64,000 nt of DNA from a virus, in IMG/VR virus record IMGVR_UViG_3300030202_003006, positions 62,792 through 126,791 of that record, one strand, 5' to 3'. The position numbers and the translations under genes were made by a program. Numbering within the stretch: the stretch's first letter is position 1; each line of letters opens with the position of its first letter. The notes beneath the pieces were generated by a model that made no database searches, was not told where the DNA came from, and saw only the letters and a program-made list of their open reading frames with translations. Of the stretch, positions 1-64,000 are shown in pieces.

Positions 1-1625
1 TCTATTGTATTGTCATAAATAGGATACATACAAGATACTTTTTTATCTTGTCCTATTCTAAATGCACGGTCTTCACATTGAGACATATCTGAAGGAACAA
101 AAGATAAATCATTAAAGATAACAACTTCAGCAGCAGTTAAAGTAATACCAACTCCAGCGGCTTTTACATTACCTATAAAAACTTTTACCTTATCGTCATT
201 TTGAAATCTATCTACACTTTTTTGTCTATCTTCTTTTTTCATTGTACCGTTAAGAATTACAGCTTCTTTTTTGTATTTTTCATACAAAGTCATTAGGGGT
301 TCGGTGAAATTAGTAAAAACAATAACCTTCTTATCTTGTTTTAAACATTGGTCTATTACCTGTATAGTTTCTTTAACCTTTTCTAACGCTATAATTTGTC
401 TAACTTTCATTAGTTTTGAAAGTTGTATAGATAACCCCCTGTTTCTATTTTGTCTACGCCAATCTAAATATTCACCCATTTCTTCTTCATAGACCTTAGA
501 TTTAAGTTCCATGTGTATCGGGGTAATAATTTTATCGGGTAAATCCAAAACATCTTCTTTTAATCTTCTAAGTACTTTATCGTTAGTTTTATCCCTTAAT
601 TCCTCTAGGTTAGTAGCACCAAAAGTCAACCAAATTTTTCTATACCCCCTAAAAATCTGTTTACCATCACAATATCTTCTTACATAATGTATCCAATTAT
701 TAGCCACCCTAGAACCAACTAATTTTAATAAGTTGTAGTAATTCATTGGTCTAGAAGTCATGGGGGTACCGGATAATAACCATAATCTGTCTATTTTAGA
801 AGTTAGATTGTTTACTAACTTTGTTCTTTGAGCCTTCCCGTTAGAAACGTAATGAGCCTCATCTATTATCACCAAATCAAAATTAGAGTCTAAAATTTGT
901 CTATTTTTATCTTTATCTACTGGTAAAGAATGAAAGTTTTTGAGTATATCATAATTTATAATTACATATTTACCATCTTTCCATTTTTTACCTTCTACAA
1001 TACCTACGGATTCCTCCGTGTAATTTTCAATTTCTCGTTTCCAGTTAACTTTTAAAGAAGCTGGACAAATAATTAAAATCTTTTTTGCTTTACAACTAAT
1101 ACTTGCCATAATTGCAGAACTGGTCTTACCCAAACCCATATCATCAGCAAGTATATATTTTTTATTAGATACTAATTTAGTGATAGCAATTTTCTGGTGT
1201 TCAAACGGGGGTCGATGAGAAAATTCCTTAAAATCTACTTTAATGTCTGGACTAGACCTAGGTACTATTTGATTTTTTGGTACCCAGAAAGAATTTAGGT
1301 TTTCCGAATCAATAACCTTACCCCAAACATGATAGGCTTTATCAGTCTCACTTAATAATTTTTCAATCCATATAGATTTAGGTGGTGATTGTAAAAATTT
1401 AGTGGTCATATACTCTTTAGCTAGATAATCCTCAATCTCCATCCATAACCTAACTACTTTGGGTTTGTTATTATAATTTTTATTAATATACTCAGCTTGT
1501 GAACGTGTTAAAGTAAAGGTTTTACTATTAAGCATATTATTTTTTAGGCCTATAATATAGTTATTGGCCCCACAATATTCACTAAGTGAATTTTTAGCTT
1601 TAATTTCCGGTAAGAAATTTTCCAT
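1..1625 (-). CDS. SNF2/DEAH-family helicase (UvsW-like role), C-terminus cut by window edge
   Basis: Superfamily 2 DNA helicase/translocase of the SNF2 type; I see 541 codons and the gene continues beyond base 1. Visible motifs: Walker A in ADDMGLGKTSS (K167), Walker B DEAH at D255-H258, an SGTPM motif III, and motif VI QCEDRAFRIGQ near residue 515. The layout resembles the compact SMARCAL1/HepA-type helicases carried by many phages. By family knowledge these remodel forked or branched DNA; a role like T4 UvsW in recombination-dependent replication is inference. The start is the ATG at 1625, only 66 bp from the divergent start of the neck gene. A host-type promoter lies just upstream (1630-1660), suggesting early or middle expression, in contrast to the virion genes on the other strand. 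Confidence 0.88.
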   Translation of the reverse strand, partial: MENFLPEIKAKNSLSEYCGANNYIIGLKNNMLNSKTFTLTRSQAEYINKNYNNKPKVVRLWMEIEDYLAKEYMTTKFLQSPPKSIWIEKLLSETDKAYHVWGKVIDSENLNSFWVPKNQIVPRSSPDIKVDFKEFSHRPPFEHQKIAITKLVSNKKYILADDMGLGKTSSAIMASISCKAKKILIICPASLKVNWKREIENYTEESVGIVEGKKWKDGKYVIINYDILKNFHSLPVDKDKNRQILDSNFDLVIIDEAHYVSNGKAQRTKLVNNLTSKIDRLWLLSGTPMTSRPMNYYNLLKLVGSRVANNWIHYVRRYCDGKQIFRGYRKIWLTFGATNLEELRDKTNDKVLRRLKEDVLDLPDKIITPIHMELKSKVYEEEMGEYLDWRRQNRNRGLSIQLSKLMKVRQIIALEKVKETIQVIDQCLKQDKKVIVFTNFTEPLMTLYEKYKKEAVILNGTMKKEDRQKSVDRFQNDDKVKVFIGNVKAAGVGITLTAAEVVIFNDLSFVPSDMSQCEDRAFRIGQDKKVSCMYPIYDNTI

Positions 1626-1629
1626 AGGT

Positions 1630-1660
1630 ATAATATAATAAAAAGAGAAAAGAAAGACAA
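1630..1660 (-). promoter_or_regulatory. Bacteroidota-type promoter for the helicase gene
   Basis: On the minus strand TTG (1660-1658), a 20-bp spacer, then TATATTAT (1637-1630) sits immediately upstream of the ATG at 1625. The Bacteroidota primary sigma consensus is a TTG-containing -33 box and TAnnTTTG at -7 with about 19-21 bp between. The -7 box matches the first TA and TT but not the last two bases, so this is a fair rather than perfect match. It has the same 20-bp spacing as the better site at 9742-9772. Confidence 0.5.
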
Positions 1661-1664
1661 ATTG

Positions 1665-1678
1665 TATTTATAATAAAA
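1665..1678 (+). promoter_or_regulatory. Late-promoter-like motif, neck gene unit
   Basis: TATTTATAATAAAA, beginning 26 bp before the ATG of the gp14-like gene. It is one of at least 13 copies of TATTTATnnTAAAA found ahead of virion transcription units in this window. Function as a late promoter is inferred from position and recurrence. Confidence 0.6.
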
Positions 1679-1690
1679 GGACATATTAAT

Positions 1691-2206
1691 ATGGCAAATA
1701 AAAAAATACCAATTACACGAATATCTAAGTTTTTCGGAGCGGAAGATTTTGATTTAGAACAGAATATTGGAATGGAGTGGTTACATGGTGACATGCACTT
1801 TACATTAGTTTTATTTAGGGTAGATAGTAAATTGTCTGATGTTGATGATGTCTATGGTGAATCAGGACCCGAAGAAATTAGATTTAAGGTACCGGTTGAG
1901 TTTAATGCATATGTAAAAATAGACGAACCAAGGTTAGATAGTTATGCTACAGGATTGGTTAAAGACTTAGAACCGGGAAACATGACCTTAGGGGTTTACC
2001 TAAAACATTTAGAAGAGTTAGATATAGATATTAATTACGGTGATTATATCGGTTATCCAGAAAAAGAAAATAAGATGAGGTACTATACAGTAACTAATGA
2101 CGGTAGAGTTACATCAGACAATAAACACACAATAGGTGGGTATAAGGCTTTTTACAGAACAATTACATGTTCTTATGTAAGTCCAAATGAATTTAAAGGA
2201 ATATAA
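1691..2206 (+). CDS. Neck protein, gp14-like
   Basis: A 171-residue protein probably forming part of the head-tail connector (neck). It shows a DDVYGES segment and a C-terminal GDYIGYPE...YKAFYRTITCSYVSPNEF stretch. These resemble the conserved parts of T4 gp14-type neck proteins (a DxLYGE segment, then GDLIYFP and a C-terminal YxLxCExFxY block). At 171 residues it is shorter than T4 gp14. Its stop overlaps the next ATG by one base (TAATG), and the next gene is a gp15-like tail completion protein, the same order as in T4. Start: ATG after an AAGGACATATTAAT leader; the TATTTATAATAAAA motif lies just upstream. The gp14 assignment is from remembered family features and order. Confidence 0.6.
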   Translation: MANKKIPITRISKFFGAEDFDLEQNIGMEWLHGDMHFTLVLFRVDSKLSDVDDVYGESGPEEIRFKVPVEFNAYVKIDEPRLDSYATGLVKDLEPGNMTLGVYLKHLEELDIDINYGDYIGYPEKENKMRYYTVTNDGRVTSDNKHTIGGYKAFYRTITCSYVSPNEFKGI

Positions 2207-3303
2207 TGTCATTACCAAAAAAAGTAAAAAAACATTTAAATATAGCACCTGGACCTATACAAGGACATTACCCAGATGGGTACGATGGCCGTACAACACC
2301 TAATAGGAGAAGAGAACTTGCTGATTTAATTAATGATGATGGTACATTTTTACCTAAGTCACTTTTACACGCAGATTTAGATAGGGGTATGTTAGATTTT
2401 GTACAGACACAATTAAAGACCGTAACTAGTGGAAAGGCTATAAATGTTATAGATAGGATTTTAACTTTACAAAGATGGGCAGAATTTTCACAGACTTGGA
2501 AGTTTAGTACTTCTGATAAAAATGTTAATTTACCATTTATAGTGGTGGTAAGAAAACCAGACGTACAGTACGGTAGTAACCCAGCTTTACAATATACTAT
2601 ACCAGATAGAAAACAATTCCATTATGCGAAAGTACCTACTTGGGATGGGAATAGAAAGGGATACGACATATACACAATACCACAACCAGTACCTGTAGAC
2701 ATAACTTATGATGTCAAAATAATTTGTAATAGGATGAGAGAGTTAAATAACTTTAATAGAAAAACATTACAAACGTTCACATCTAGACAAGCTTATACAT
2801 TTGTAAAGGGACACTACATTCCTATAGTACTAGAATCTATAGGGGATGAAAGTAAGATAGACACAGAAGACAGAAGATACTACCAACAAACATATCAACT
2901 CCAACTACAAGGATTTTTATTAGATGAAGAGGAGTTTGAGGTTAAGCCAGCTATTAGTAGGGAATTGGTTATGTTTGGTTTCGATAAAAAAAATAGAAAA
3001 AAAGAAAGAAAGAATTTAGATGTTCACAACCCAGATAAAGTAAGGACTAATGTAGATTTTCCACCTGGACAATCAAGCCAAACAATAATTTACGATTATA
3101 AAAATAATATTAGAGTAAGGAGATTAAATAATATATCAAGTGTTCAGTTTGAAATAACAACCCTAGAAAATAATTACCCATTAACTAAAATAGTTACAGA
3201 AGAACCTTTTTTAATAAACAGTGGTGACACGTTAAAAATAACAGTAGTAAAAAATAACCCAGGAGCAGCAAGATTAATTTTAGATGAAAAGTTAGTTAGA
3301 TAA
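2206..3303 (+). CDS. Tail completion and sheath stabiliser protein, gp15-like
   Basis: A 365-residue protein expected to cap the tail and stabilise the sheath at the head-proximal end. The central block VPVDITYDVKIICNRMREL, then FNRKTL...FTSRQAYTFVKGHYIPI and EDRRYYQQTYQLQLQGFLLDEEEF (roughly residues 160-250) is characteristic of the gp15/gp3 terminator-type proteins of T4-like marine phages. The C-terminal third (about 285-365) is a separate region, perhaps a beta-rich add-on. It overlaps the gp14-like gene by one base and has an AAAGGA sequence six bases before the ATG, one of the few Shine-Dalgarno-like sites here. The next plus-strand gene is the sheath. Confidence 0.72.
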   Translation: MSLPKKVKKHLNIAPGPIQGHYPDGYDGRTTPNRRRELADLINDDGTFLPKSLLHADLDRGMLDFVQTQLKTVTSGKAINVIDRILTLQRWAEFSQTWKFSTSDKNVNLPFIVVVRKPDVQYGSNPALQYTIPDRKQFHYAKVPTWDGNRKGYDIYTIPQPVPVDITYDVKIICNRMRELNNFNRKTLQTFTSRQAYTFVKGHYIPIVLESIGDESKIDTEDRRYYQQTYQLQLQGFLLDEEEFEVKPAISRELVMFGFDKKNRKKERKNLDVHNPDKVRTNVDFPPGQSSQTIIYDYKNNIRVRRLNNISSVQFEITTLENNYPLTKIVTEEPFLINSGDTLKITVVKNNPGAARLILDEKLVR

Positions 3304-3305
3304 CG

Positions 3306-3473
3306 TTATTCCCCATATATATCTTTTTTCACCTTACATTTTTCAACAATTAATTTTTCTATAAAAGCAAACATTTTTAATCCGTTTTTATTACAATACT
3401 CTTTAAGGATAGAATGAGATTCTTCACTTATCTTTAAATTTTTAATTTTTCTTTTTTTACTTTCTGAAGACAT
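3306..3473 (-). CDS. Small ribbon-helix-helix-like protein
   Basis: A 55-residue basic protein on the strand opposite its neighbours, ending two bases from the gp15-like stop. After a lysine/arginine-rich start, IKNLKISEESHSILKEYC could be the beta strand and first helix, and NGLKMFAFIEKLIVEK the second helix of a ribbon-helix-helix (CopG/Arc type) fold. Such proteins are usually dimeric DNA-binding regulators; no target is evident. I choose the ATG at 3473 because a TATTTATTATAAAA motif, the same element that precedes the late genes, lies 25 bp upstream on the same strand; a longer TTG-initiated reading from 3536 would run across that motif. Confidence 0.6.
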   Translation of the reverse strand: MSSESKKRKIKNLKISEESHSILKEYCNKNGLKMFAFIEKLIVEKCKVKKDIYGE

Positions 3474-3484
3474 ATGGGGGGTAT

Positions 3485-3498
3485 TTTTATAATAAATA
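3485..3498 (-). promoter_or_regulatory. Late-promoter-like motif on the minus strand
   Basis: Read on the minus strand, 3498-3485 is TATTTATTATAAAA, starting 25 bp upstream of the ATG at 3473. That the motif is in gene-forward orientation on this strand supports a directional, promoter-type role. Confidence 0.55.
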
Positions 3499-3584
3499 AG
3501 ATAATGTATGAAAAAAGTATGAAAAATTACATACAAAGTAGTGAATAACCTATTTTACTACGTAACTTTTCGGTTTAGGGCATG

Positions 3585-3598
3585 TATTTATAATAAAA
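3585..3598 (+). promoter_or_regulatory. Late-promoter-like motif, sheath gene
   Basis: TATTTATAATAAAA, identical to the copy at 1665, lies 46 bp before the sheath ATG within the only plus-strand leader of this region. Confidence 0.6.
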
Positions 3599-3630
3599 CT
3601 ATTAATAAAATATTTTAAAAATTATAAAAA

Positions 3631-6600
3631 ATGGCAGACGGTAATAAGGTATTTGTTTCTCCAGGGGTATATACTTCGGAAAAAGATTTAACATTTGTAG
3701 CACAGAGTGTTGGTGTTACAACATTAGGTTTGGTTGGTGAGGCCTTAAAAGGTCCCGCTTTTGAACCTATTTTTATACAATCATATGATGATTTCATAAC
3801 AAGATTTGGTGGTACTTCCCCAGCAACATATGTGGATTCACAGATTCCACAATATGAATTAGGGTATATTGCAAAGTCTTATCTAAGTCAATCAAACCAA
3901 CTATTTGTTACCAGAGTATTAGGTATAAGTGGTTATGACGCGGGTCCTTCTTGGACGGTAACTACAATAGGTGAATTAGACCCTTGTAGTTTTTCAGGTG
4001 CAAGTACAGGTATTACTAGTGCAAGTACAGGAAACGTAACTAACGGTACAAGAATAAAGTTCTATGTACCAATGACAGGTTCAAACGTATCACTAACAAG
4101 TGTTAGTAATGCTTTTACAGATGTACAATTAGTAACAAACTTCTTTGACTCACTACCGGTACCTATTAAACAACACTTTAATGATGAAACCGTAACAAAA
4201 TGTAATGGAGACACACTACCAACACTTAATAGTTCGTTTATGGATTGGTTTAGAGCTAGTTTCCAATATAGTGCGGGGACTGGTGCAGATACACAAGCTT
4301 TCTCAGCAGCAGCTTTCTATAACGGTTCCATATATCAATACGGATGTCTACCATTGGCTAACACATACGCTGCCACCGCTACAACCAATACGACATTATC
4401 AGCTACGGGTACAACAGTAATTACAAACGTATTAGATACGGATTGTACTACAGCTCTTGGGTGTCAAAGTACATATTGTAACGATGCTTGGTATTACGCA
4501 TTATTTGACTATTCGGGTGACACAACATGTTGTAGTGGAACATCCTATAGTGGAGTAGCTTACCAAATATATGCAAGTGCTACCACATCAGTTCAAAAAG
4601 TATCCACTGGAACTACAATATTTACAGGAAATACCTACATAAATGGTGTGTTAACTACAGCTTGTACAGTTTATTCAGGTCATGTAGTGGTCGATTATGT
4701 AGAATATAATGGGGCTAAACCATACGTAGATTATGATGGTATGGCAGTCCTTACATTTAGGTCTAGAGGATTAAGTTCTAAATCTTCTGGTGGACCAGTA
4801 TATGAAATAAGTGGTAATACGGTAGGAAATGTTACATTTGATTGTTCAGGAAATTACTACAAAGTATTAGAAAATCCTTTGGCACCATTTGGTGTTAGTG
4901 CACTTACAGATGCTGGGGTATCATATACGTTTAAAACTTCGTTAGATAGTACAGCTAAAGATTACGCACCTAGAGTATTTGGTATAACACCATTCGATAA
5001 GAAAACTCAAGATGTTCCAATTTTTGTTGAGGAGGCATATCCAAACCTACTAAAAGACGCTTATAGAAGAGGTAAGGTTAGAGGGTTACAATGTTGTATG
5101 GTACATTTACCAGCAGCAAGATTCAATAACGCTAACTTAGATTCTATAGCTTGGTACATGAATCAATGGCAAACACCTGAAACACCATACGTTGTTTCGG
5201 AAATGCAGGGTACAGACATATTTAGATTATTTAAGTTCATCTCAATATCTGACGGTAACGCAGCTAACAGAGAAATTAAAATATCATTAATTAATTTATC
5301 TTTTGAAAGAGGGGAGTTTGACGTAATTGTAAGAGATTACTACGATACTGATGCGAGTCCACAAGTATTAGAAAAATATACTAGATGTAGTTTAGACCCA
5401 ACTAAGGTTTCATTTATTGGTAGAAAAATAGGAACTTCTACTGGTGAGTTTGAATTAAAGTCTAAATATATAATGTTATTCTTAGCAGATGGTGTTTTAG
5501 ATGGTACATTTGTTGGTTCACTACCTTGTGGTTTCGAAGGTTATAGAGTTAGACAATATGGAAATTGTTCAATAAATCCATTTATACAATATAAAACTAA
5601 ATATTACAACCCAGGTGAGATTGTATACGACCCACCTTTCGGTTCTGGTACTGTAAATAACCAAGTTAGAAGTGGTGGTGATAAAATATCAAAAACTTAT
5701 TTAGGTATATCAGATACATTAGGAGCAGCTTACGATACTGATTTCTTTAACTTTAAAGGTAGAATCACACCTTCTAGTGTTTGTAATACTACTACTGGTA
5801 CAGAATGGGGTGTAATAACACAAGGTTTCCATATGGATTCAGGAGCTACAATTGCTATAGGTGGTCAAGGAAACTATATAGATTTAGCTGGTACTAATAT
5901 AGCGGGTAAACAAGTATTTGCGGTTGGAGCAACTTCATTTAGAAAAGAACCAACTTTAAGTACTGACCCATATAAAAAACTAAGAGCTCGTAAATTTACT
6001 GTAGCACCATACGGTGGTTTTGATGGATGGGATATATACAGAAAAACAAGGTCAAATACAGACGATTATAGATTGGGTCTAACAGGTTGGTTAAATGGGG
6101 CGTGTGTTACAGCAGAATACCCAACAGCTAGTGGGTTAGGGTCATTTAAGAAATTAAGTTCTACTGAAGGTAATAGTGACTATTACGCGTACCTAAGAGG
6201 AATTAACGAATTCTCTAATCCAGAAGCTGTAGATATTAATGTATTTGCGACACCGGGTATAGATTATGTGGATAATTTAGGTTTGGTAAATGAAGCGATA
6301 GACATGGTAGAAGATGATAGAGCGGATTCACTATATGTTACAACAACACCAGATTATAACATGTTCGTAACTAACACAACAGATACAACAAATCAAGTTA
6401 CACCGGAAGAAGCTGTAGATAATTTAGAAGACTCTTTAATCGACTCAAATTATACGGCTACGTATTATCCTTGGATACAAGTAAGGGATACGGCTAATAA
6501 TAAACAAATATACATTCCACCTACTGCGGAAGTTATGAGAAATATAGCATTAACAGATAATATTTCATTCCCATGGTTTGCGTCAGCAGGTTATACTAGA

Positions 6601-7065
6601 GGTATAGTACAAGCTACAAAAGCAAGAAAGAAACTTACTTTAGATGAAAGAGACACATTATATGTAGGTAGATTAAATCCAATAGCTACATTTAGTGATA
6701 CGGGTCCAATTATTTGGGGTAATAAAACACTACAAGTTAGAGAGTCAGCTTTAGATAGAATTAATGTTAGAAGATTACTACTACAAACTAGAAAATTAAT
6801 ATCAGCTGTTTCAGTAAGATTAATCTTTGAACAAAATGATGAAATAGTTAGACAACAATTCTTAGACTTAGTTAATCCAATATTAGATTCTATTAGAAGA
6901 GACAGAGGATTAACAGACTTTAGAGTAGTACTTTCTAACGACCCAGAAGAAATAGATAGAAATGAAATGAACGGTAAAATATATATAAAACCTACTAGAG
7001 CGTTAGAATATATATTTGTAGAGTTCTTAATAACACCTACTGGGGCATCTTTTGAGGATATATAA
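3631..7065 (+). CDS. Tail sheath protein, gp18-like, with large insertion
   Basis: Contractile tail sheath subunit of 1144 residues; T4 gp18 has 659. N-terminal signature VFVSPGVYTSEKDLT (7-21) and LGLVGEALKGPAFEP (32-46). The C-terminal sheath domain begins near residue 980 with FPWFASAGYTRG, LNPIATFSDTGPIIWGNKTLQ and RINVRRLLLQTRKLI, all classic sheath motifs. Between about residues 118 and 370 there is a serine/threonine-rich insertion with scattered cysteines (for example CQSTYC and TTCC), probably surface-exposed on the sheath. The start ATG has no Shine-Dalgarno but an A-rich leader. It is followed by an acidic EF-hand-bearing protein rather than directly by the tube gene. Confidence 0.95.
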   Translation: MADGNKVFVSPGVYTSEKDLTFVAQSVGVTTLGLVGEALKGPAFEPIFIQSYDDFITRFGGTSPATYVDSQIPQYELGYIAKSYLSQSNQLFVTRVLGISGYDAGPSWTVTTIGELDPCSFSGASTGITSASTGNVTNGTRIKFYVPMTGSNVSLTSVSNAFTDVQLVTNFFDSLPVPIKQHFNDETVTKCNGDTLPTLNSSFMDWFRASFQYSAGTGADTQAFSAAAFYNGSIYQYGCLPLANTYAATATTNTTLSATGTTVITNVLDTDCTTALGCQSTYCNDAWYYALFDYSGDTTCCSGTSYSGVAYQIYASATTSVQKVSTGTTIFTGNTYINGVLTTACTVYSGHVVVDYVEYNGAKPYVDYDGMAVLTFRSRGLSSKSSGGPVYEISGNTVGNVTFDCSGNYYKVLENPLAPFGVSALTDAGVSYTFKTSLDSTAKDYAPRVFGITPFDKKTQDVPIFVEEAYPNLLKDAYRRGKVRGLQCCMVHLPAARFNNANLDSIAWYMNQWQTPETPYVVSEMQGTDIFRLFKFISISDGNAANREIKISLINLSFERGEFDVIVRDYYDTDASPQVLEKYTRCSLDPTKVSFIGRKIGTSTGEFELKSKYIMLFLADGVLDGTFVGSLPCGFEGYRVRQYGNCSINPFIQYKTKYYNPGEIVYDPPFGSGTVNNQVRSGGDKISKTYLGISDTLGAAYDTDFFNFKGRITPSSVCNTTTGTEWGVITQGFHMDSGATIAIGGQGNYIDLAGTNIAGKQVFAVGATSFRKEPTLSTDPYKKLRARKFTVAPYGGFDGWDIYRKTRSNTDDYRLGLTGWLNGACVTAEYPTASGLGSFKKLSSTEGNSDYYAYLRGINEFSNPEAVDINVFATPGIDYVDNLGLVNEAIDMVEDDRADSLYVTTTPDYNMFVTNTTDTTNQVTPEEAVDNLEDSLIDSNYTATYYPWIQVRDTANNKQIYIPPTAEVMRNIALTDNISFPWFASAGYTRGIVQATKARKKLTLDERDTLYVGRLNPIATFSDTGPIIWGNKTLQVRESALDRINVRRLLLQTRKLISAVSVRLIFEQNDEIVRQQFLDLVNPILDSIRRDRGLTDFRVVLSNDPEEIDRNEMNGKIYIKPTRALEYIFVEFLITPTGASFEDI

Positions 7066-7079
7066 TATTTATAAATTAA
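7066..7079 (+). promoter_or_regulatory. Late-promoter-like motif
   Basis: TATTTATAAATTAA starts at 7066, directly after the sheath stop, and begins 24 bp before the ATG at 7090. It matches the TATTTAT core and part of the A-rich tail. Confidence 0.5.
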
Positions 7080-7089
7080 GTAATAGAAT

Positions 7090-7926
7090 ATGAAATTTAA
7101 TAAAAAAACATTGTCAGAAAGTTTAAACCGACCTTTATCGGGCAAAAAAGTATTCACTGAGGGTAAAATACAAAATGTTTTACTAAGTGAAGAACAATTA
7201 GATAGGTTAATTTTAACCCTAAATAAATCTAAAAATACCGCAATAAATAAGATAGTTTTTGAATCTTATGATTTAATAAGAAAAAGTATTGTTAGTGAAG
7301 GTTTAGAGTTAAATATAGATAATTATTCCGATACTATAATGGAACAAGGTCAGTATGATAGAAATCCTGGAGTTGCGGCAGGTGAAGGACTAGAGAACGT
7401 AATAAAAGGAATTCAAAAAGCCTACGAAATGATTAAAGATAGTGATACAAGAAAAAAACTTGCTAACTCTATCACTAAATTAGGTAATTTTATGACTATT
7501 ACAGCTGATGCAATTGCTTCGGGGAGAGACCAAAGAGCGATGTCTAATCCAGATTCTTTAAGAGACCCACTTCCTTATCCAGAATTAGATGAAGGTCACG
7601 ATAAAGAAATGGAAGAAGGTAAGAAAAAAGACCATGATGGTGATGGTGATATAGATTCTGACGATTATTTAGCTGCTAGAGATAAAGCAATCAAAAAAGC
7701 CATGAAAGAAGATAGTGAAGGTGAAGAAACATATAATTATGCTGATAATGAGGGTGAGGATAGAAAACACATTGAAGCCTTAAAAAAGGATATGGCGTAT
7801 GATGAAAAACATGAATACAGAGATGAAAAAGGAACTCACTTTGAATCCGAAGAAGAAAAAGAAAGACTAATCCAAGAGGATATTAAAAAGATGAAACAAA
7901 TAATAAAACCAATTTCAAAAATTTAA
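7090..7926 (+). CDS. Acidic protein with EF-hand-like calcium loop
   Basis: A 278-residue charged protein of unknown function. Residues 181-192 (DHDGDGDIDSDD) fit a canonical 12-residue EF-hand/dockerin loop: Asp at positions 1, 3 and 5, Gly at 6, Ile at 8, Asp at 9 and 12. It is followed by a helix-prone DYLAARDKAIKKAMKE. Calcium binding is therefore likely. Near the N-terminus VLLSEEQLDRLILTLNKS (30-47) resembles a short helical motif shared with the next gene and with the HAD-like gene. The C-terminal 70 residues are almost wholly charged. Position between sheath and tube and its late-type leader suggest a virion or assembly role; I cannot name one. Confidence 0.8.
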   Translation: MKFNKKTLSESLNRPLSGKKVFTEGKIQNVLLSEEQLDRLILTLNKSKNTAINKIVFESYDLIRKSIVSEGLELNIDNYSDTIMEQGQYDRNPGVAAGEGLENVIKGIQKAYEMIKDSDTRKKLANSITKLGNFMTITADAIASGRDQRAMSNPDSLRDPLPYPELDEGHDKEMEEGKKKDHDGDGDIDSDDYLAARDKAIKKAMKEDSEGEETYNYADNEGEDRKHIEALKKDMAYDEKHEYRDEKGTHFESEEEKERLIQEDIKKMKQIIKPISKI

Positions 7927-7930
7927 TAAA

Positions 7931-8269
7931 ATGAAAAAAGTAAAAAAAATACAACTAAAAGAATCAGAATTAATAGATTTGATAGAAAAATTAGTTAAGG
8001 AAAACTTAGGTAATGGTAATGGTCAAAATCTAGGAATGATGAATACTCCAACAGCAAAATATAAAGACCTTGTGGAAGACGAGGACGTTGAGGGTATCGA
8101 TGAACTGGAAGAAGAAGAGTTAGATGATGAAGGAGGTGATATGGTTGACCCAAAAACTGGTGAAGTGGTAAAAACAGAAAGTAGAAAAATACCAAAAAAG
8201 ACTTTAAAATTAACTGAAAGTGATTTAATTAGAGTTATTAAAAACGTTGTTAAGGAACAAAATAAATAA
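7931..8269 (+). CDS. Small acidic protein with two copies of a helical motif
   Basis: A 112-residue protein with basic ends and a very acidic middle (DEDVEGIDELEEEELDDEGG, about 51-70). The N-terminal IQLKESELIDLIEKLVKEN and C-terminal LKLTESDLIRVIKNVVKEQ are clear copies of one amphipathic helix motif, K-x-L-x-E-S-x-L-I-x-x-I-x-x-x-V-K-E. This motif is common in proteins of large marine phages, but I know of no assigned function. Four bases separate it from the preceding stop; the leader is AT-only with no Shine-Dalgarno. Confidence 0.75.
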   Translation: MKKVKKIQLKESELIDLIEKLVKENLGNGNGQNLGMMNTPTAKYKDLVEDEDVEGIDELEEEELDDEGGDMVDPKTGEVVKTESRKIPKKTLKLTESDLIRVIKNVVKEQNK

Positions 8270-8286
8270 AACTAAAAATTAATATT

Positions 8287-8352
8287 ATGAAATGCGATTG
8301 CCAAGTTTGTGAATGTGGTACAAAATGTGAGTGTAGTTGTTGTGATTGTTAA
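8287..8352 (+). CDS. 21-residue, nine-cysteine peptide (metallothionein-like)
   Basis: ATG at 8287 to TAA at 8350-8352 encodes MKCDCQVCECGTKCECSCCDC: nine of 21 residues are cysteine, arranged as CxC and CxxC pairs. The pattern is that of small metal-thiolate peptides, so binding of zinc, copper or another soft metal is a reasonable inference. It starts 17 bp after the preceding stop in an A/T-rich leader like the other genes here, and the terminator at 8373-8394 lies just behind it, as expected for the last gene of a unit. It is too short to prove as a gene from sequence alone. I do not recognise a named family. Confidence 0.55.
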   Translation: MKCDCQVCECGTKCECSCCDC

Positions 8353-8372
8353 TATACTTAATTAATAAAAAT

Positions 8373-8394
8373 AAAAGGTCCAAAAGGACCTTTT
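8373..8394. terminator. Bidirectional intrinsic terminator
   Basis: A perfect 9-bp stem, AAAAGGTCC / GGACCTTTT, with an AAAA tetraloop is followed by a T run on the plus strand (to 8397). Read on the minus strand it is followed by TTTTATTTTT, so it can end both the plus-strand unit finishing with the cysteine peptide and the minus-strand envelope island finishing at 8396. Confidence 0.85.
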
Positions 8395-8395
8395 T

Positions 8396-8632
8396 TTATT
8401 CAACTAATTTACCCCCATTTAGTAAAATCAAAATTAAAATCATAGGTGATAATATAGGAGCTTTAATCATATGAGTTACTATGTAAAATACATACCACCC
8501 ACTACTAGGATTATCTCCACGACTCTTTTCGAATTTTAAGTACCCACGTTCGATACTTTTTTCATTTATAATTAAAAATATAAACATTAATATCTGTGAG
8601 ATTATAAGGTATGTTAATAGTATTTCAGTCAT
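8396..8632 (-). CDS. Small membrane protein with two transmembrane segments
   Basis: A 78-residue protein with two hydrophobic spans, about residues 3-21 and 47-72, joined by a charged loop (EKSIERGYLKFEKSRGDNP). Topology and size would suit a holin or an inner-membrane exclusion protein, but nothing in the sequence decides between these. It is the last gene of the minus-strand island and ends at the bidirectional terminator. A 72-bp gap separates it from the secreted protein upstream; I see no convincing promoter in that gap. Confidence 0.65.
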   Translation of the reverse strand: MTEILLTYLIISQILMFIFLIINEKSIERGYLKFEKSRGDNPSSGWYVFYIVTHMIKAPILSPMILILILLNGGKLVE

Positions 8633-8704
8633 AATTTTATTTTTTTTTTTGGTTAAACTCCTATATTAATATATACGGATTTGTTTTAATTTAGTTACGT
8701 ATTT

Positions 8705-9154
8705 TTACTCTTTAAATCCCATAAAACCCGTAAATTCTTTTTCTCTACCAGTTTCAGTTAGATAAGAACCCTCAAGAGCAAAAACTAATAAATCATTTTG
8801 AACATATAAAAACCCAACTCTATTTGAGAAGTAGTCAGTAAAGGCGTAAGTCACACACCCATCTTCTAAGTAATTGATATTAGTTATTGTTAAGTAAAGA
8901 TTTACAGTATCTGGTGTAGTAAGTGACGAATACATAATTTGGGTAAAATCCAATGTAAGATTAACCGTATCCAAATCTAATTTAGTGGTGTTAGGACCAT
9001 AGTTACCCAAAACAGTCAATTTTCCAAAGTCGTCGTTATTAAAATCTTGTGATAAGTTTTCCCCATTAATGACGGATAAATTTTCCGAAATATTAATAGT
9101 TTGAGCAAAAGTAAATAATGGTAATAAAAATAGTATTGTGATTAATTTTTTCAT
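8705..9154 (-). CDS. Secreted protein with signal peptide
   Basis: A 149-residue protein beginning MKKLITILFLLPLFTFAQT: a short basic n-region, a hydrophobic core and an FAQ cleavage site typical of Bacteroidota Sec signal peptides. The mature part (about 19-149) looks beta-rich with no motif I recognise and ends FTGFMGFKE. The start is four bases after the stop of the lipoprotein gene, so the two are very likely co-translated. A phage gene with a Bacteroidota-style export signal suggests action in the host periplasm or at the cell surface. Confidence 0.7.
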   Translation of the reverse strand: MKKLITILFLLPLFTFAQTINISENLSVINGENLSQDFNNDDFGKLTVLGNYGPNTTKLDLDTVNLTLDFTQIMYSSLTTPDTVNLYLTITNINYLEDGCVTYAFTDYFSNRVGFLYVQNDLLVFALEGSYLTETGREKEFTGFMGFKE

Positions 9155-9158
9155 GTTT

Positions 9159-9737
9159 TTAGTTTATTAATTTTTTAAAAAATAGTTTATTGTAGTATCT
9201 ACAATTATACCCATCTATGTTTTCGTAACTTTCTTGTACATAAAAATAAAGAGTATTATTTTGTAGACTGATTATTTCATATTGGATAGGGCGACTAGAA
9301 CCACCCAACTGTAGTGTAGTGCCTACCAAAGATTCTGTTACACTTAAATTATTGGACGTAACATTAAGACCGTAAGGTTGTAGACTGTCATAGTCTAGTA
9401 TAAAACTACCCATACCAGGTATATTATCTGGGATATCAAAAGACCAAGTAGTCGTGTAACGAGTTATTTCTTCAAACTCATACTGAGACCCCCCATACCT
9501 TAAACTACTAGTATTACCAGCATCAAAGTGGTGAAATTCTTCAGTATAATCTAATTCTAGATTTTCTATTATCATTTTTCCACCCATTAATAACCACTCA
9601 CCTTCTAGTAAATTATCTTCCACATAAGATACTGGTGGTGGGTTAGTTGGTGGGGTTGGGTTACACTCTATTAGTGGATAGTTCTTTTCACAAGAGTATA
9701 GAGATAATATAATTAATAGTTTTATAATTTTTTTCAT
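9159..9737 (-). CDS. Lipoprotein, possibly lipocalin-like
   Basis: A 192-residue protein starting MKKIIKLLIILSLYSCEKN: a lipoprotein signal peptide with the lipidated cysteine at about position 16. A proline-rich linker follows, then NLLEGEWLLMGGKMIIEN, similar to the LxGxWxL opening of Bacteroidota lipocalin-like lipoproteins, and a beta-rich body. The protein should be anchored in the host outer or inner membrane. A very good host-type promoter abuts its start, so early expression is likely. Phage lipoproteins expressed early often block superinfection by a second phage; that role here is inference. Confidence 0.72.
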   Translation of the reverse strand: MKKIIKLLIILSLYSCEKNYPLIECNPTPPTNPPPVSYVEDNLLEGEWLLMGGKMIIENLELDYTEEFHHFDAGNTSSLRYGGSQYEFEEITRYTTTWSFDIPDNIPGMGSFILDYDSLQPYGLNVTSNNLSVTESLVGTTLQLGGSSRPIQYEIISLQNNTLYFYVQESYENIDGYNCRYYNKLFFKKLIN

Positions 9738-9741
9738 ACTA

Positions 9742-9772
9742 CAAAGATAATAAATAAAATCGATTAAACCAA
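9742..9772 (-). promoter_or_regulatory. Bacteroidota sigma-type promoter for the envelope island
   Basis: On the minus strand TTG (9772-9770), a 20-bp spacer, then TATCTTTG (9749-9742), a perfect match to the Bacteroidota -7 consensus TAnnTTTG. The ATG at 9737 is only five bases downstream, which implies a very short or absent leader. Confidence 0.75.
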
Positions 9773-9781
9773 ATTAATTTG

Positions 9782-9795
9782 TATTTATATTATAT
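9782..9795 (+). promoter_or_regulatory. Late-promoter-like motif, HAD-like gene
   Basis: TATTTATATTATAT begins 12 bp before the ATG at 9794 and overlaps it. If it acts as a -10-type element the transcript would be leaderless or nearly so. It lies back to back with the minus-strand host-type promoter at 9742-9772. Confidence 0.45.
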
Positions 9796-10648
9796 GGCAA
9801 AACAAATAATCATAACTAAAGAACAATTAAAACTTATTGGTGGTATATTAGAAGAACAATCTAATAATATAAGAGCTTATAGTTTTGATTGGGACGATAA
9901 TATTCTTAAAATGCCTACCACCATTAAAATGTTAAAAAATACTTCTGATGGTTGGGAACCTATAGAGGTGGGTACAGATGAGTTTGCTTTAGTTAGAGAC
10001 GATGAAAATTATAAATTAGATGATGGTGCATTTGATAATTTTATAGATGAAGATGCCTTCTTAAATGACTTAAAAATAGCTTTAGAAACAAATTCATTCG
10101 CCCCTTCATTCGATAAATTTAAGGAAGCGTTAATATACGCCAACCCCATATCTATTATTACAGCTAGAGGGCACGACCCCCAAACCCTAAGAAAAGGGAT
10201 GGATTTAGTTATATCACACACTTTTAACGAAACAGAATTATTAGAGATGATGGATAATATACAACAAGTATTTCCAGAGTTAGACGGTAATGACCCAGAA
10301 TTAATATTAAAAACATATTTAGATGGTCACGAATATCACCCAGTAACATCCACAAAATTTACTGAAAAATTCGGATTAGAAGGTGGTTCTGCAGCAAATC
10401 CAGAAGAAAATAAAAAAATAGCTTTAAGAGATTATGTTACAAAAATAGTTCATAAAGCGGGAGAAATGGTGGGTAGTAAGTATAATAAACTATCCGTTGG
10501 GTTTAGTGATGATGATTTGGGTAATATAAATGCTATAATACCTTTTATACAGGAAGTATTACAGGTGGAGTTTCCTGAAGTAGATTTTATAGTTTACGAC
10601 ACTTCGGAGGGAATAAATAAAAAAATAGTATTAAAGAAGACGAATTAG
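9794..10648 (+). CDS. HAD-superfamily-like hydrolase
   Basis: A 284-residue protein with the haloacid dehalogenase fold signatures: motif I SFDWDDNIL (D32, D34), motif II SIITARGHD (about 125), and motif IV VGFSDDDLGNI (about 235). Phosphatase or kinase-3'-phosphatase-type chemistry is possible, but the substrate is unknown. I start at ATG 9794; a TTG 15 bases upstream would place the start inside the promoter-like motif. The N-terminal IIITKEQLKLIGGILEEQ is a helical tag like those in the genes at 7090 and 7931. Placement between sheath and tube, with a late-type leader, hints at a packaged or assembly enzyme. Confidence 0.72.
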   Translation: MAKQIIITKEQLKLIGGILEEQSNNIRAYSFDWDDNILKMPTTIKMLKNTSDGWEPIEVGTDEFALVRDDENYKLDDGAFDNFIDEDAFLNDLKIALETNSFAPSFDKFKEALIYANPISIITARGHDPQTLRKGMDLVISHTFNETELLEMMDNIQQVFPELDGNDPELILKTYLDGHEYHPVTSTKFTEKFGLEGGSAANPEENKKIALRDYVTKIVHKAGEMVGSKYNKLSVGFSDDDLGNINAIIPFIQEVLQVEFPEVDFIVYDTSEGINKKIVLKKTN

Positions 10649-10669
10649 GTAATTTTTTAACTCTCACTA

Positions 10670-10683
10670 TATTTATAGATATA
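10670..10683 (+). promoter_or_regulatory. Late-promoter-like motif, tail tube gene
   Basis: TATTTATAGATATA lies 48 bp upstream of the tube ATG. Confidence 0.5.
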
Positions 10684-10717
10684 TAAAAAGAATAAATTAA
10701 TATAAAAAATAAACAAC

Positions 10718-11206
10718 ATGGCCGATTTATTGATGAAAATGCCGATACCTTATGAACCTAAGAAAAAGAATAGGTTTATTTTAAGATTTGATTCTTCATT
10801 AGGTATCAACGAGTGGTATGTAGAAAGTACTTCTAGACCACAAATAACTATAAACTCTGTTGAGGTACCATTTTTAAATACATCAACTTACGTTGCAGGA
10901 AGGTTTACATGGGGTACAATTAATGTAACTTTCAGAGACCCGATAGGTCCTTCAGCTTCACAAGCGTTAATGGAGTGGGTTAGATTACATTCTGAGTCGG
11001 TGACTGGTAGAATGGGTTACGCGGCAGGTTATAAAAAGAATATAGATTTAGAAATGTTAGACCCTACAGGTGTAGTGGTAGAAAAATGGATAATGCAAGG
11101 GACTTTCTTAACAGATGTTAATTTCGATAGTTTAGGGTATAGTGACGATGGTTTAGCTACCATTTCAGCAACTCTAAGACCTGACCGTTGTATATTAGTA
11201 TACTAA
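10718..11206 (+). CDS. Tail tube protein, gp19-like
   Basis: The 162-residue major tail tube subunit, almost the same length as T4 gp19 (163). Typical features are NRFILRFDSSLGINEWYVES near the N-terminus, the STYVAGRFTWGTINVTFRDP strand pair (about 57-76), the LMEWVRLHSES helix and the LEMLDPTGVVVEKWIMQGTF strand. It polymerises into the tube inside the sheath. A dedicated late-type motif and a terminator flank it, so it is probably a strongly expressed single-gene unit, fitting its high copy number. Confidence 0.95.
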   Translation: MADLLMKMPIPYEPKKKNRFILRFDSSLGINEWYVESTSRPQITINSVEVPFLNTSTYVAGRFTWGTINVTFRDPIGPSASQALMEWVRLHSESVTGRMGYAAGYKKNIDLEMLDPTGVVVEKWIMQGTFLTDVNFDSLGYSDDGLATISATLRPDRCILVY

Positions 11207-11228
11207 CAAAATAAAAAATATCATAATT

Positions 11229-11252
11229 AAAAGTCCTCAAAAGAGGACTTTT
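11229..11252 (+). terminator. Intrinsic terminator after the tail tube gene
   Basis: AAAAGTCCTC / GAGGACTTTT, a 10-bp stem with an AAAA loop followed by an A-interrupted T run to 11260. Same architecture as the terminator at 8373-8394. Confidence 0.85.
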
Positions 11253-11326
11253 ATTTTTTTACCCTTTACTTTACTATTATAATTAAGAAGCTTATATAGC
11301 TATATAAATAAAAATATTATGCAATA

Positions 11327-11341
11327 TATTTACAATTATAA
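11327..11341 (+). promoter_or_regulatory. Weak late-promoter-like motif, chaperone gene
   Basis: TATTTACAATTATAA, one substitution from the TATTTAT-A core, 36 bp before the ATG at 11363. A T4-type TATAAATA octamer also occurs at 11303-11310. Either could drive the unit that starts here after the terminator at 11229. Confidence 0.35.
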
Positions 11342-11362
11342 TAATTATATATAAATTAACTT

Positions 11363-12118
11363 ATGCAAGAAGAATTAAAACACCAACCAGAAACAATACT
11401 TCCTTATGACATGGTATCATTACCATCACAGGGAGTTTTCTATAAAAATAAAAAGAAAAGTGTTAAGGTAACATATTTAAATGCTTCCGATGAAAATTTA
11501 TTAGCTTCTGCTGCGACTCAAAAAGGAGATTTAGTAAATCTATTAATCCAAAGAAAATTAGTAGACAAGGACATAAAAGCTGAAGAAATGGCTGATTGTG
11601 ATAAAGAAGCTATTTTAATATTTTTAAGAAATACAGCTTTTGGTCCGGAATATACCGTAACACTAAAAGACCCTAAAACAGAGAAAAATTTTGACATCAC
11701 GATAGACTTATCTATTTTAAAGACTAAAGATATAGAGGTTAAATTAGATGAAAATAATGAGTTTGAATTTTTACTAGAAAAATCTAATAAAAAAGTTAAA
11801 TTATGTTTTCTGTCTCCTACAGCTCAAAAAGAATTAAAAGAGATTGATGAACAAAACAAGGACAACCTATACAACCCATTTATGACTAAGCAGTTAGAAA
11901 AAATGATTAAGGAAATAGACGGGAATAGGGACCCAATGACAATCGCACAATATATACAAACAATGCCTATCGCCGACTCTCATGCAATTAAAAAAGTAGT
12001 GAGAGATAATACACCATCACTAGACTTAACTGTAAAGTCCAAAACGCCTTCTGGTGATGAAATAAATGTGTTAATAGCGTTTGGTGTTGAGTTTTTTCGT
12101 CCTTTCTACGGCATATAG
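11363..12118 (+). CDS. Tail assembly chaperone (gp26 / T4_baseplate-like)
   Basis: A 251-residue protein lying between the tube and the tape measure, the standard place for the tail assembly chaperone of long-tailed phages. It begins with a VSLPSQGVFY segment like the LPSxGxxY start of the T4 gp26 family. DENLLASAATQKGDLVNLLIQRKLV and DKEAILIFLRNTAFGPEYTV (about residues 38-100) follow that family's pattern. Its reading frame closes at 12118 with FRPFYGI, while the adjoining +1 frame is open from before this point and encodes a conserved-looking domain, so an extended product made by frameshifting is likely. It probably binds and keeps the tape measure soluble. Confidence 0.72.
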   Translation: MQEELKHQPETILPYDMVSLPSQGVFYKNKKKSVKVTYLNASDENLLASAATQKGDLVNLLIQRKLVDKDIKAEEMADCDKEAILIFLRNTAFGPEYTVTLKDPKTEKNFDITIDLSILKTKDIEVKLDENNEFEFLLEKSNKKVKLCFLSPTAQKELKEIDEQNKDNLYNPFMTKQLEKMIKEIDGNRDPMTIAQYIQTMPIADSHAIKKVVRDNTPSLDLTVKSKTPSGDEINVLIAFGVEFFRPFYGI

Positions 12119-12293
12119 GAATGCCCTATTGCAAGAGTTTTACTATTTAATGAGACACCTCCATATAAGCTGGTCAGACCTACTACAGATGCCAACCTTT
12201 GAACGAAGATTTTACGTAAACCAATTAATACAAGACTTTACCAAAAAGAATGAACAACTTGAACAAGCTAAAAACCAAAGTAAAATGAGGTAA
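12081..12293 (+). CDS. Chaperone extension domain in +1 frame (probable frameshift product)
   Basis: Open in the +1 frame relative to the preceding gene. The domain-like part YRNALLQEFYYLMRHLHIS, then WSDLLQMPTFERRFYVNQL (about 12117-12236), resembles short proteins found after tail chaperones, with an aromatic helix and an MPxxER motif. No ATG precedes this part: the first in-frame ATG is at 12150, inside the helix, and upstream only TTG/GTG codons at 12081-12089 occur. The overlap contains TTTTTTC (12092-12098), where a Phe-tRNA could slip from TTT to TTC in the +1 direction. A gpG-gpGT-like fusion is my favoured reading; a TTG-initiated separate protein is the alternative. Confidence 0.6.
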   Translation: MVLSFFVLSTAYRNALLQEFYYLMRHLHISWSDLLQMPTFERRFYVNQLIQDFTKKNEQLEQAKNQSKMR

Positions 12294-12297
12294 TAAC

Positions 12298-12311
12298 TAT
12301 TTATAGTTAAA
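12298..12311 (+). promoter_or_regulatory. Late-promoter-like motif, tape measure gene
   Basis: TATTTATAGTTAAA, starting 24 bp before the ATG at 12322 and just after the preceding stop. Confidence 0.5.
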
Positions 12312-12321
12312 CAACCTAAAA

Positions 12322-14472
12322 ATGTTCAAACTGTTTAAACAACTACTAATTGAGTTTATTTTAACTGGAGCTAAACCTTATATAGCTTCACATCCTGAAT
12401 TAGGAGTTCCTATCGGTATTTTTAACTACAAAGATGAACCTAATAGGGAAGCCCGTATTAAATCGATTAAAAAATTAGGTAAAAAAGGTAACCCACATTC
12501 AATTAAACTAGCGAAATTATTAGGGGTTGACCAACCAATTCCTTCATATGCTGATATTATGGTGGATGAGGCCGAGTATAAACAGTTAAAAGCAGATGTA
12601 AAAAGACTTACTAAGGCAGTACGAGGTATGGGTACCTCTAGTATAGATGAGGATAGGAGAGAGTACGAAGGTACCAATCAGTTATTTAAATTTTTACAAC
12701 AAGCAGCACAAGTTAGAACACCAAGAAGTGGGTTGAGTGTAGGTGATTTAGGTGCTATGAAAGATGCGATGACGGATATATTGGACGGTAGTCTTGATAT
12801 AGAGAAAAGTACCGGAGCAATATTAGATGGTCTAGCTTTAGAAGACACACTAAGACTAGATATATCAAAATCATTAGGGTTATCTAACGCACAATTATAC
12901 GACCAAATAGAGATTTTAAATGAATCAGCGGTAGAGATGTCTAAATTTGCTATAACAGCAAATGATTTATACGAGACATTTAAAAAGATGACTAGTGAGA
13001 TAGGTAGAAATTTATTTATCCCACCTGAAGTTACAGAAAGAGCATCCCTACTCACCAAAACACTTGCTGGATTTGACGCTGGAAAATTTGCAAAAGCATT
13101 TGATACTATAGGTTATAGTTTAGGTGATGCAATGGGTGAGGTAGACTCAACCAACAACGCTATGTCAGATATTTTAGAAACCGGGAGAGCATTTGGGGTT
13201 GTTATGGAAGAATTTTTAGGGACAATAGGTGATAATCTTAATTTAATTAATACATTTGGGTTTGAAAAAGGTACCGAGGGTCTAGCTAGAATGGTAGCTA
13301 GAGGACAAGCTTTAGGTTTATCCATGGATAAAGTAACTAGTTTAGCTGATAAGTTCTTTGACCCAGAAGGTGCTATAGATTTTGCCGCACAAATGAATGT
13401 AATTGGTGGTGCTGTGGGTGATTTAGCTGACCCATTCAAACTAATGTATATGGCAACTAATGACCTAGAAGGTCTACAAACCGCAATTGTAGATACAGCA
13501 GCAGCGGCAGTACACTTCGATAAAGAAAAAGGAAAATTTTCTATATCACCTGACCAGAGACGACAACTAAGAGCTATGGCAGAACAAATGGGAATGTCGT
13601 ACCAAGAACTTGCGGACACCGCTATTAAATCTGCAAGAAGAGCTGAAGTCTTTAATAAAATGGAATTTACTGGTTATTCTGATACGGATAAAGAGTTAAT
13701 TGCTGGTATGGCAGAAATAGGTAAAGGTGGTGTAGCACAGGTAAGAATACCTGGACTGGACGCTATGGTAGATGTAGAAGATTTAACCGCCGGACAAGTA
13801 GAGGAGTTAAAGAAAAGTAGTATGAAAGATAGTGATGTCTATAAACAACAACTAACTGTAGCTGAAGCAGCAAACCAATACTTAGCAGCTATGGATGCCG
13901 GAATAAGAATATTGGTTAGAGATTTGGGTAAAGCTGGAGCTGAAGGACAAATAGACCAGATGGCTTTAAGTCAACAACTCGCAACTCAAGTACCACAATT
14001 AACTGACGAACAGCGTGATATTATGACAAGTGGTGATAAAGAAGAAATTATGAAAATGATTTCTGAATTATCTACAGCTGCTACGGGAAGTATAGATACA
14101 GCATTAGCTGAAATGTTGAAAAATGCAGCAGGACTTAATGATTTTATTGTCACACCAGACGGGATACATAAATATGCAAAAGGTGATTTGGTTACAGGTG
14201 TGGACCTACCATCACTAAAAGCAGCAGAAAGTAAAAATAATACTGATATAATTGAAAGAGTTACTAGTATGAATGAAAGTATTAATAATGTTACTAATAA
14301 TAATATGGCTGGGGGTAACGGAATGGTGCAGTTGACTGGTTCCATAACTTTAAAATCTGATAACCCTAATGATGGTACAGCGAAGGTAAAGATAGCAGAT
14401 TTAATTAAAAACGCGAACGCTAATGAATTACAGGCATTTTCGGACATACTTAAAAAGGCGATAAACGGATAA
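12322..14472 (+). CDS. Tail tape measure protein (gp29-like role)
   Basis: A 716-residue, largely helical protein, rich in alanine, glycine and methionine, with long runs of the kind LxxTLAGFDAGKFAKAF, GLARMVARGQALGLSMDKV and QLRAMAEQMGMSYQELADTA (about 250-430). These are characteristic of phage tape measure proteins. It sits directly after the tail chaperone pair, where the tape measure normally lies, and before baseplate genes. It should set tail length and leave with the DNA on injection. The C-terminus (about 655-716) is beta-like with a polar spacer. T4 gp29 is somewhat shorter at 590 residues. No peptidase or transmembrane domain is evident. Confidence 0.75.
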   Translation: MFKLFKQLLIEFILTGAKPYIASHPELGVPIGIFNYKDEPNREARIKSIKKLGKKGNPHSIKLAKLLGVDQPIPSYADIMVDEAEYKQLKADVKRLTKAVRGMGTSSIDEDRREYEGTNQLFKFLQQAAQVRTPRSGLSVGDLGAMKDAMTDILDGSLDIEKSTGAILDGLALEDTLRLDISKSLGLSNAQLYDQIEILNESAVEMSKFAITANDLYETFKKMTSEIGRNLFIPPEVTERASLLTKTLAGFDAGKFAKAFDTIGYSLGDAMGEVDSTNNAMSDILETGRAFGVVMEEFLGTIGDNLNLINTFGFEKGTEGLARMVARGQALGLSMDKVTSLADKFFDPEGAIDFAAQMNVIGGAVGDLADPFKLMYMATNDLEGLQTAIVDTAAAAVHFDKEKGKFSISPDQRRQLRAMAEQMGMSYQELADTAIKSARRAEVFNKMEFTGYSDTDKELIAGMAEIGKGGVAQVRIPGLDAMVDVEDLTAGQVEELKKSSMKDSDVYKQQLTVAEAANQYLAAMDAGIRILVRDLGKAGAEGQIDQMALSQQLATQVPQLTDEQRDIMTSGDKEEIMKMISELSTAATGSIDTALAEMLKNAAGLNDFIVTPDGIHKYAKGDLVTGVDLPSLKAAESKNNTDIIERVTSMNESINNVTNNNMAGGNGMVQLTGSITLKSDNPNDGTAKVKIADLIKNANANELQAFSDILKKAING

Positions 14473-14475
14473 GAT

Positions 14476-17400
14476 ATGGTGAAACAAAACACTACAATAC
14501 AAAACCCTTATGGATTAGGTAACTATCAAATTAATATAAAAAGTACCGAAATTCTAAGAAAACATTTATTAGGTAAAAATTTACAAAGCTCTTATCTAGC
14601 TGATGGTAACCCTTTACCACCACCATATGGTGTGCAAAAACCGGGAGACTTTAGTTACCAAAATCTCTCAGATAATTTCGTGATAGACCAAAAGACTGTT
14701 ATGGAAATAGGTGAGAAATACCAAACAAGTTTATTTTTAGACAATAGTTATGGTCCGGAAGGTGGGTACACAGATGTTAAGATGATAGATGTTGAAAAAG
14801 TTCTACCGAGACTAGGGAAAGACTATGTTTCCCCAAATACAATCCAACCAAAAAACTTCGTTTCTGCCACATACACACCTGGAGAAATATTAGACACCGT
14901 AAATATTACTAATGGTGTTACCAACACTCTAAATTCTAAGATACTAAATGATAGTAGATTGATGAGTGTGTCTTCTGGTTATCTTAGAAGAGGGTTAGCT
15001 GCAAAACAACAACAATTTTTATTTGAAACTACAGACGGTCCAGGAACTCCACCACCCGCAGAAAAAAACATTAGTACATCCCCTAGTCAATTAATACTTG
15101 AAGGTACAGATTTTATGTCACGGATTACTGATTTGTATTATGGGTATTCTGAAATTCCAGGTAATTACTTTGATTCGGTTTTTGTACCTGACATTAATGG
15201 ATTAAAATTAAATCAAATTAGTTATCAAGGAGGTCTAGATAATTTCCAAGCTACAGCTGAAGCTATTATAAATGGCATTATTGGTAATGACGGAATACCA
15301 AACAGTCCGGGTGCTTTACCAATACCTAGTGATACCTTTATAAATTATATGGGGGTTGAACAACAGTCAGCTCTTTTTAAAGCTTTAAACTACAATATAT
15401 ATAGGCCTGATTATAGTAGAACACAAACACCTAGTTCAGTGGAAAAAGCCACACCATTCTACTACGTAGGCTCAAGAGAAAATGAACCAGGTAAAATACA
15501 AAGCCCAATGGGGGCTGTACCACAAGATGAGTTTGGTAGGAATACAGGTGCTTTAGTATATGGTCCATCGACGGTAGCAAAAGAATTAGAAACGGTAAAC
15601 GGTACACCACTATGGCAATTTTACCAATTTGGTTTACAGGGTAATACTGTAGGTGATGGTGGAGGTCTTGTTGGAGGTTGGACCTGGTTTGGTAATCAGT
15701 CGTTTGCGTCAACAAACGCACCACCAGGAATGTTATTTACTAGGTCATTTACTAAACCTAAAAGAAAAGGTGGTATACTTGACGAAACCCAAAAACTTAT
15801 AGATTCAGCACCATTAATGGGAGGTGCTAGAAGAAGACACGCAGGTCACGCAATAGACCAAACATCAAAAGTATTTAACGATGGTTATTTTAAAATACCT
15901 AAGGGTTCTGGTGCTATGGTTGTAGATGGGGGTGAGGATAGTGTGAATGGTGATTATTGTAGAACATGGACAAAAGATAATCCATACTATAAAATGGTAA
16001 ACCTACAAAGATATAGGGGTAATCAGTTAGGTGATAAGAATTCAGTATTAAGTAATACATATGATTTAAATATTGCACCTACAGTAAACGCTAACGGTGA
16101 ACCGGTAAATTTTGGTACAAAAGATGGGGAAAATATAACAAAATATATGTTCTCGATAGAAAATTTAGCTTGGAGAGGTTCGGAAGAATTACAAAGTTTA
16201 CCACAAGCAGAAAAAGGACCTAATGGTGGTAGGATAATGTGGTTCCCCCCATACGACATTAGTATTGGAGATACCAATTCCGCTCAATGGAATTCAGTTA
16301 ACTTTTTAGGTAGACCAGAACCAGTTTACACCTATAACTATACTGAAAGAATTGGTACACTATCTTTTAAAATTGTAGTAGACCATCCATCGATACTAAA
16401 CGTGATTGCACAAAAAGAATTAAATAATAAAATAGATTATAACGCTGATAGAATCCTAGAGTCATTTTTTGCTGGATGTAAAAAATATGATATATATGAA
16501 TTAGCAGCTACATACTCCAAACTATCTTTAAATGATATTATAGAAACACAAAACGCCATTCAAGCTAATGATATCACTGATGAATATAATGAAAACCCAC
16601 AAGGAGCCATCAATAATAATGGTACCACCGGTACCGATTCACCTATACCCCCAGGTAGTGGTGATGCACCAGGAACTGGAAGTGCGGGAAGTGGGGACGC
16701 CCCAATACAAAGTGCGTCAGCTCAAATATTAGAAGAAATGGCAAGTGGTAACACAAATACCACAACAACGGAAGATGATGAATTACCCAACTTATTTGGT
16801 GCTGGTGCTCCAGGACAAACTATACCACCAGATTCAGTGGCCGCACAAAATAACCAAGGAGAGGCATCAGAAAATGTTAGTGGTTTAAATACAAGAAAAA
16901 TCCTAGCGAGATTATTGGGTGAACAAAATTATTTTAAACACTTAGAAAATGAAGATGAATTTGTATTCAGTTCTATTAAAAGACAACTAAAATATTTTCA
17001 CCCCTCATTCCATTCTATGACACCAGAAGGTCTTAATAGTAGATTGACCTTTTTACTACAGTGTACAAGACCAGGAAAAACAATACCAACAGAAACAAGA
17101 GAAGGGCAGGTAGAGGTAGATGCGGACAACACCGCATTTGGAGCACCACCAATATGTATTCTAAGAGTGGGTGACTTGTATAACACAAAAATAGCAATAG
17201 ATTCGGTAAGTTTTAGTTATGACCCATTAGTTTTCGACATGAATCCAGAAGGTATTGGTTTACAACCAATGATAGCTAATGTACAAATGAACTTTAAATA
17301 CATAGGTGGACAAAGTTTAGAAAAACCAGTATCGGAATTACAAAATGCTTTATCCTTTAATTTCTTTGCTAACACTGAAATGTATGATGATAGAAGCACT

Positions 17401-17577
17401 AGTTATAAAAAAGCTAAACCACTACCTAAAGAACAAGAATTGATAACAGCTATTACAGACGCGGCAAATCAAACTACAGAGCAAAATCAATCAGATTCTT
17501 CAGAAGAAGATAATAATCTTGATGGGGAAACCAATTTAAATGAGTTAGAGGAATACCCAAATTTATTTGACGAATAA
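14476..17577 (+). CDS. Large baseplate/tail-tube-cap structural protein
   Basis: A 1033-residue protein that I recognise only by its C-terminal region: YFHPSFHSMTPEGLNSRLTF (about 836-855), CILRVGDLY, then IDSVSFSYDPLVFDMNPEG (about 908-926) and LQNALSFNFFANTEMYDD (about 954-972). I have the impression this block recurs in baseplate proteins of large marine myophages. A middle segment, YNYTERIGTLSFKIVVDHPS (about 620-639), resembles tube-like beta sandwiches, so a role in initiating the tube on the baseplate (as gp48/gp54 do in T4) is plausible. Residues 705-800 are a glycine/serine/asparagine linker. It begins four bases after the tape measure stop. Confidence 0.6.
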   Translation: MVKQNTTIQNPYGLGNYQINIKSTEILRKHLLGKNLQSSYLADGNPLPPPYGVQKPGDFSYQNLSDNFVIDQKTVMEIGEKYQTSLFLDNSYGPEGGYTDVKMIDVEKVLPRLGKDYVSPNTIQPKNFVSATYTPGEILDTVNITNGVTNTLNSKILNDSRLMSVSSGYLRRGLAAKQQQFLFETTDGPGTPPPAEKNISTSPSQLILEGTDFMSRITDLYYGYSEIPGNYFDSVFVPDINGLKLNQISYQGGLDNFQATAEAIINGIIGNDGIPNSPGALPIPSDTFINYMGVEQQSALFKALNYNIYRPDYSRTQTPSSVEKATPFYYVGSRENEPGKIQSPMGAVPQDEFGRNTGALVYGPSTVAKELETVNGTPLWQFYQFGLQGNTVGDGGGLVGGWTWFGNQSFASTNAPPGMLFTRSFTKPKRKGGILDETQKLIDSAPLMGGARRRHAGHAIDQTSKVFNDGYFKIPKGSGAMVVDGGEDSVNGDYCRTWTKDNPYYKMVNLQRYRGNQLGDKNSVLSNTYDLNIAPTVNANGEPVNFGTKDGENITKYMFSIENLAWRGSEELQSLPQAEKGPNGGRIMWFPPYDISIGDTNSAQWNSVNFLGRPEPVYTYNYTERIGTLSFKIVVDHPSILNVIAQKELNNKIDYNADRILESFFAGCKKYDIYELAATYSKLSLNDIIETQNAIQANDITDEYNENPQGAINNNGTTGTDSPIPPGSGDAPGTGSAGSGDAPIQSASAQILEEMASGNTNTTTTEDDELPNLFGAGAPGQTIPPDSVAAQNNQGEASENVSGLNTRKILARLLGEQNYFKHLENEDEFVFSSIKRQLKYFHPSFHSMTPEGLNSRLTFLLQCTRPGKTIPTETREGQVEVDADNTAFGAPPICILRVGDLYNTKIAIDSVSFSYDPLVFDMNPEGIGLQPMIANVQMNFKYIGGQSLEKPVSELQNALSFNFFANTEMYDDRSTSYKKAKPLPKEQELITAITDAANQTTEQNQSDSSEEDNNLDGETNLNELEEYPNLFDE

Positions 17578-17578
17578 T

Positions 17579-18673
17579 ATGGCTAAACAAATTAATTATA
17601 AAAATTTATTAAATGGTTTTGTTGACACTAGTAACGCATACACTAGTGATGTAAATAATAGACTAAAAAGTTTATACTTTTATTATAATATGGGTTGTGT
17701 TGAAGAATACTTACATAATAGAAGATTTAATAGTGGTAGTGTTGGAAATAGTGGTAATACTAAACCATTTGTGGGTATCCCTAGTCAAATATTCCAAACT
17801 ATAACTACTTATTATGAAAATTTAAAAAGTAATATAAGTGGTGAGACCACCGATATACAAACAAAGTTTAACAGTGTGACACCAACACCAACTAACGAAG
17901 AAAAGACATATATAAAAAATATATTAAACCAATATCTAGAGGAGGCTTTAAGTAATATAACATCTGAAATTATATCAATAACTAATAGTTTTAGGGATTT
18001 ACAAATAAAAACTACAAAAAATATAGATAAATTAAATTTTATAACTGGACAAGCGTATGATGGTCAGTTTTTAAATAATTTCGGGGGTAGAGTTATTGCT
18101 TTACAACTGACCAGTTCTACAACTACTCTAACCAATAATTATTACGAGAGTTGTAGAAACCTACTTGAGTTTATTGGTGATAACATAGAAAATAAATTCA
18201 TTAAAAACTACCCGACAGGAAACGAATATTTTTTCTTTACACATAAAGTCTATACAAATGATGTATTAACATTTAATTTTGGTGAAGGTCTACGTAAACA
18301 ATTACTAGTACTTTTACAATATAGAGATGGTGAATTATACGATGACCTATTAAAAGTAGATGAGACGGGTGTTAATGGTATTAAAGCATATACGAAATAT
18401 AGATTTAAACCCTTATTAGATAATATTATAATACCTTGGATAAAATATGATGCCAGACTACAAGATAGTAGGTTTACTAACGGACTTGAAACCGGATACG
18501 AAACATATTTAGGTAAATCCATAAACTACCAGAATAGTTATAACGTAGGTTATAATCTTAATACTGGTTTTACAGCTGATAATTTGGTTAGAACCGAGTT
18601 AAGAAATAGAAATATAGGGTTGGATAATGAACTATTCAATTATAAAAGTATTTCACAATTATATATTAGTTAA
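17579..18673 (+). CDS. Baseplate-region protein of unknown function
   Basis: A 364-residue protein starting MAKQINYKNLLNGFVD, at the ATG immediately after the preceding stop; a TTG 12 bases earlier overlaps the upstream gene and is less likely. It has a helical middle (TYIKNILNQYLEEALSNITSEIISI, about 120-145) and aromatic, charged C-terminal regions such as LLDNIIIPWIKYDARLQDSRF. I recognise no domain. Tight packing between the tube-cap-like gene and the gp53-like gene makes a baseplate wedge or hub component likely. Confidence 0.6.
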   Translation: MAKQINYKNLLNGFVDTSNAYTSDVNNRLKSLYFYYNMGCVEEYLHNRRFNSGSVGNSGNTKPFVGIPSQIFQTITTYYENLKSNISGETTDIQTKFNSVTPTPTNEEKTYIKNILNQYLEEALSNITSEIISITNSFRDLQIKTTKNIDKLNFITGQAYDGQFLNNFGGRVIALQLTSSTTTLTNNYYESCRNLLEFIGDNIENKFIKNYPTGNEYFFFTHKVYTNDVLTFNFGEGLRKQLLVLLQYRDGELYDDLLKVDETGVNGIKAYTKYRFKPLLDNIIIPWIKYDARLQDSRFTNGLETGYETYLGKSINYQNSYNVGYNLNTGFTADNLVRTELRNRNIGLDNELFNYKSISQLYIS

Positions 18674-18675
18674 AT

Positions 18676-18993
18676 ATGAGTTATTATAATAGATATAATG
18701 AATTTGTTGTAAATGGAGACTTTATTATGGTACCATATATTACCCTAACGCCAAAATCTAGTGATAGACAATTAGTATATAAGGTAGGTAAAACTAGACT
18801 AGACAAACTATCCCAACAATTTTATGGTTCACCTTATTATGGTTGGTTGATTTTACAAGCCAACCCAACTTATGGTGGCCAGGAGTGGAATATACCAGAT
18901 AACGCTATTATAACATTACCATTTCCTTTAATGCCTTCACTAGAAGAGTATAAATCTAAACTAGACCAACACTTCTTATATTATGGCAGATAG
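18676..18993 (+). CDS. 53: Baseplate wedge protein, gp53/LysM-like
   Basis: A 105-residue protein with a LysM/tail-protein-X type core: LVYKVGKTRLDKLSQQFYGS (about 33-52), YGWLILQANPTYGGQEWNI and a final PDNAIITLPFP strand. T4 gp53, which clamps wedges together in the baseplate, contains this fold but is longer (196 residues). It starts two bases after the previous stop and overlaps the hub gene by 11 bases, consistent with translational coupling. Confidence 0.72.
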   Translation: MSYYNRYNEFVVNGDFIMVPYITLTPKSSDRQLVYKVGKTRLDKLSQQFYGSPYYGWLILQANPTYGGQEWNIPDNAIITLPFPLMPSLEEYKSKLDQHFLYYGR

Positions 18994-21900
18994 TATTACA
19001 CAAAGTGCCGGGGATGTTTATACTAATCCTGTAGGCGATAATGTAGCGGTAGTAGACCCTAACAAGATAGTTGTTAACGGTGAAATTATAGATAGATTAG
19101 TCAATCAAGAAGATTTGGTCATGTATGCTAATCTTACAGCACAAATATTCCCAAGAAGTAAACTAATAAGTGGTGGGGGTGCTGGTAACTTAATTACCGT
19201 CGATATTTTTAAGGGAGAACTTAATTTTTTAAAACCACAAGATAAAGATTCTTTAGATACTGATTGGACAGAAACTTTTACAAATCCAGATGTTAATAAA
19301 AAAGTAAAAAATGTAAATGAAGCTGGTGTTGTGGTTTCTAGTAAAATAGAAAACGCTACAGACCACCAAGGTTTCGGGATAACTCAAATTAATGTTAAGT
19401 TAGATAAAAGTTATGTACCACAAGTAACCATAAATTTTACTGACATACGTGGTAAGACACTATTTGAACAAGCGAGGTCAAACACCCCCTACACAGCATT
19501 TTTTCACCTACCATACCCAACTTTCTTTTTAACACTTAAAGGGTATTATGGTAAAGCTGTAAGATATCAGTTAATCTTACAAAATTTTGTATCTAGGTTT
19601 GACCCCTCTAGTGGTGACTATTTAATAACTTGTACTTTTAAAGGTAATCATATAGCACTATTAAGAGACATCAACATGCATGAGGTTATTACAGCACCAT
19701 ACATGTTTCCTAATAGAGTAGATACTACTGATGGGGAAAGTGATGTGGTAACATCTACTAGAGGTAGACAGACAATGGTTGAAGTTTATAAGACTTATAA
19801 ACAACTGGGGTTAATAGATGAGGATTTTCCAGAAATGACATTACTAGAGTTGGTTGAGATGGTTAAATCTATGGATAATGATTTAGGTAAGGTATATGGT
19901 AAAGTTAATTTATCTATGACTACCGATAAATTAGAATATGGACAAATATTAAAAAAATTTAAAGACGCAGTAGTTGGAGATGGTGAAGGGTCGTGGAAAA
20001 GTCAGTATTTAGACCAATCTAAAGGTCCAATAACTGTAACTAAAAATATACCAGACCCAGATGGTGGAACTGGTAAGACAGCAACCATAAGAGTTTACCC
20101 ATTAAAAGGTATTAGTAGTAGTGATGAAGATGGTACACCAGACCAAGCAGCTAGAAAAAAAGTTGTTGAAGAAGCACAAAACGCTTTAAACAGTGTAGTA
20201 TTCAAGTATATGAAACTACTAAACAATAACCCAACATTTAAAGAATTTGGTGGGAAATACCCAGTACAATCAAAATTTAATAATATGAATTTTGACCTTT
20301 TTGATAGTTCTTTATTAAATACACCTGGTGGTGTGTACGCGGATAGTACTAAAAAGATAGATGATTTTAGAACAAAAACAGGTTTAGACTTAAAACCTTG
20401 GATATTTTTAGATGGTAGTGAAGATACATTTTTACCTCTATGGAACCAACAGAAAAAACTTTTTGAGGAACAAGGAGAAAAAATGACTACAGAAATAAGT
20501 AAAGAACTTAATACTCGTGTGAACGCAGCATTAGGATTTAAACCAACCATAAGAAACGTTTTTGCTATATTACTAGCGGGAGCAGATACTTTCTTAAGAC
20601 TATTAGATGACGTACACACTAAAGCAATGGATGTTAGTAGTAATAATATTAGGTTGGGTCTAGCGTCGGAGTCTAACGATGTAAAACAAACAGGTAAGAA
20701 AGATAGTGAAATTGTTTATCCTTGGCCACAGTATTTTAAAATAGAAACTAAAGCGGACAAAAATAATTGTCCTAAAATAAAATCAATCCTAACATATCCA
20801 GGAGCAAAAGATGTTATTGAAACCACACAAGCAAAAAATAAAATTATATGGCCTGAAGTAGATTTTGTAGAAGAATACACTAAAACAGCAGCATATAAGT
20901 TTTCAATGTTCAAATTTCCAACCTCTAATCTAGGAATTAATAAACAGTTTACACCTATAAGTGTAAAAGACTACCCTAAACCTGTAGTTGTAGCACCTTA
21001 TGGTGATTTAGTAGTTGTTGATTTATTATTTGAAATCTTAGAAAGAGCTAAAAGATTATATATAACAGGTGGGTTATTTACCAGATATGATTTTATATCT
21101 AACCCAGGTATGCCTATACAAAACGCTTTATTTGAATTGGCTGAATACGACGCTAATAACCTCTATTTACAAATAAAAGGTTTTCCCCGTCTCCAAAGTT
21201 TATTTAAAGATTTTACAACCTCCCAGAGTCTAAAGGTAGCACTAATGGGTGCCGACCCAATTAATTGGGACCTCTACGAACAAGGAATACCGATTGGTAC
21301 GCAAATTACAAATGAATTGGTAAGTAAAACTATGTTTAGTGATTCCACTTTTGAAATACTTTTTGCTCCATTACCATACACTGTAGTACCACAATCTTTT
21401 ACAGAAAATACTTCAGCACTTAAACTTACAAAAACATTTGGTTTATATGATTTAGCCCCTAGTTCTTATGGTCCGTGGGTTCGTGCAAATTATGCAAATG
21501 GGGACAATTTAGAAGAACAACCTTTTTATCAGATTTATGATACCTTACAATATGATGTCACCGAAAGTAATGTACTTAAAGATGAAATTACCGTACAGTA
21601 TTATACAGATATTATGTATTGTGCAATAGGAACACTTGAACGTGGTAAAATAGCACAAATGATTAATAGGAATATGAGTAATGCCACTATGTTAAGTAGT
21701 GAACCTACAGCAACACAATTCTATGAAGAAATTACCACACTCAACCACAATTTGTCTCACTCTAATTATTTTTTAACTGAAGGGCCTATACATGCTACAC
21801 CAACAGAAATAACTGTACAGACACCAAACACATCACTAAATCCAAATACCTCTATATATACTAATCTAGATGACGCAAAAACTAGAGTAACATCAATGTT

Positions 21901-24900
21901 GAATACCCCATATTTTGCTAATGCATTAGTTGAGGGGGTAACAAATGATAGAGCAGGAGTACAAAGTCCATACACAAACGCGGCATATTTATTTTTAAAT
22001 TCTTTACCATTACCTACATTTAGAGAAAAATCTCTACTAAAAAAAGACGGTAATTATGATTATGGGGACTACATATCACAAATGTTCAACCAAATGCCTG
22101 CAGTACATAACGTACCAGAATCTTTGTTATTAAAATTAGGTTCTATATGGTGGAGATATAAACAAACTGTTAGGTCTGCAACCGGTACCCAAGACCCTTT
22201 AAGTAATGTTTTTAATGATTTAGGAAATATTGGTGGTATACCAGGTGCTACTGGACCAGGGTTTGTTTATGACGAAGTAAACGTAAACACTAACGGTGTG
22301 TACACCTATATAGACCCACTAGGGGTTTCAGTTAACTACCAAACAGAACAAGTTGCTAATAATATAATGCAAGTTGGGGTTTATCCAGCATTAATAGATA
22401 CCATACATTATATTGTAACAGGGAAAAATAGTTATGCAAATGCGGGTGCTGGTACTGTACAATTAACTGATTTAATCGGTGGTCCAGGTGCTTCCATTTT
22501 AGATATCATTAGTAATAATGAGATAGCCTACCAAGATGCTAACGGAACTACAGTTAATTTTTATGATGTTTTCCTTTCATCTAGTAACATATTTGGTCCT
22601 GTAGGTATAGACTTTAATACTAGTGTTGCACCTGACGAATATTTTATTTTATACCCTAGTTCGGGTGGGTTATTAGATACTGATGCCAGTACGTACACTA
22701 ATACACCCGCTTTCGCAAATAACTCCTTACACAATGGAGGGTGTAGAATTTTATGGGGAGCATCTAACTACGGATACTTCCAACATAACCCCGCTTTCCA
22801 AGCAGGAAGTAATCAATACTTCAAAAAGATAAAAACAGACATCAATCATCAAACAGCTTGGGAATTTAATGAAGAAGGTATATACTCTACTATTGATGAA
22901 TTAAGAGCAGTATTCAATACATCACAATTAGATGCATTTGAACAAATGTTCTTGAATTTTAGTTCTTTAAATAATGGAACATCAACCACACTCAAAGAAA
23001 TTATGGCTAAAATTATGTATGTAGAAGATACTTGGATTTCTGAAGCAGACACTAAGTTAGGTATATCAAATAAATTTAGTAATAAATTGGCTCAAGGACA
23101 GATGCTTAAATTTTATGATGTGATGGAGTCATTCTTGTTTAAAAAACAGACATATGTACATAAATCAATAACTAATTTTGATGCAGTTGTGGATGGTTCA
23201 ACATTATTACAAAAAATGAGAATATTAGCTGGACCCCCATACTCCGACCAAATAGATAATTTTGGTTTATATGGAACTAACCCTATAATACCACCTGGTG
23301 GAATGGGGCCATTTTTGGGTAACCCACAAGAATTACAAGATATCAAAATATTTGTGGGTGAATATTATTCCCAATTAGACCCACAATATTCATTACTCAC
23401 AATGGAAGACGCTTCAAACCCAATATACAGCTTTTTTATTACCACAAGAGAGGTAGGACAAGATGGGATTGAATTTAATTCTAAAAATATAGAAAATTTT
23501 GCACCACTTATTAGATTATATGCTTCTTACGTAGTAAACTTCGGTTCTATAAGAGCTAGCGATTTTATAAATTTAATATTAAATTCTTTAGAAACTAACA
23601 CTTTAAATCAAGCAGATTTATATACCGACCAATTAATAACTAAATTAAATTCATTAATAAAACAAGAAGAAAAAGTAGAAGAGGATGTTGAATTAAATAT
23701 AAGTGATGAAAGGTCTGAAATACAAGCTGATTCTTTAAAATTAGAATTATATAAAAGCTTTAAAACGTTAAATGATAGATGGGTAGCAGGTACTGACCTA
23801 CTAGCTGAAACACTATTTGAAAGATTTTTATTTTATGATAGAGCCAATAGAGACATAGGGGATGACCTAATAATTAATATATGGGATATATTACAATTAG
23901 ATTCTCCTTTTGGTGGTGGTAACTCTAAAATATTAACACAAAGTATTTCTAGTTTTGTTAGTCAAATAACTAATAATAATAAAATGAATCTATTAGCTTT
24001 ACCAGCTTATATAAATTTTCATGGTATTGAAGGTGATAATGTACAACAACAAGGAAATGCAATGTTCGGGACATTCCAAACAGTAGACTATTTAAAATCT
24101 AAACCAGTATTTTTATGTCAATATGTGGGGGAACCATCTTCACAATTAGATGTCAGAACACCCGACAATGGATTTAGTTCGGATGGATTTAATCTAAACC
24201 TACCAAGTCCTAACCCACTAATTTCACCAGACTGTGGAGACCCTAACCTATCTAATAAAGTTATGGGATTCAATGTAGACTTCGGTATCCCAAACCAAAA
24301 TATATTTGAATCGGTAACATTAGACCAAACTCAATATCAAGATACTTCTGAAAGTTTTAAAATTTTACAAGAAATGGCAGATTCCGGTGGTGGAGGTACA
24401 ACATCTATGGCTTCTGTTTCATTATTTAATATATACGCAAATCGTTCATACACAGCAAAAATAACGTGTATGGGTAACGTAACAATACAACCAACACAAT
24501 ACTTCCAACTAAGGTATCTACCTATGTTTAATGGAGCCTATCAAATAATAAATGTGGAACATAACATAACACCAAATAACATAGAAACAACATTCGATGG
24601 AGTAAGACAACCAATCCCAGAACTACCAGATATAGAAGACCTAGTACAAAAAATTAATGAAAAGTTATATCAACAAGCCGAAGAACATATAAAAGACCAA
24701 AATTTAACGGATTTATTTTTAGACCAACATAATTTTTCAGCTAGAGAACTTAATCTACTACCTAAAAATAATGGATTTTTAGATAAATTCTTTGATGCTG
24801 GAGATGATTGGGGTAATGTGGTTGATGCAAAGTTTAGTCAAGCACCTATTTTTGACCCAGAAATTGTACATAAAGGGATAGATATAGCTCCAAAAAGTGA

Positions 24901-25435
24901 ATACATTAAAAAATCCGAATCAGTACCAGGTATTGAAATTTTTCCAGTACTAAACGGAGTGGTAACCAAAGTAGTTAGCGGTTGTAAACCACTACAAAAA
25001 ACAAATGAATGTGCAGACTATGGTAATTATATTGAAATAAAATCTAAAAATGTGGGTATTTATGTCGACGCTAACGGAGTAGAATCCAGTGAAGGTGAAT
25101 TTAGCCAATTAGTGGGACCAATATCAAATATAGAAATAAATAAATCTTTAGCCGAAATAGAAGTAGGGGATACCCAAGAATTACCAACAATATATTATTT
25201 AACTAGATACGCCTTTTTAAGAGAAAATATTCAGGTTAAACAAGGTGATAAAATAAGTATTACCGACATAGGAAATAGGCCTATTGGGTATATGGGTAAT
25301 TCTGGTCCATCCGAAGATACACATATACATTTAGAAATCAAAAGAGCGGTTAGTATTAAGGTTGGAGCCAACAATAGATTTGTAGAACATTATTTAGACC
25401 CACTTAATATATTACCAGCTTATAAACCACAATAA
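18983..25435 (+). CDS. Giant baseplate hub protein with C-terminal M23 peptidase
   Basis: A 2150-residue protein. N-terminal residues about 140-235 (VPQVTINFTDIRGKTLFEQA, FFHLPYPTFFLTLKGYYGKA, FVSRFDPSSGDYLITCTFKG) form a hub-type beta domain, and about 1820-1885 (ITCMGNVTIQPTQYFQLRYL, FNGAYQIINVEHNIT, TTFDGVRQPIP) resemble gp27/gpD-type hubs. Residues about 1955-2145 are an M23 (LytM) endopeptidase: HKGID with H1963 and D1967, and THIHLE with H2114 and H2116, the expected zinc ligands and catalytic His. In T4 the hub and its lysozyme (gp27 and gp5) are separate proteins; here peptidoglycan-cutting activity is fused to the hub and is a peptidase, not a glycosidase. Confidence 0.85.
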   Translation: MADSITQSAGDVYTNPVGDNVAVVDPNKIVVNGEIIDRLVNQEDLVMYANLTAQIFPRSKLISGGGAGNLITVDIFKGELNFLKPQDKDSLDTDWTETFTNPDVNKKVKNVNEAGVVVSSKIENATDHQGFGITQINVKLDKSYVPQVTINFTDIRGKTLFEQARSNTPYTAFFHLPYPTFFLTLKGYYGKAVRYQLILQNFVSRFDPSSGDYLITCTFKGNHIALLRDINMHEVITAPYMFPNRVDTTDGESDVVTSTRGRQTMVEVYKTYKQLGLIDEDFPEMTLLELVEMVKSMDNDLGKVYGKVNLSMTTDKLEYGQILKKFKDAVVGDGEGSWKSQYLDQSKGPITVTKNIPDPDGGTGKTATIRVYPLKGISSSDEDGTPDQAARKKVVEEAQNALNSVVFKYMKLLNNNPTFKEFGGKYPVQSKFNNMNFDLFDSSLLNTPGGVYADSTKKIDDFRTKTGLDLKPWIFLDGSEDTFLPLWNQQKKLFEEQGEKMTTEISKELNTRVNAALGFKPTIRNVFAILLAGADTFLRLLDDVHTKAMDVSSNNIRLGLASESNDVKQTGKKDSEIVYPWPQYFKIETKADKNNCPKIKSILTYPGAKDVIETTQAKNKIIWPEVDFVEEYTKTAAYKFSMFKFPTSNLGINKQFTPISVKDYPKPVVVAPYGDLVVVDLLFEILERAKRLYITGGLFTRYDFISNPGMPIQNALFELAEYDANNLYLQIKGFPRLQSLFKDFTTSQSLKVALMGADPINWDLYEQGIPIGTQITNELVSKTMFSDSTFEILFAPLPYTVVPQSFTENTSALKLTKTFGLYDLAPSSYGPWVRANYANGDNLEEQPFYQIYDTLQYDVTESNVLKDEITVQYYTDIMYCAIGTLERGKIAQMINRNMSNATMLSSEPTATQFYEEITTLNHNLSHSNYFLTEGPIHATPTEITVQTPNTSLNPNTSIYTNLDDAKTRVTSMLNTPYFANALVEGVTNDRAGVQSPYTNAAYLFLNSLPLPTFREKSLLKKDGNYDYGDYISQMFNQMPAVHNVPESLLLKLGSIWWRYKQTVRSATGTQDPLSNVFNDLGNIGGIPGATGPGFVYDEVNVNTNGVYTYIDPLGVSVNYQTEQVANNIMQVGVYPALIDTIHYIVTGKNSYANAGAGTVQLTDLIGGPGASILDIISNNEIAYQDANGTTVNFYDVFLSSSNIFGPVGIDFNTSVAPDEYFILYPSSGGLLDTDASTYTNTPAFANNSLHNGGCRILWGASNYGYFQHNPAFQAGSNQYFKKIKTDINHQTAWEFNEEGIYSTIDELRAVFNTSQLDAFEQMFLNFSSLNNGTSTTLKEIMAKIMYVEDTWISEADTKLGISNKFSNKLAQGQMLKFYDVMESFLFKKQTYVHKSITNFDAVVDGSTLLQKMRILAGPPYSDQIDNFGLYGTNPIIPPGGMGPFLGNPQELQDIKIFVGEYYSQLDPQYSLLTMEDASNPIYSFFITTREVGQDGIEFNSKNIENFAPLIRLYASYVVNFGSIRASDFINLILNSLETNTLNQADLYTDQLITKLNSLIKQEEKVEEDVELNISDERSEIQADSLKLELYKSFKTLNDRWVAGTDLLAETLFERFLFYDRANRDIGDDLIINIWDILQLDSPFGGGNSKILTQSISSFVSQITNNNKMNLLALPAYINFHGIEGDNVQQQGNAMFGTFQTVDYLKSKPVFLCQYVGEPSSQLDVRTPDNGFSSDGFNLNLPSPNPLISPDCGDPNLSNKVMGFNVDFGIPNQNIFESVTLDQTQYQDTSESFKILQEMADSGGGGTTSMASVSLFNIYANRSYTAKITCMGNVTIQPTQYFQLRYLPMFNGAYQIINVEHNITPNNIETTFDGVRQPIPELPDIEDLVQKINEKLYQQAEEHIKDQNLTDLFLDQHNFSARELNLLPKNNGFLDKFFDAGDDWGNVVDAKFSQAPIFDPEIVHKGIDIAPKSEYIKKSESVPGIEIFPVLNGVVTKVVSGCKPLQKTNECADYGNYIEIKSKNVGIYVDANGVESSEGEFSQLVGPISNIEINKSLAEIEVGDTQELPTIYYLTRYAFLRENIQVKQGDKISITDIGNRPIGYMGNSGPSEDTHIHLEIKRAVSIKVGANNRFVEHYLDPLNILPAYKPQ

Positions 25436-25477
25436 ATTGATAAATCACATAAAATTGACTATTCTTAAGTTTGGTAA

Positions 25478-25491
25478 TATTTATATATATA
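25478..25491 (+). promoter_or_regulatory. Late-promoter-like motif
   Basis: TATTTATATATATA, starting 34 bp before the ATG at 25512. The downstream half is simply AT-repeated, so this is a weaker member of the set. Confidence 0.4.
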
Positions 25492-25511
25492 AACAATAAA
25501 AATTCGTAGAT

Positions 25512-25751
25512 ATGATTAGTGAAAATTTAAAACAAAAATTAGGTAATTTTTTAGGTAAAAATACTAATAATATTGTAGAAAACGGCCAAACTGAGGACGG
25601 ACAACAAGTTTGTGATTTAGATACTGGTATATGCTATACTATTAGAAGTAGAGATGGTTTAATAGAAAGAGTAGAAAATAGTATTAGAGTAAATAGAAAA
25701 GTTCAGGTAGAATCACCTAATGGGGACGTAAAACAATTATTAAATGGGTAA
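25512..25751 (+). CDS. Small conserved-looking hypothetical protein
   Basis: A 79-residue protein that I do not recognise. It has two cysteines in QVCDLDTGICYTIRSRDG (about 37-54) and ends in a lysine/valine-rich strand region (NRKVQVESPNGDVKQLL). It overlaps the following gene by eight bases, so the two are probably translated together. Unit headed by a late-type motif. Confidence 0.6.
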   Translation: MISENLKQKLGNFLGKNTNNIVENGQTEDGQQVCDLDTGICYTIRSRDGLIERVENSIRVNRKVQVESPNGDVKQLLNG

Positions 25752-26514
25752 ATTAGAAAAACAATTATTAGAGGAATTATCCAGATTTAATCAGATTAAA
25801 CACAATAGTGAAAATCTAGAAGAACAAATGGTTGGGGCTATTGCTAGTTTAGGTATGGGCAGTAAAGTAGATGAGTTATTGGAAAAAGCAAAAAAATTAG
25901 AGGAATTAGAAACTTTAGGTGAACAAGAAGATGCCGAATTACCAGATGCTGGTGAAGAAGTTGCTGATGAAGACGCTGAAGCAGACGCCACTCCACCAGA
26001 TTTAGAGGGTGGTGATGAAATAGGTGCTGACATAGAAGATATAGATGTAGACGTTACCGACGTGGGTGATGAACCAGCTATTGAACCGGTTGGTGGTGAA
26101 GAAGGGACTGAAGAGTTGGACGTAACAGATTTAGTAACTAAACAAGAAGAGGTTGGTGACGAATTAGCTGACCAAAAAGATATACTATCAAAAAATACTG
26201 AAAGTTTAGATGATTTAATGGATAAATTGTCAGACTTAGAAACACAACTATCTTCTATGGAAGATGTCGCTAGTAAGATAAGTAGTTTAGAAGATAAACT
26301 TGAAGAATACAGACCACGTACACCCGAAGAACAAATAGGTTTAAGAAAGCATGATAGTGGACCATTCAATAAAACACTAAGTGATTTTTTTACTGACAAA
26401 GAAGAAGTTTTTGATAAAACTGGTAAAAAACAATATATTCTAACACCAGAAGATGTCGAAGACTATAGTGAACAAGATATTAAAAAAAGTTTTGATACAG
26501 AAGACGAAGATTAA
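25744..26514 (+). CDS. Acidic coiled-coil protein
   Basis: A 256-residue, strongly acidic protein. The N-terminal helix has the run LEKQLLEELSRFNQIKH; residues about 60-130 are almost all Asp, Glu, Ala and Gly; about 135-195 (LVTKQEEVGDELADQKDILS, LSDLETQLSSMEDVASKISS) have the heptad pattern of a coiled coil. The C-terminus (about 200-256) has a small ordered-looking part, KTLSDFFTDKEEVFDKTG. The build suits a scaffold or head-core protein, but no family match is visible and it stands next to replication genes. Confidence 0.65.
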   Translation: MGKLEKQLLEELSRFNQIKHNSENLEEQMVGAIASLGMGSKVDELLEKAKKLEELETLGEQEDAELPDAGEEVADEDAEADATPPDLEGGDEIGADIEDIDVDVTDVGDEPAIEPVGGEEGTEELDVTDLVTKQEEVGDELADQKDILSKNTESLDDLMDKLSDLETQLSSMEDVASKISSLEDKLEEYRPRTPEEQIGLRKHDSGPFNKTLSDFFTDKEEVFDKTGKKQYILTPEDVEDYSEQDIKKSFDTEDED

Positions 26515-26526
26515 GCCTTTCTTTGT

Positions 26527-26555
26527 TTGACATCCACCCATTATATTATTATACT
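26527..26555 (+). promoter_or_regulatory. Host-type promoter for the SSB/recombination unit
   Basis: TTGACA (26527-26532), 17 bp, TATACT (26550-26555): a textbook sigma-70 spacing. The same DNA also reads TTG-N20-TAnn, the spacing of the Bacteroidota-type promoters in this window, though the -7 ends CTTA rather than TTTG. No TATTTAT late motif precedes this gene, so early or middle transcription by host polymerase is likely. Confidence 0.6.
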
Positions 26556-26595
26556 TACATAGATATTAATTAATTAATTATTAAAAAAAAAATTT

Positions 26596-27468
26596 ATGAG
26601 TAATAGTTTAGATGCAGTTTTAGCTCAATATGAGAAAAACAAACAAAGTGGTGGTTCCACAAAACCACAGATGACATCAGAAGAAAGAATGAAACAATAC
26701 CTTTCTATTATGTTACCAAAAGGAACAAAATCAGGAGAAAAAAGAATTAGAATAGTACCAACTACAGATGGTTCCTCACCATTTAAAGAAGTATTCTTCC
26801 ATAATGTACAAGTACAAGGGAGATGGCAAAAACTTTATGACCCAGGAAAAAATTCAGACGGAAAACCTTCCGGTGAAAGAAGTCCATTAAATGAGGTAGA
26901 GGAAGCTTTAAGATTAGCTGGTGACGCACAATCAAAAGAATTAGCACGTTCTTATCGTTCACAAAAATTTTACATTGTAAAAGTTGTTGATAGAGATAAT
27001 GAAGAAGACGGTGTAAAATTCTGGAGATTTAAACATAACTGGAAAGGAGACGGACCAATCGATAAGATAATTCCAATTTGGAGAAATAAAGGAGATGTTA
27101 CCGATATTAATGAAGGTAGGGATTTAATTCTTATTTTACAGTCAGTACCATTACCTGGTGGTAGAGGAGAGTATACAACAGTATCTTCTGTCATGTACGA
27201 AGACCCAGGAAAATTATCAGAAGATGAGACTAAAGTAAAAGAATGGACAACTGACGAAAGAACTTGGAAAGATGTTTATTCACAAAAACCAGTTGAATAC
27301 TTAGAAGCAATTTCTAAAGGATTAGACCCAGTTTGGGATTCAGAACAAAAAAAGTATGTTTACGACGACCCAAACAGTGTTAGTAAAGCTACAACTACAA
27401 GTACATTAGGTTCTACCTCTACTGACCCACAAGCAAACGACCCACAAGACGAAGATTTACCATTTTAA
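26596..27468 (+). CDS. 32: Single-stranded DNA-binding protein, gp32-like
   Basis: A 290-residue protein that should coat single-stranded DNA during replication and recombination. The core includes GEKRIRIVPTTDGSSPFKEV (about 47-66), FYIVKVVDRDNEEDGVKFWR (about 125-144), KIIPIWRNKGDVTD and DLILILQSVPLPG, as in gp32 OB-fold proteins. It ends DPQDEDLPF, an acidic tip with a hydrophobic Pro-Phe end like that of bacterial SSB, which recruits partner proteins. T4 gp32 has a zinc site; no cysteine cluster is seen here. It is followed nine bases later by the UvsX-like gene, its usual functional partner. Confidence 0.82.
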   Translation: MSNSLDAVLAQYEKNKQSGGSTKPQMTSEERMKQYLSIMLPKGTKSGEKRIRIVPTTDGSSPFKEVFFHNVQVQGRWQKLYDPGKNSDGKPSGERSPLNEVEEALRLAGDAQSKELARSYRSQKFYIVKVVDRDNEEDGVKFWRFKHNWKGDGPIDKIIPIWRNKGDVTDINEGRDLILILQSVPLPGGRGEYTTVSSVMYEDPGKLSEDETKVKEWTTDERTWKDVYSQKPVEYLEAISKGLDPVWDSEQKKYVYDDPNSVSKATTTSTLGSTSTDPQANDPQDEDLPF

Positions 27469-27477
27469 TTAGGGGAT

Positions 27478-28482
27478 ATGGCATTGAAAAAAAGAACATT
27501 CTCGGAGTTAAAAAACAAATTTTCAAAGAAAGCTAACTTTAAACCAGAAAGATTTTTTGATTTAGGGAAAGCTTTCCTTGATGCAACAGGGTTACCTGGA
27601 CCAGCAATGGGCCATTTACAAATGTTTCTTGGCCATTCTGACACAGGAAAAACTACCGCATTAATTAAAGCTGCGGTAGACGCACAGAAAAAAGGTATAC
27701 TTCCAGTTTTAATTATAACGGAACAAAAGTGGGGTTTTGAACATGCTAAACTTTTAGGTTTTGACTGTGAAGAGGTTGTGGATAAAACAACTGGTGAAGT
27801 GGATTGGGATGGATTCTTCCTATTCAATAATGATTTTCAGTACATAGAAGAAATTACTGACTATATTAACACATTATTAGATGCACAAGATAAGGGTGAA
27901 TTACAATATGATTTACTATTTTTATGGGATTCTGTTGGTTCAGTACCTTGTAAAATGACTTTTGAAGGTAAAGGTGGTAAAATGCATAACGCAGCAACTT
28001 TAGCAGATAAAATAGGTATGGGTCTAAACCAAAGGATAGGTAAATCAAGAAGACAAGATTCAAAGTATACAAATACACTTGTAGTGGTAAATCAACCATG
28101 GGTAGAATTACCAGATAATCCGTTCGGACAACCTAAAATTAAAGCAAAAGGTGGGGAGTCTTTATGGTTAAACTCTACGTTAGTGTTTAGATTTGGTAAT
28201 CAAAAAAATGGTGGAACAACAAATATTACGGCCGTAAAAGAAAAACGAAAAGTAAAATTTGCCACTAGAACTAAAATTACCATTATGAAAAACCATGTTA
28301 ATGGTTTGGGTTATGAGGATGGAAAAATACTTATAACACCTCATGGTTTTATAGCTGGTAGAGAAGCTAGTGAAGAAAAAAAATCAATAGAAAAGTATAA
28401 ACAAGAAAACGCTACCTTTTGGTCTGAGCAATTAGGGGTTGGTGGTGATTTCGATTTAAAAATAGAAAAAGAAAATGACTAA
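27478..28482 (+). CDS. uvsX: UvsX/RecA-type recombinase
   Basis: A 334-residue RecA-superfamily ATPase. Walker A is GHSDTGKT (52-59), Walker B LLFLWDS (D151), and the LVVVNQPW stretch (201-208) with N205/Q206 corresponds to the sensor region. It should form filaments on gp32-coated DNA and drive strand exchange for recombination-dependent replication. T4 UvsX has 391 residues, so this is a compact version. ATG follows an AGGGGAT sequence; the 3' end overlaps the FKBP gene by eight bases (ATGACTAA), indicating a shared transcript. Confidence 0.88.
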   Translation: MALKKRTFSELKNKFSKKANFKPERFFDLGKAFLDATGLPGPAMGHLQMFLGHSDTGKTTALIKAAVDAQKKGILPVLIITEQKWGFEHAKLLGFDCEEVVDKTTGEVDWDGFFLFNNDFQYIEEITDYINTLLDAQDKGELQYDLLFLWDSVGSVPCKMTFEGKGGKMHNAATLADKIGMGLNQRIGKSRRQDSKYTNTLVVVNQPWVELPDNPFGQPKIKAKGGESLWLNSTLVFRFGNQKNGGTTNITAVKEKRKVKFATRTKITIMKNHVNGLGYEDGKILITPHGFIAGREASEEKKSIEKYKQENATFWSEQLGVGGDFDLKIEKEND

Positions 28483-28909
28483 ATTAAAAACAGGAGACAA
28501 AGTAAAAGTGCATTATGTTGGCACATTAAAAGACGGTACAGAATTCGATAGTTCAAGAACAAGAAATGAAGAACTAGAATTTTCTATCGATGATGGAAAA
28601 CTACTAAAAGGATTTAATGATACAGTTAAAGAGTTAAGTGTAGGTTCTAAATCTACCGTAGAACTACCAGCAAAAGAAGCGTATGGTGAGTATGTGGAAG
28701 AGGCGGTTATGGAAGTTAACAAAAAAGACTTTCCAGCAGACATGAAATTTGAACTTAATAGTTTTGTACAAGGACAAGACAATAATGGAAGACCAGTACA
28801 AGCACAGATAATTAAAATTAATGAAGAAACTGTTAAATTAGATTTGAATCACCCATTAGCTGGAGAAGATTTAAAATTTGAAATAGAATTAGTTGAAATA
28901 GTAAAGTAA
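28475..28909 (+). CDS. FKBP-type peptidyl-prolyl isomerase, SlyD-like
   Basis: A 144-residue protein with the FKBP fold: GDKVKVHYVGTLKDGTEFDS (7-26) and LLKGFNDTVKELSVGSKSTV (about 43-62). This is interrupted by an insert-in-flap chaperone domain (AYGEYVEEAVMEVNKKDFP to QIIKINEETVKLDLNHPLAG, about 69-130) and closed by KFEIELVEI. LDLNHPLAG is a SlyD signature. It lacks the histidine-rich metal-binding tail of E. coli SlyD. It should speed proline isomerisation and help folding in the cytoplasm. Overlap with the UvsX-like gene suggests service to replication proteins or to proline-rich virion proteins; which is unknown. Confidence 0.9.
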   Translation: MTKLKTGDKVKVHYVGTLKDGTEFDSSRTRNEELEFSIDDGKLLKGFNDTVKELSVGSKSTVELPAKEAYGEYVEEAVMEVNKKDFPADMKFELNSFVQGQDNNGRPVQAQIIKINEETVKLDLNHPLAGEDLKFEIELVEIVK

Positions 28910-28938
28910 AAAATTGTTTAACCTTTTAGACCTATACT

Positions 28939-29967
28939 TTGACAAGAACATTATTAGTTGACGGAAACTCCTTATTAAACACTGGTTTTCACGGAATAAA
29001 AAATCTGTATAATGGTGACGACCATATTGGTGGTTTGTATCATTTTTTAAATACACTGAGAAAACATATTGACGGTTATTTAATAACTAAGATAGTAGTT
29101 TTTTGGGACGGTAAAGAAAACACCCACCCAAGAACAAAGTTTTATCCGGAATATAAATTAAATAGGAGGTTAAAAAAGAAATCTACAGATGAACTACAGT
29201 CTTATGCCCGACAAAAATTAAGGGTACAAGAATATCTTGAAGAATTATATGTTAGACAATCTACGTTTGATTTATGTGAAGCCGATGATTGTATAGGTTA
29301 TTATATAGAAGAGTCTAAGAACGAAGAAATTATAATTTTAACTTCAGATAGAGACCTACTACAACTAATATCTGACCATGTATCAATACATATATTATCA
29401 CTAAATAAAATATTTAAGAATGGAGATAAAGTACCATTAAATGGTATTTATATACCACCATGTAACGTTAGGGTTGTTAAAACTATTTGTGGTGATTCTT
29501 CAGATAATATATATGGTATAAAAATGGTTGGCGTTAAATCCCTAATAAAAATAATACCTGAAATCCTAGAAGAAAAAATAACCTTAGAAGATATTATAAA
29601 TAAAATAAAGGTAAAAGATAAAATTACCAAAAAAGAAAGTAATATTTTAGAAGGCGTGACCCAAAAAGAACCAAAATTATTAACTAATGAGGTAAAAAAT
29701 ATCACCACATTAGAAATAAATTACAAAATAATAGGTTTGGGAAAACAATTCTTAACTCTAGAAGCAATAGAAGGAATAAAAGAATTGTCAAAAGAAGCGA
29801 TAGACCCAGAAGGAAGACACTGGAAAAACGCTTTAGACTTGATGATGTCAGATGGAATTCTTAATATTTTACCTAAGAAAGATGATTCTTGGGTGGATTT
29901 TGTAAGACCATTTTTAAGATTAACTAGAATAGAAAAAGATTTTTATAAAAATAAAAAAGATGAATAA
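28939..29967 (+). CDS. rnh: 5'-3' exonuclease / RNase H (FEN-like)
   Basis: A 342-residue flap-nuclease family protein, like T4 RNase H (305), that removes RNA primers and flaps. Metal ligands can be placed: D8 in LLVDGNS, D57 in VVFWDGK, E114, D116 and D117 in CEADDCIG, D137 and D139 in TSDRDL, and D186/D189 in CGDSSDN, followed by the helix-three-turn-helix IYGIKMVGVKSLIKI. Reading frame analysis leaves TTG at 28939 as the only start that keeps the first strand TRTLLVDG; an in-frame TAG lies 12 bases upstream of it. It overlaps the next gene by eight bases. Confidence 0.87.
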   Translation: MTRTLLVDGNSLLNTGFHGIKNLYNGDDHIGGLYHFLNTLRKHIDGYLITKIVVFWDGKENTHPRTKFYPEYKLNRRLKKKSTDELQSYARQKLRVQEYLEELYVRQSTFDLCEADDCIGYYIEESKNEEIIILTSDRDLLQLISDHVSIHILSLNKIFKNGDKVPLNGIYIPPCNVRVVKTICGDSSDNIYGIKMVGVKSLIKIIPEILEEKITLEDIINKIKVKDKITKKESNILEGVTQKEPKLLTNEVKNITTLEINYKIIGLGKQFLTLEAIEGIKELSKEAIDPEGRHWKNALDLMMSDGILNILPKKDDSWVDFVRPFLRLTRIEKDFYKNKKDE

Positions 29968-30418
29968 AATAAAACACAAAGGAGACAACACACAAAAATG
30001 TGAATTTGTACTAACACTAGGAAAAAATATCGTATGTCAAAGATTTTTTTCTGTCAGAAACTTTAACCCAAAAGCTGCACAATCTTTAGATTTACATTAT
30101 ATGGTAAAAGATATTATGGTAGATTTAACAGAAGATTTAAAGTGGAAAACTTTATTATTACTAGAAAGTAGTTTTAGAGAAAGTAATAATGAACTCTCTA
30201 GAGACTCAGAAGAGGAATATTTTACAATAACAATCAAAAAGGGTAATAAGATTATTTTGACAAGAAGTTTACAAGCTACAATGTTCCCACCCAAAGTTAG
30301 ATATACAGTTGACATAAGACCTAGAATTACTACAATTCTAAGAGAATTAACAGATGTACTATCCAGTAAAAAAGTTGACAATTACTACCAAGATTATTGT
30401 CTAATTGTTAACGAATAA
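29960..30418 (+). CDS. Replication-module protein of unknown function
   Basis: A 152-residue protein with FVLTLGKNIVCQRFFSVRNF then NPKAAQSLDLHYMVKDIM (about 16-54), and RYTVDIRPRITTILRELTDV later. I do not recognise a family. Its place between the flap nuclease and the replicative helicase, with eight bases of overlap to the nuclease, suggests a replication accessory role. The helicase loader gp59 occupies a nearby position in T4, but I see no sequence evidence for that identity. Confidence 0.65.
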   Translation: MNKIKHKGDNTQKCEFVLTLGKNIVCQRFFSVRNFNPKAAQSLDLHYMVKDIMVDLTEDLKWKTLLLLESSFRESNNELSRDSEEEYFTITIKKGNKIILTRSLQATMFPPKVRYTVDIRPRITTILRELTDVLSSKKVDNYYQDYCLIVNE

Positions 30419-30420
30419 TG

Positions 30421-30434
30421 TATTTATTACAAAA
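30421..30434 (+). promoter_or_regulatory. Late-promoter-like motif before the replicative helicase
   Basis: TATTTATTACAAAA, starting 25 bp before the ATG at 30446. It is the only copy of the motif directly ahead of a replication gene, so it may be chance or may allow late synthesis of helicase and ribonucleotide reductase. Confidence 0.4.
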
Positions 30435-30445
30435 CAGATTTATAG

Positions 30446-31825
30446 ATGAGTGAAAATAAGAATTTTGGATACCTAGGATATAGTTTTCAGTTAAAATTAC
30501 TTAATTTAACAATTACTGATAATGCATTTTTTCAGTCAATAATAGACGCTATATTACCTAAATATTTTGATAATCAATATTTTAAATTAATTATGCAATT
30601 AATTAAAGAATATTATGAAAAATATAACACCGCACCATCGTTTGACGCTTTAGACCAATTAACTAGAATTGAGATTTCTTCTGAAATGGCAAGAAAATAT
30701 ATATTTGATATGTTAAAAGAGATAAAAGACGCTGATTTTGCTGACCATTTATTTATTAAAGAAAAATCCATTAAATTTTGTAAACAACAAGAATTAAAAA
30801 AGGCCATTAAAAAAGTTGAAAATATAATGGAAAAAGGTGATTTTGAGAGTTACGATAAATGTGAGGAGTATATTAGAGATGCTATTAAAATAGGTGATGG
30901 TGATTTAGGTAGTTTTGAAATTTTTACAGAATTGGAAAAACTATTAGAAGATGATTATAGACATCCGATACCTACTGGTGTGGATGGGTTAGATAATATA
31001 TTGAATGGTGGACTAGCTAAAGGTGAAATAGGGGTTGTATTAGCACCTACTGGGGTAGGAAAAACAACTATGCTAACTAGATTTGCAAATACCGCATTCA
31101 ACATGGGATATAATGTTCTACAGATATTTTTTGAAGACAATCCAAAAATTATACAAAGAAAACATTTTACTTGTTGGACGGGAATACCAAATGACGAATT
31201 AAGTAACCACAAAGAAACTGTATTAGATAAAGCAGATGAAATGAAAAAAACTGGAGGTAAATTAATATTAAAAAAATTACCATCAGATGAAATGACAATG
31301 TTACAAATTAAAAACCAAGTAAGAAAAATTATTTCTGAAGGTACGAAAATAGACATTGTTCTTATAGATTATATAGATTGTATATTACCAGACCGTTCAT
31401 TTAATGATGAATGGAAGGGAGAAGGTTCTGTCATGAGAAAATTCGAAGGTATGTGTCACGAGTTAAATATTGCTGGTTGGACAGCAACACAAGGTAATAG
31501 GAGTTCAATATCATCAGATGTTGTAACTACTGACCAAATGGGAGGCTCAATTAAAAAAGCACAAGTTGGACACGTAATAATATCTGTAGCTAAAACTTTA
31601 CAACAAAAAGAAATGGGATTAGCTACCATAGCAATCGTTAAATCCCGATTAGGAAAAGATGGTGTTATATTTGAAAATTGTAAATTTGATAATGGAACTT
31701 TAGAAATAGACACCGAAACTACACAAACTTTCTTAGGTTTTGAGGAGGAAAAAACAAATAGAAATAGAGAGAAAATTGCTCGTGCTCTACAAAGACGACA
31801 ACAAGTAATAAACAAAAATAATTAA
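30446..31825 (+). CDS. 41: Replicative DNA helicase, DnaB/gp41-like
   Basis: A 459-residue hexameric helicase that unwinds DNA ahead of the fork. The N-terminal helical domain (1-165) is followed by a RecA-type ATPase core: PTGVDGLDNILNGGL (176-190), Walker A APTGVGKTT (200-208), and Walker B IDIVLIDYIDCI (D308). Near the end, TQGNRSSISSDVV and MGGSIKKAQVGHVIISVAKT match the DnaB sensor and DNA-binding regions. Length is close to T4 gp41 (475). I see no separate primase gene in the window. Confidence 0.9.
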   Translation: MSENKNFGYLGYSFQLKLLNLTITDNAFFQSIIDAILPKYFDNQYFKLIMQLIKEYYEKYNTAPSFDALDQLTRIEISSEMARKYIFDMLKEIKDADFADHLFIKEKSIKFCKQQELKKAIKKVENIMEKGDFESYDKCEEYIRDAIKIGDGDLGSFEIFTELEKLLEDDYRHPIPTGVDGLDNILNGGLAKGEIGVVLAPTGVGKTTMLTRFANTAFNMGYNVLQIFFEDNPKIIQRKHFTCWTGIPNDELSNHKETVLDKADEMKKTGGKLILKKLPSDEMTMLQIKNQVRKIISEGTKIDIVLIDYIDCILPDRSFNDEWKGEGSVMRKFEGMCHELNIAGWTATQGNRSSISSDVVTTDQMGGSIKKAQVGHVIISVAKTLQQKEMGLATIAIVKSRLGKDGVIFENCKFDNGTLEIDTETTQTFLGFEEEKTNRNREKIARALQRRQQVINKNN

Positions 31826-31839
31826 TAAAAGAAAAAAAT

Positions 31840-33744
31840 ATGGAAGTATCAAATAAGATTCTGTCGGATATTACTGTCTACATGAAGTACGCAAAATATA
31901 TACCGGAACTAAATAGAAGAGAAACGTGGGAAGAATTAGTTACCCGAAATAAAAAAATGCATCAGAAAAAATACCCTAATTTAAAGGAAGAAATAGAGCA
32001 AAAATATAAGTTAGTGTATGATAAAAAAGTACTGCCATCAATGAGAAGTATGCAATTTGGTGGTAAACCAATTGAGATTAGTCCAAATAGAATCTATAAT
32101 TGTGCTTACCTACCTATTGACCATATAGATTCATTTCCAGAAACTATGTTTCTACTATTGGGAGGAACAGGTGTTGGATACTCAGTTCAAAAGCACCATG
32201 TAAAAAAATTACCAGTAATCCAAAAACCATATCCAAAAAGAAAAAAAAGATTTTTAATTGGTGATAGTATTGAAGGATGGGCAGACGCTATAAAAGTTTT
32301 AATGAAAACATACATGAATGGTGGTGGTAGTAGAGTAGAATTTGATTATTCAGATATAAGACCTAAAGGGGCAAGATTAATAACATCAGGTGGTAAAGCA
32401 CCGGGACCTCAACCACTAAAAGAATGTTTAGTTAAAATAGAAGGTCTATTAAATCAAAAAGAAAATGGAGAACAACTTACAACTATTGAAGTACATGATA
32501 TTATATGTCATATCGCAGACGCGGTACTTGCCGGTGGTATTCGTAGAGCAGCTCTTATTAGTTTATTTAGTGCTGATGACGACGCTATGATTTCTTGTAA
32601 AGCAGGAAATTGGTGGGAATTAAATCCACAAAGAGGTAGAGCAAATAATTCAGCTTGTTTAATGAGACATAAAATTACTAAAGAATTTTTTATGGACTTA
32701 TGGAAACGTGTTGAATTATCAGGAGCAGGAGAACCAGGAATTTATCTAAATAACGATAAAGATTGGGGTACAAATCCTTGTTGTGAAATCGCATTAAGAC
32801 CAAACCAATTCTGTAATCTTTGTGAGGTAAATGTTTCAAATATAGAATCACAAGAAGATTTAAATGAAAGAGTAAAAGCAGCAGCCTTCATTGGAACACT
32901 TCAAGCAGGTTATACAGCTTTCCACTATCTAAGAGAAATATGGCAAGAAACAACTGAAAAAGATGCTCTCATTGGTGTATCAATGACAGGTATTGGTTCA
33001 GGAAAAGTATTAAAATATGACATGAAAAAAGCTGCTAGTTTAGTTAAACGAGAAAATACCAGAGTATCTAAACTAATAGATGTTAACCCATCAGCAAGAT
33101 GTACAACTGTTAAACCAGCTGGTACCACATCATTAACATTAGGAACATCATCAGGTATTCATGCGTGGCATAATGATTATTATATTAGAAGAGTTAGGGT
33201 AGGTAAAAATGAAGCAATTTATACTTACTTAAATATTAATCATCCAGAGTTAGTAGAAGATGAATATTTTAGACCACATGACACAGCTGTAATTAGTATA
33301 CCACAAAAGGCACCTGTAGGGTCTATATTACGAACTGAATCTCCATTTGATTTACTAGAAAGAGTAAAAAAGGTAGCTACAGAATGGGTAAGGTCCGGAC
33401 ATAGAAATGGGTCTAATTCTCACAATGTATCCGCAACAATTTCATTAAAAGAAAACGAATGGGATAAAGCTGGGGAATGGATGTGGGATAATAGAAAAGC
33501 TTATAATGGGTTATCGGTTCTACCATATAATGGAGGTACTTACACACAAGCACCATTTGAAGATATCACTGAAGAACAATATCACGAGATGATGAAATCT
33601 CTTAAAGAAGTTGATTTAAGTAAAGTTGTTGAATTAGACGACAATACCAACCTAACTGGTGAACTTGCATGTGCTGGCGGTAGTTGTGAAGTGGATATCG
33701 ATGTAAAAACTATGAAAAAAGAAAAAGAATTGAATGAGGCATAA
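31840..33744 (+). CDS. Adenosylcobalamin-dependent ribonucleoside triphosphate reductase (class II)
   Basis: A 634-residue monomeric class II ribonucleotide reductase of the Lactobacillus leichmannii RTPR type (739 residues), making deoxynucleotides using coenzyme B12. The active site NPCCE (N312, C314 for the thiyl radical, E316) and C325 eleven residues later reproduce the spacing of C408, E410 and C419 in RTPR. C88 in IYNCAY matches C119, and the C-terminal CAGGSC pair matches the redox shuttle C731/C736. SMRSMQFGGK and LLLGGTGVGYSVQKHHV are also typical. About 60 residues are missing between C88 and C314 relative to RTPR, so the allosteric or cofactor region may be reduced. Confidence 0.9.
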   Translation: MEVSNKILSDITVYMKYAKYIPELNRRETWEELVTRNKKMHQKKYPNLKEEIEQKYKLVYDKKVLPSMRSMQFGGKPIEISPNRIYNCAYLPIDHIDSFPETMFLLLGGTGVGYSVQKHHVKKLPVIQKPYPKRKKRFLIGDSIEGWADAIKVLMKTYMNGGGSRVEFDYSDIRPKGARLITSGGKAPGPQPLKECLVKIEGLLNQKENGEQLTTIEVHDIICHIADAVLAGGIRRAALISLFSADDDAMISCKAGNWWELNPQRGRANNSACLMRHKITKEFFMDLWKRVELSGAGEPGIYLNNDKDWGTNPCCEIALRPNQFCNLCEVNVSNIESQEDLNERVKAAAFIGTLQAGYTAFHYLREIWQETTEKDALIGVSMTGIGSGKVLKYDMKKAASLVKRENTRVSKLIDVNPSARCTTVKPAGTTSLTLGTSSGIHAWHNDYYIRRVRVGKNEAIYTYLNINHPELVEDEYFRPHDTAVISIPQKAPVGSILRTESPFDLLERVKKVATEWVRSGHRNGSNSHNVSATISLKENEWDKAGEWMWDNRKAYNGLSVLPYNGGTYTQAPFEDITEEQYHEMMKSLKEVDLSKVVELDDNTNLTGELACAGGSCEVDIDVKTMKKEKELNEA

Positions 33745-33919
33745 GGTATCTAAAGAGATACTATACCATTTTAATTGTGGTAAATGTAATAAATGGTGGT
33801 CAATAGCTGACTACCATTTATTGTCTTTAAATAATACTAAAGATTTGACTTATGAACAAAAAATAGTATGTCCTCATTGTGAACATAAAGAAAAAGTAAT
33901 AGATATAAAAAATGAATAG
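33734..33919 (+). CDS. Small zinc-ribbon protein
   Basis: A 61-residue protein with two CxxC knuckles, FNCGKCNKWW (about 13-22) and VCPHCEHKE (about 45-53), a four-cysteine zinc ribbon. It overlaps the ribonucleotide reductase gene by 11 bases and the next gene by eight, so the three are probably co-expressed. Function unknown; a partner of the reductase or a nucleic-acid binder would both fit. Confidence 0.7.
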   Translation: MRHKVSKEILYHFNCGKCNKWWSIADYHLLSLNNTKDLTYEQKIVCPHCEHKEKVIDIKNE

Positions 33920-34121
33920 AAAAGATGATTGGATTTCGGAATTACATTATAAAGAATTTTTGAAACCAAAACTACAAGCAAATGATTTTTATTGGGAAAA
34001 CGGAAGAATGGTTATGACAGCAGAATACCATAAAAGAAGAGGGTTTTGTTGTGGTAATGGTTGTAAACACTGTCCTTATTCCCCACCACACACCAAATTA
34101 AATAAAGAATATGGAAAGTAA
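33912..34121 (+). CDS. DUF5522-like cysteine protein
   Basis: A 69-residue protein with FYWENGRMVMTAEYHKRRGF then CCGNGCKHCPYSPP (about 26-58), the signature of the DUF5522 family. That family is widespread in cellular Bacteroidota and is of unknown function; the C-C-x3-C-x2-C cluster probably binds a metal. Its presence in a phage suggests acquisition from a Bacteroidota host. The ATG overlaps the zinc-ribbon stop (ATGAATAG). Confidence 0.8.
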   Translation: MNRKDDWISELHYKEFLKPKLQANDFYWENGRMVMTAEYHKRRGFCCGNGCKHCPYSPPHTKLNKEYGK

Positions 34122-34161
34122 TTTAATATAATACCCGTATACCATAAACTAAATTATCAAG

Positions 34162-34175
34162 TATTTATTATAAAA
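34162..34175 (+). promoter_or_regulatory. Late-promoter-like motif, gp25/gp6 unit
   Basis: TATTTATTATAAAA, 18 bp before the gp25 ATG, identical to the minus-strand copy at 3485-3498. It marks the switch from the replication block to virion genes. Confidence 0.6.
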
Positions 34176-34179
34176 AACT

Positions 34180-34629
34180 ATGCCCAATCAAAAATATGGT
34201 ATAAAATTTCCTTTTACTCAAAGTAGTGAAGGCTTCTTTCTAGGGTTAAATTCTAATCCTGATGCTGAAGTTAGGTCAAATTTAATGCATTTAATATTAA
34301 CCCAAAAAGGTTCTAGATATTTTTTACCAGATTTTGGCACTAATTTGATGAGGTTTTTATTCGAACCACTAGACTCAGGAACAATATCCTCGATAGATAA
34401 AGAAATAAGAAAATCCGTAGCAAAATATATACCTAATCTGGTAATTAACAATATAGAAATCAAAAATATGGATGAGGTTAGAGAAGAGGATACACTTCTA
34501 ATTGGAGAAGATAATAGTTTTAGTTTTGCTGGTGAAAAAGAACAAGAATATACAGTAAGAATAAGAATAGATTATAGTATAGGTAGTTCGGTTTTCGAAA
34601 CTAAAGATTTTGTTATAATAAATTTATAA
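34180..34629 (+). CDS. 25: Baseplate wedge protein, gp25-like
   Basis: A 149-residue protein of the GPW/gp25 family (T4 gp25: 132). The core is NLMHLILTQKGSRYFLPDFG (about 35-54) with LMRFLFEPLDSGT and SIDKEIRKSVAKYIPNLVI, matching the family pattern including the RxxxPxFG motif. It anchors the first sheath ring to the baseplate wedge. The gp6-like gene starts one base after its stop region (ATG 34631), the same pairing as in T4 and other contractile systems. Confidence 0.92.
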   Translation: MPNQKYGIKFPFTQSSEGFFLGLNSNPDAEVRSNLMHLILTQKGSRYFLPDFGTNLMRFLFEPLDSGTISSIDKEIRKSVAKYIPNLVINNIEIKNMDEVREEDTLLIGEDNSFSFAGEKEQEYTVRIRIDYSIGSSVFETKDFVIINL

Positions 34630-34630
34630 T

Positions 34631-36472
34631 ATGGCAGATAAAAAAGTAGCATATACGGAAAGAGATTTTTTAGGTATAAGAAATGAATTATTAAGAATAA
34701 CCAATACCTATTACCCCGATTTAATACAAAATGCTAATGATTCGTCTATATACTCTATTTTTTTAGATTTAAACGCTGCCGTAGCAGACAATCTAAATTT
34801 CCAAATAGATAGGACATTTCAAGAAACAGTACTACAATTTGCTCAAGAAAGAAGTTCTCTATATAACTTAGCAAAAACATATGGATTAAAAGTGCCAGGT
34901 AATAGACCATCAATAACCGTAGTTGATATTTCTGTTGTAGTACCGGTCCTAGGAGATAAAGAAGATTTTAAATATTTGGGGTTATTAAGGAAAGGTTCAC
35001 AATTTAAAGGTGGTGGTAACATATTTGAATTAGTTAATGATTGTGATTTTTCATCTATCTATAGTATTGATGGTGTAAGAAATAGATTTAAAACACCAAA
35101 CTATGACTCAAACGGAATTTTAAATAATTACACCATCACAAAAAGAGAAGTGGTTGTTAATGGAGTTACTAAAGTATTTAAAAAAGAAATTACAGATGTA
35201 GATAGTAAACCATTTTATAAATTGTTTTTACCAGATAAAAATGTTATAGGGGTTACATCTGTTATACAAAAAGATGGCGTAGGGTATCAGTCTCTACCAC
35301 CAAACAGTGAGTTCATGTCTAACTCTAGTAATAAGTGGTATGAAGTAGATGCTTTAGCTTTAGAGGATGTTTTCATAGAAGACCCATCATCTCCACCAGA
35401 TAAAAGCGGTATAAAAGTAGGTAAGTATATACAAGCACCTCAAAGATTTGTCACTGAGTTTACGCCAGAAGGATTTTTCTTTTTAACATTTGGTGCTGGA
35501 AATCAAACGTCTCAAGACCTTTTAGATTCATTTACAAGTTTAGGTGTTAAGTTAGATATGTCTAATTTTATGAATAATACATCATTAGGTAATATGGTGA
35601 AAGGAAACAGTACAATATTTGTACAATATAGAGTTGGTGGGGGTAGAGCTTCTAATGTTGGTGCGGGGGCGATTAATGGTATAGGTACTATAGATTTTGT
35701 TGTTGCTGGACCTAGTCAACAAATAAATCAAACAGTGGTTAACAGTTTAGCGGTAAGAAATGTTTCAGCAGCTATTGGTGGTGCCGACCCAATGAGTACA
35801 GAAGAAATTAGAAATTATATTTCTTTTAATTTTGCTGCACAACAAAGAGCTGTTACAATTAACGATTATGTAAATAAACTTAGAACTATGCCCGCTACTT
35901 TTGGTGCAGCGGCAAAAGTAGGTGTCACAGAAATTGAAAATAAAGTTGAGGTTAATGTGTTGTCCTATACACCAGATGGTAAATTAACTTCTAGTGTTAG
36001 TAATACATTAAAAAATAATATAGCTAATTATCTTTCTAATTATAGGATGTTAAATGATTATATTATGGTAGGGGCAGCAAAAGTAATAGACTTGGGTTTT
36101 GATATCGATTTAATTTTAGAACAATCCGTAAATCAGGGTTCTATTATAACTGAAGTCATAAATAAAGTAACGGATTATTTTGATACTAATAAGATAGAAA
36201 TGGGACAAGACCTATCTTTAGGTGATTTAAGGGGTCAAATAATGAATCAACCAGGAGTTGTAAATATAGTAGACCTTAGAGTACATAATAAAGTAGGTGG
36301 ACAATATTCCCAATCGGTAACAAATCAACCATTCACTAATGACTTAACCAACCAAATTGGTTTAATTAATGATACAGTTTACGCTCAACCAAATGAGATT
36401 TTACAGATAAGATTTCCACAAAAAGACATCTCAATACGAGTCCAAAGGCCTGTTAAACCAGTATTCGCGTAA
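34631..36472 (+). CDS. 6: Baseplate wedge protein, gp6 / baseplate J-like
   Basis: A 613-residue protein of the gp6/gpJ family (T4 gp6: 660). N-terminal signature YTERDFLGIRNELLRITNTY then YYPDLIQNANDSS (about 8-40), DNLNFQIDRTFQETVLQFAQ (about 53-72) and later AAIGGADPMSTEEIRNYISF (about 382-401), AQQRAVTINDYVNKLRTMPA typical of the J domain. It forms the wedge dimers that link neighbouring baseplate sectors. It directly follows gp25. Confidence 0.9.
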   Translation: MADKKVAYTERDFLGIRNELLRITNTYYPDLIQNANDSSIYSIFLDLNAAVADNLNFQIDRTFQETVLQFAQERSSLYNLAKTYGLKVPGNRPSITVVDISVVVPVLGDKEDFKYLGLLRKGSQFKGGGNIFELVNDCDFSSIYSIDGVRNRFKTPNYDSNGILNNYTITKREVVVNGVTKVFKKEITDVDSKPFYKLFLPDKNVIGVTSVIQKDGVGYQSLPPNSEFMSNSSNKWYEVDALALEDVFIEDPSSPPDKSGIKVGKYIQAPQRFVTEFTPEGFFFLTFGAGNQTSQDLLDSFTSLGVKLDMSNFMNNTSLGNMVKGNSTIFVQYRVGGGRASNVGAGAINGIGTIDFVVAGPSQQINQTVVNSLAVRNVSAAIGGADPMSTEEIRNYISFNFAAQQRAVTINDYVNKLRTMPATFGAAAKVGVTEIENKVEVNVLSYTPDGKLTSSVSNTLKNNIANYLSNYRMLNDYIMVGAAKVIDLGFDIDLILEQSVNQGSIITEVINKVTDYFDTNKIEMGQDLSLGDLRGQIMNQPGVVNIVDLRVHNKVGGQYSQSVTNQPFTNDLTNQIGLINDTVYAQPNEILQIRFPQKDISIRVQRPVKPVFA

Positions 36473-36520
36473 CCTTTACTAAAAATTAGTAGTATCTATT
36501 ATTAGTTTTACTACAATAAA

Positions 36521-36534
36521 TATTTATTTAGTAA
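36521..36534 (+). promoter_or_regulatory. Late-promoter-like motif, fibre/baseplate unit
   Basis: TATTTATTTAGTAA, starting 21 bp before the ATG at 36542. The A-rich half is imperfect. Confidence 0.45.
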
Positions 36535-36541
36535 AGCACAT

Positions 36542-39500
36542 ATGCCAAAATCATTTAGAGTAAGGACAGAAATAGGTAAAGAAAAAAACTTAACATTTGA
36601 ATTAAAACAAGATTTTGATTTATTAGAAATATTAAGTTTGTCTTTAACACAACAAGATGTGTATAGTAGGATGTGCTCAGATTTTGGAGTTGTGGTCGGT
36701 AGAGTTATATCTAATGGTGGTTTCGGTATACCAAACGCTAAAGTTTCTATATTCGTACCTTTGGACTCTGAAGATGAAACCAACCCAATCATAAAACAAC
36801 TTTATCCTTATACTCAACCATATGACAAAGATGAACAAGGTAAAAGATATAATTTATTAAGTTCGGAAGAAAATTTTGACTGTCACGTTCCAGTAGGAAC
36901 TTTTCCAAAACTTAGAAATGTTTTGAGTAATCAAGATGTTAGGTATGTCTATGACAAATATTATAAATTTACGGTAAAAACTAATGAGTCTGGTGATTTT
37001 ATGATATATGGTGTTCCTACCGGAGACCAAAATATTGTGATGGATGTTGACCTAAGTGACATAGGTTGTTTTTCTTTACTACCTGAAGACTTTAAACAGA
37101 TGGGTTACTCATCAACAGACTTTGATGGCCCCAAGTTTAAAAGTGATTCTAGTATAGACAGTCTTCCCCAAATATTAAATCAAACAAAATCAATAGATGT
37201 CAGACCTTTTTGGGGCGATGAAGAATTATGTAATGCATCAATAACTAGAGTAGATTTTGATTTACAAGATAGTGGATTTAAATTAAAACCTATGTCTATT
37301 TTTATGGGTAGTACAGCTACCGATACTGATAAAGACGCAGTTAACTTCTCTTGTAGACCCAGAAGAGCACAAGGAAATCTATGTAGTTTAGTTTCTCAAC
37401 CAGGTCTGATAGACGCAATCAGATATACACCATTTTTTAAGCAAGATTCTAACGCTTATACCTCAACCACATCACCAGGACTTGCTGCTGGAGGTACAGT
37501 ACCGATATTAGAAAGATACTATTTAGAGGATGGTGGTAGAGTTATTGATAGTACAGGAGCTTTCTTAGTCCATTTACCGATGAATTTAGACCATGTAATT
37601 ACTGACGAATTCGGTAATTTGGTTAAGTCACAAGACCCTGAAAAAGGTGTGCCTACGAGAGGTAGATATAGATTTAGAATTAGACCGGAACAGTCAGCAG
37701 GAACAGCAAGAAATAGAAGAAGAGGGAGTTACCTAGTCCCAAACATTAGAGAGTATAATGATGATGTTGGGGATAGTTCAGATGGTAACTGGACAAGCAT
37801 AGACCCAAAATCCTACGCCTTTTCCATAGAATATAGTGATTATCACCCACACGCACAAACTAATTTACTGCCTGGAGCATTAGATTATTTTTATGACATG
37901 ACTTTTAATAGGGTTTATACGGTGTCACAATTTCATGACCATGTTAAACATAATGGTAGGAGACAATTTCTAGGTGTTAAAGAAATATTGCCAGAAGAAG
38001 AACAACAATGTTCTACAACAGCAGTTCACTTTCCAGTTAACAGTGCTGTTAGAAGGGCAAAATTTATTATCTATTTAAATAATTTATTAATAGATTTAAT
38101 GGGTATTATTTTTATGGCTGTGTCATTAATAGTAGGTATTCTATCTTTTATATTTGGAATAATACTATTACCCATACTTTTATTTTTATATGCTTTATGT
38201 GCCATTTTAATATTAATTAATGATGTTATTAGTAGTTTACCTTGGGTAAGTGGACCTTTGGATGGTTTAATAGCAGGATTAGGTTGTGATTGTATTTGTG
38301 TTAGTGGTAGTGGCTGCTTTGCTTGCGGGCCAGGAAATGTTAACTGTGCTTATTTTGGTTTCCCACTAGGGTTTGTATTATTTACTCTTAGACAAACCAA
38401 ATATCCCGAATGTGAAAAATGTACATGTCGTAATACCGCAAATAGTGAAATGCAAGCATTAGCAAATAACTTCCCATGTCCAGGTGCTCCCCCAACTTAT
38501 GACTCATCAGATTGTGAAGGTGGATTCTTTAGTAGTTTAGCTCAATGGGGTGGTAATGATTGTTGTGGAGCACAGGACGAGGCAAGAGTATGTTGTCCAG
38601 ATTGGTATGGTTTTGACTCTACAACTACTGTAGGTGGATTGGGTGATGTTGATGGACCAGCAGGTGGGGGATGTTATGTTAAAGTAATGTGCTTTAACCC
38701 AGCATGTATCCTCGCAAATCTAAGTATGACAACATTCTTCCAATGGGCAAGAAGACAAAAAATAGCAAGTGCTTTATGTAATGGTGTGATGAATTATTTC
38801 TGGGAAAACGCATGGGTAAGTGGATTTTTATATCAATTCCAATTTAAAATGAAATTAAAATATAGTGTCGCAGATGATAGTTATAATGCAGATTCTAAAT
38901 GGTGTAAAAAACTAGTTTACATACACCCATCAGAACATGTTGTATATTATAGGTCTACACCTTTTAAATGGGACTCAGCGACCAATACAGGATACTTTTT
39001 AGGTGATGAAGATGGTGTGAGAGGTGGTAACTCTAGTTCAGATAAACATTCTGATGGTGACATGAGAAGACACATCCTTTTTCCGACCACAATAGTAGAT
39101 ATGGGTTCTAGAAATCAATGTATACAACAAATATGTTTAGACCCAAACTTTGCTGAAGAATGTTCAGTTACCGACCAGATAGGACATACCAGTTTCCAAG
39201 ACTTTACAGAACTAGTTTCAGACATATATAATTTAAAAGCTAATTATTCATTAGCTGCCTTAGGTAGTTTCTTTACAAGACCAGAAAACGAAATAGGTGG
39301 AGATGTCGCACAAGCTATTATGCAAAACTGTATGGTGGGTGTTGTTGGTTATGAAAGTAATATGAGTACTACCGGTTGTGTATGTCTTGATGATAATGGA
39401 AATTCCGGTATAAATACAGGTACTACACTTGGTGAGTTAATGGAATACCCATACCCTGGTGATGGTAATAGTCCATTTAATGACCCCTATGTACAACATG

Positions 39501-40033
39501 GTGTTTATGGTGATGGTGCTAGAAGATGGATTCAATGGGAACCTATGTTATTTACAGCAGCTACACAAACTATTATGTCCGGTGTTGATTTAATAGAATG
39601 TTTAACAGAAGATTTAAGAGCCTCTTCACAACCAGTACCTTATTATATATGGAATTTAGACGGTGCACCTGGAACACCATTCGGTAGTGATTATAATGAT
39701 TGGTCAGGAACTTACGGAGACTATAGAAGAAAAACAGCTATTCCTATGAGTCCACTTGGGGCTATAAATTTAGGACCAGTATCTACGAATATATGGCCAG
39801 AACCTAACCCCCTAACTAGCGATTACTTCCAAGGTTCAAATGCAGGAACTATGGGTGTTAACAATAGTTTATTACAACCAGCTAATTACCCACCACTAAC
39901 ACCAACTAGTGCACCAACAATAAACATGACACAACCATTATTTTATTATTTTGGTTTAAGACCTGGACAAACATCTTACAATACGTTTTTAAGGTTATAT
40001 GTCGATGAAGAATTAGCAGACGCGGTATTATAA
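36542..40033 (+). CDS. Very large virion protein with hydrophobic membrane-like core
   Basis: An 1163-residue protein in the baseplate/fibre run. The N-terminus (about 1-170) has a beta-sandwich character (VVVGRVISNGGFGIPNAKVS, VYDKYYKFTVKTNESGDF). Residues about 506-570 are strongly hydrophobic, with IIFMAVSLIVGILSFIFGII and LLPILLFLYALCAILILIN, enough for two or three membrane spans. A cysteine cluster follows at once (GCDCICVSGSGCFACG, then CEKCTC), and CCGAQDEARVCCPDW further on. No signal peptide. I do not know a named family. A membrane-penetrating or pore-forming part of the baseplate is a possible reading. Confidence 0.75.
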   Translation: MPKSFRVRTEIGKEKNLTFELKQDFDLLEILSLSLTQQDVYSRMCSDFGVVVGRVISNGGFGIPNAKVSIFVPLDSEDETNPIIKQLYPYTQPYDKDEQGKRYNLLSSEENFDCHVPVGTFPKLRNVLSNQDVRYVYDKYYKFTVKTNESGDFMIYGVPTGDQNIVMDVDLSDIGCFSLLPEDFKQMGYSSTDFDGPKFKSDSSIDSLPQILNQTKSIDVRPFWGDEELCNASITRVDFDLQDSGFKLKPMSIFMGSTATDTDKDAVNFSCRPRRAQGNLCSLVSQPGLIDAIRYTPFFKQDSNAYTSTTSPGLAAGGTVPILERYYLEDGGRVIDSTGAFLVHLPMNLDHVITDEFGNLVKSQDPEKGVPTRGRYRFRIRPEQSAGTARNRRRGSYLVPNIREYNDDVGDSSDGNWTSIDPKSYAFSIEYSDYHPHAQTNLLPGALDYFYDMTFNRVYTVSQFHDHVKHNGRRQFLGVKEILPEEEQQCSTTAVHFPVNSAVRRAKFIIYLNNLLIDLMGIIFMAVSLIVGILSFIFGIILLPILLFLYALCAILILINDVISSLPWVSGPLDGLIAGLGCDCICVSGSGCFACGPGNVNCAYFGFPLGFVLFTLRQTKYPECEKCTCRNTANSEMQALANNFPCPGAPPTYDSSDCEGGFFSSLAQWGGNDCCGAQDEARVCCPDWYGFDSTTTVGGLGDVDGPAGGGCYVKVMCFNPACILANLSMTTFFQWARRQKIASALCNGVMNYFWENAWVSGFLYQFQFKMKLKYSVADDSYNADSKWCKKLVYIHPSEHVVYYRSTPFKWDSATNTGYFLGDEDGVRGGNSSSDKHSDGDMRRHILFPTTIVDMGSRNQCIQQICLDPNFAEECSVTDQIGHTSFQDFTELVSDIYNLKANYSLAALGSFFTRPENEIGGDVAQAIMQNCMVGVVGYESNMSTTGCVCLDDNGNSGINTGTTLGELMEYPYPGDGNSPFNDPYVQHGVYGDGARRWIQWEPMLFTAATQTIMSGVDLIECLTEDLRASSQPVPYYIWNLDGAPGTPFGSDYNDWSGTYGDYRRKTAIPMSPLGAINLGPVSTNIWPEPNPLTSDYFQGSNAGTMGVNNSLLQPANYPPLTPTSAPTINMTQPLFYYFGLRPGQTSYNTFLRLYVDEELADAVL

Positions 40034-41868
40034 TGAGTACAGATAAAAACATAAGAGCTCTTAGAGGTTCCGCGAGATTTGCGGGGTCAACAGATAAAGA
40101 TGTTGGGTTACAAGCTTTTTTGGAGTCAGACAAAAGAAATTTAATAGAAGGGGATAGAAATTTAGTTTTAAATCTACAAGACCAGTTTAATTTTGAAAGA
40201 CAGTATTCTACAACATATAGATTATACGGTAAAATAGATATGTTGTATCATAATGTAATTAGTGGTGAAACGACTAATGCAAACACCATAAAGAATATGT
40301 ATTTTATACCGGATTTTAGGGGTTGTCCAGATTGTCTATTATATCCTGGACCATTTTGTGGGCCACCATGTAGTGGGTTACCACCAGCAGTTACTTTTGA
40401 CATGATACCTAATAGAAGGTATGGTCCGGGTGGTGGAGCTGGTATAGGACCATTTAATTTCGCTACTGCGTACCAAGATAATTGGGTACTATATACCTCT
40501 TATATTTATTCCCATCAATCCGGACAAACAATGCAATTTCACATAGATTATACTGGTGGAACATCTGGTTTAGATTTTGTTGCAGGAGATGGAATCCCAT
40601 TTACATTAGAAACAGTAGTGATTGATGGTAAAGACACTTTAAGGTTTAGAACTAGAGCACGTCACGGTATACAACCAGGTGAATATATAGAGATACAGTC
40701 CACAGCAACAAGTTTCGGTGGAGCCAATTTAATTACCACCATCCCGTTAACCTATTCTTTAAATCTAGTGCCAACAACAAGATTTGAGACAATTTTTAAA
40801 ATAGATTCCTTTGGTGATGGTACAACAAATTCAGAAGACTATGTTTTAAATGTGAATGTTAAAGGTATAGATAGCGGAAGTATACCTTCAAAATGTGTAG
40901 GTACCTTTAAAAGAATTATAAATATAGATAACATAGCCGAAACAAAATCACAATATTACGTACATCAACACAAATTAATAAGTAGGTCTAATGACTATAC
41001 TTTAGATAGAACGGGATTCGAATTTGGTATTTACAATAGAAAGGGTAGAAATTTTAGTGATAAAAAAACACCTGACAGTATAGCAAAAACTGTTATTAAA
41101 GAAGAGTTTAAATCTTATGTGTATTGTTTTACACGAGATTTTGACGCGGAAAAATATTTTGATAATTGGAATAGACCTGTATCAGAATTTTATCTTACCA
41201 TGCTACCAACTAATAGAAATGCTATGTGGGACTATGAAGGTGATTCTGGGTTCGCCGCGGATTCTCCAGCTACCTATGGATGGAATTGGAATTTCCAACC
41301 TAACGGATTCCTAGACCCTTTTATCGATATAGATACTTTACCACACAACAAAGTAAATTTATTTCAAAGTACCCCCACAAATGGGGTAGACCCACTACCA
41401 ACGAGTGGAGCTACATTTAGAGGTGCATTTGTAGAATGGAACCCTTATGAAATAAAAGAAAGAATAATTTCAGAGATAGGACATGCCTTAAAACTTAATC
41501 CAACGGTATTAGTGGAAGGGGTTACCACCCAGGTCCCACCTGAAAAACATTCAATATACAAATATAAACCACATCACAGAATACTAATAAGGCCCTTCTC
41601 TAACACTATAAATTATAGTGATAGTTTAGAAAATTCACCACAATATGCTAGATATTTAGTTAGTGAAGAAACTTTTAGATGGAGAAATCAATTACCGGTT
41701 GAAATGTATGAGGATAATGGTTACGGTGTAAGTTATCCTTATTTAAATGACGCACATTACCCACATCTTAGTGTTGAGTTTAAACACATACCAGTAGGAC
41801 CGATTTTAAATAAAATAGAACCAATGTCAGCAATGACAATGTTAAATGAAATGATAGATGTCTGTTAA
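40033..41868 (+). CDS. Virion (baseplate/tail) protein with cysteine cluster
   Basis: A 611-residue protein I do not recognise. Near residue 95 there is a compact cysteine cluster, DFRGCPDCLLYPGPFCGPPC (CxxC-x7-C-x3-C), which could hold a metal. Then come beta-rich stretches (FDMIPNRRYGPGGG, RARHGIQPGEYIEIQSTATS) and a C-terminal region HSIYKYKPHHRILIRPFSN. Its ATG overlaps the preceding stop (TAATG) and its end overlaps the next gene by 11 bases, so it belongs to a co-translated virion block. Confidence 0.7.
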   Translation: MSTDKNIRALRGSARFAGSTDKDVGLQAFLESDKRNLIEGDRNLVLNLQDQFNFERQYSTTYRLYGKIDMLYHNVISGETTNANTIKNMYFIPDFRGCPDCLLYPGPFCGPPCSGLPPAVTFDMIPNRRYGPGGGAGIGPFNFATAYQDNWVLYTSYIYSHQSGQTMQFHIDYTGGTSGLDFVAGDGIPFTLETVVIDGKDTLRFRTRARHGIQPGEYIEIQSTATSFGGANLITTIPLTYSLNLVPTTRFETIFKIDSFGDGTTNSEDYVLNVNVKGIDSGSIPSKCVGTFKRIINIDNIAETKSQYYVHQHKLISRSNDYTLDRTGFEFGIYNRKGRNFSDKKTPDSIAKTVIKEEFKSYVYCFTRDFDAEKYFDNWNRPVSEFYLTMLPTNRNAMWDYEGDSGFAADSPATYGWNWNFQPNGFLDPFIDIDTLPHNKVNLFQSTPTNGVDPLPTSGATFRGAFVEWNPYEIKERIISEIGHALKLNPTVLVEGVTTQVPPEKHSIYKYKPHHRILIRPFSNTINYSDSLENSPQYARYLVSEETFRWRNQLPVEMYEDNGYGVSYPYLNDAHYPHLSVEFKHIPVGPILNKIEPMSAMTMLNEMIDVC

Positions 41869-42742
41869 TAGAATACAAATAAAAGCTTCACTAGGGGAAA
41901 AACAAATTACTATCCCAATAGGACAAACCTTTGATGAGGTAGGTCGTGAACAATTAATACGTGATTATGAAGTAGTAGAACAACAAGATAATGTAAATAT
42001 TATACAAGATTATGAAACTACTAGATATTCTTTTAGTGGTGGTTCATTTATTCATTATGAATTTAAGTTTTATTCTGGTGGAACTTATTTTGATAAATTT
42101 AAACCACTAGGGTATAAAGACTACGAATTAGCTAAAAATAAAAAATCTTTTGTTAATAGTTTTTTTAAGTTTGATTATTGGGACTCACCATTAAGAAAAG
42201 AACAAAAATTAATGTTTTCTATAGTTATTCCAGCTAACAATTGTGATAAAGATTACCCAGCAATGGTTAATATTGATGAAGACCCCTTAGAATACTTCTC
42301 ACAACTAGCTTCTGGTGATTTAGCTCCTGGACAATTACCAGAATATGATATATACCACCCATACATTACGGTAGGTCCCACTCAAGTTAGAAATGAGGGT
42401 TACTATATACAATGGTTAAAGGAAAGAAATTTGTTAGAAATAGATACATTTTATATGTCGTGTAATTTTTTTAATGCGGGTACAGGACAATCAACACGAA
42501 TGATAAATAAAAATCCTTTAATTCCCTCAGGTAGTTGGGACCCAACAACCGACTTAGGAACTTATGATTATCCAGAATGGTTCTACTACCAAGTTAAATT
42601 AACCATAAGAGAAGGTACAGAAACACCAAAGTATTACTATAATGTATATAACTATAGTAATATGAATTTACAATACGGTATACAGGGTAGCTCAATAGGT
42701 ACCCTAACCCCGATAATTTTTTATGAATACATTGAACCATAA
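41858..42742 (+). CDS. Virion protein of unknown function
   Basis: A 294-residue protein, beta-rich and aromatic, with FDEVGREQLIRDYEVVEQQD near the N-terminus and a C-terminal WFYYQVKLTIREGTETPKYY strand region. I see no known domain. It overlaps its neighbour on both sides (11 bases and one base), so it was probably kept as part of a fixed tail-assembly block, perhaps attaching the giant cysteine-rich protein that follows. Confidence 0.65.
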   Translation: MSVNRIQIKASLGEKQITIPIGQTFDEVGREQLIRDYEVVEQQDNVNIIQDYETTRYSFSGGSFIHYEFKFYSGGTYFDKFKPLGYKDYELAKNKKSFVNSFFKFDYWDSPLRKEQKLMFSIVIPANNCDKDYPAMVNIDEDPLEYFSQLASGDLAPGQLPEYDIYHPYITVGPTQVRNEGYYIQWLKERNLLEIDTFYMSCNFFNAGTGQSTRMINKNPLIPSGSWDPTTDLGTYDYPEWFYYQVKLTIREGTETPKYYYNVYNYSNMNLQYGIQGSSIGTLTPIIFYEYIEP

Positions 42743-45700
42743 TGGAAGTAAATAAATATGTAATAAGAAGGTCCAACCCAGACGTGAGTTGGTCGATACC
42801 ATGTTCAGGAGCTACTAATATGTGGCCTATTAATTATAGTACTAATTGTTCCGGTTCTACAATGTATAGTTCTACAGCTTCACAAGTACTTAATGCGTTG
42901 AATGGAAATATGAATAATTTCCCAATGGAGTTAAGTGATTGTAGCCCTACAAACCCTTGTGTAATATTATGGGACGTGAACCCACAACCTATTGGTACTG
43001 TAGGTAGATGTCAAGTCAATGACTTTGCATACATAGAATATAAAGGTTTTTGGTTAACTACACCAGGGCCAGTAACACAACAAGTAAGTTATTCAGAACT
43101 TATAGGGTATTATGAAAGTAATAATTTTGATTTATCAACAAGTTTACAATCACAATCATCTTCTTACGCACAAATGAATAGAGCATGGTGTCTATGTGAC
43201 AATCCACTAGGTGAATTCCTATATGATATTACATTTTCTTTACACCAAGATTTCAATGATATCGGTCATTATTCCCTATGGGATGGAAATATTGACCAAA
43301 AAGAAATATTCCAAAACTTTGTTGTTAGTGCAACTACAAATCCGGGGGGTATATACGACGGGTATTATATACAAGTTTGGAATACCACAGATTTTGGATT
43401 CTACAAAACATTCCAAGACTCAGCTTATGTTATAGATTGGGGTGACGGTACACAATCTACATTACAGTATCCTACTCTTATAGGAAACCATCAATACGCA
43501 GCAACAGCAGTACCAACATATAAACAAATAAAAATAACATATAACGCTCCTTGGGGACCAGTTAGTACTACCAAAACTATAGTAGTACCTAATTTAGATT
43601 TATTGGGGATAGTATCCCAACCCCCAGGACCATCACCTTTATTGGGTGGTATGCCACCTCAACAAGTAAATTTAACAGGACCTACTAATACAGGCGGTCT
43701 ACCTGTAGGTTCATCAACCGCGGGACATGCTGTATATGGTAATCCAGGTACGATGAGTTACATGCCTTTAGATTCAGCAGTAGACATTAATGAATTTAGT
43801 GGGTTATCACCAATGCCATGTTTTACAGTGACTGGTATTACTGAAAGTATACTAGGTAGTTTCCAAACCTATTCAAATACCACTAATGCACCTGGATTAT
43901 TAGAACCAGGTATGAACATTAGTAATACACCAGGACAATATGTAGTACCTATAGGTGGTGATGTTATCGACCCCGTAAGTAATGAACCCACACCAGGGTT
44001 AATGGGAGAAATAACAGCTGCGAACGGAGGTTATACAGCATACACAGTTTATGCACCTACTGTAGCTGGTAATATAACCCCTATAGAATACTACGATTTT
44101 GTTAACGGTATAACAATTTTTGTGGCGGAAAGTTGTGGGTTACCAGGTAATACTTTTCTAGATAGTGCCGACTGTTTTCAATGTGAAATAGATGATTGTA
44201 CTTATTGTGAAACCAAAGACGAATACTTTAATAGGGAGAGTGGTGTATTGGGTGGACCAACAGCAATTTCTGTAGGGACTAATTACGCAAATTTAGTTCC
44301 ACCACAACAATGGAACTCTTTTACAAATTATAATATTGGTGATATAGTTTTTGACCGAACTTATAATTTATGTTGTTGTTATATGGTAGTAAAAGATATT
44401 ATACAATCTGGTGCTACTCCATCAGATTGGGCGGGTGTACCCCCAGCTATAACTGATGATGGTATGTGGTATCCAGGATTAGATATTAATGGTAATACTT
44501 TACCTGGTCATCATATTTATGAACCATGTTGTAGACAACCAGATTGTGATTGTGGAACATGTCCACCAGGAACAGCAACACCATGTAATGACCCAACTAA
44601 TCCTTGGAATTCTTATCCGTTAACATTACCTGTTGGACCAGCAGGACCGTGGGTAAATGGAAATGTTTATAATGTGGGGGAATTTACCGAAGGTCCAAAT
44701 GGTGGTTGTTATAGAGCTTTATCTACGGGTGCTCACCCATCACCAGTTACTGGTGCAGGAGCATCCACCTATTGGGATTATGTAACCTGTGCAAGTTGGG
44801 CATGTCCGATAGACCCAACCGCTACTGGATGTCAGATGTATACGGGGTTAACCCAAGGAATACCAGGAGCTTTTCCATTTTATAGTGATTGTGATACATT
44901 TTTTGCGGCAGGAGAATGTTTTGATACACAGTGGATTTGTGAAGACCAATATAATTGTAGTGGTTGTATAGAGATTAATTCTTCTCATAGTGGTTATACA
45001 TTACCTATCGCACCACCAGTATTTTCAGCACAGGCAGAGTGTGAAGCTTGGTGTGACCCACCACTATATTCTTGTGCAACCCCAACAACTAGTCCATGTT
45101 GTCTGTTTATGAGTTGTGATATACTACCAAACCTATATACCGCAGCTATGAATGATTATTTCACTGCTTTTGGAGGTGGAGCACCAATAACAATACCTAA
45201 TCTAAATTCTTTAGATTTATATTTAGATTCTTCCATTTGTGAAAGTGCATGTTGTGAAACACTAGGATACCAATGGACTTGTACCTATGGATGCCAAGAA
45301 TTTCCTGGTTTAACACAAAGTTTAGCTGATTGTGTTGCTACATCCCCAGCTGGTACTTTTGGTTTATCAGCAGAGTGTGGGTATGATTGTGTAAATCCTT
45401 GTGTACCATATGTTCCGGGTGTTTCTAGTCCTTGTATGTCATGTACTGATTTAGGTATATTTAACACCCCTGGTTGTGCACCATTCCAAACTGACGCTCA
45501 ATGTGCTCAAAGTTGTACGGCTGATACATCTTGTTACAGATGTGATTGTTATGATACACAACCATGTACTTTAGAATATCCATGTACAACACCTTCTGCC
45601 ACGGTACCTGGTTGTACAGGACCTAATCCAGCACTTGGAACTTATGCAACTGCATCCGCATGTACAGCATCTTGTATTTGTGACGCAGGTTGGGATTGTT

Positions 45701-48700
45701 ACATTATAAATAACCCATATGACCCAAATTACGGTCAACCAGACGGTCAAGGATGTCGATATGTACAAGATTTAAACTTATTAGGTACCGGATTTACATT
45801 TTCATCTAATGGACCATTTTCAGCATTAACAGATTGTTGTTTAGATACTGGTTGTTGTACTGTAAATTGTGATGAAATTGATGCACTATATTATGACCCT
45901 GCTATAAATGGCTACACCCCAGCCAATTATATTGGGCCACCAAATCCTCCACCACCATTTGGTACTGGTACTTATCCGTGTTATTATGAAACCGTTTCAA
46001 ACACTAGTATAGGTTGTTATTCAGGCCAATCTGGTGGACCATATAATGCTGGATTTAGTTTACCATTTTGTACTATGGCAGACTGTTTAAATTGGATAAC
46101 TGCTGATGCTCCATGTCCTCCAGCTGAAGACCCATTGGGTAACCCAACAGGTTTTACATGTTGTGAAGAAGAAATAGAAATTACTTGTGATTGTGCGTGT
46201 AGTGGTACTACAGCGGCACTAATGATATCCCCACTCCCTTTAAATCATACTGGTGCTTTTGTTGCGAGTGGAACGGAGGGGTATACTATAGGGGATACCG
46301 TTACGTATGTAGATATAGATAGTCCGGTGTGTTGTTATGTTTGTAATTGTCCGGATAATGGTGGTGTTTTAGATTGTAATTCCTACACTCCAGATATGCC
46401 TTTACCTCCAGGACAAATAAATTGTTGGGAATCTTGTGGGTCTACCGAAGGAAGTGCACCGTCAGGGTGTACACCTTGTTTAGGTTATTCCGCAACACAG
46501 GATACATATCTATGTACAACTAATAATGGTTGTGTTGCTTCTGACGATATAATATTAAATCCAGGAGGTATGGGGGTACCATGTGTTATAAACCCACTGT
46601 TCACTCAAACACAACAAAATTGTTACACATCTTCTACCTGTGATTACGAATGTCAAGCAGGTTGTTATTGTGATGACCAAGGAACCCCTAACCCATTAGA
46701 TGATATAACTGGTTGTGTTATGTTACAAGATGTCTTGAACGGTTTAACCCCTTTCGCTTCAACCAATTACTTTGCATTATCTTTAGATAGTTGTAACACA
46801 GCAATAACTTTAGGTATGGATTGTTGTACGGGTGAAACTTTTTACTGTGACTATATAGATAATGGGTCAGTTATTAATTGTGATTCTACAGGTACATTAG
46901 GTACAGGATGTCAATCTATATATGATGGACAACCAGGATATCCAGGACCTTACACATCTTTAACCGACTGTCAACAAGCCTGTACTTGGGAATGTGATAG
47001 TAACGGGTGGCAACAATGTCAGTTCGTTTTAAATTCAACAGCACCAGTTACTTTCCCTAGTGCGAATGCTTGTTACGTGGCTAATACACAACCAACTAAT
47101 TGTTATTGTCAACCATCAGCAACCACATCTTGGTATTGTGATAATTCAGGTCAATCCGGTCTATTACCTGGCACAAGTAATTGTGTAACCAGTACCGTAG
47201 TTGCTGGGTATACTACCGCTCAACAACAACAAGTTTACGGTCAAGGACAAATAACTTATTTTGCTGGTGGAACAGGGTTCTTAAACCAAACATTTTGTGA
47301 AGAATTTTGTAGATATAAATGTTATGATACAAATGTAGGGTTAACCCCACCTAATACTCCTTGTGAATGTAGTTTAGATTGGGGTAATAACGGTGGAACA
47401 ACAACTTCATTTTATGATTGTACCGGGTCTACTTTTTCTAATCTAGGATATTATCCTTGTTGTCCGACAGGAACTACTATATTTTGTTGTGACCCAATAT
47501 TAGGTTGTCTAGGACCTTATACTCCTGGTAATCAACCAGCGGGTTGTCTAGGTACTTTTTCAAGTGATGCACAATGTAATACTGAATGTAATTTTGCTTG
47601 TGGAGATTGTTTTGGTACAGATAATTGTTTCTGTGAATTTTATTTTGGCCCACTAGTATGTACCGGTGAAACCATATATAATACTATGGCTGATTGTCAA
47701 GCTAATTATACTCTAGGACAATTTAGTTCTACCGGATGTTGTGATTGTTATGATTGTGCTATTAATGGGGGTATAACTTGGACATATACACCATCAGATA
47801 ATGCTACTACATGGATGTCTAATAGTACGTCAGTACCATCACCTCAAAACGGTATTTTAGGTGACCCATGGTCTTCCGGCCAAGTGGGCGTACCTAATGG
47901 TGGGTATTTTGCTGGAGATACGGTTTTATACACTAATAGTGATGGTGTTACTTGTTGTTATGTTTTTGTTAATAAATGGAATACTTCATGGATTGATTTT
48001 ACCATAGACCCACACACTTATTACACTTCTTACGTTAATGCAGTTGCTAATAATGACTTTTATTTAGCATATTACTCACAAGTATGGATTGCGTGTGACC
48101 CTAGTTGTGCACCACCTAGTATAATCACTTGGGATTGTTTCCCAGGTACAGCAACTGATACTTGTCTAAATCTAACTAATTTCTTCCAAAATAGTGTAGG
48201 GAACCCAGTCCCTTATTTTGGTGACGCATTAGATGCTGTTCTAACAGGTTGGGGTAACCCCAACGTAACCAACTCAGGTTTTCAAGCAGCAGTATTCCAA
48301 ATGGGTCAATATGTAACGGAACTAATGGCTCCATTTGCACCACAAACACCAGGACACTGTCAAGGTCCTAATGGAGGTTACTTACATAAAGTTACAGGTA
48401 TAAATGTATCCGGTGTAGCTACAAACCCATCAGCTCCAGCGTATTTACCTACAGTCGCTGCGGGAACACCATTTAGTTCTTGGAAAGGATTGATAGACGC
48501 TTTAAATGCAGACAACTGGATGTTAGGTAACGGTACATCACCAATTTGGAATGTTACAGACCCTCTGGTAGTATACAATGATTTTTGTATCTATAATGAA
48601 GGTGATTGTTTTGGTGCCAAATCAATAGCGTGTATTTGTGGTGGTAAACCATGTGACTGTCAACCAGTATATGGTCCAGGTGGTCAGTACGCAACATCAG

Positions 48701-50106
48701 CTTCGTGTTATAGTGCATGTTGTGAAACATCCTATAGATGTCATGGTACACTATGTCAATGTATAGATTGTGGTGGACCACAATGGCAAACCGGTTGTGC
48801 ATATGCAAATTTAGGGCAGTGTCAAAATGACCCACTTACTTGTTGTAGTAGTGCTACTACTGAATGGAGTTGTTATAATAATGGAGTTACGTGTGAATGT
48901 ATACAGGCTCCAGGACCATATTCGTCTTTAACTCACTGTCAAACAGCTAACAATTGTTGTAAACCACCAGACCCAACTGACTGTACCGATTGTCACGCTT
49001 TTTCAGCTTTAAATGATTGTGGACAATACTTTGTACTAAAAGACATAAACCAATGGATGTTAACTGCATACGGTGGGTTGTATTCAGCATTAACAACACC
49101 TCTAGGTGTAAATCTTCACTGTGACCCTAATTATTATTTATATGACCCAGCCACTCAATGTTGTTGGATATGTGTGATGGACAAAGACGGTACTCTAGCT
49201 GGAAATAGAAACTTCCTAGGAGAAGACCCAAACCAAAGTGCGTGTTGTACAATATGGAAGGGTCAGTTATGGGGTAGTAGTCTCGCGATGGGTAATGGTT
49301 GTTGGTGCCAAGCGGACCAAAAATTTTACGATTCGGGGTGGATACCTTGTGGTGGGTCAGGACAGAATTGTTTACCACCAAACTACGAAGAAACTTGGGA
49401 TTGTGATATGCAAACACAAACGTGTTATGACCCCTTAAATGGTTCAGGTCAATACCATGCTGGAAACGGAGGATACTTGGCTTGTGTTCAAAACTGTATA
49501 TCTCATGGTAACTGTAAAGATTGTGAAAATGCATTATCACCATTTTTAGACGCACCAGGAACAATTACTATGATGGGACCATGGGACCCAGCACAATCTT
49601 ATAGTCATAATGATTGTGTTACTATACAACACCATTTTGGGCCGATGCCATTACATGATGACCCAGAATGTTGTTATTGTTGTGTTAGAAAATCAGGAGG
49701 ACCAGACCCTCAAGACGACGATGATGTTTTACATGGGTTGACACATAATTTAGATAACTATTATCGTCTTTTAACTCAACAAAGTAACAAATCATTAAAA
49801 AGTGTGGATGCCTCTTTTGACGATGTTGTGTTATCGGACCCAGACGACCCTTTTAATTGTCCTATAGGGTTTGACCCAAGTCAAGGAGGTAGTATGAATG
49901 GTTCACAATGGTTACCTTGTGGGATACAACCAAATGGTGACCCATGTGTGAAAAAGTGTAAAAAATGTTGCTGTAAAGGTAATCAACAAATACAATTAGC
50001 ATCAACTACTAATCCTTGTGTATGTCCACAAGGTTGGAATGACTGTAGCTGTAACATTATTATTGGACCTGGTGGCCCTGTAGGAATTGAACCAAGTGAT
50101 GGATAA
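42742..50106 (+). CDS. Giant cysteine-rich tail adhesin
   Basis: A 2454-residue protein with about 200 cysteines by hand count (near 8%). Residues about 229-275 look like a PKD domain (VIDWGDGTQST then a HxY strand). From about residue 480 onward come many copies of a module: aromatic-x-C, a few residues, C, then G-x-Y/F-x-S/T-x-x-x-C-x-x-x-C (for example GPYSSLTHCQTANNCC). Between these lie segments starting W-x-Y-x-x-GD-x-V and ending CCYxxV (about 525, 637, 1180, 1724 and 2280) that resemble carbohydrate-binding CBM5/12 modules. No signal peptide or membrane span. By position and build it is a fibre or receptor-binding protein; its target is unknown. Confidence 0.82.
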   Translation: MEVNKYVIRRSNPDVSWSIPCSGATNMWPINYSTNCSGSTMYSSTASQVLNALNGNMNNFPMELSDCSPTNPCVILWDVNPQPIGTVGRCQVNDFAYIEYKGFWLTTPGPVTQQVSYSELIGYYESNNFDLSTSLQSQSSSYAQMNRAWCLCDNPLGEFLYDITFSLHQDFNDIGHYSLWDGNIDQKEIFQNFVVSATTNPGGIYDGYYIQVWNTTDFGFYKTFQDSAYVIDWGDGTQSTLQYPTLIGNHQYAATAVPTYKQIKITYNAPWGPVSTTKTIVVPNLDLLGIVSQPPGPSPLLGGMPPQQVNLTGPTNTGGLPVGSSTAGHAVYGNPGTMSYMPLDSAVDINEFSGLSPMPCFTVTGITESILGSFQTYSNTTNAPGLLEPGMNISNTPGQYVVPIGGDVIDPVSNEPTPGLMGEITAANGGYTAYTVYAPTVAGNITPIEYYDFVNGITIFVAESCGLPGNTFLDSADCFQCEIDDCTYCETKDEYFNRESGVLGGPTAISVGTNYANLVPPQQWNSFTNYNIGDIVFDRTYNLCCCYMVVKDIIQSGATPSDWAGVPPAITDDGMWYPGLDINGNTLPGHHIYEPCCRQPDCDCGTCPPGTATPCNDPTNPWNSYPLTLPVGPAGPWVNGNVYNVGEFTEGPNGGCYRALSTGAHPSPVTGAGASTYWDYVTCASWACPIDPTATGCQMYTGLTQGIPGAFPFYSDCDTFFAAGECFDTQWICEDQYNCSGCIEINSSHSGYTLPIAPPVFSAQAECEAWCDPPLYSCATPTTSPCCLFMSCDILPNLYTAAMNDYFTAFGGGAPITIPNLNSLDLYLDSSICESACCETLGYQWTCTYGCQEFPGLTQSLADCVATSPAGTFGLSAECGYDCVNPCVPYVPGVSSPCMSCTDLGIFNTPGCAPFQTDAQCAQSCTADTSCYRCDCYDTQPCTLEYPCTTPSATVPGCTGPNPALGTYATASACTASCICDAGWDCYIINNPYDPNYGQPDGQGCRYVQDLNLLGTGFTFSSNGPFSALTDCCLDTGCCTVNCDEIDALYYDPAINGYTPANYIGPPNPPPPFGTGTYPCYYETVSNTSIGCYSGQSGGPYNAGFSLPFCTMADCLNWITADAPCPPAEDPLGNPTGFTCCEEEIEITCDCACSGTTAALMISPLPLNHTGAFVASGTEGYTIGDTVTYVDIDSPVCCYVCNCPDNGGVLDCNSYTPDMPLPPGQINCWESCGSTEGSAPSGCTPCLGYSATQDTYLCTTNNGCVASDDIILNPGGMGVPCVINPLFTQTQQNCYTSSTCDYECQAGCYCDDQGTPNPLDDITGCVMLQDVLNGLTPFASTNYFALSLDSCNTAITLGMDCCTGETFYCDYIDNGSVINCDSTGTLGTGCQSIYDGQPGYPGPYTSLTDCQQACTWECDSNGWQQCQFVLNSTAPVTFPSANACYVANTQPTNCYCQPSATTSWYCDNSGQSGLLPGTSNCVTSTVVAGYTTAQQQQVYGQGQITYFAGGTGFLNQTFCEEFCRYKCYDTNVGLTPPNTPCECSLDWGNNGGTTTSFYDCTGSTFSNLGYYPCCPTGTTIFCCDPILGCLGPYTPGNQPAGCLGTFSSDAQCNTECNFACGDCFGTDNCFCEFYFGPLVCTGETIYNTMADCQANYTLGQFSSTGCCDCYDCAINGGITWTYTPSDNATTWMSNSTSVPSPQNGILGDPWSSGQVGVPNGGYFAGDTVLYTNSDGVTCCYVFVNKWNTSWIDFTIDPHTYYTSYVNAVANNDFYLAYYSQVWIACDPSCAPPSIITWDCFPGTATDTCLNLTNFFQNSVGNPVPYFGDALDAVLTGWGNPNVTNSGFQAAVFQMGQYVTELMAPFAPQTPGHCQGPNGGYLHKVTGINVSGVATNPSAPAYLPTVAAGTPFSSWKGLIDALNADNWMLGNGTSPIWNVTDPLVVYNDFCIYNEGDCFGAKSIACICGGKPCDCQPVYGPGGQYATSASCYSACCETSYRCHGTLCQCIDCGGPQWQTGCAYANLGQCQNDPLTCCSSATTEWSCYNNGVTCECIQAPGPYSSLTHCQTANNCCKPPDPTDCTDCHAFSALNDCGQYFVLKDINQWMLTAYGGLYSALTTPLGVNLHCDPNYYLYDPATQCCWICVMDKDGTLAGNRNFLGEDPNQSACCTIWKGQLWGSSLAMGNGCWCQADQKFYDSGWIPCGGSGQNCLPPNYEETWDCDMQTQTCYDPLNGSGQYHAGNGGYLACVQNCISHGNCKDCENALSPFLDAPGTITMMGPWDPAQSYSHNDCVTIQHHFGPMPLHDDPECCYCCVRKSGGPDPQDDDDVLHGLTHNLDNYYRLLTQQSNKSLKSVDASFDDVVLSDPDDPFNCPIGFDPSQGGSMNGSQWLPCGIQPNGDPCVKKCKKCCCKGNQQIQLASTTNPCVCPQGWNDCSCNIIIGPGGPVGIEPSDG

Positions 50107-50150
50107 TTAAAACTCTTTTACTATTGGTGTAAAATAAAAAGTTATATGGA

Positions 50151-50164
50151 TATTTATAGTAAAA
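50151..50164 (+). promoter_or_regulatory. Late-promoter-like motif
   Basis: TATTTATAGTAAAA, 20 bp before the ATG at 50171, in the 64-bp gap after the giant adhesin gene. Confidence 0.55.
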
Positions 50165-50170
50165 TAAGAG

Positions 50171-50392
50171 ATGGGATTAGAAAAAGTTTATACTAGTGGG
50201 TGTATACCACCATTAACCAAAGAAGAGGTTTTAATGAATGTATGTGAAAGACCAGAAACTAGGTCTAATATATTTATTGAAAGGGGTAAAGTTACAGTTT
50301 TTGAAACAACACAAAGATTAGGGCAAATACCTAACTTGGGGGAGTTAACATTACACGGATATGGGTTTTATAAAATTAATAAACAAGCTTAA
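50171..50392 (+). CDS. Small virion-unit protein
   Basis: A 73-residue protein, MGLEKVYTSGCIPPLTKEEV onward, with a compact alpha/beta look and C-terminal LGELTLHGYGFYKIN. No family recognised. It is first in a unit of tail genes, three bases from the next start region, so it likely serves tail or fibre assembly. Confidence 0.65.
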   Translation: MGLEKVYTSGCIPPLTKEEVLMNVCERPETRSNIFIERGKVTVFETTQRLGQIPNLGELTLHGYGFYKINKQA

Positions 50393-50395
50393 AAT

Positions 50396-51322
50396 ATGGC
50401 ATTAGGAGCATACGGAATAAAAAGACCATCAGATGTACTACCTGATGATGTGGAAATTATAGTTCATGGGCAACCAACTAGAGACGCTACATCACAATTT
50501 ACATTAACCACGATTAATCCAGCAAGTAGTGTATTAACACCACATTATCATAATGCACAAACCAATGGTGCTGCTGGTGTGGAAATTTTAGGGGGTTTAT
50601 ATGATTTAAAATTACCATCTTCTATCTTTGCTAATAAAGGTATATATACTGTCTACATAAGACCAGTAGAGATTAGAACACAAATATTAGACTGTGGTAT
50701 ACTATCATCACTACCAAACGTAAAAGGTCTTGTGTTTGACTTAAATAGTGTACCTTCACAATTTAGAAGTAGGTTTAGACCTAATTCATTAGTTGGGTAT
50801 AGAATAGAATATTTACAACAATCTGGTGAAAAAATACATAATTTTTTCAGAATAGTGACATCTAATTTTTATTGTGAGGCAGTGTCAGCAAAATTATCTA
50901 ACCCATCCCAAAAATCACCTAGATACATATATACAAATACAGAAACTAATTTAATTTTTTGTACTTTAACACCTACTAGTGCACCTTCTAATAACCCTAA
51001 CGCTATACCATTTATAGGTCAACCAGGACAAAATGTTATAGTTACAAATACCTTCTTTAACCCTATAGTACTAGATATTGAAATGGTAGACCATGATTTC
51101 GAAACCCTTGCATTTGCACTATACGGTAATCAGACTAAATCAATTGATGATGGAATTTATACTCTATATGACTTCAATACCCCTAATCCTAATATTTACG
51201 CACAATATGACTTATTTGAGGTTAGAGACAACTTCAATAATCAATTATTTGAAGTTAAAAGAAATAGAGGTAACAATATAGATTTTAGTAAAAATTTCAC
51301 CACTATAACCAGTAATCTATAA
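50396..51322 (+). CDS. Tail/baseplate structural protein
   Basis: A 308-residue beta-rich protein. The start MALGAYGIKRPSDVLPDDVE and segments IYTVYIRPVEIRTQILDCGI and GLVFDLNSVPSQFRSRFRPN (about 84-145) seem familiar to me from structural proteins of large marine myophages, but I cannot attach a named T4 equivalent. It lies four bases after the small gene and seven before the large wedge-like gene. Confidence 0.65.
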   Translation: MALGAYGIKRPSDVLPDDVEIIVHGQPTRDATSQFTLTTINPASSVLTPHYHNAQTNGAAGVEILGGLYDLKLPSSIFANKGIYTVYIRPVEIRTQILDCGILSSLPNVKGLVFDLNSVPSQFRSRFRPNSLVGYRIEYLQQSGEKIHNFFRIVTSNFYCEAVSAKLSNPSQKSPRYIYTNTETNLIFCTLTPTSAPSNNPNAIPFIGQPGQNVIVTNTFFNPIVLDIEMVDHDFETLAFALYGNQTKSIDDGIYTLYDFNTPNPNIYAQYDLFEVRDNFNNQLFEVKRNRGNNIDFSKNFTTITSNL

Positions 51323-51328
51323 TTTATT

Positions 51329-54300
51329 ATGGCTAGTAATAGATTTAGATATCCACCAGCACCAGGACACGGAGGTGATACGTTTAGTGATAATCTAGTA
51401 GGTAATCAATACACAGACGGGTCATCTTTGATGACTTTGGGTACTTTTAGTGTAAGTGAAGAATATAGTAGAACTGTTGCGACACAAACAAAAATTGGTG
51501 GTTTTTCCAGTCCTATTACGTTAGATAGTTTAAGTGAAGCTGACCTAACACTAAATAAAAATTTAAATAGTAACGATTTAAGGGTTTATGTTAATAACGA
51601 TGTTAATGACCTATCTAGTTTTGTTCTTTATGGTTCCGCTAAAAAGAGATTAAATGTTGCGGTTGAAAATGTTATTAATAATTTTCCAGGAGCAATATAT
51701 GTCGATGGAATAGACATATACCAGAACAGCGGTAATACCACAGCATATAATATCCAATATAACCAAACTACAAAAGAAACAACATTTAGGGTTAATGTAA
51801 ACTACCTATCCAATCCATTTAATATTGAGTTTACAACTAATGGTAATTTATTAGATGGTCATTTATCACCAGAACAAGTTTTAAATAATTTAGAAGAATT
51901 TGGTAATACTGCTAATACCATGGTAAAAATAGCAGAAAATAAAGTTTCATCTTTACGAAATCTAACCAAAGAATTTAAAAAATACTCGTTAACTTTTTCA
52001 GGTGGTGTCGGACAAGTAGAATATGATATTGTAAGTTTACAACCTCAAACCACCACTACTAACTATATAGAAATAACTGTAAAAGGAAAACCGTTTAGTA
52101 TATTAAACACAACGACTAATAAGTTTTATCTTAAACCAAACGCAACTGAAACTGAAATAGCTTTTAAAAATTTTGAAGGGGTAGAAGCTTTTCTGATGAA
52201 TAGAGATGTAGCACCTATATATACAGCGACTTTTAATCTAATAAAAGAAACTATTAATGGTAGTACTTACATACAAAAGGTAAAAAAGATGTGGCCTTTA
52301 CAGGACGCAATAAATATAGACACCACCACCCCAAACTATAATATTTATATAAATTCTTTAGCGGATTTAGGTGATGAATTAGACAAACAAAAAACTAATT
52401 TGGTTTCTAGATTTTTAACTACGCCAGCCCTCAAAGAATTTGATACCTCTGACCAAAAAGTAGAAAAAACGTTACAAGTTTATGGTAGAAGTTTTGATGA
52501 TATTAAATTATTTGTTGATGGTATAGCTTATATGACTAATGTTAGTTATGATGGAATTAAAAATATACCTAATAAGTTAATAAAAAACTTTGCTCAAACC
52601 TTAGGGTGGTCAACCCCTAATACACTATCTAATGATAAATTTATGGATAGTATTCTAGGTGTCTCAAAACCTATATATTCAGGTAGTAGTATAAGTAAGA
52701 CCCCAGCAGAATTAGATATAGAACTATATAGACGTATATTAATGAATACGGCTTACCTATTTAAATCTAAAGGTAGTCGTAAATCAATAGAATTTTTACT
52801 TTCTTTATTAGGAGCACCTAAAGCTTTGGTGGAGTTTAATGAGTATGTGGTAATAGCTGACGCTAAACTTAATATGGAGAAGTTTGATAGGAATTGGGAA
52901 CCAATTGAAGGTGGTAGTTATACTACAGGGAGTATTAAATATAGTGTAATTACGGGGCAATTCTATGTTAGTACCGCTACCACAACACACTCATTTACTA
53001 GAAGCGATTATCCTGTAAGTTCAATAGGGTACCCCCAAGTACCTAGAGAAAGTAATAACTACTTTTTCCAAAGAGGAGCTGGTTGGTTTGAAAGAACTAG
53101 TGAACATAAGTCAGAGTTAAAAGTTAAAACAGATTTCATAGAAGATTCTACTGGAGCGACCACAACACCAACATCAGTATTGACAGGTTGTAACCCAACC
53201 ATAATAACAGAATTTGCTCCTTTTACATGGGGTGGATTTTGGACAATGGGTAAATTTTCTAACGACTTTAAAGCACCGTATTTAGATAGATTTTGGAGAT
53301 TCCCACATATGCATTATGGTTTTGGTTTAAGAAGGATTATAGACGATAAAAAATCTTGGGTAAAGATAGGGGGTGGTAACTTACCTGAACTATTGTTTGA
53401 TGATACACCCACATATCGTACCCCACATTCGATAGCAACCGCACCAGTAGGATTCGACCCAAATATATTCCAAGAGAGAGTAGCTTCAGAAGATTGTTAC
53501 CAACTAAGAGAGAGAAAAAAATTATTATTAGATAAATTTTTACAATTAACTGCGGCAGGAACCCACCCATTATGGAGAAAAATGTTAATTAGTAGGATTA
53601 AGTATATAGAAAAGATAGAAAAAAGAAGAGATTGTGCACCTGTAGACACTAGAAGTTTTAATTATAAAGATAGAACATCCCACTATCAGACTACTGATGA
53701 AAGATTAGTTATAAATGTTAAAAATGTAGACTTAAATTTAAATGTGGGTCAAGCTTTAGTTTATGATATTTGGGAACAATCTGTTAATTACGATTGTTTG
53801 TTTAGTGGTGGTACACTACCATATCCATACCCATCTACTGGTGGTAGATGGGATTCTACGAATCCACAAATTAACGCTAAAACAATACCTTTTAAATCAT
53901 TCTTACAACATTTTTGGAAATTTTTTATCGATACTAAAAATAGAATGACCATTAATGATGGTAAAACAGGTGGGTACCCAACCCTACAAAAAATGTATAT
54001 TGATTATTTACAAAATAGTTGTGGTGAAAACAATAAATACACCTACAATAAAATGATTGGGTACGCACAATCAATGGGAGATTATTGGATAAGAATTGTG
54101 GAACAAATGGTTCCAGCAACAACATTATGGACTAGTGGTGTTAAGGTTGAAAATTCTGTATTCCATAGAGATAAATTTGTTTATAGGTGTTTTAGTTTAT
54201 CGGGTACAGCAACCCCTTCCGCTACTACAGCATCTATTAATACAGCTTTAAGTGGATTTAGTGCTACTCCCGCACCTCAGTATAGGAATGGTGTGTTTTC

Positions 54301-54778
54301 TTTCGCACCCCCATCAAACCCAACAAATGGTACTACCTACTATAATAATATTCGTAGTGGTGCAACAGCAAACCCACTATCAACTTACGCCAATTCATAT
54401 AATATAAATAATCAAGGTAAAAAGTTTGGTAGTGAGTTAATTAGTATAGAAACAAATAAGTTAGCCAACGGGTACCAAACCAATCAGGATAAATTTACGG
54501 CACCTCCAACCTTTACAAAACAAGGAAGTACCGATAACCTTTTATGTGTGTACGGTTTTAAAGATTTTGGTAATGAAGGACTAGAATGGGTCTTAAATTA
54601 CAACTTGGGAACAAATAACCCACAACCAACATTGACCAACACTAACACTAATACTTCTTCACCACAAACAAGTGCTGTAGGTGGAGGTGGCGGTGGTGCT
54701 ACAACCACCACTACAGGTGGTGGTGGTGGAATGTCTTCTGGTGGTGGAAGCGTCGGAGGTGGCGGAGGTGGGTATTAA
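51329..54778 (+). CDS. Large baseplate wedge-type protein with glycine-rich tail
   Basis: An 1149-residue protein. The middle ELYRRILMNTAYLFKSKGSR then KSIEFLLSLLGAPKALVEFN (about 470-510) resembles the helical core of tail protein I/wedge proteins, where a KGT-x2-S segment is typical, so a T4 gp7-like wedge role is suggested. The C-terminal 40 residues are built of glycine runs separated by Thr, Ser and Met, a flexible tail ending GGGGGGY. Its gene is packed between two other virion genes with 6- and 10-base gaps. Confidence 0.68.
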   Translation: MASNRFRYPPAPGHGGDTFSDNLVGNQYTDGSSLMTLGTFSVSEEYSRTVATQTKIGGFSSPITLDSLSEADLTLNKNLNSNDLRVYVNNDVNDLSSFVLYGSAKKRLNVAVENVINNFPGAIYVDGIDIYQNSGNTTAYNIQYNQTTKETTFRVNVNYLSNPFNIEFTTNGNLLDGHLSPEQVLNNLEEFGNTANTMVKIAENKVSSLRNLTKEFKKYSLTFSGGVGQVEYDIVSLQPQTTTTNYIEITVKGKPFSILNTTTNKFYLKPNATETEIAFKNFEGVEAFLMNRDVAPIYTATFNLIKETINGSTYIQKVKKMWPLQDAINIDTTTPNYNIYINSLADLGDELDKQKTNLVSRFLTTPALKEFDTSDQKVEKTLQVYGRSFDDIKLFVDGIAYMTNVSYDGIKNIPNKLIKNFAQTLGWSTPNTLSNDKFMDSILGVSKPIYSGSSISKTPAELDIELYRRILMNTAYLFKSKGSRKSIEFLLSLLGAPKALVEFNEYVVIADAKLNMEKFDRNWEPIEGGSYTTGSIKYSVITGQFYVSTATTTHSFTRSDYPVSSIGYPQVPRESNNYFFQRGAGWFERTSEHKSELKVKTDFIEDSTGATTTPTSVLTGCNPTIITEFAPFTWGGFWTMGKFSNDFKAPYLDRFWRFPHMHYGFGLRRIIDDKKSWVKIGGGNLPELLFDDTPTYRTPHSIATAPVGFDPNIFQERVASEDCYQLRERKKLLLDKFLQLTAAGTHPLWRKMLISRIKYIEKIEKRRDCAPVDTRSFNYKDRTSHYQTTDERLVINVKNVDLNLNVGQALVYDIWEQSVNYDCLFSGGTLPYPYPSTGGRWDSTNPQINAKTIPFKSFLQHFWKFFIDTKNRMTINDGKTGGYPTLQKMYIDYLQNSCGENNKYTYNKMIGYAQSMGDYWIRIVEQMVPATTLWTSGVKVENSVFHRDKFVYRCFSLSGTATPSATTASINTALSGFSATPAPQYRNGVFSFAPPSNPTNGTTYYNNIRSGATANPLSTYANSYNINNQGKKFGSELISIETNKLANGYQTNQDKFTAPPTFTKQGSTDNLLCVYGFKDFGNEGLEWVLNYNLGTNNPQPTLTNTNTNTSSPQTSAVGGGGGGATTTTTGGGGGMSSGGGSVGGGGGGY

Positions 54779-54788
54779 AATATAGATT

Positions 54789-57700
54789 ATGGCAGATAAA
54801 ATATATAGAAGTAAAATAGATTTAAGAGTTTTAACAGATACGTTAGAATTTGTATTTTATGTTTCCGGTGATTACCCAGGAAGTGGTAAACAAACAGCTA
54901 AAGTTAATAAAAAAAAGTGGGCAACTTTTAAATACAATACCCAATATCCTGTAGAAGCTATTTATAGAATTACAGATACAAATGAAAGATTATTTCTCAG
55001 ATTTGAATCCAAAAGATTAAATGTAGTTAGAGATTTAGAGATATTACCACCATCACATACAGATATCATATTAGAAGTTTTTAAGACCAATAAAGGAGTT
55101 TTTGGTTTTGAAACAGTTAAAGGTAGTGGGTGGGGAGCTTTTTTATCACACCCTAATTACTACAACACACAAATATCTCCTACAGAAGATATAGGGGAAG
55201 GAGCTTTAAAATATTTTAAAACAACAGATAGAACAAATAGAGTTGGTAAGGTACATGCGTTACAAATGGTACTTAATGATATGAATTACCCTAGTAATGG
55301 TTTTGAAAACCTATCATTTGATATGGATATACTAAGTGAAAACTGTGGACAATACGCAAAGTCTTTAGGATTCAAAATAAATTTAGAAAATACAAGTTTA
55401 TTAGAGGGCGATGTAATTGATATAATACCTGTACAACAAGTAACTAGTAGACCTACGGATATAAGTTTAACAACTACATATTTGACACTTACTCAAAAAG
55501 ACCTGGTGTCTAGAGAAGTTATATATGATTATAAAAAACAATTAACACCACAAGGAGCGGTTCCAGAGGTTATAGAACTAACCAATTCTCAAGTATATAC
55601 CGTAGAAAACCCACTCAACCTAACAACCAATTTGTCTGAGTTAAACCTACCTACTAAAAACATAGTAGAGATACCTTATAATATTTCTAGAGAAGTAGAG
55701 GATGGGAAAATTAAGGCGTCTAAAGAAATTATAAAGGACGGTAAAAAATTCTTCCCACTTAATTGGGCAAATGAGTTAAGAGATAACGATATATTTTCTT
55801 CATCTAGAAAATGTTTAGACCTTTCTTTCGCAAATAAAGAACAACAGATTTCATTTATAGATAAATTAAAACAACAACAGATAGGGAGTATAGAAACCTT
55901 CCCGTTTGTGAGTGATTCTGGAGAATTACACCACTCTAATAGAAATTATGTTAAGTTAAGTCAATGGATTAATAGAAGTAAATTAGATACATTTAATGAT
56001 ATAGATTTTTCTTACACAACTGATGGTTTAATTGATAGTGTTACAATATGTCCTAAGAAAAGATGTATGGTAAATAAAGCGGGTGGGAGAGAAAATACAC
56101 TAAAATCTAATGAAGCTCCAAGACCAACCCAATATCCAAATGGTAGTATAATACCTAATAACCTACCCCAATCTTACGGTAAACCTCAAGTAAAGGGTCA
56201 AAACTGTAAAAATTGTATATTCGCGAATGACGGTTATTGTAATAAATGGAGTGCTGTGGTACGTAACAATTACTGGTGTCAATCCTGGGGTGGTGGAGGT
56301 ACTAATTCAGGTAATTATGCTCCGATAAGTGCAAATAGTAATTCAGATTTTTGTTTTACAACATATAGTGAGTCAGGTAGTACTACAGTATACTCCTCTT
56401 TCACAACCAACGCTAGAAGTAAATACAAATCAAATCGTACGTATGATTTACATATAAGTGGTGAAACTTTTTCTGGGAATACTATCATACCTATTAGTGA
56501 TATAGAGTCTCAAAAAAATGTAAAATTAATGGGTGATGACACGGAATTATATCGTGCATATGCCTTTAGTAATGTATATAGTAAAAATGGTGGGTATCTA
56601 AGAATTAACAATAATGATTCTAGTGATTATATGACTTATACGGTGTCAGCTACTGGTATATATAGGTTAACTTATAAAGCTTATCTAGATATAGAATATA
56701 AGGATACAAAATGGTGTGACTACCTCGAAAGAAGCTACCCCACTAGTTTTGTAGGTAACTACCCAGCAACCGACTATCAAATTAAAAGATTAATTAATAA
56801 ATCAATTATCCAAGAAGGGAAAGGAGAGAGAGAAAGAGTAATGCAGGATACTGGTTTTAAATTTAATCCAGGATATAGGTATAAGTCAGATGTACCATCT
56901 AGAGAAGATAAAATAGATATACCTAATAATACTGGGATAGAAAAATTTACATTTGAAGCCTCTATAAGTAAAAAAGCAGCAACCGGTGGTACACCTACTA
57001 ATTTAGCTTCATTTAGTGTATTAAGGTGTTCTTTAGATGGGTCAGCAAATCGTTATTTAACTTTAGAAGTAAATGAAAACGATAAAACTATTAGTGGTAG
57101 TAATGTATGTATTTCGGCTAATACTTCAGCCTCTACGATATTCACTAAAAGATTACCTGTTATCGTGGACACAGGGTTTATAAATTTAAGTAGTGGTGAA
57201 ACAGTAACCTTAAAATACGATTCACAATGGATAACAAGTTCCAAAGGAGGTTATTATGGACAAACTGGAACAGCAAACCTTATTTTAAGGTTAGGCCATA
57301 AAAAAGATGATGAGGGTAATATAATTGAAAAACCATATTATAGAGTAATAAAGTCTTCTGACACACAAGTAGGTAAAAAATTATTTTTTGACACATCTAA
57401 AAAATCTAAACCATTTAAAATGGTTATAGGGAATTATAGTAGAGAAATTTCTTTAGATGGTTCTTTATATATATCGGATACTTCTTGTGGTAATATAAGT
57501 ACACCGATTATCAACTCTACAACATTTCCACAACAAAAATTTCTAGATACCACAGCTCCAGAAAATAAATTAGTGTGGGACGTAACATCCAATAAAAAAC
57601 CAGTAAATCAATGGCAAAGTCTGGTAGAAGGTAATCAAGTTAAAGACTACACTGTAAGTAAAAATAAAGGTAGTATGGTAGAAATGGGAAAAGACGGACT

Positions 57701-58955
57701 ATTTTACTTTTATCTACCAACTTATAATGATTCTATAACCCCTACATGTAATTTTAATTTCCCACAAATATCACAATCATATATTATAGTTAATACTTTC
57801 AAGAATTATTTTGGTAATTTATTGAAGCATTTTATAGTAGTTACACCTGGTTGTGAATTTCATAAACCATGTTCTGGTTCTAAAGTTATTTCAGCTTACG
57901 ATATAATTCACAATACCAGACCTGAAGATTGGAGAGTACAAAATGTAGACAAAAAATTAATGATTAACGGTAGAGAAATTACGGTGGTAAGTAGTAAATC
58001 ACACTACAATCCAGCCCCACTAACTTTACCTAAACAACGTACATGTAAATATTACTGTAGTTGTGGACAATCAGTCGCAGAACAATTAGGTATAAATCCA
58101 ATATATGGGATAAGTAACATATTTACTGATTTAGAGGCTGAAAATTGTAATGACTGTTTAAAAGAAGCCAATATTTACTGTAAAAACTTAAATTCTGTAT
58201 GTGAACCAGTTTTAGTTGGTGGATGTAGTCCAACCAATGCATTATTAAGTCAGTTAAATGAAATTAATTCAGACCAAGAAATAAAAGTTAATTATAGTAA
58301 AGGTCGTATAAGAACTAATAAACCAAGTGTGGTGGTTGAGGGTGAAGGTAGAGGAAGAGGAAGAGTAAGATGTATAGAAGAAGGTGGTGATTTAGCAGGT
58401 TGTTGTCCGTGTTACGCACAAGACACTTTTTCTTTCGGTAGTCCAAGAGGTGGTACAGACCTATCTGATTCATTAGATAGTGGAAGTCCTAGTAATATTA
58501 TTGGTTGGGCTATAGAATGTTGTAGGGGTTATTATGATGATGACCCATCTAGGGGGTCAGATTTTGGGAGTGGTAAACCAAATGATGACGGTGACGATAG
58601 AGGTCGTGGAGTTGATAGTGACGACGGTACTACAGAAATAAAGTATTATAGTTGTAATGGGGGCGTGTGTATAGTAGACTCCAATGGTATATACTCTAGT
58701 TTAGAATCTTGTCAAAGAGCTTGTACAAAAGTAAAACCACCATCCGATGTTGATGAAGTGATTGATGAAGTTGTAGATAAGGATGTTGATGAAGTTATAG
58801 AAGAGCAATCAGAAGCGGTATACGATGAGTATAAAGAAATTTCTTCAATAGAAGAACTAGATTCAGATAAAGGTTTATGTCCAGATGCATATGAGTGGTG
58901 TGATGCGTTAGGGACATGTATACCAAATAATGAACCGTGTGGTAAATATAAGTAA
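54789..58955 (+). CDS. Large tail protein with HiPIP-like cluster and cysteine modules
   Basis: A 1388-residue tail protein. The N-terminal 220 residues are beta-rich. Residues 473-500 contain C473, C476, C484 and C497 in NCKNCIFANDGYC and YWCQSW, a CxxC-x7-C-x12-C-x2-W pattern close to high-potential iron-sulfur proteins. The C-terminal 200 residues carry one copy of the giant adhesin's module (YYSCNGGVCIVDSNGIYSSL then ESCQRAC), an acidic stretch, and a final YEWCDALGTCIPNNEPC. Function in host binding or as a structural hub for fibres is inferred from neighbours. Confidence 0.72.
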   Translation: MADKIYRSKIDLRVLTDTLEFVFYVSGDYPGSGKQTAKVNKKKWATFKYNTQYPVEAIYRITDTNERLFLRFESKRLNVVRDLEILPPSHTDIILEVFKTNKGVFGFETVKGSGWGAFLSHPNYYNTQISPTEDIGEGALKYFKTTDRTNRVGKVHALQMVLNDMNYPSNGFENLSFDMDILSENCGQYAKSLGFKINLENTSLLEGDVIDIIPVQQVTSRPTDISLTTTYLTLTQKDLVSREVIYDYKKQLTPQGAVPEVIELTNSQVYTVENPLNLTTNLSELNLPTKNIVEIPYNISREVEDGKIKASKEIIKDGKKFFPLNWANELRDNDIFSSSRKCLDLSFANKEQQISFIDKLKQQQIGSIETFPFVSDSGELHHSNRNYVKLSQWINRSKLDTFNDIDFSYTTDGLIDSVTICPKKRCMVNKAGGRENTLKSNEAPRPTQYPNGSIIPNNLPQSYGKPQVKGQNCKNCIFANDGYCNKWSAVVRNNYWCQSWGGGGTNSGNYAPISANSNSDFCFTTYSESGSTTVYSSFTTNARSKYKSNRTYDLHISGETFSGNTIIPISDIESQKNVKLMGDDTELYRAYAFSNVYSKNGGYLRINNNDSSDYMTYTVSATGIYRLTYKAYLDIEYKDTKWCDYLERSYPTSFVGNYPATDYQIKRLINKSIIQEGKGERERVMQDTGFKFNPGYRYKSDVPSREDKIDIPNNTGIEKFTFEASISKKAATGGTPTNLASFSVLRCSLDGSANRYLTLEVNENDKTISGSNVCISANTSASTIFTKRLPVIVDTGFINLSSGETVTLKYDSQWITSSKGGYYGQTGTANLILRLGHKKDDEGNIIEKPYYRVIKSSDTQVGKKLFFDTSKKSKPFKMVIGNYSREISLDGSLYISDTSCGNISTPIINSTTFPQQKFLDTTAPENKLVWDVTSNKKPVNQWQSLVEGNQVKDYTVSKNKGSMVEMGKDGLFYFYLPTYNDSITPTCNFNFPQISQSYIIVNTFKNYFGNLLKHFIVVTPGCEFHKPCSGSKVISAYDIIHNTRPEDWRVQNVDKKLMINGREITVVSSKSHYNPAPLTLPKQRTCKYYCSCGQSVAEQLGINPIYGISNIFTDLEAENCNDCLKEANIYCKNLNSVCEPVLVGGCSPTNALLSQLNEINSDQEIKVNYSKGRIRTNKPSVVVEGEGRGRGRVRCIEEGGDLAGCCPCYAQDTFSFGSPRGGTDLSDSLDSGSPSNIIGWAIECCRGYYDDDPSRGSDFGSGKPNDDGDDRGRGVDSDDGTTEIKYYSCNGGVCIVDSNGIYSSLESCQRACTKVKPPSDVDEVIDEVVDKDVDEVIEEQSEAVYDEYKEISSIEELDSDKGLCPDAYEWCDALGTCIPNNEPCGKYK

Positions 58956-58960
58956 AAAAT

Positions 58961-61900
58961 ATGGTAGATTATAGTATAGGAAATATAAAACTCATTGGAT
59001 ACAATATCACACACACCTTAACTGGTTCTTGTGACGGTAGTGTAACCAACGCTTATATATCAGGAGGTACTTCTCCTTATAGTATATATTGGTCTGGAAC
59101 TAGTAGTTTTAGTGCTGAAACATTTGATGTTAGGGGTTTGTGTGAAGGGGTATATAGTGCTAAGATAACCGGGCTCAGCGGTAACACAGGTGTTACATAC
59201 GTAACAATAAGTGGTTTCACAACACCATCAATAGATGCTAACCTAAGTAATAATGATTGTGTATTGGACCCAAATAAATTAGGTGCCATAACAGTAGTAA
59301 GTTCCACCACTTCTACAGCAAGTTACAAATACGAATTAAAAAAAGAAGGTAAGTTAATTGATAGACATTTTGGTAACACAGCGGATACCTCATATACATT
59401 TGATAAGGTAGAAAATGGGTTATACACTTTAAGTGTTATTGAAGATAGACCTATACAAACGGAAAAAAGACCAAACAAAACAGGTTGTACATTAGCAGAT
59501 TATACAGATGGTGGAAAATATAGTGGTTTATCACTTTCTAGTTTGTATGCGAAATGGACAGATTATGTACCTTACGCACCTAAAACAATAAGATTTGCTA
59601 ATGGTCTAGGTCCAAACAGTAGTGGGGTGATTAGGAGTTATAATAGTGGATTGGGAGGTAACGGTCAAATGTATAGTAATAATCCTTATGTGTGGTTTTA
59701 CACGGGAGCTACAGCTAATAGAAAAACTGATAGTGGTAAAGATTGGTATTTGGGTACTAGTGCTATAACAATGGATGAAGGTGATAATCTTGGTTTTGGT
59801 GGTTTAGATAAAGCGGATGGTAATGTAGGAAGATTTTATTTTAATTCTACATTAGGAAAATATGTGTTATTCTGGAAAAGTATGGGGTGGTCAACTACAC
59901 CTAGTTTAGCTTATGGTTGGGTTACCGTTGACCCTAGAAGAGACTATGGGGGTAACGGTCCTATGGCAGTTAGGTCAGTTACAGGGAGTTCATTCGGTAT
60001 TACAAACGTAGATTTAGTAGCTACAGACTATACCGTCAATAGTAGTGGAAATGTCGCGGCAGCAACTAACGTAATAGCAAATGCATCCGGAAATGATAAA
60101 TTTAAAATGCAAGCTAACAATGGAATACCTGTTGGGTTATTAAGTACTTGCTCCTACAATAACTACACATGGCAACTATCGGTTAATTCTACAGATAATG
60201 ATGATGATTATATAGCGGTGGTTTTAGCAGCTTTTAGAGATGACGAAGGTAAATATGGACCATCGGGAGTTACTCACACTATAGATTTGGTATTAAATGC
60301 TAGGTCAGGTAGTACAGCAGTGTTCCAAAACTGGAATAAAGGTGCGTACGGGTTTAATAAAACCACACCACCACTATTTGATGACTGTAATGGTGGGTGT
60401 ATCACAGCACAAACAACTAACACATTTAATGTTAATAGGGGTAATACTATTATGATGAATACTGGTTCCGCTACACCCTATACCAAAAACTTAAATTGGG
60501 ACGATAATGGGTCCACACGTATAAAGATAAAAAGGTGGGGGGAACTAGGTGAACACTTCAAAATCTTCTTCACCGATACCATGTACGAGAACACCACACC
60601 AGCTGGAGTAACTAAAGGTGTGGGTGATGCTAATCCATATAATTCTGACTACGATATAGAATTTAATTTATTTGATAAAATTTCTTGGACAGGAAACACT
60701 AATTATTTAAATAACCCACAACAAGCACCTTCTTGGGCATCTCAATACTCCCTATGTAAATTTTTAGGGTCTAAAAAAATAGGTGTATGGGCATCATCAC
60801 AAGAAGACACCAATTGGTACCACTTCCAGTTTACAGGTAGTTCATATAGAAATGAAGTCATAGCACCACTTTGTGGTTCAGTAGATGGGCCTACAACCAC
60901 AGTTACTATTACCGCAACTACAGGAACAACATTAAATTTAACTGAAAGTAATACATGTAATGCATATTTTGGGTGTGATAAAGGTGTCCCAAAAGTAAAA
61001 CCTAGAGTAGTAGCAAAATTACAAAATATGCCATCACCTTCTTTAACGGTAAACGGTCTTTCCAGACCAAAAACCACATTAAAAGAAACACAAGGAGGTG
61101 TCCCAAAACTTAAAATTTATAATGTTAATGATAGTGAAGGTACAACACTAAAATTCTATTTTGCTGGTAAAACAGGGGACATGGCTTTTGATAATACGTA
61201 CCCAACATTTAGAATATATCCTTATATATACCAAACAGAACAAGTTGCTACAATACCAGAATATGAAGCCATATTTGATACACTACCAAGTTATGTAGAC
61301 CCATTCACTAAATCTATAGTATTAAGTGCGGAAACTTATATTCCTTTTTCAGGTTTAGTTACTGGAAGTTCCTGGGAATACATAGTTAAACCAAGTTATT
61401 TATATAAAGATAAAATAGGTGTAGATACGGTTACAAATGTAAATCCAATAAGAAGTAGTATATACGATGTCTTAGGAAAAGAAACAATTAATGATGTTTG
61501 GGTTGATTCAGCAAAATACCCACCAGATAATACAGTCAATAATAATAAAGATTATTATATGGTTGTGGTAAGTAATCCAGAAATGCCTTACATCCAAAAA
61601 AGAGATATTCAAATTCCAGTTGAAGAATACGGTTTAAAAATAGAAAGTTCAACTATTTTTAATATGCCAGAGGTAACAGCAACAACTTATAGTTCTTACA
61701 CATATGAATACACATTAGAAAATAACCGTGTTGGTGGTCCAGTAGTTGTAGTAAATGGCGTGACTTTAACTGAGGGGGGTAGCGGTAGTACTTTAAGTGG
61801 ACCACAAGGAGATTTTAGATTTATTAATGGTCAAACTATTAAATTCTACACCGATACCGTACAAAATGGTGATGTGTTACAAGTAATTTATGACGCGGGT

Positions 61901-62560
61901 ATGGGTTCTTATATACAATCTTTAACAGTACCAGCGACTGTACCTAGTACTAGTGCTAATACAAGTATCTATCAGGAAAATGGTTATTACTATATTAAAC
62001 TAGATAAACAAGCAGCAGGTGCAGTAATGGTATCATTAAATGGGGATATGTTATATAATGACAAAGATTACTATAAAGTTAGTGAAAATAGAATATTTTT
62101 AACCGGTTCTGGGTCTACAAAATACAATAGTGGTGATGTAATAAACCTATTTTATAGGACTATATATCAAGTTATTGGATGGTCAGCAACTAAAAACCCT
62201 ATAGTACCAGTATATTACACTAAAAAACACCCATTAGAAGAAGAAGTTATAGTTACTTTAATGGACGTTAATGGTAACATCGTAAATACACAAAAAAGGG
62301 ATATAGAAGCAACTAGATTAGGGTCGATACAGTTAGAATTTACATTAAGTACACCTACATTTGGAACTTTCTCTTACACAGTAAGTGTAAAGAGAAAATA
62401 CCCCCTAATTAATGGGGAAACAATAAAAACGGAGACTAATTCAGAAAGGATATCATTTGAGATAACCAGAGACGTATTCTATTCTCCAAGCAAATTAACA
62501 ACTAGAATGCAGAGAGAACCAGGAAATTCTTCGGTTATGGGTAATGGGGCTGGTTATTAA
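58961..62560 (+). CDS. Tail fibre/adhesin with SprB-like repeats
   Basis: A 1199-residue protein. Residues about 18-75 (GSCDGSVTNAYISGGTSPYS, IYWSG, GLCEGVYSAKITG) match the SprB-type repeat (GGTxPYxxxW, then L-x-x-G-x-Y-x-V). A second, weaker copy follows (about 88-150, ENGLYTLSVIED). SprB repeats are hallmark segments of Bacteroidota gliding adhesins. The large middle part has no motif I know; the C-terminal 250 residues contain repeated beta units (VVVNGVTLTEGG, MVSLNGDMLYNDKDYYKV) that look like fibre domains. It is likely part of the host-recognition apparatus. Confidence 0.72.
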   Translation: MVDYSIGNIKLIGYNITHTLTGSCDGSVTNAYISGGTSPYSIYWSGTSSFSAETFDVRGLCEGVYSAKITGLSGNTGVTYVTISGFTTPSIDANLSNNDCVLDPNKLGAITVVSSTTSTASYKYELKKEGKLIDRHFGNTADTSYTFDKVENGLYTLSVIEDRPIQTEKRPNKTGCTLADYTDGGKYSGLSLSSLYAKWTDYVPYAPKTIRFANGLGPNSSGVIRSYNSGLGGNGQMYSNNPYVWFYTGATANRKTDSGKDWYLGTSAITMDEGDNLGFGGLDKADGNVGRFYFNSTLGKYVLFWKSMGWSTTPSLAYGWVTVDPRRDYGGNGPMAVRSVTGSSFGITNVDLVATDYTVNSSGNVAAATNVIANASGNDKFKMQANNGIPVGLLSTCSYNNYTWQLSVNSTDNDDDYIAVVLAAFRDDEGKYGPSGVTHTIDLVLNARSGSTAVFQNWNKGAYGFNKTTPPLFDDCNGGCITAQTTNTFNVNRGNTIMMNTGSATPYTKNLNWDDNGSTRIKIKRWGELGEHFKIFFTDTMYENTTPAGVTKGVGDANPYNSDYDIEFNLFDKISWTGNTNYLNNPQQAPSWASQYSLCKFLGSKKIGVWASSQEDTNWYHFQFTGSSYRNEVIAPLCGSVDGPTTTVTITATTGTTLNLTESNTCNAYFGCDKGVPKVKPRVVAKLQNMPSPSLTVNGLSRPKTTLKETQGGVPKLKIYNVNDSEGTTLKFYFAGKTGDMAFDNTYPTFRIYPYIYQTEQVATIPEYEAIFDTLPSYVDPFTKSIVLSAETYIPFSGLVTGSSWEYIVKPSYLYKDKIGVDTVTNVNPIRSSIYDVLGKETINDVWVDSAKYPPDNTVNNNKDYYMVVVSNPEMPYIQKRDIQIPVEEYGLKIESSTIFNMPEVTATTYSSYTYEYTLENNRVGGPVVVVNGVTLTEGGSGSTLSGPQGDFRFINGQTIKFYTDTVQNGDVLQVIYDAGMGSYIQSLTVPATVPSTSANTSIYQENGYYYIKLDKQAAGAVMVSLNGDMLYNDKDYYKVSENRIFLTGSGSTKYNSGDVINLFYRTIYQVIGWSATKNPIVPVYYTKKHPLEEEVIVTLMDVNGNIVNTQKRDIEATRLGSIQLEFTLSTPTFGTFSYTVSVKRKYPLINGETIKTETNSERISFEITRDVFYSPSKLTTRMQREPGNSSVMGNGAGY

Positions 62561-62583
62561 TTTAAATAAATGAAAATAAAAGG

Positions 62584-62597
62584 TATTTATCATAAAA
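62584..62597 (+). promoter_or_regulatory. Late-promoter-like motif
   Basis: TATTTATCATAAAA, starting 24 bp before the ATG at 62608. Confidence 0.55.
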
Positions 62598-62607
62598 CAG
62601 AAATATT

Positions 62608-64000
62608 ATGGGTTATATAATTAAAAACAGTACACAAGGAGCGATAGTCGCTCGATTAACAGACGCAGGTAGAAAAAAATTATCGGAAGGAAAACTAAAC
62701 ATATCACTATTTCAACTAGGAGATAGTGAAATGTGTTACGATTGCTATAGGACATTACCTGGAAATCCAACATCACCTAGTACCACTGATGGCATTAAAA
62801 TTTTGCAAGCAGAACATAACGCACAGAACTTATTGGGTCTCCCAGAAAAAAATAAAGGACATGTTAAATATCCTTTTTTAGAAGATGATTCGTCAAGTAG
62901 TAATAATTTTGGACCAACAATACCACAACATACTTATGAAGAAGTATTTAATACAGCTACCCCTAGAGGATTCTTTAGTGGTACAACTAATAGTGATGGG
63001 TCTTATACCTCATTTACCGCTAGAACCAGTCAATTATATAATTTAAACCCAAACTGGTTATTTTGTGGTAGTGCAATGACAGGGAGTTCTATTATACAAC
63101 TTATTAGTGCAAGTACAGCATGTCATGATATAGTACCGAACTATACACCAGTAAATGGGGACCTACTATCAGTAACTTATCAGTTTTCAGGGACAAATTG
63201 TTCCGAATTAAACTATTTAGGTGCAGCTCAAACTTTGTGGTACCAAGTTATTTCTGGTAATGCAAATAGTGGACAAACTAATGGTAAGGTATTTTTAACT
63301 TTAGATAGACAACTACCTAACTTTACAGGAGCAAGTTATTCAGCTTTATCAGCGACGTGTGCACATGTAAGAGTTTATCCACCATATTCCGCCAATCCAA
63401 TGACAACTACAAGTATCTATAGTTCAGCAAGTACAATTTCATATTGGTGTAACGATACTTTATCTTTTAATAGTTGTTGTGATATTTCGACAAGTGATGT
63501 CAAAATATGGAATATGAATATAAATTGGACCCATCAAGTCGCGGGTGTATCCAGTCCTTCTAGTGGTATTTACGAAGGCGTAGATTACTACGGTTCAAGT
63601 GGATACTGTGGTTCTAAAGAATATTTTGGTTATGAGAGTAGTAATGGACAAACATTTAGTGATTTACAAGTAGATAGTTATCACGATACAATTGTTAATG
63701 GTACATGGTATATAGATTCCTTTGGAAATACAAGAGTAGTTGAACCAGAAGAACAAAAATGTATAGGAATTTGTCATTACACTAATAATACTACAACCGA
63801 TTTTTATGGTGAAAAATTTGCTTTAAAATACCAAGGAAGTTTACCACTAGGTTCAACAATAGGGGAGGCAAAAAACTTTAAAGTTCATTTACCTTGGTTA
63901 ATGTGGCATAAAAAGAGTAATAATGGTTCGGGTAATGGTACTGGAAAAGGGGATGAAACTATAATGGGTCAAACATTTTATGTAGACCCACCTAATTTCC
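62608..64000 (+). CDS. Tail/fibre protein, C-terminus cut by window edge
   Basis: An open frame of 464 codons to the end of the window with no stop. The N-terminus GAIVARLTDAGRKKLSEGKL then NISLFQLGDSEM (about 11-42) resembles the opening of tail-collar and fibre proteins (LTxAGRxxL... then LGD). The rest is serine/threonine- and aromatic-rich with dispersed cysteines (CYDC, SCCDIS, CIGIC). It heads its own unit behind a late-type motif. Full length and C-terminal domain cannot be seen. Confidence 0.75.
   Translation, partial: MGYIIKNSTQGAIVARLTDAGRKKLSEGKLNISLFQLGDSEMCYDCYRTLPGNPTSPSTTDGIKILQAEHNAQNLLGLPEKNKGHVKYPFLEDDSSSSNNFGPTIPQHTYEEVFNTATPRGFFSGTTNSDGSYTSFTARTSQLYNLNPNWLFCGSAMTGSSIIQLISASTACHDIVPNYTPVNGDLLSVTYQFSGTNCSELNYLGAAQTLWYQVISGNANSGQTNGKVFLTLDRQLPNFTGASYSALSATCAHVRVYPPYSANPMTTTSIYSSASTISYWCNDTLSFNSCCDISTSDVKIWNMNINWTHQVAGVSSPSSGIYEGVDYYGSSGYCGSKEYFGYESSNGQTFSDLQVDSYHDTIVNGTWYIDSFGNTRVVEPEEQKCIGICHYTNNTTTDFYGEKFALKYQGSLPLGSTIGEAKNFKVHLPWLMWHKKSNNGSGNGTGKGDETIMGQTFYVDPPNF

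Follow-up and report, generated by a model that had tools for sequence, protein, structure and literature searches.

A Putative Moron-Like Early Cassette of Envelope Proteins, Variable in Composition, within the Tail Module of Large Myovirus-Type Phages

Organization of the Locus

The stretch studied here, referred to as the window, comprises 64,000 nucleotides (bases 62792–126791) of a 155,892-bp IMG/VR virus record (IMGVR_UViG_3300030202_003006), giving a phage genome size of 155.9 kb. By their tail sheath genes, this phage and its relatives are of the myovirus type, and they are large; the label "marine" that we use for them is our own reading of the IMG/VR sample numbers. The host phylum is probably the Bacteroidota, to judge from the promoter type described below and from a sheath that resembles the one of a Flavobacterium phage.

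Three minus-strand genes occupy window positions 8396–9737, antisense to the tail genes. They are flanked on the low-coordinate side by sheath-side genes (3631–8269, plus strand) and on the other side by a divergent gene (9794–10648, plus strand) for a 284-aa protein with an FDWDDN motif, which served as the anchor for the comparison of loci; this neighbor has no match in Pfam and looks HAD-like by eye. The three open reading frames (9159–9737, 8705–9154, and 8396–8632) were found as the original prediction had them, each with an envelope signal. Of the span 8396–9772 that it had assigned to the operon, the coding part stops at 9737 (minus strand), and 9742–9773 is the promoter on the same strand.

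The first gene of the cassette (9159–9737, minus strand) encodes a 192-aa lipoprotein with the lipobox LYSC, whose family alignment of 13 members covers 35–98% identity. After the lipid-bearing cysteine, most of 27 distinct lipoproteins show the pattern C-x-K-E, with a single acidic residue after the lysine, a pattern that comes near the signal C-x-K-(D/E)2 for surface export in the Bacteroidota (PMC5080379); the lipoprotein of the window departs from this pattern, with CEKN instead. Its structural model is of moderate confidence (pLDDT 77) with disordered N-terminal residues, and the mature protein, which has no second membrane span, is predicted to be beta-rich, globular, and weakly lipocalin-like. 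A fold search returned weak lipocalin/TbpB-like matches only.

Four nucleotides past the lipoprotein stop codon begins the gene for a 149-aa secreted protein (8705–9154, minus strand) with a signal peptide ending in FTFAQ. This is the fastest-evolving of the cassette proteins, aligning at 27–31% identity with its syntenic relatives. Its model is all-beta and fairly confident (pLDDT 82.5), the protein is predicted to be beta-barrel-like, and its fold matches were weakly calycin-like and lipocalin/TbpB-like. For both soluble proteins the best fold matches had E values of 0.002–0.04 (all E > 0.001) and TM-scores mostly of 0.3–0.46, and given such weak matches we did not accept either of these beta-rich proteins as a member of the lipocalins or calycins.

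The third gene (8396–8632, minus strand) encodes a 78-aa membrane protein in which hydropathy places two spans, at residues 4–22 and 51–69. An alignment of 16 members (52–74% identity) shows an invariant HxxKAP and a conserved C-terminal LNGGKL; members of the family are 78–83 aa long, with a charged loop whose net charge is near zero. Pfam matches of this protein to DUF420 and DUF350 lay under the cut-offs and were not accepted.

Against two relatives of 95–99% identity, the cassette genes show N/S rate ratios of approximately 0–0.17, like the neighboring gene, with 0–0.05 for the lipoprotein gene, which indicates that all three genes are under purifying selection. Because these ratios are low and homologs of far lower identity keep the frames, the computational evidence marks all three frames as real genes.

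Transcript Boundaries and Promoter Classes

Promoters of the TTTG...TATCTTTG type are the −33/−7 promoters of the Bacteroidota. The 56-nt gap upstream of the lipoprotein gene holds such a site, TTTG-N20-TATCTTTG (9742–9773, minus strand; TTTG at 9770–9773, TATCTTTG at 9742–9749), which ends 4 nt from the ATG. The host-type promoter that had been proposed for the operon is thereby located, and the computational comparison shows it to be conserved: of 49 distinct cassettes, 43 have TTTG-N19/20-TATCTTTG, where shuffled sequences give a mean of about 0.5, the sequences of the cassettes being related and hence non-independent, and it is kept irrespective of which gene leads the cassette. Consensus promoters for sigma-70 by the cassette are rarer than chance, and the analysis was therefore based on the Bacteroidota consensus. 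The 4-nt spacing from the −7 element to the ATG recurs in most cassettes of the clade, also where the secreted-protein gene comes first (L046, L050, L059, and L060). Since transcription in F. johnsoniae starts 4–5 nt beyond the −7 element (PMC6847099), the 5′ end of the mRNA is predicted to lie at the AUG or at most one base from it; the predicted start at 9737 (minus strand) is the A of the lipoprotein ATG, and the mRNA would be leaderless.

At its other end the cassette is closed by a bidirectional intrinsic terminator, AAAAGGTCC-AAAA-GGACCTTTT (8373–8394, both strands), a hairpin with T runs that ends both the cassette transcript and the converging transcript of the tail genes. Here, too, the earlier claim agrees with what was found, and in seven related loci (L003, L004, L005, L006, L019, L020, and L022) the loop differs while the GGTCC/GGACC stem is retained. 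It is supported that the three cassette genes form a single transcription unit. Directly before the shared terminator lies a 21-aa cysteine-rich, metallothionein-like reading frame, MKCDCQVCECGTKCECSCCDC (window 8287–8352, plus strand), with all nine of its nine cysteines kept in three more variants, one of them from the distant phage L151.

Strict host-type sites occur in four upstream regions genome-wide (0.064 expected), preceding the cassette, DNA polymerase B, a sigma-70 factor, and a Clp ATPase gene divergent from dnaK, the latter assigned by its N-terminal sequence. A different motif, TATTTATA, precedes 23 of 68 gene starts in sense orientation (antisense, 6; null mean, 3.3). The structural genes that bear it lie on both strands, and it is a candidate for a phage-specific late promoter. 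The copy at 9782–9789 (plus strand) belongs to the divergent neighbor, not to the cassette, and is conserved in related loci. As a promoter of the cassette itself TATTTATA was rejected: a strict sense match is absent upstream of the cassette of the window and present in only one of 49 distinct cassettes (L046). The window also has a loose match, TATTTATT, which relatives do not retain and which was likewise discarded.

The cassette had been described as an early unit set in late tail genes, and its promoter class is indeed unlike that of the tail genes around it and the same as that of the sigma, polymerase, and chaperone genes. As the host-type site is common to the latter while late genes carry TATTTATA, the conclusion that the cassette would be transcribed early and not late is well supported by the sequence, and the contrast between the two promoters provides a simple key to early and late genes when such phage genomes are read. 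The sigma-70-type factor (regions 1.2, 2, and 4; whole record 142385–143185, L017:385-1185) has its host-type promoter 84 nt upstream and may direct the late motif. The divergent Clp ATPase and DnaK-like genes (whole record 578–4654, L012) have back-to-back host-type promoters between them.

Distribution and Composition of the Cassette among Related Phages

The divergent neighbor anchored 80 loci, 77 of which were placed with the window in a quick tree (78 in total); gene presence was scored from profile matches on partial contigs, and only the three families of the window were counted. On this basis, the cassette occurs in 48 of the 78 loci and is absent in 30, with the sheath gene adjoining the neighbor without any insert in L082, L087, L090, and L100, among others. 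The variable island that was to be looked for in related phages is therefore there. What did not stand is the notion of a fixed three-gene composition. Only 8 of the 48 cassettes hold all three genes, and the lipoprotein and secreted-protein genes are added or missing by lineage. The other five of the six combinations found are lipoprotein with membrane protein (14), lipoprotein with secreted protein (7), membrane protein only (7), secreted protein with membrane protein (6), and lipoprotein only (6). On the tree, at least four changes are needed for the lipoprotein, at least seven for the secreted protein, and at least five for the two-span membrane protein.

No part of the cassette is more widespread than the two-span family, with 58 related loci (near-copies counted), and in this computational comparison it stands out as the conserved core. 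In more distant phages that lack the flanking gene (L140, L147, L148, L151, L155–L159, L164, and L166–L169) it is again antisense, in most cases next to the sheath-proximal gene and under a host-type promoter; in L167–L169 a 333-aa secreted protein is encoded ahead of it. Other secreted proteins also occur within the cassette unit, for example of 197 aa in L005 and of 148 aa in L058 and L067.

The lipoprotein family appears at other sites with a host-type promoter in L007, L008, L028, and L030, and in L029 with only the −7 element retained. In L007 the gene follows one for a secreted Endonuclease_NS protein and precedes one for a small hydrophobic protein; a small hydrophobic protein follows the lipoprotein in L008 as well. 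No two-span homolog was found in these records (L007, L008, and L028–L030), which argues that the parts of the cassette move independently. In Flavobacterium phage immuto, the nearest named sheath relative with a Bacteroidota host, the stretch viewed past the sheath gene contains no antisense insert. A further antisense gene of the window, just upstream of the sheath gene (3306–3473, minus strand), encodes a 55-aa protein that is ribbon-helix-helix-like by eye and has a homolog at the same place in L020.

Searches for Known Relatives

Pfam, PHROGs, NCBIfam, and PADLOC gave no match that could be accepted for any of the three cassette proteins; those tested had no named relative in Pfam, PHROGs, or INPHARED, and an Rfam search returned nothing for the cassette. 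Among 50,697 phage records, tblastn gave no match for the lipoprotein or for two relatives of the two-span protein. For the lipoprotein, a profile search of PDB chains was likewise without a match, and its alignment, scanned against genome contigs, found no relative and no prophage form. Homology of the two-span protein to T4 Imm was rejected (hmmsearch E value 0.87; hhalign probability 0.2%). A targeted search of the literature on exclusion in Bacteroidota phages found no comparable system. New here is a putatively early cassette of several genes that re-assort from phage to phage, encode uncharacterized envelope families, and are predicted to have a leaderless start; it belongs to a clade of myovirus-type, largely marine phages of the Bacteroidota.

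Putative Function of the Cassette

Lambdoid morons carry their own host-type promoter and terminator, lie between conserved late genes, are present or absent among relatives, and often encode envelope proteins. The cassette has a predicted host-type promoter and a terminator of its own and lies between two genes that adjoin each other in relatives lacking it, and we consider the locus, as far as its sequence can tell, to be a moron-like early envelope cassette. It resembles the lambdoid morons in being variably present among late genes with its own promoter and terminator; unlike them, it is multigene and re-assorting, has a conserved two-span core, and resides in large Bacteroidota phages of the myovirus type. 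According to the title of a reference cited in PMC11436027, HK97 gp15 is a moron-encoded superinfection-exclusion protein; the cassette proteins have no PHROG match at the accepted level.

Exclusion effectors are known both among the small lipoproteins and among the small membrane proteins of phages, and the T5 lipoprotein Llp binds the TonB-dependent transporter FhuA (PMC9586334; PMC11436027). The cassette likewise includes a phage-encoded lipoprotein, which recalls Llp and the receptor-inactivating Cor of phi80/N15, proteins that close the receptor of the infected cell; compared by description, the cassette lipoprotein differs from Llp in its 192 aa and beta-rich nature. The two-span protein, of 78–83 aa, recalls T4 Imm, a small membrane protein of 83 aa that has hydrophobic segments and keeps the DNA of a second phage out of the cell. 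Unlike Imm, to which sequence similarity is undetectable and which is encoded among early replication genes, it is encoded antisense in a tail module.

Superinfection exclusion is our best functional guess, and we would give it about an even chance. It fits the early promoter class, the three envelope destinations, a conserved small membrane protein surrounded by a mosaic of accessory genes, and the independence from the late module. As a moron-like autonomous early unit, antisense within the late tail module, the cassette would be transcribed by the host RNA polymerase soon after infection, ahead of the phage-type late promoters, with the shared terminator separating the two converging transcripts. 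The two-span protein would go to the inner membrane, the secreted beta-rich protein to the periplasm, and the lipoprotein to the outer membrane, where it may be surface-exposed. There the two-span protein could block DNA entry as T4 Imm does, and the swappable lipoprotein and secreted proteins could occlude or jam a receptor as Llp does with FhuA, which would also keep progeny off debris. Since the lipoprotein and two-span genes are often found apart, their products need not form one machine. Against exclusion, the low N/S ratios do not carry the mark of an arms race that proteins directed at a receptor should show, although the secreted protein evolves fastest. A more detailed version for lytic Bacteroidota phages, with two layers of exclusion in which a conserved inner-membrane gate (HxxKAP, C-terminal NGGKL) is combined with interchangeable heads, in the outer membrane or the periplasm, jamming TonB-dependent transporters of the SusC type, all expressed from a leaderless early antisense transcript, is unlikely to hold in full.

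The same early promoter class and purifying selection would also suit an early remodeling or protection of the envelope, in which lipid- or ligand-binding beta-barrels and a membrane protein sustain the envelope or nutrient uptake, or modulate stress. Both soluble proteins are predicted to be beta-barrel-like with weak lipocalin/calycin-type matches, but those matches are nonsignificant, no enzymatic or binding motif is recognizable, and the patchy presence among close relatives is more in keeping with an accessory trait of ecological use than with housekeeping; we regard this reading as somewhat improbable. Counter-defense at the membrane, directed against envelope-linked host defenses such as the membrane effectors of abortive systems or against an entry-blocking prophage protein, could likewise draw on the early expression class, the variable composition, and the small membrane proteins. 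It seems quite improbable, as PADLOC matched none of the three window proteins and secreted or outer-membrane partners would be unusual where most defense effectors are cytoplasmic or located in the inner membrane.

A small two-span protein next to a lipoprotein superficially resembles a pair of holin and o-spanin, so that a module for lysis or its control (holin/antiholin with a spanin-like lipoprotein) has to be weighed as well. The promoter is host-type and not late-type, however, and the sole lysis-type gene among the genes scanned, an M23 peptidase as candidate endolysin, lies approximately 65 kb off, which together make such a role less likely; the cassette proteins also match no holin or spanin family in PHROGs, and the predicted mature lipoprotein is globular and beta-rich without a second span, leaving lysis with little probability. 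Least probable is that the three proteins are virion components or tail-assembly factors. Their genes do sit between sheath-side and tube-side genes, but on the opposite strand and with their own promoter, and the signal peptides speak against a role in the virion, as does the absence of the three genes from 30 of the 78 loci with the neighbor gene, in several of which the sheath gene adjoins it.

With one conserved core gene and exchangeable envelope proteins, the locus is a small and well-defined set that lends itself to testing, and its natural combinations can be compared. If the cassette does exclude other phages, the receptors used by marine Bacteroidota phages would be indicated by the swappable heads.

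Other Genes in the Record

Two further observations concern the record outside the tail module. A DruA-like protein (PF14236 and the PADLOC DruA models), belonging to a component family of the Druantia defense system, is encoded at whole-record positions 151989–153164 (L017:9989-11164). A long run of minus-strand genes (whole record 31000–49000; L013 and L014) encodes proteins that, by their N-terminal sequences, are glycosyltransferase-, nucleotide-sugar-, and aminotransferase-like, and this run possibly makes a surface or virion glycan.
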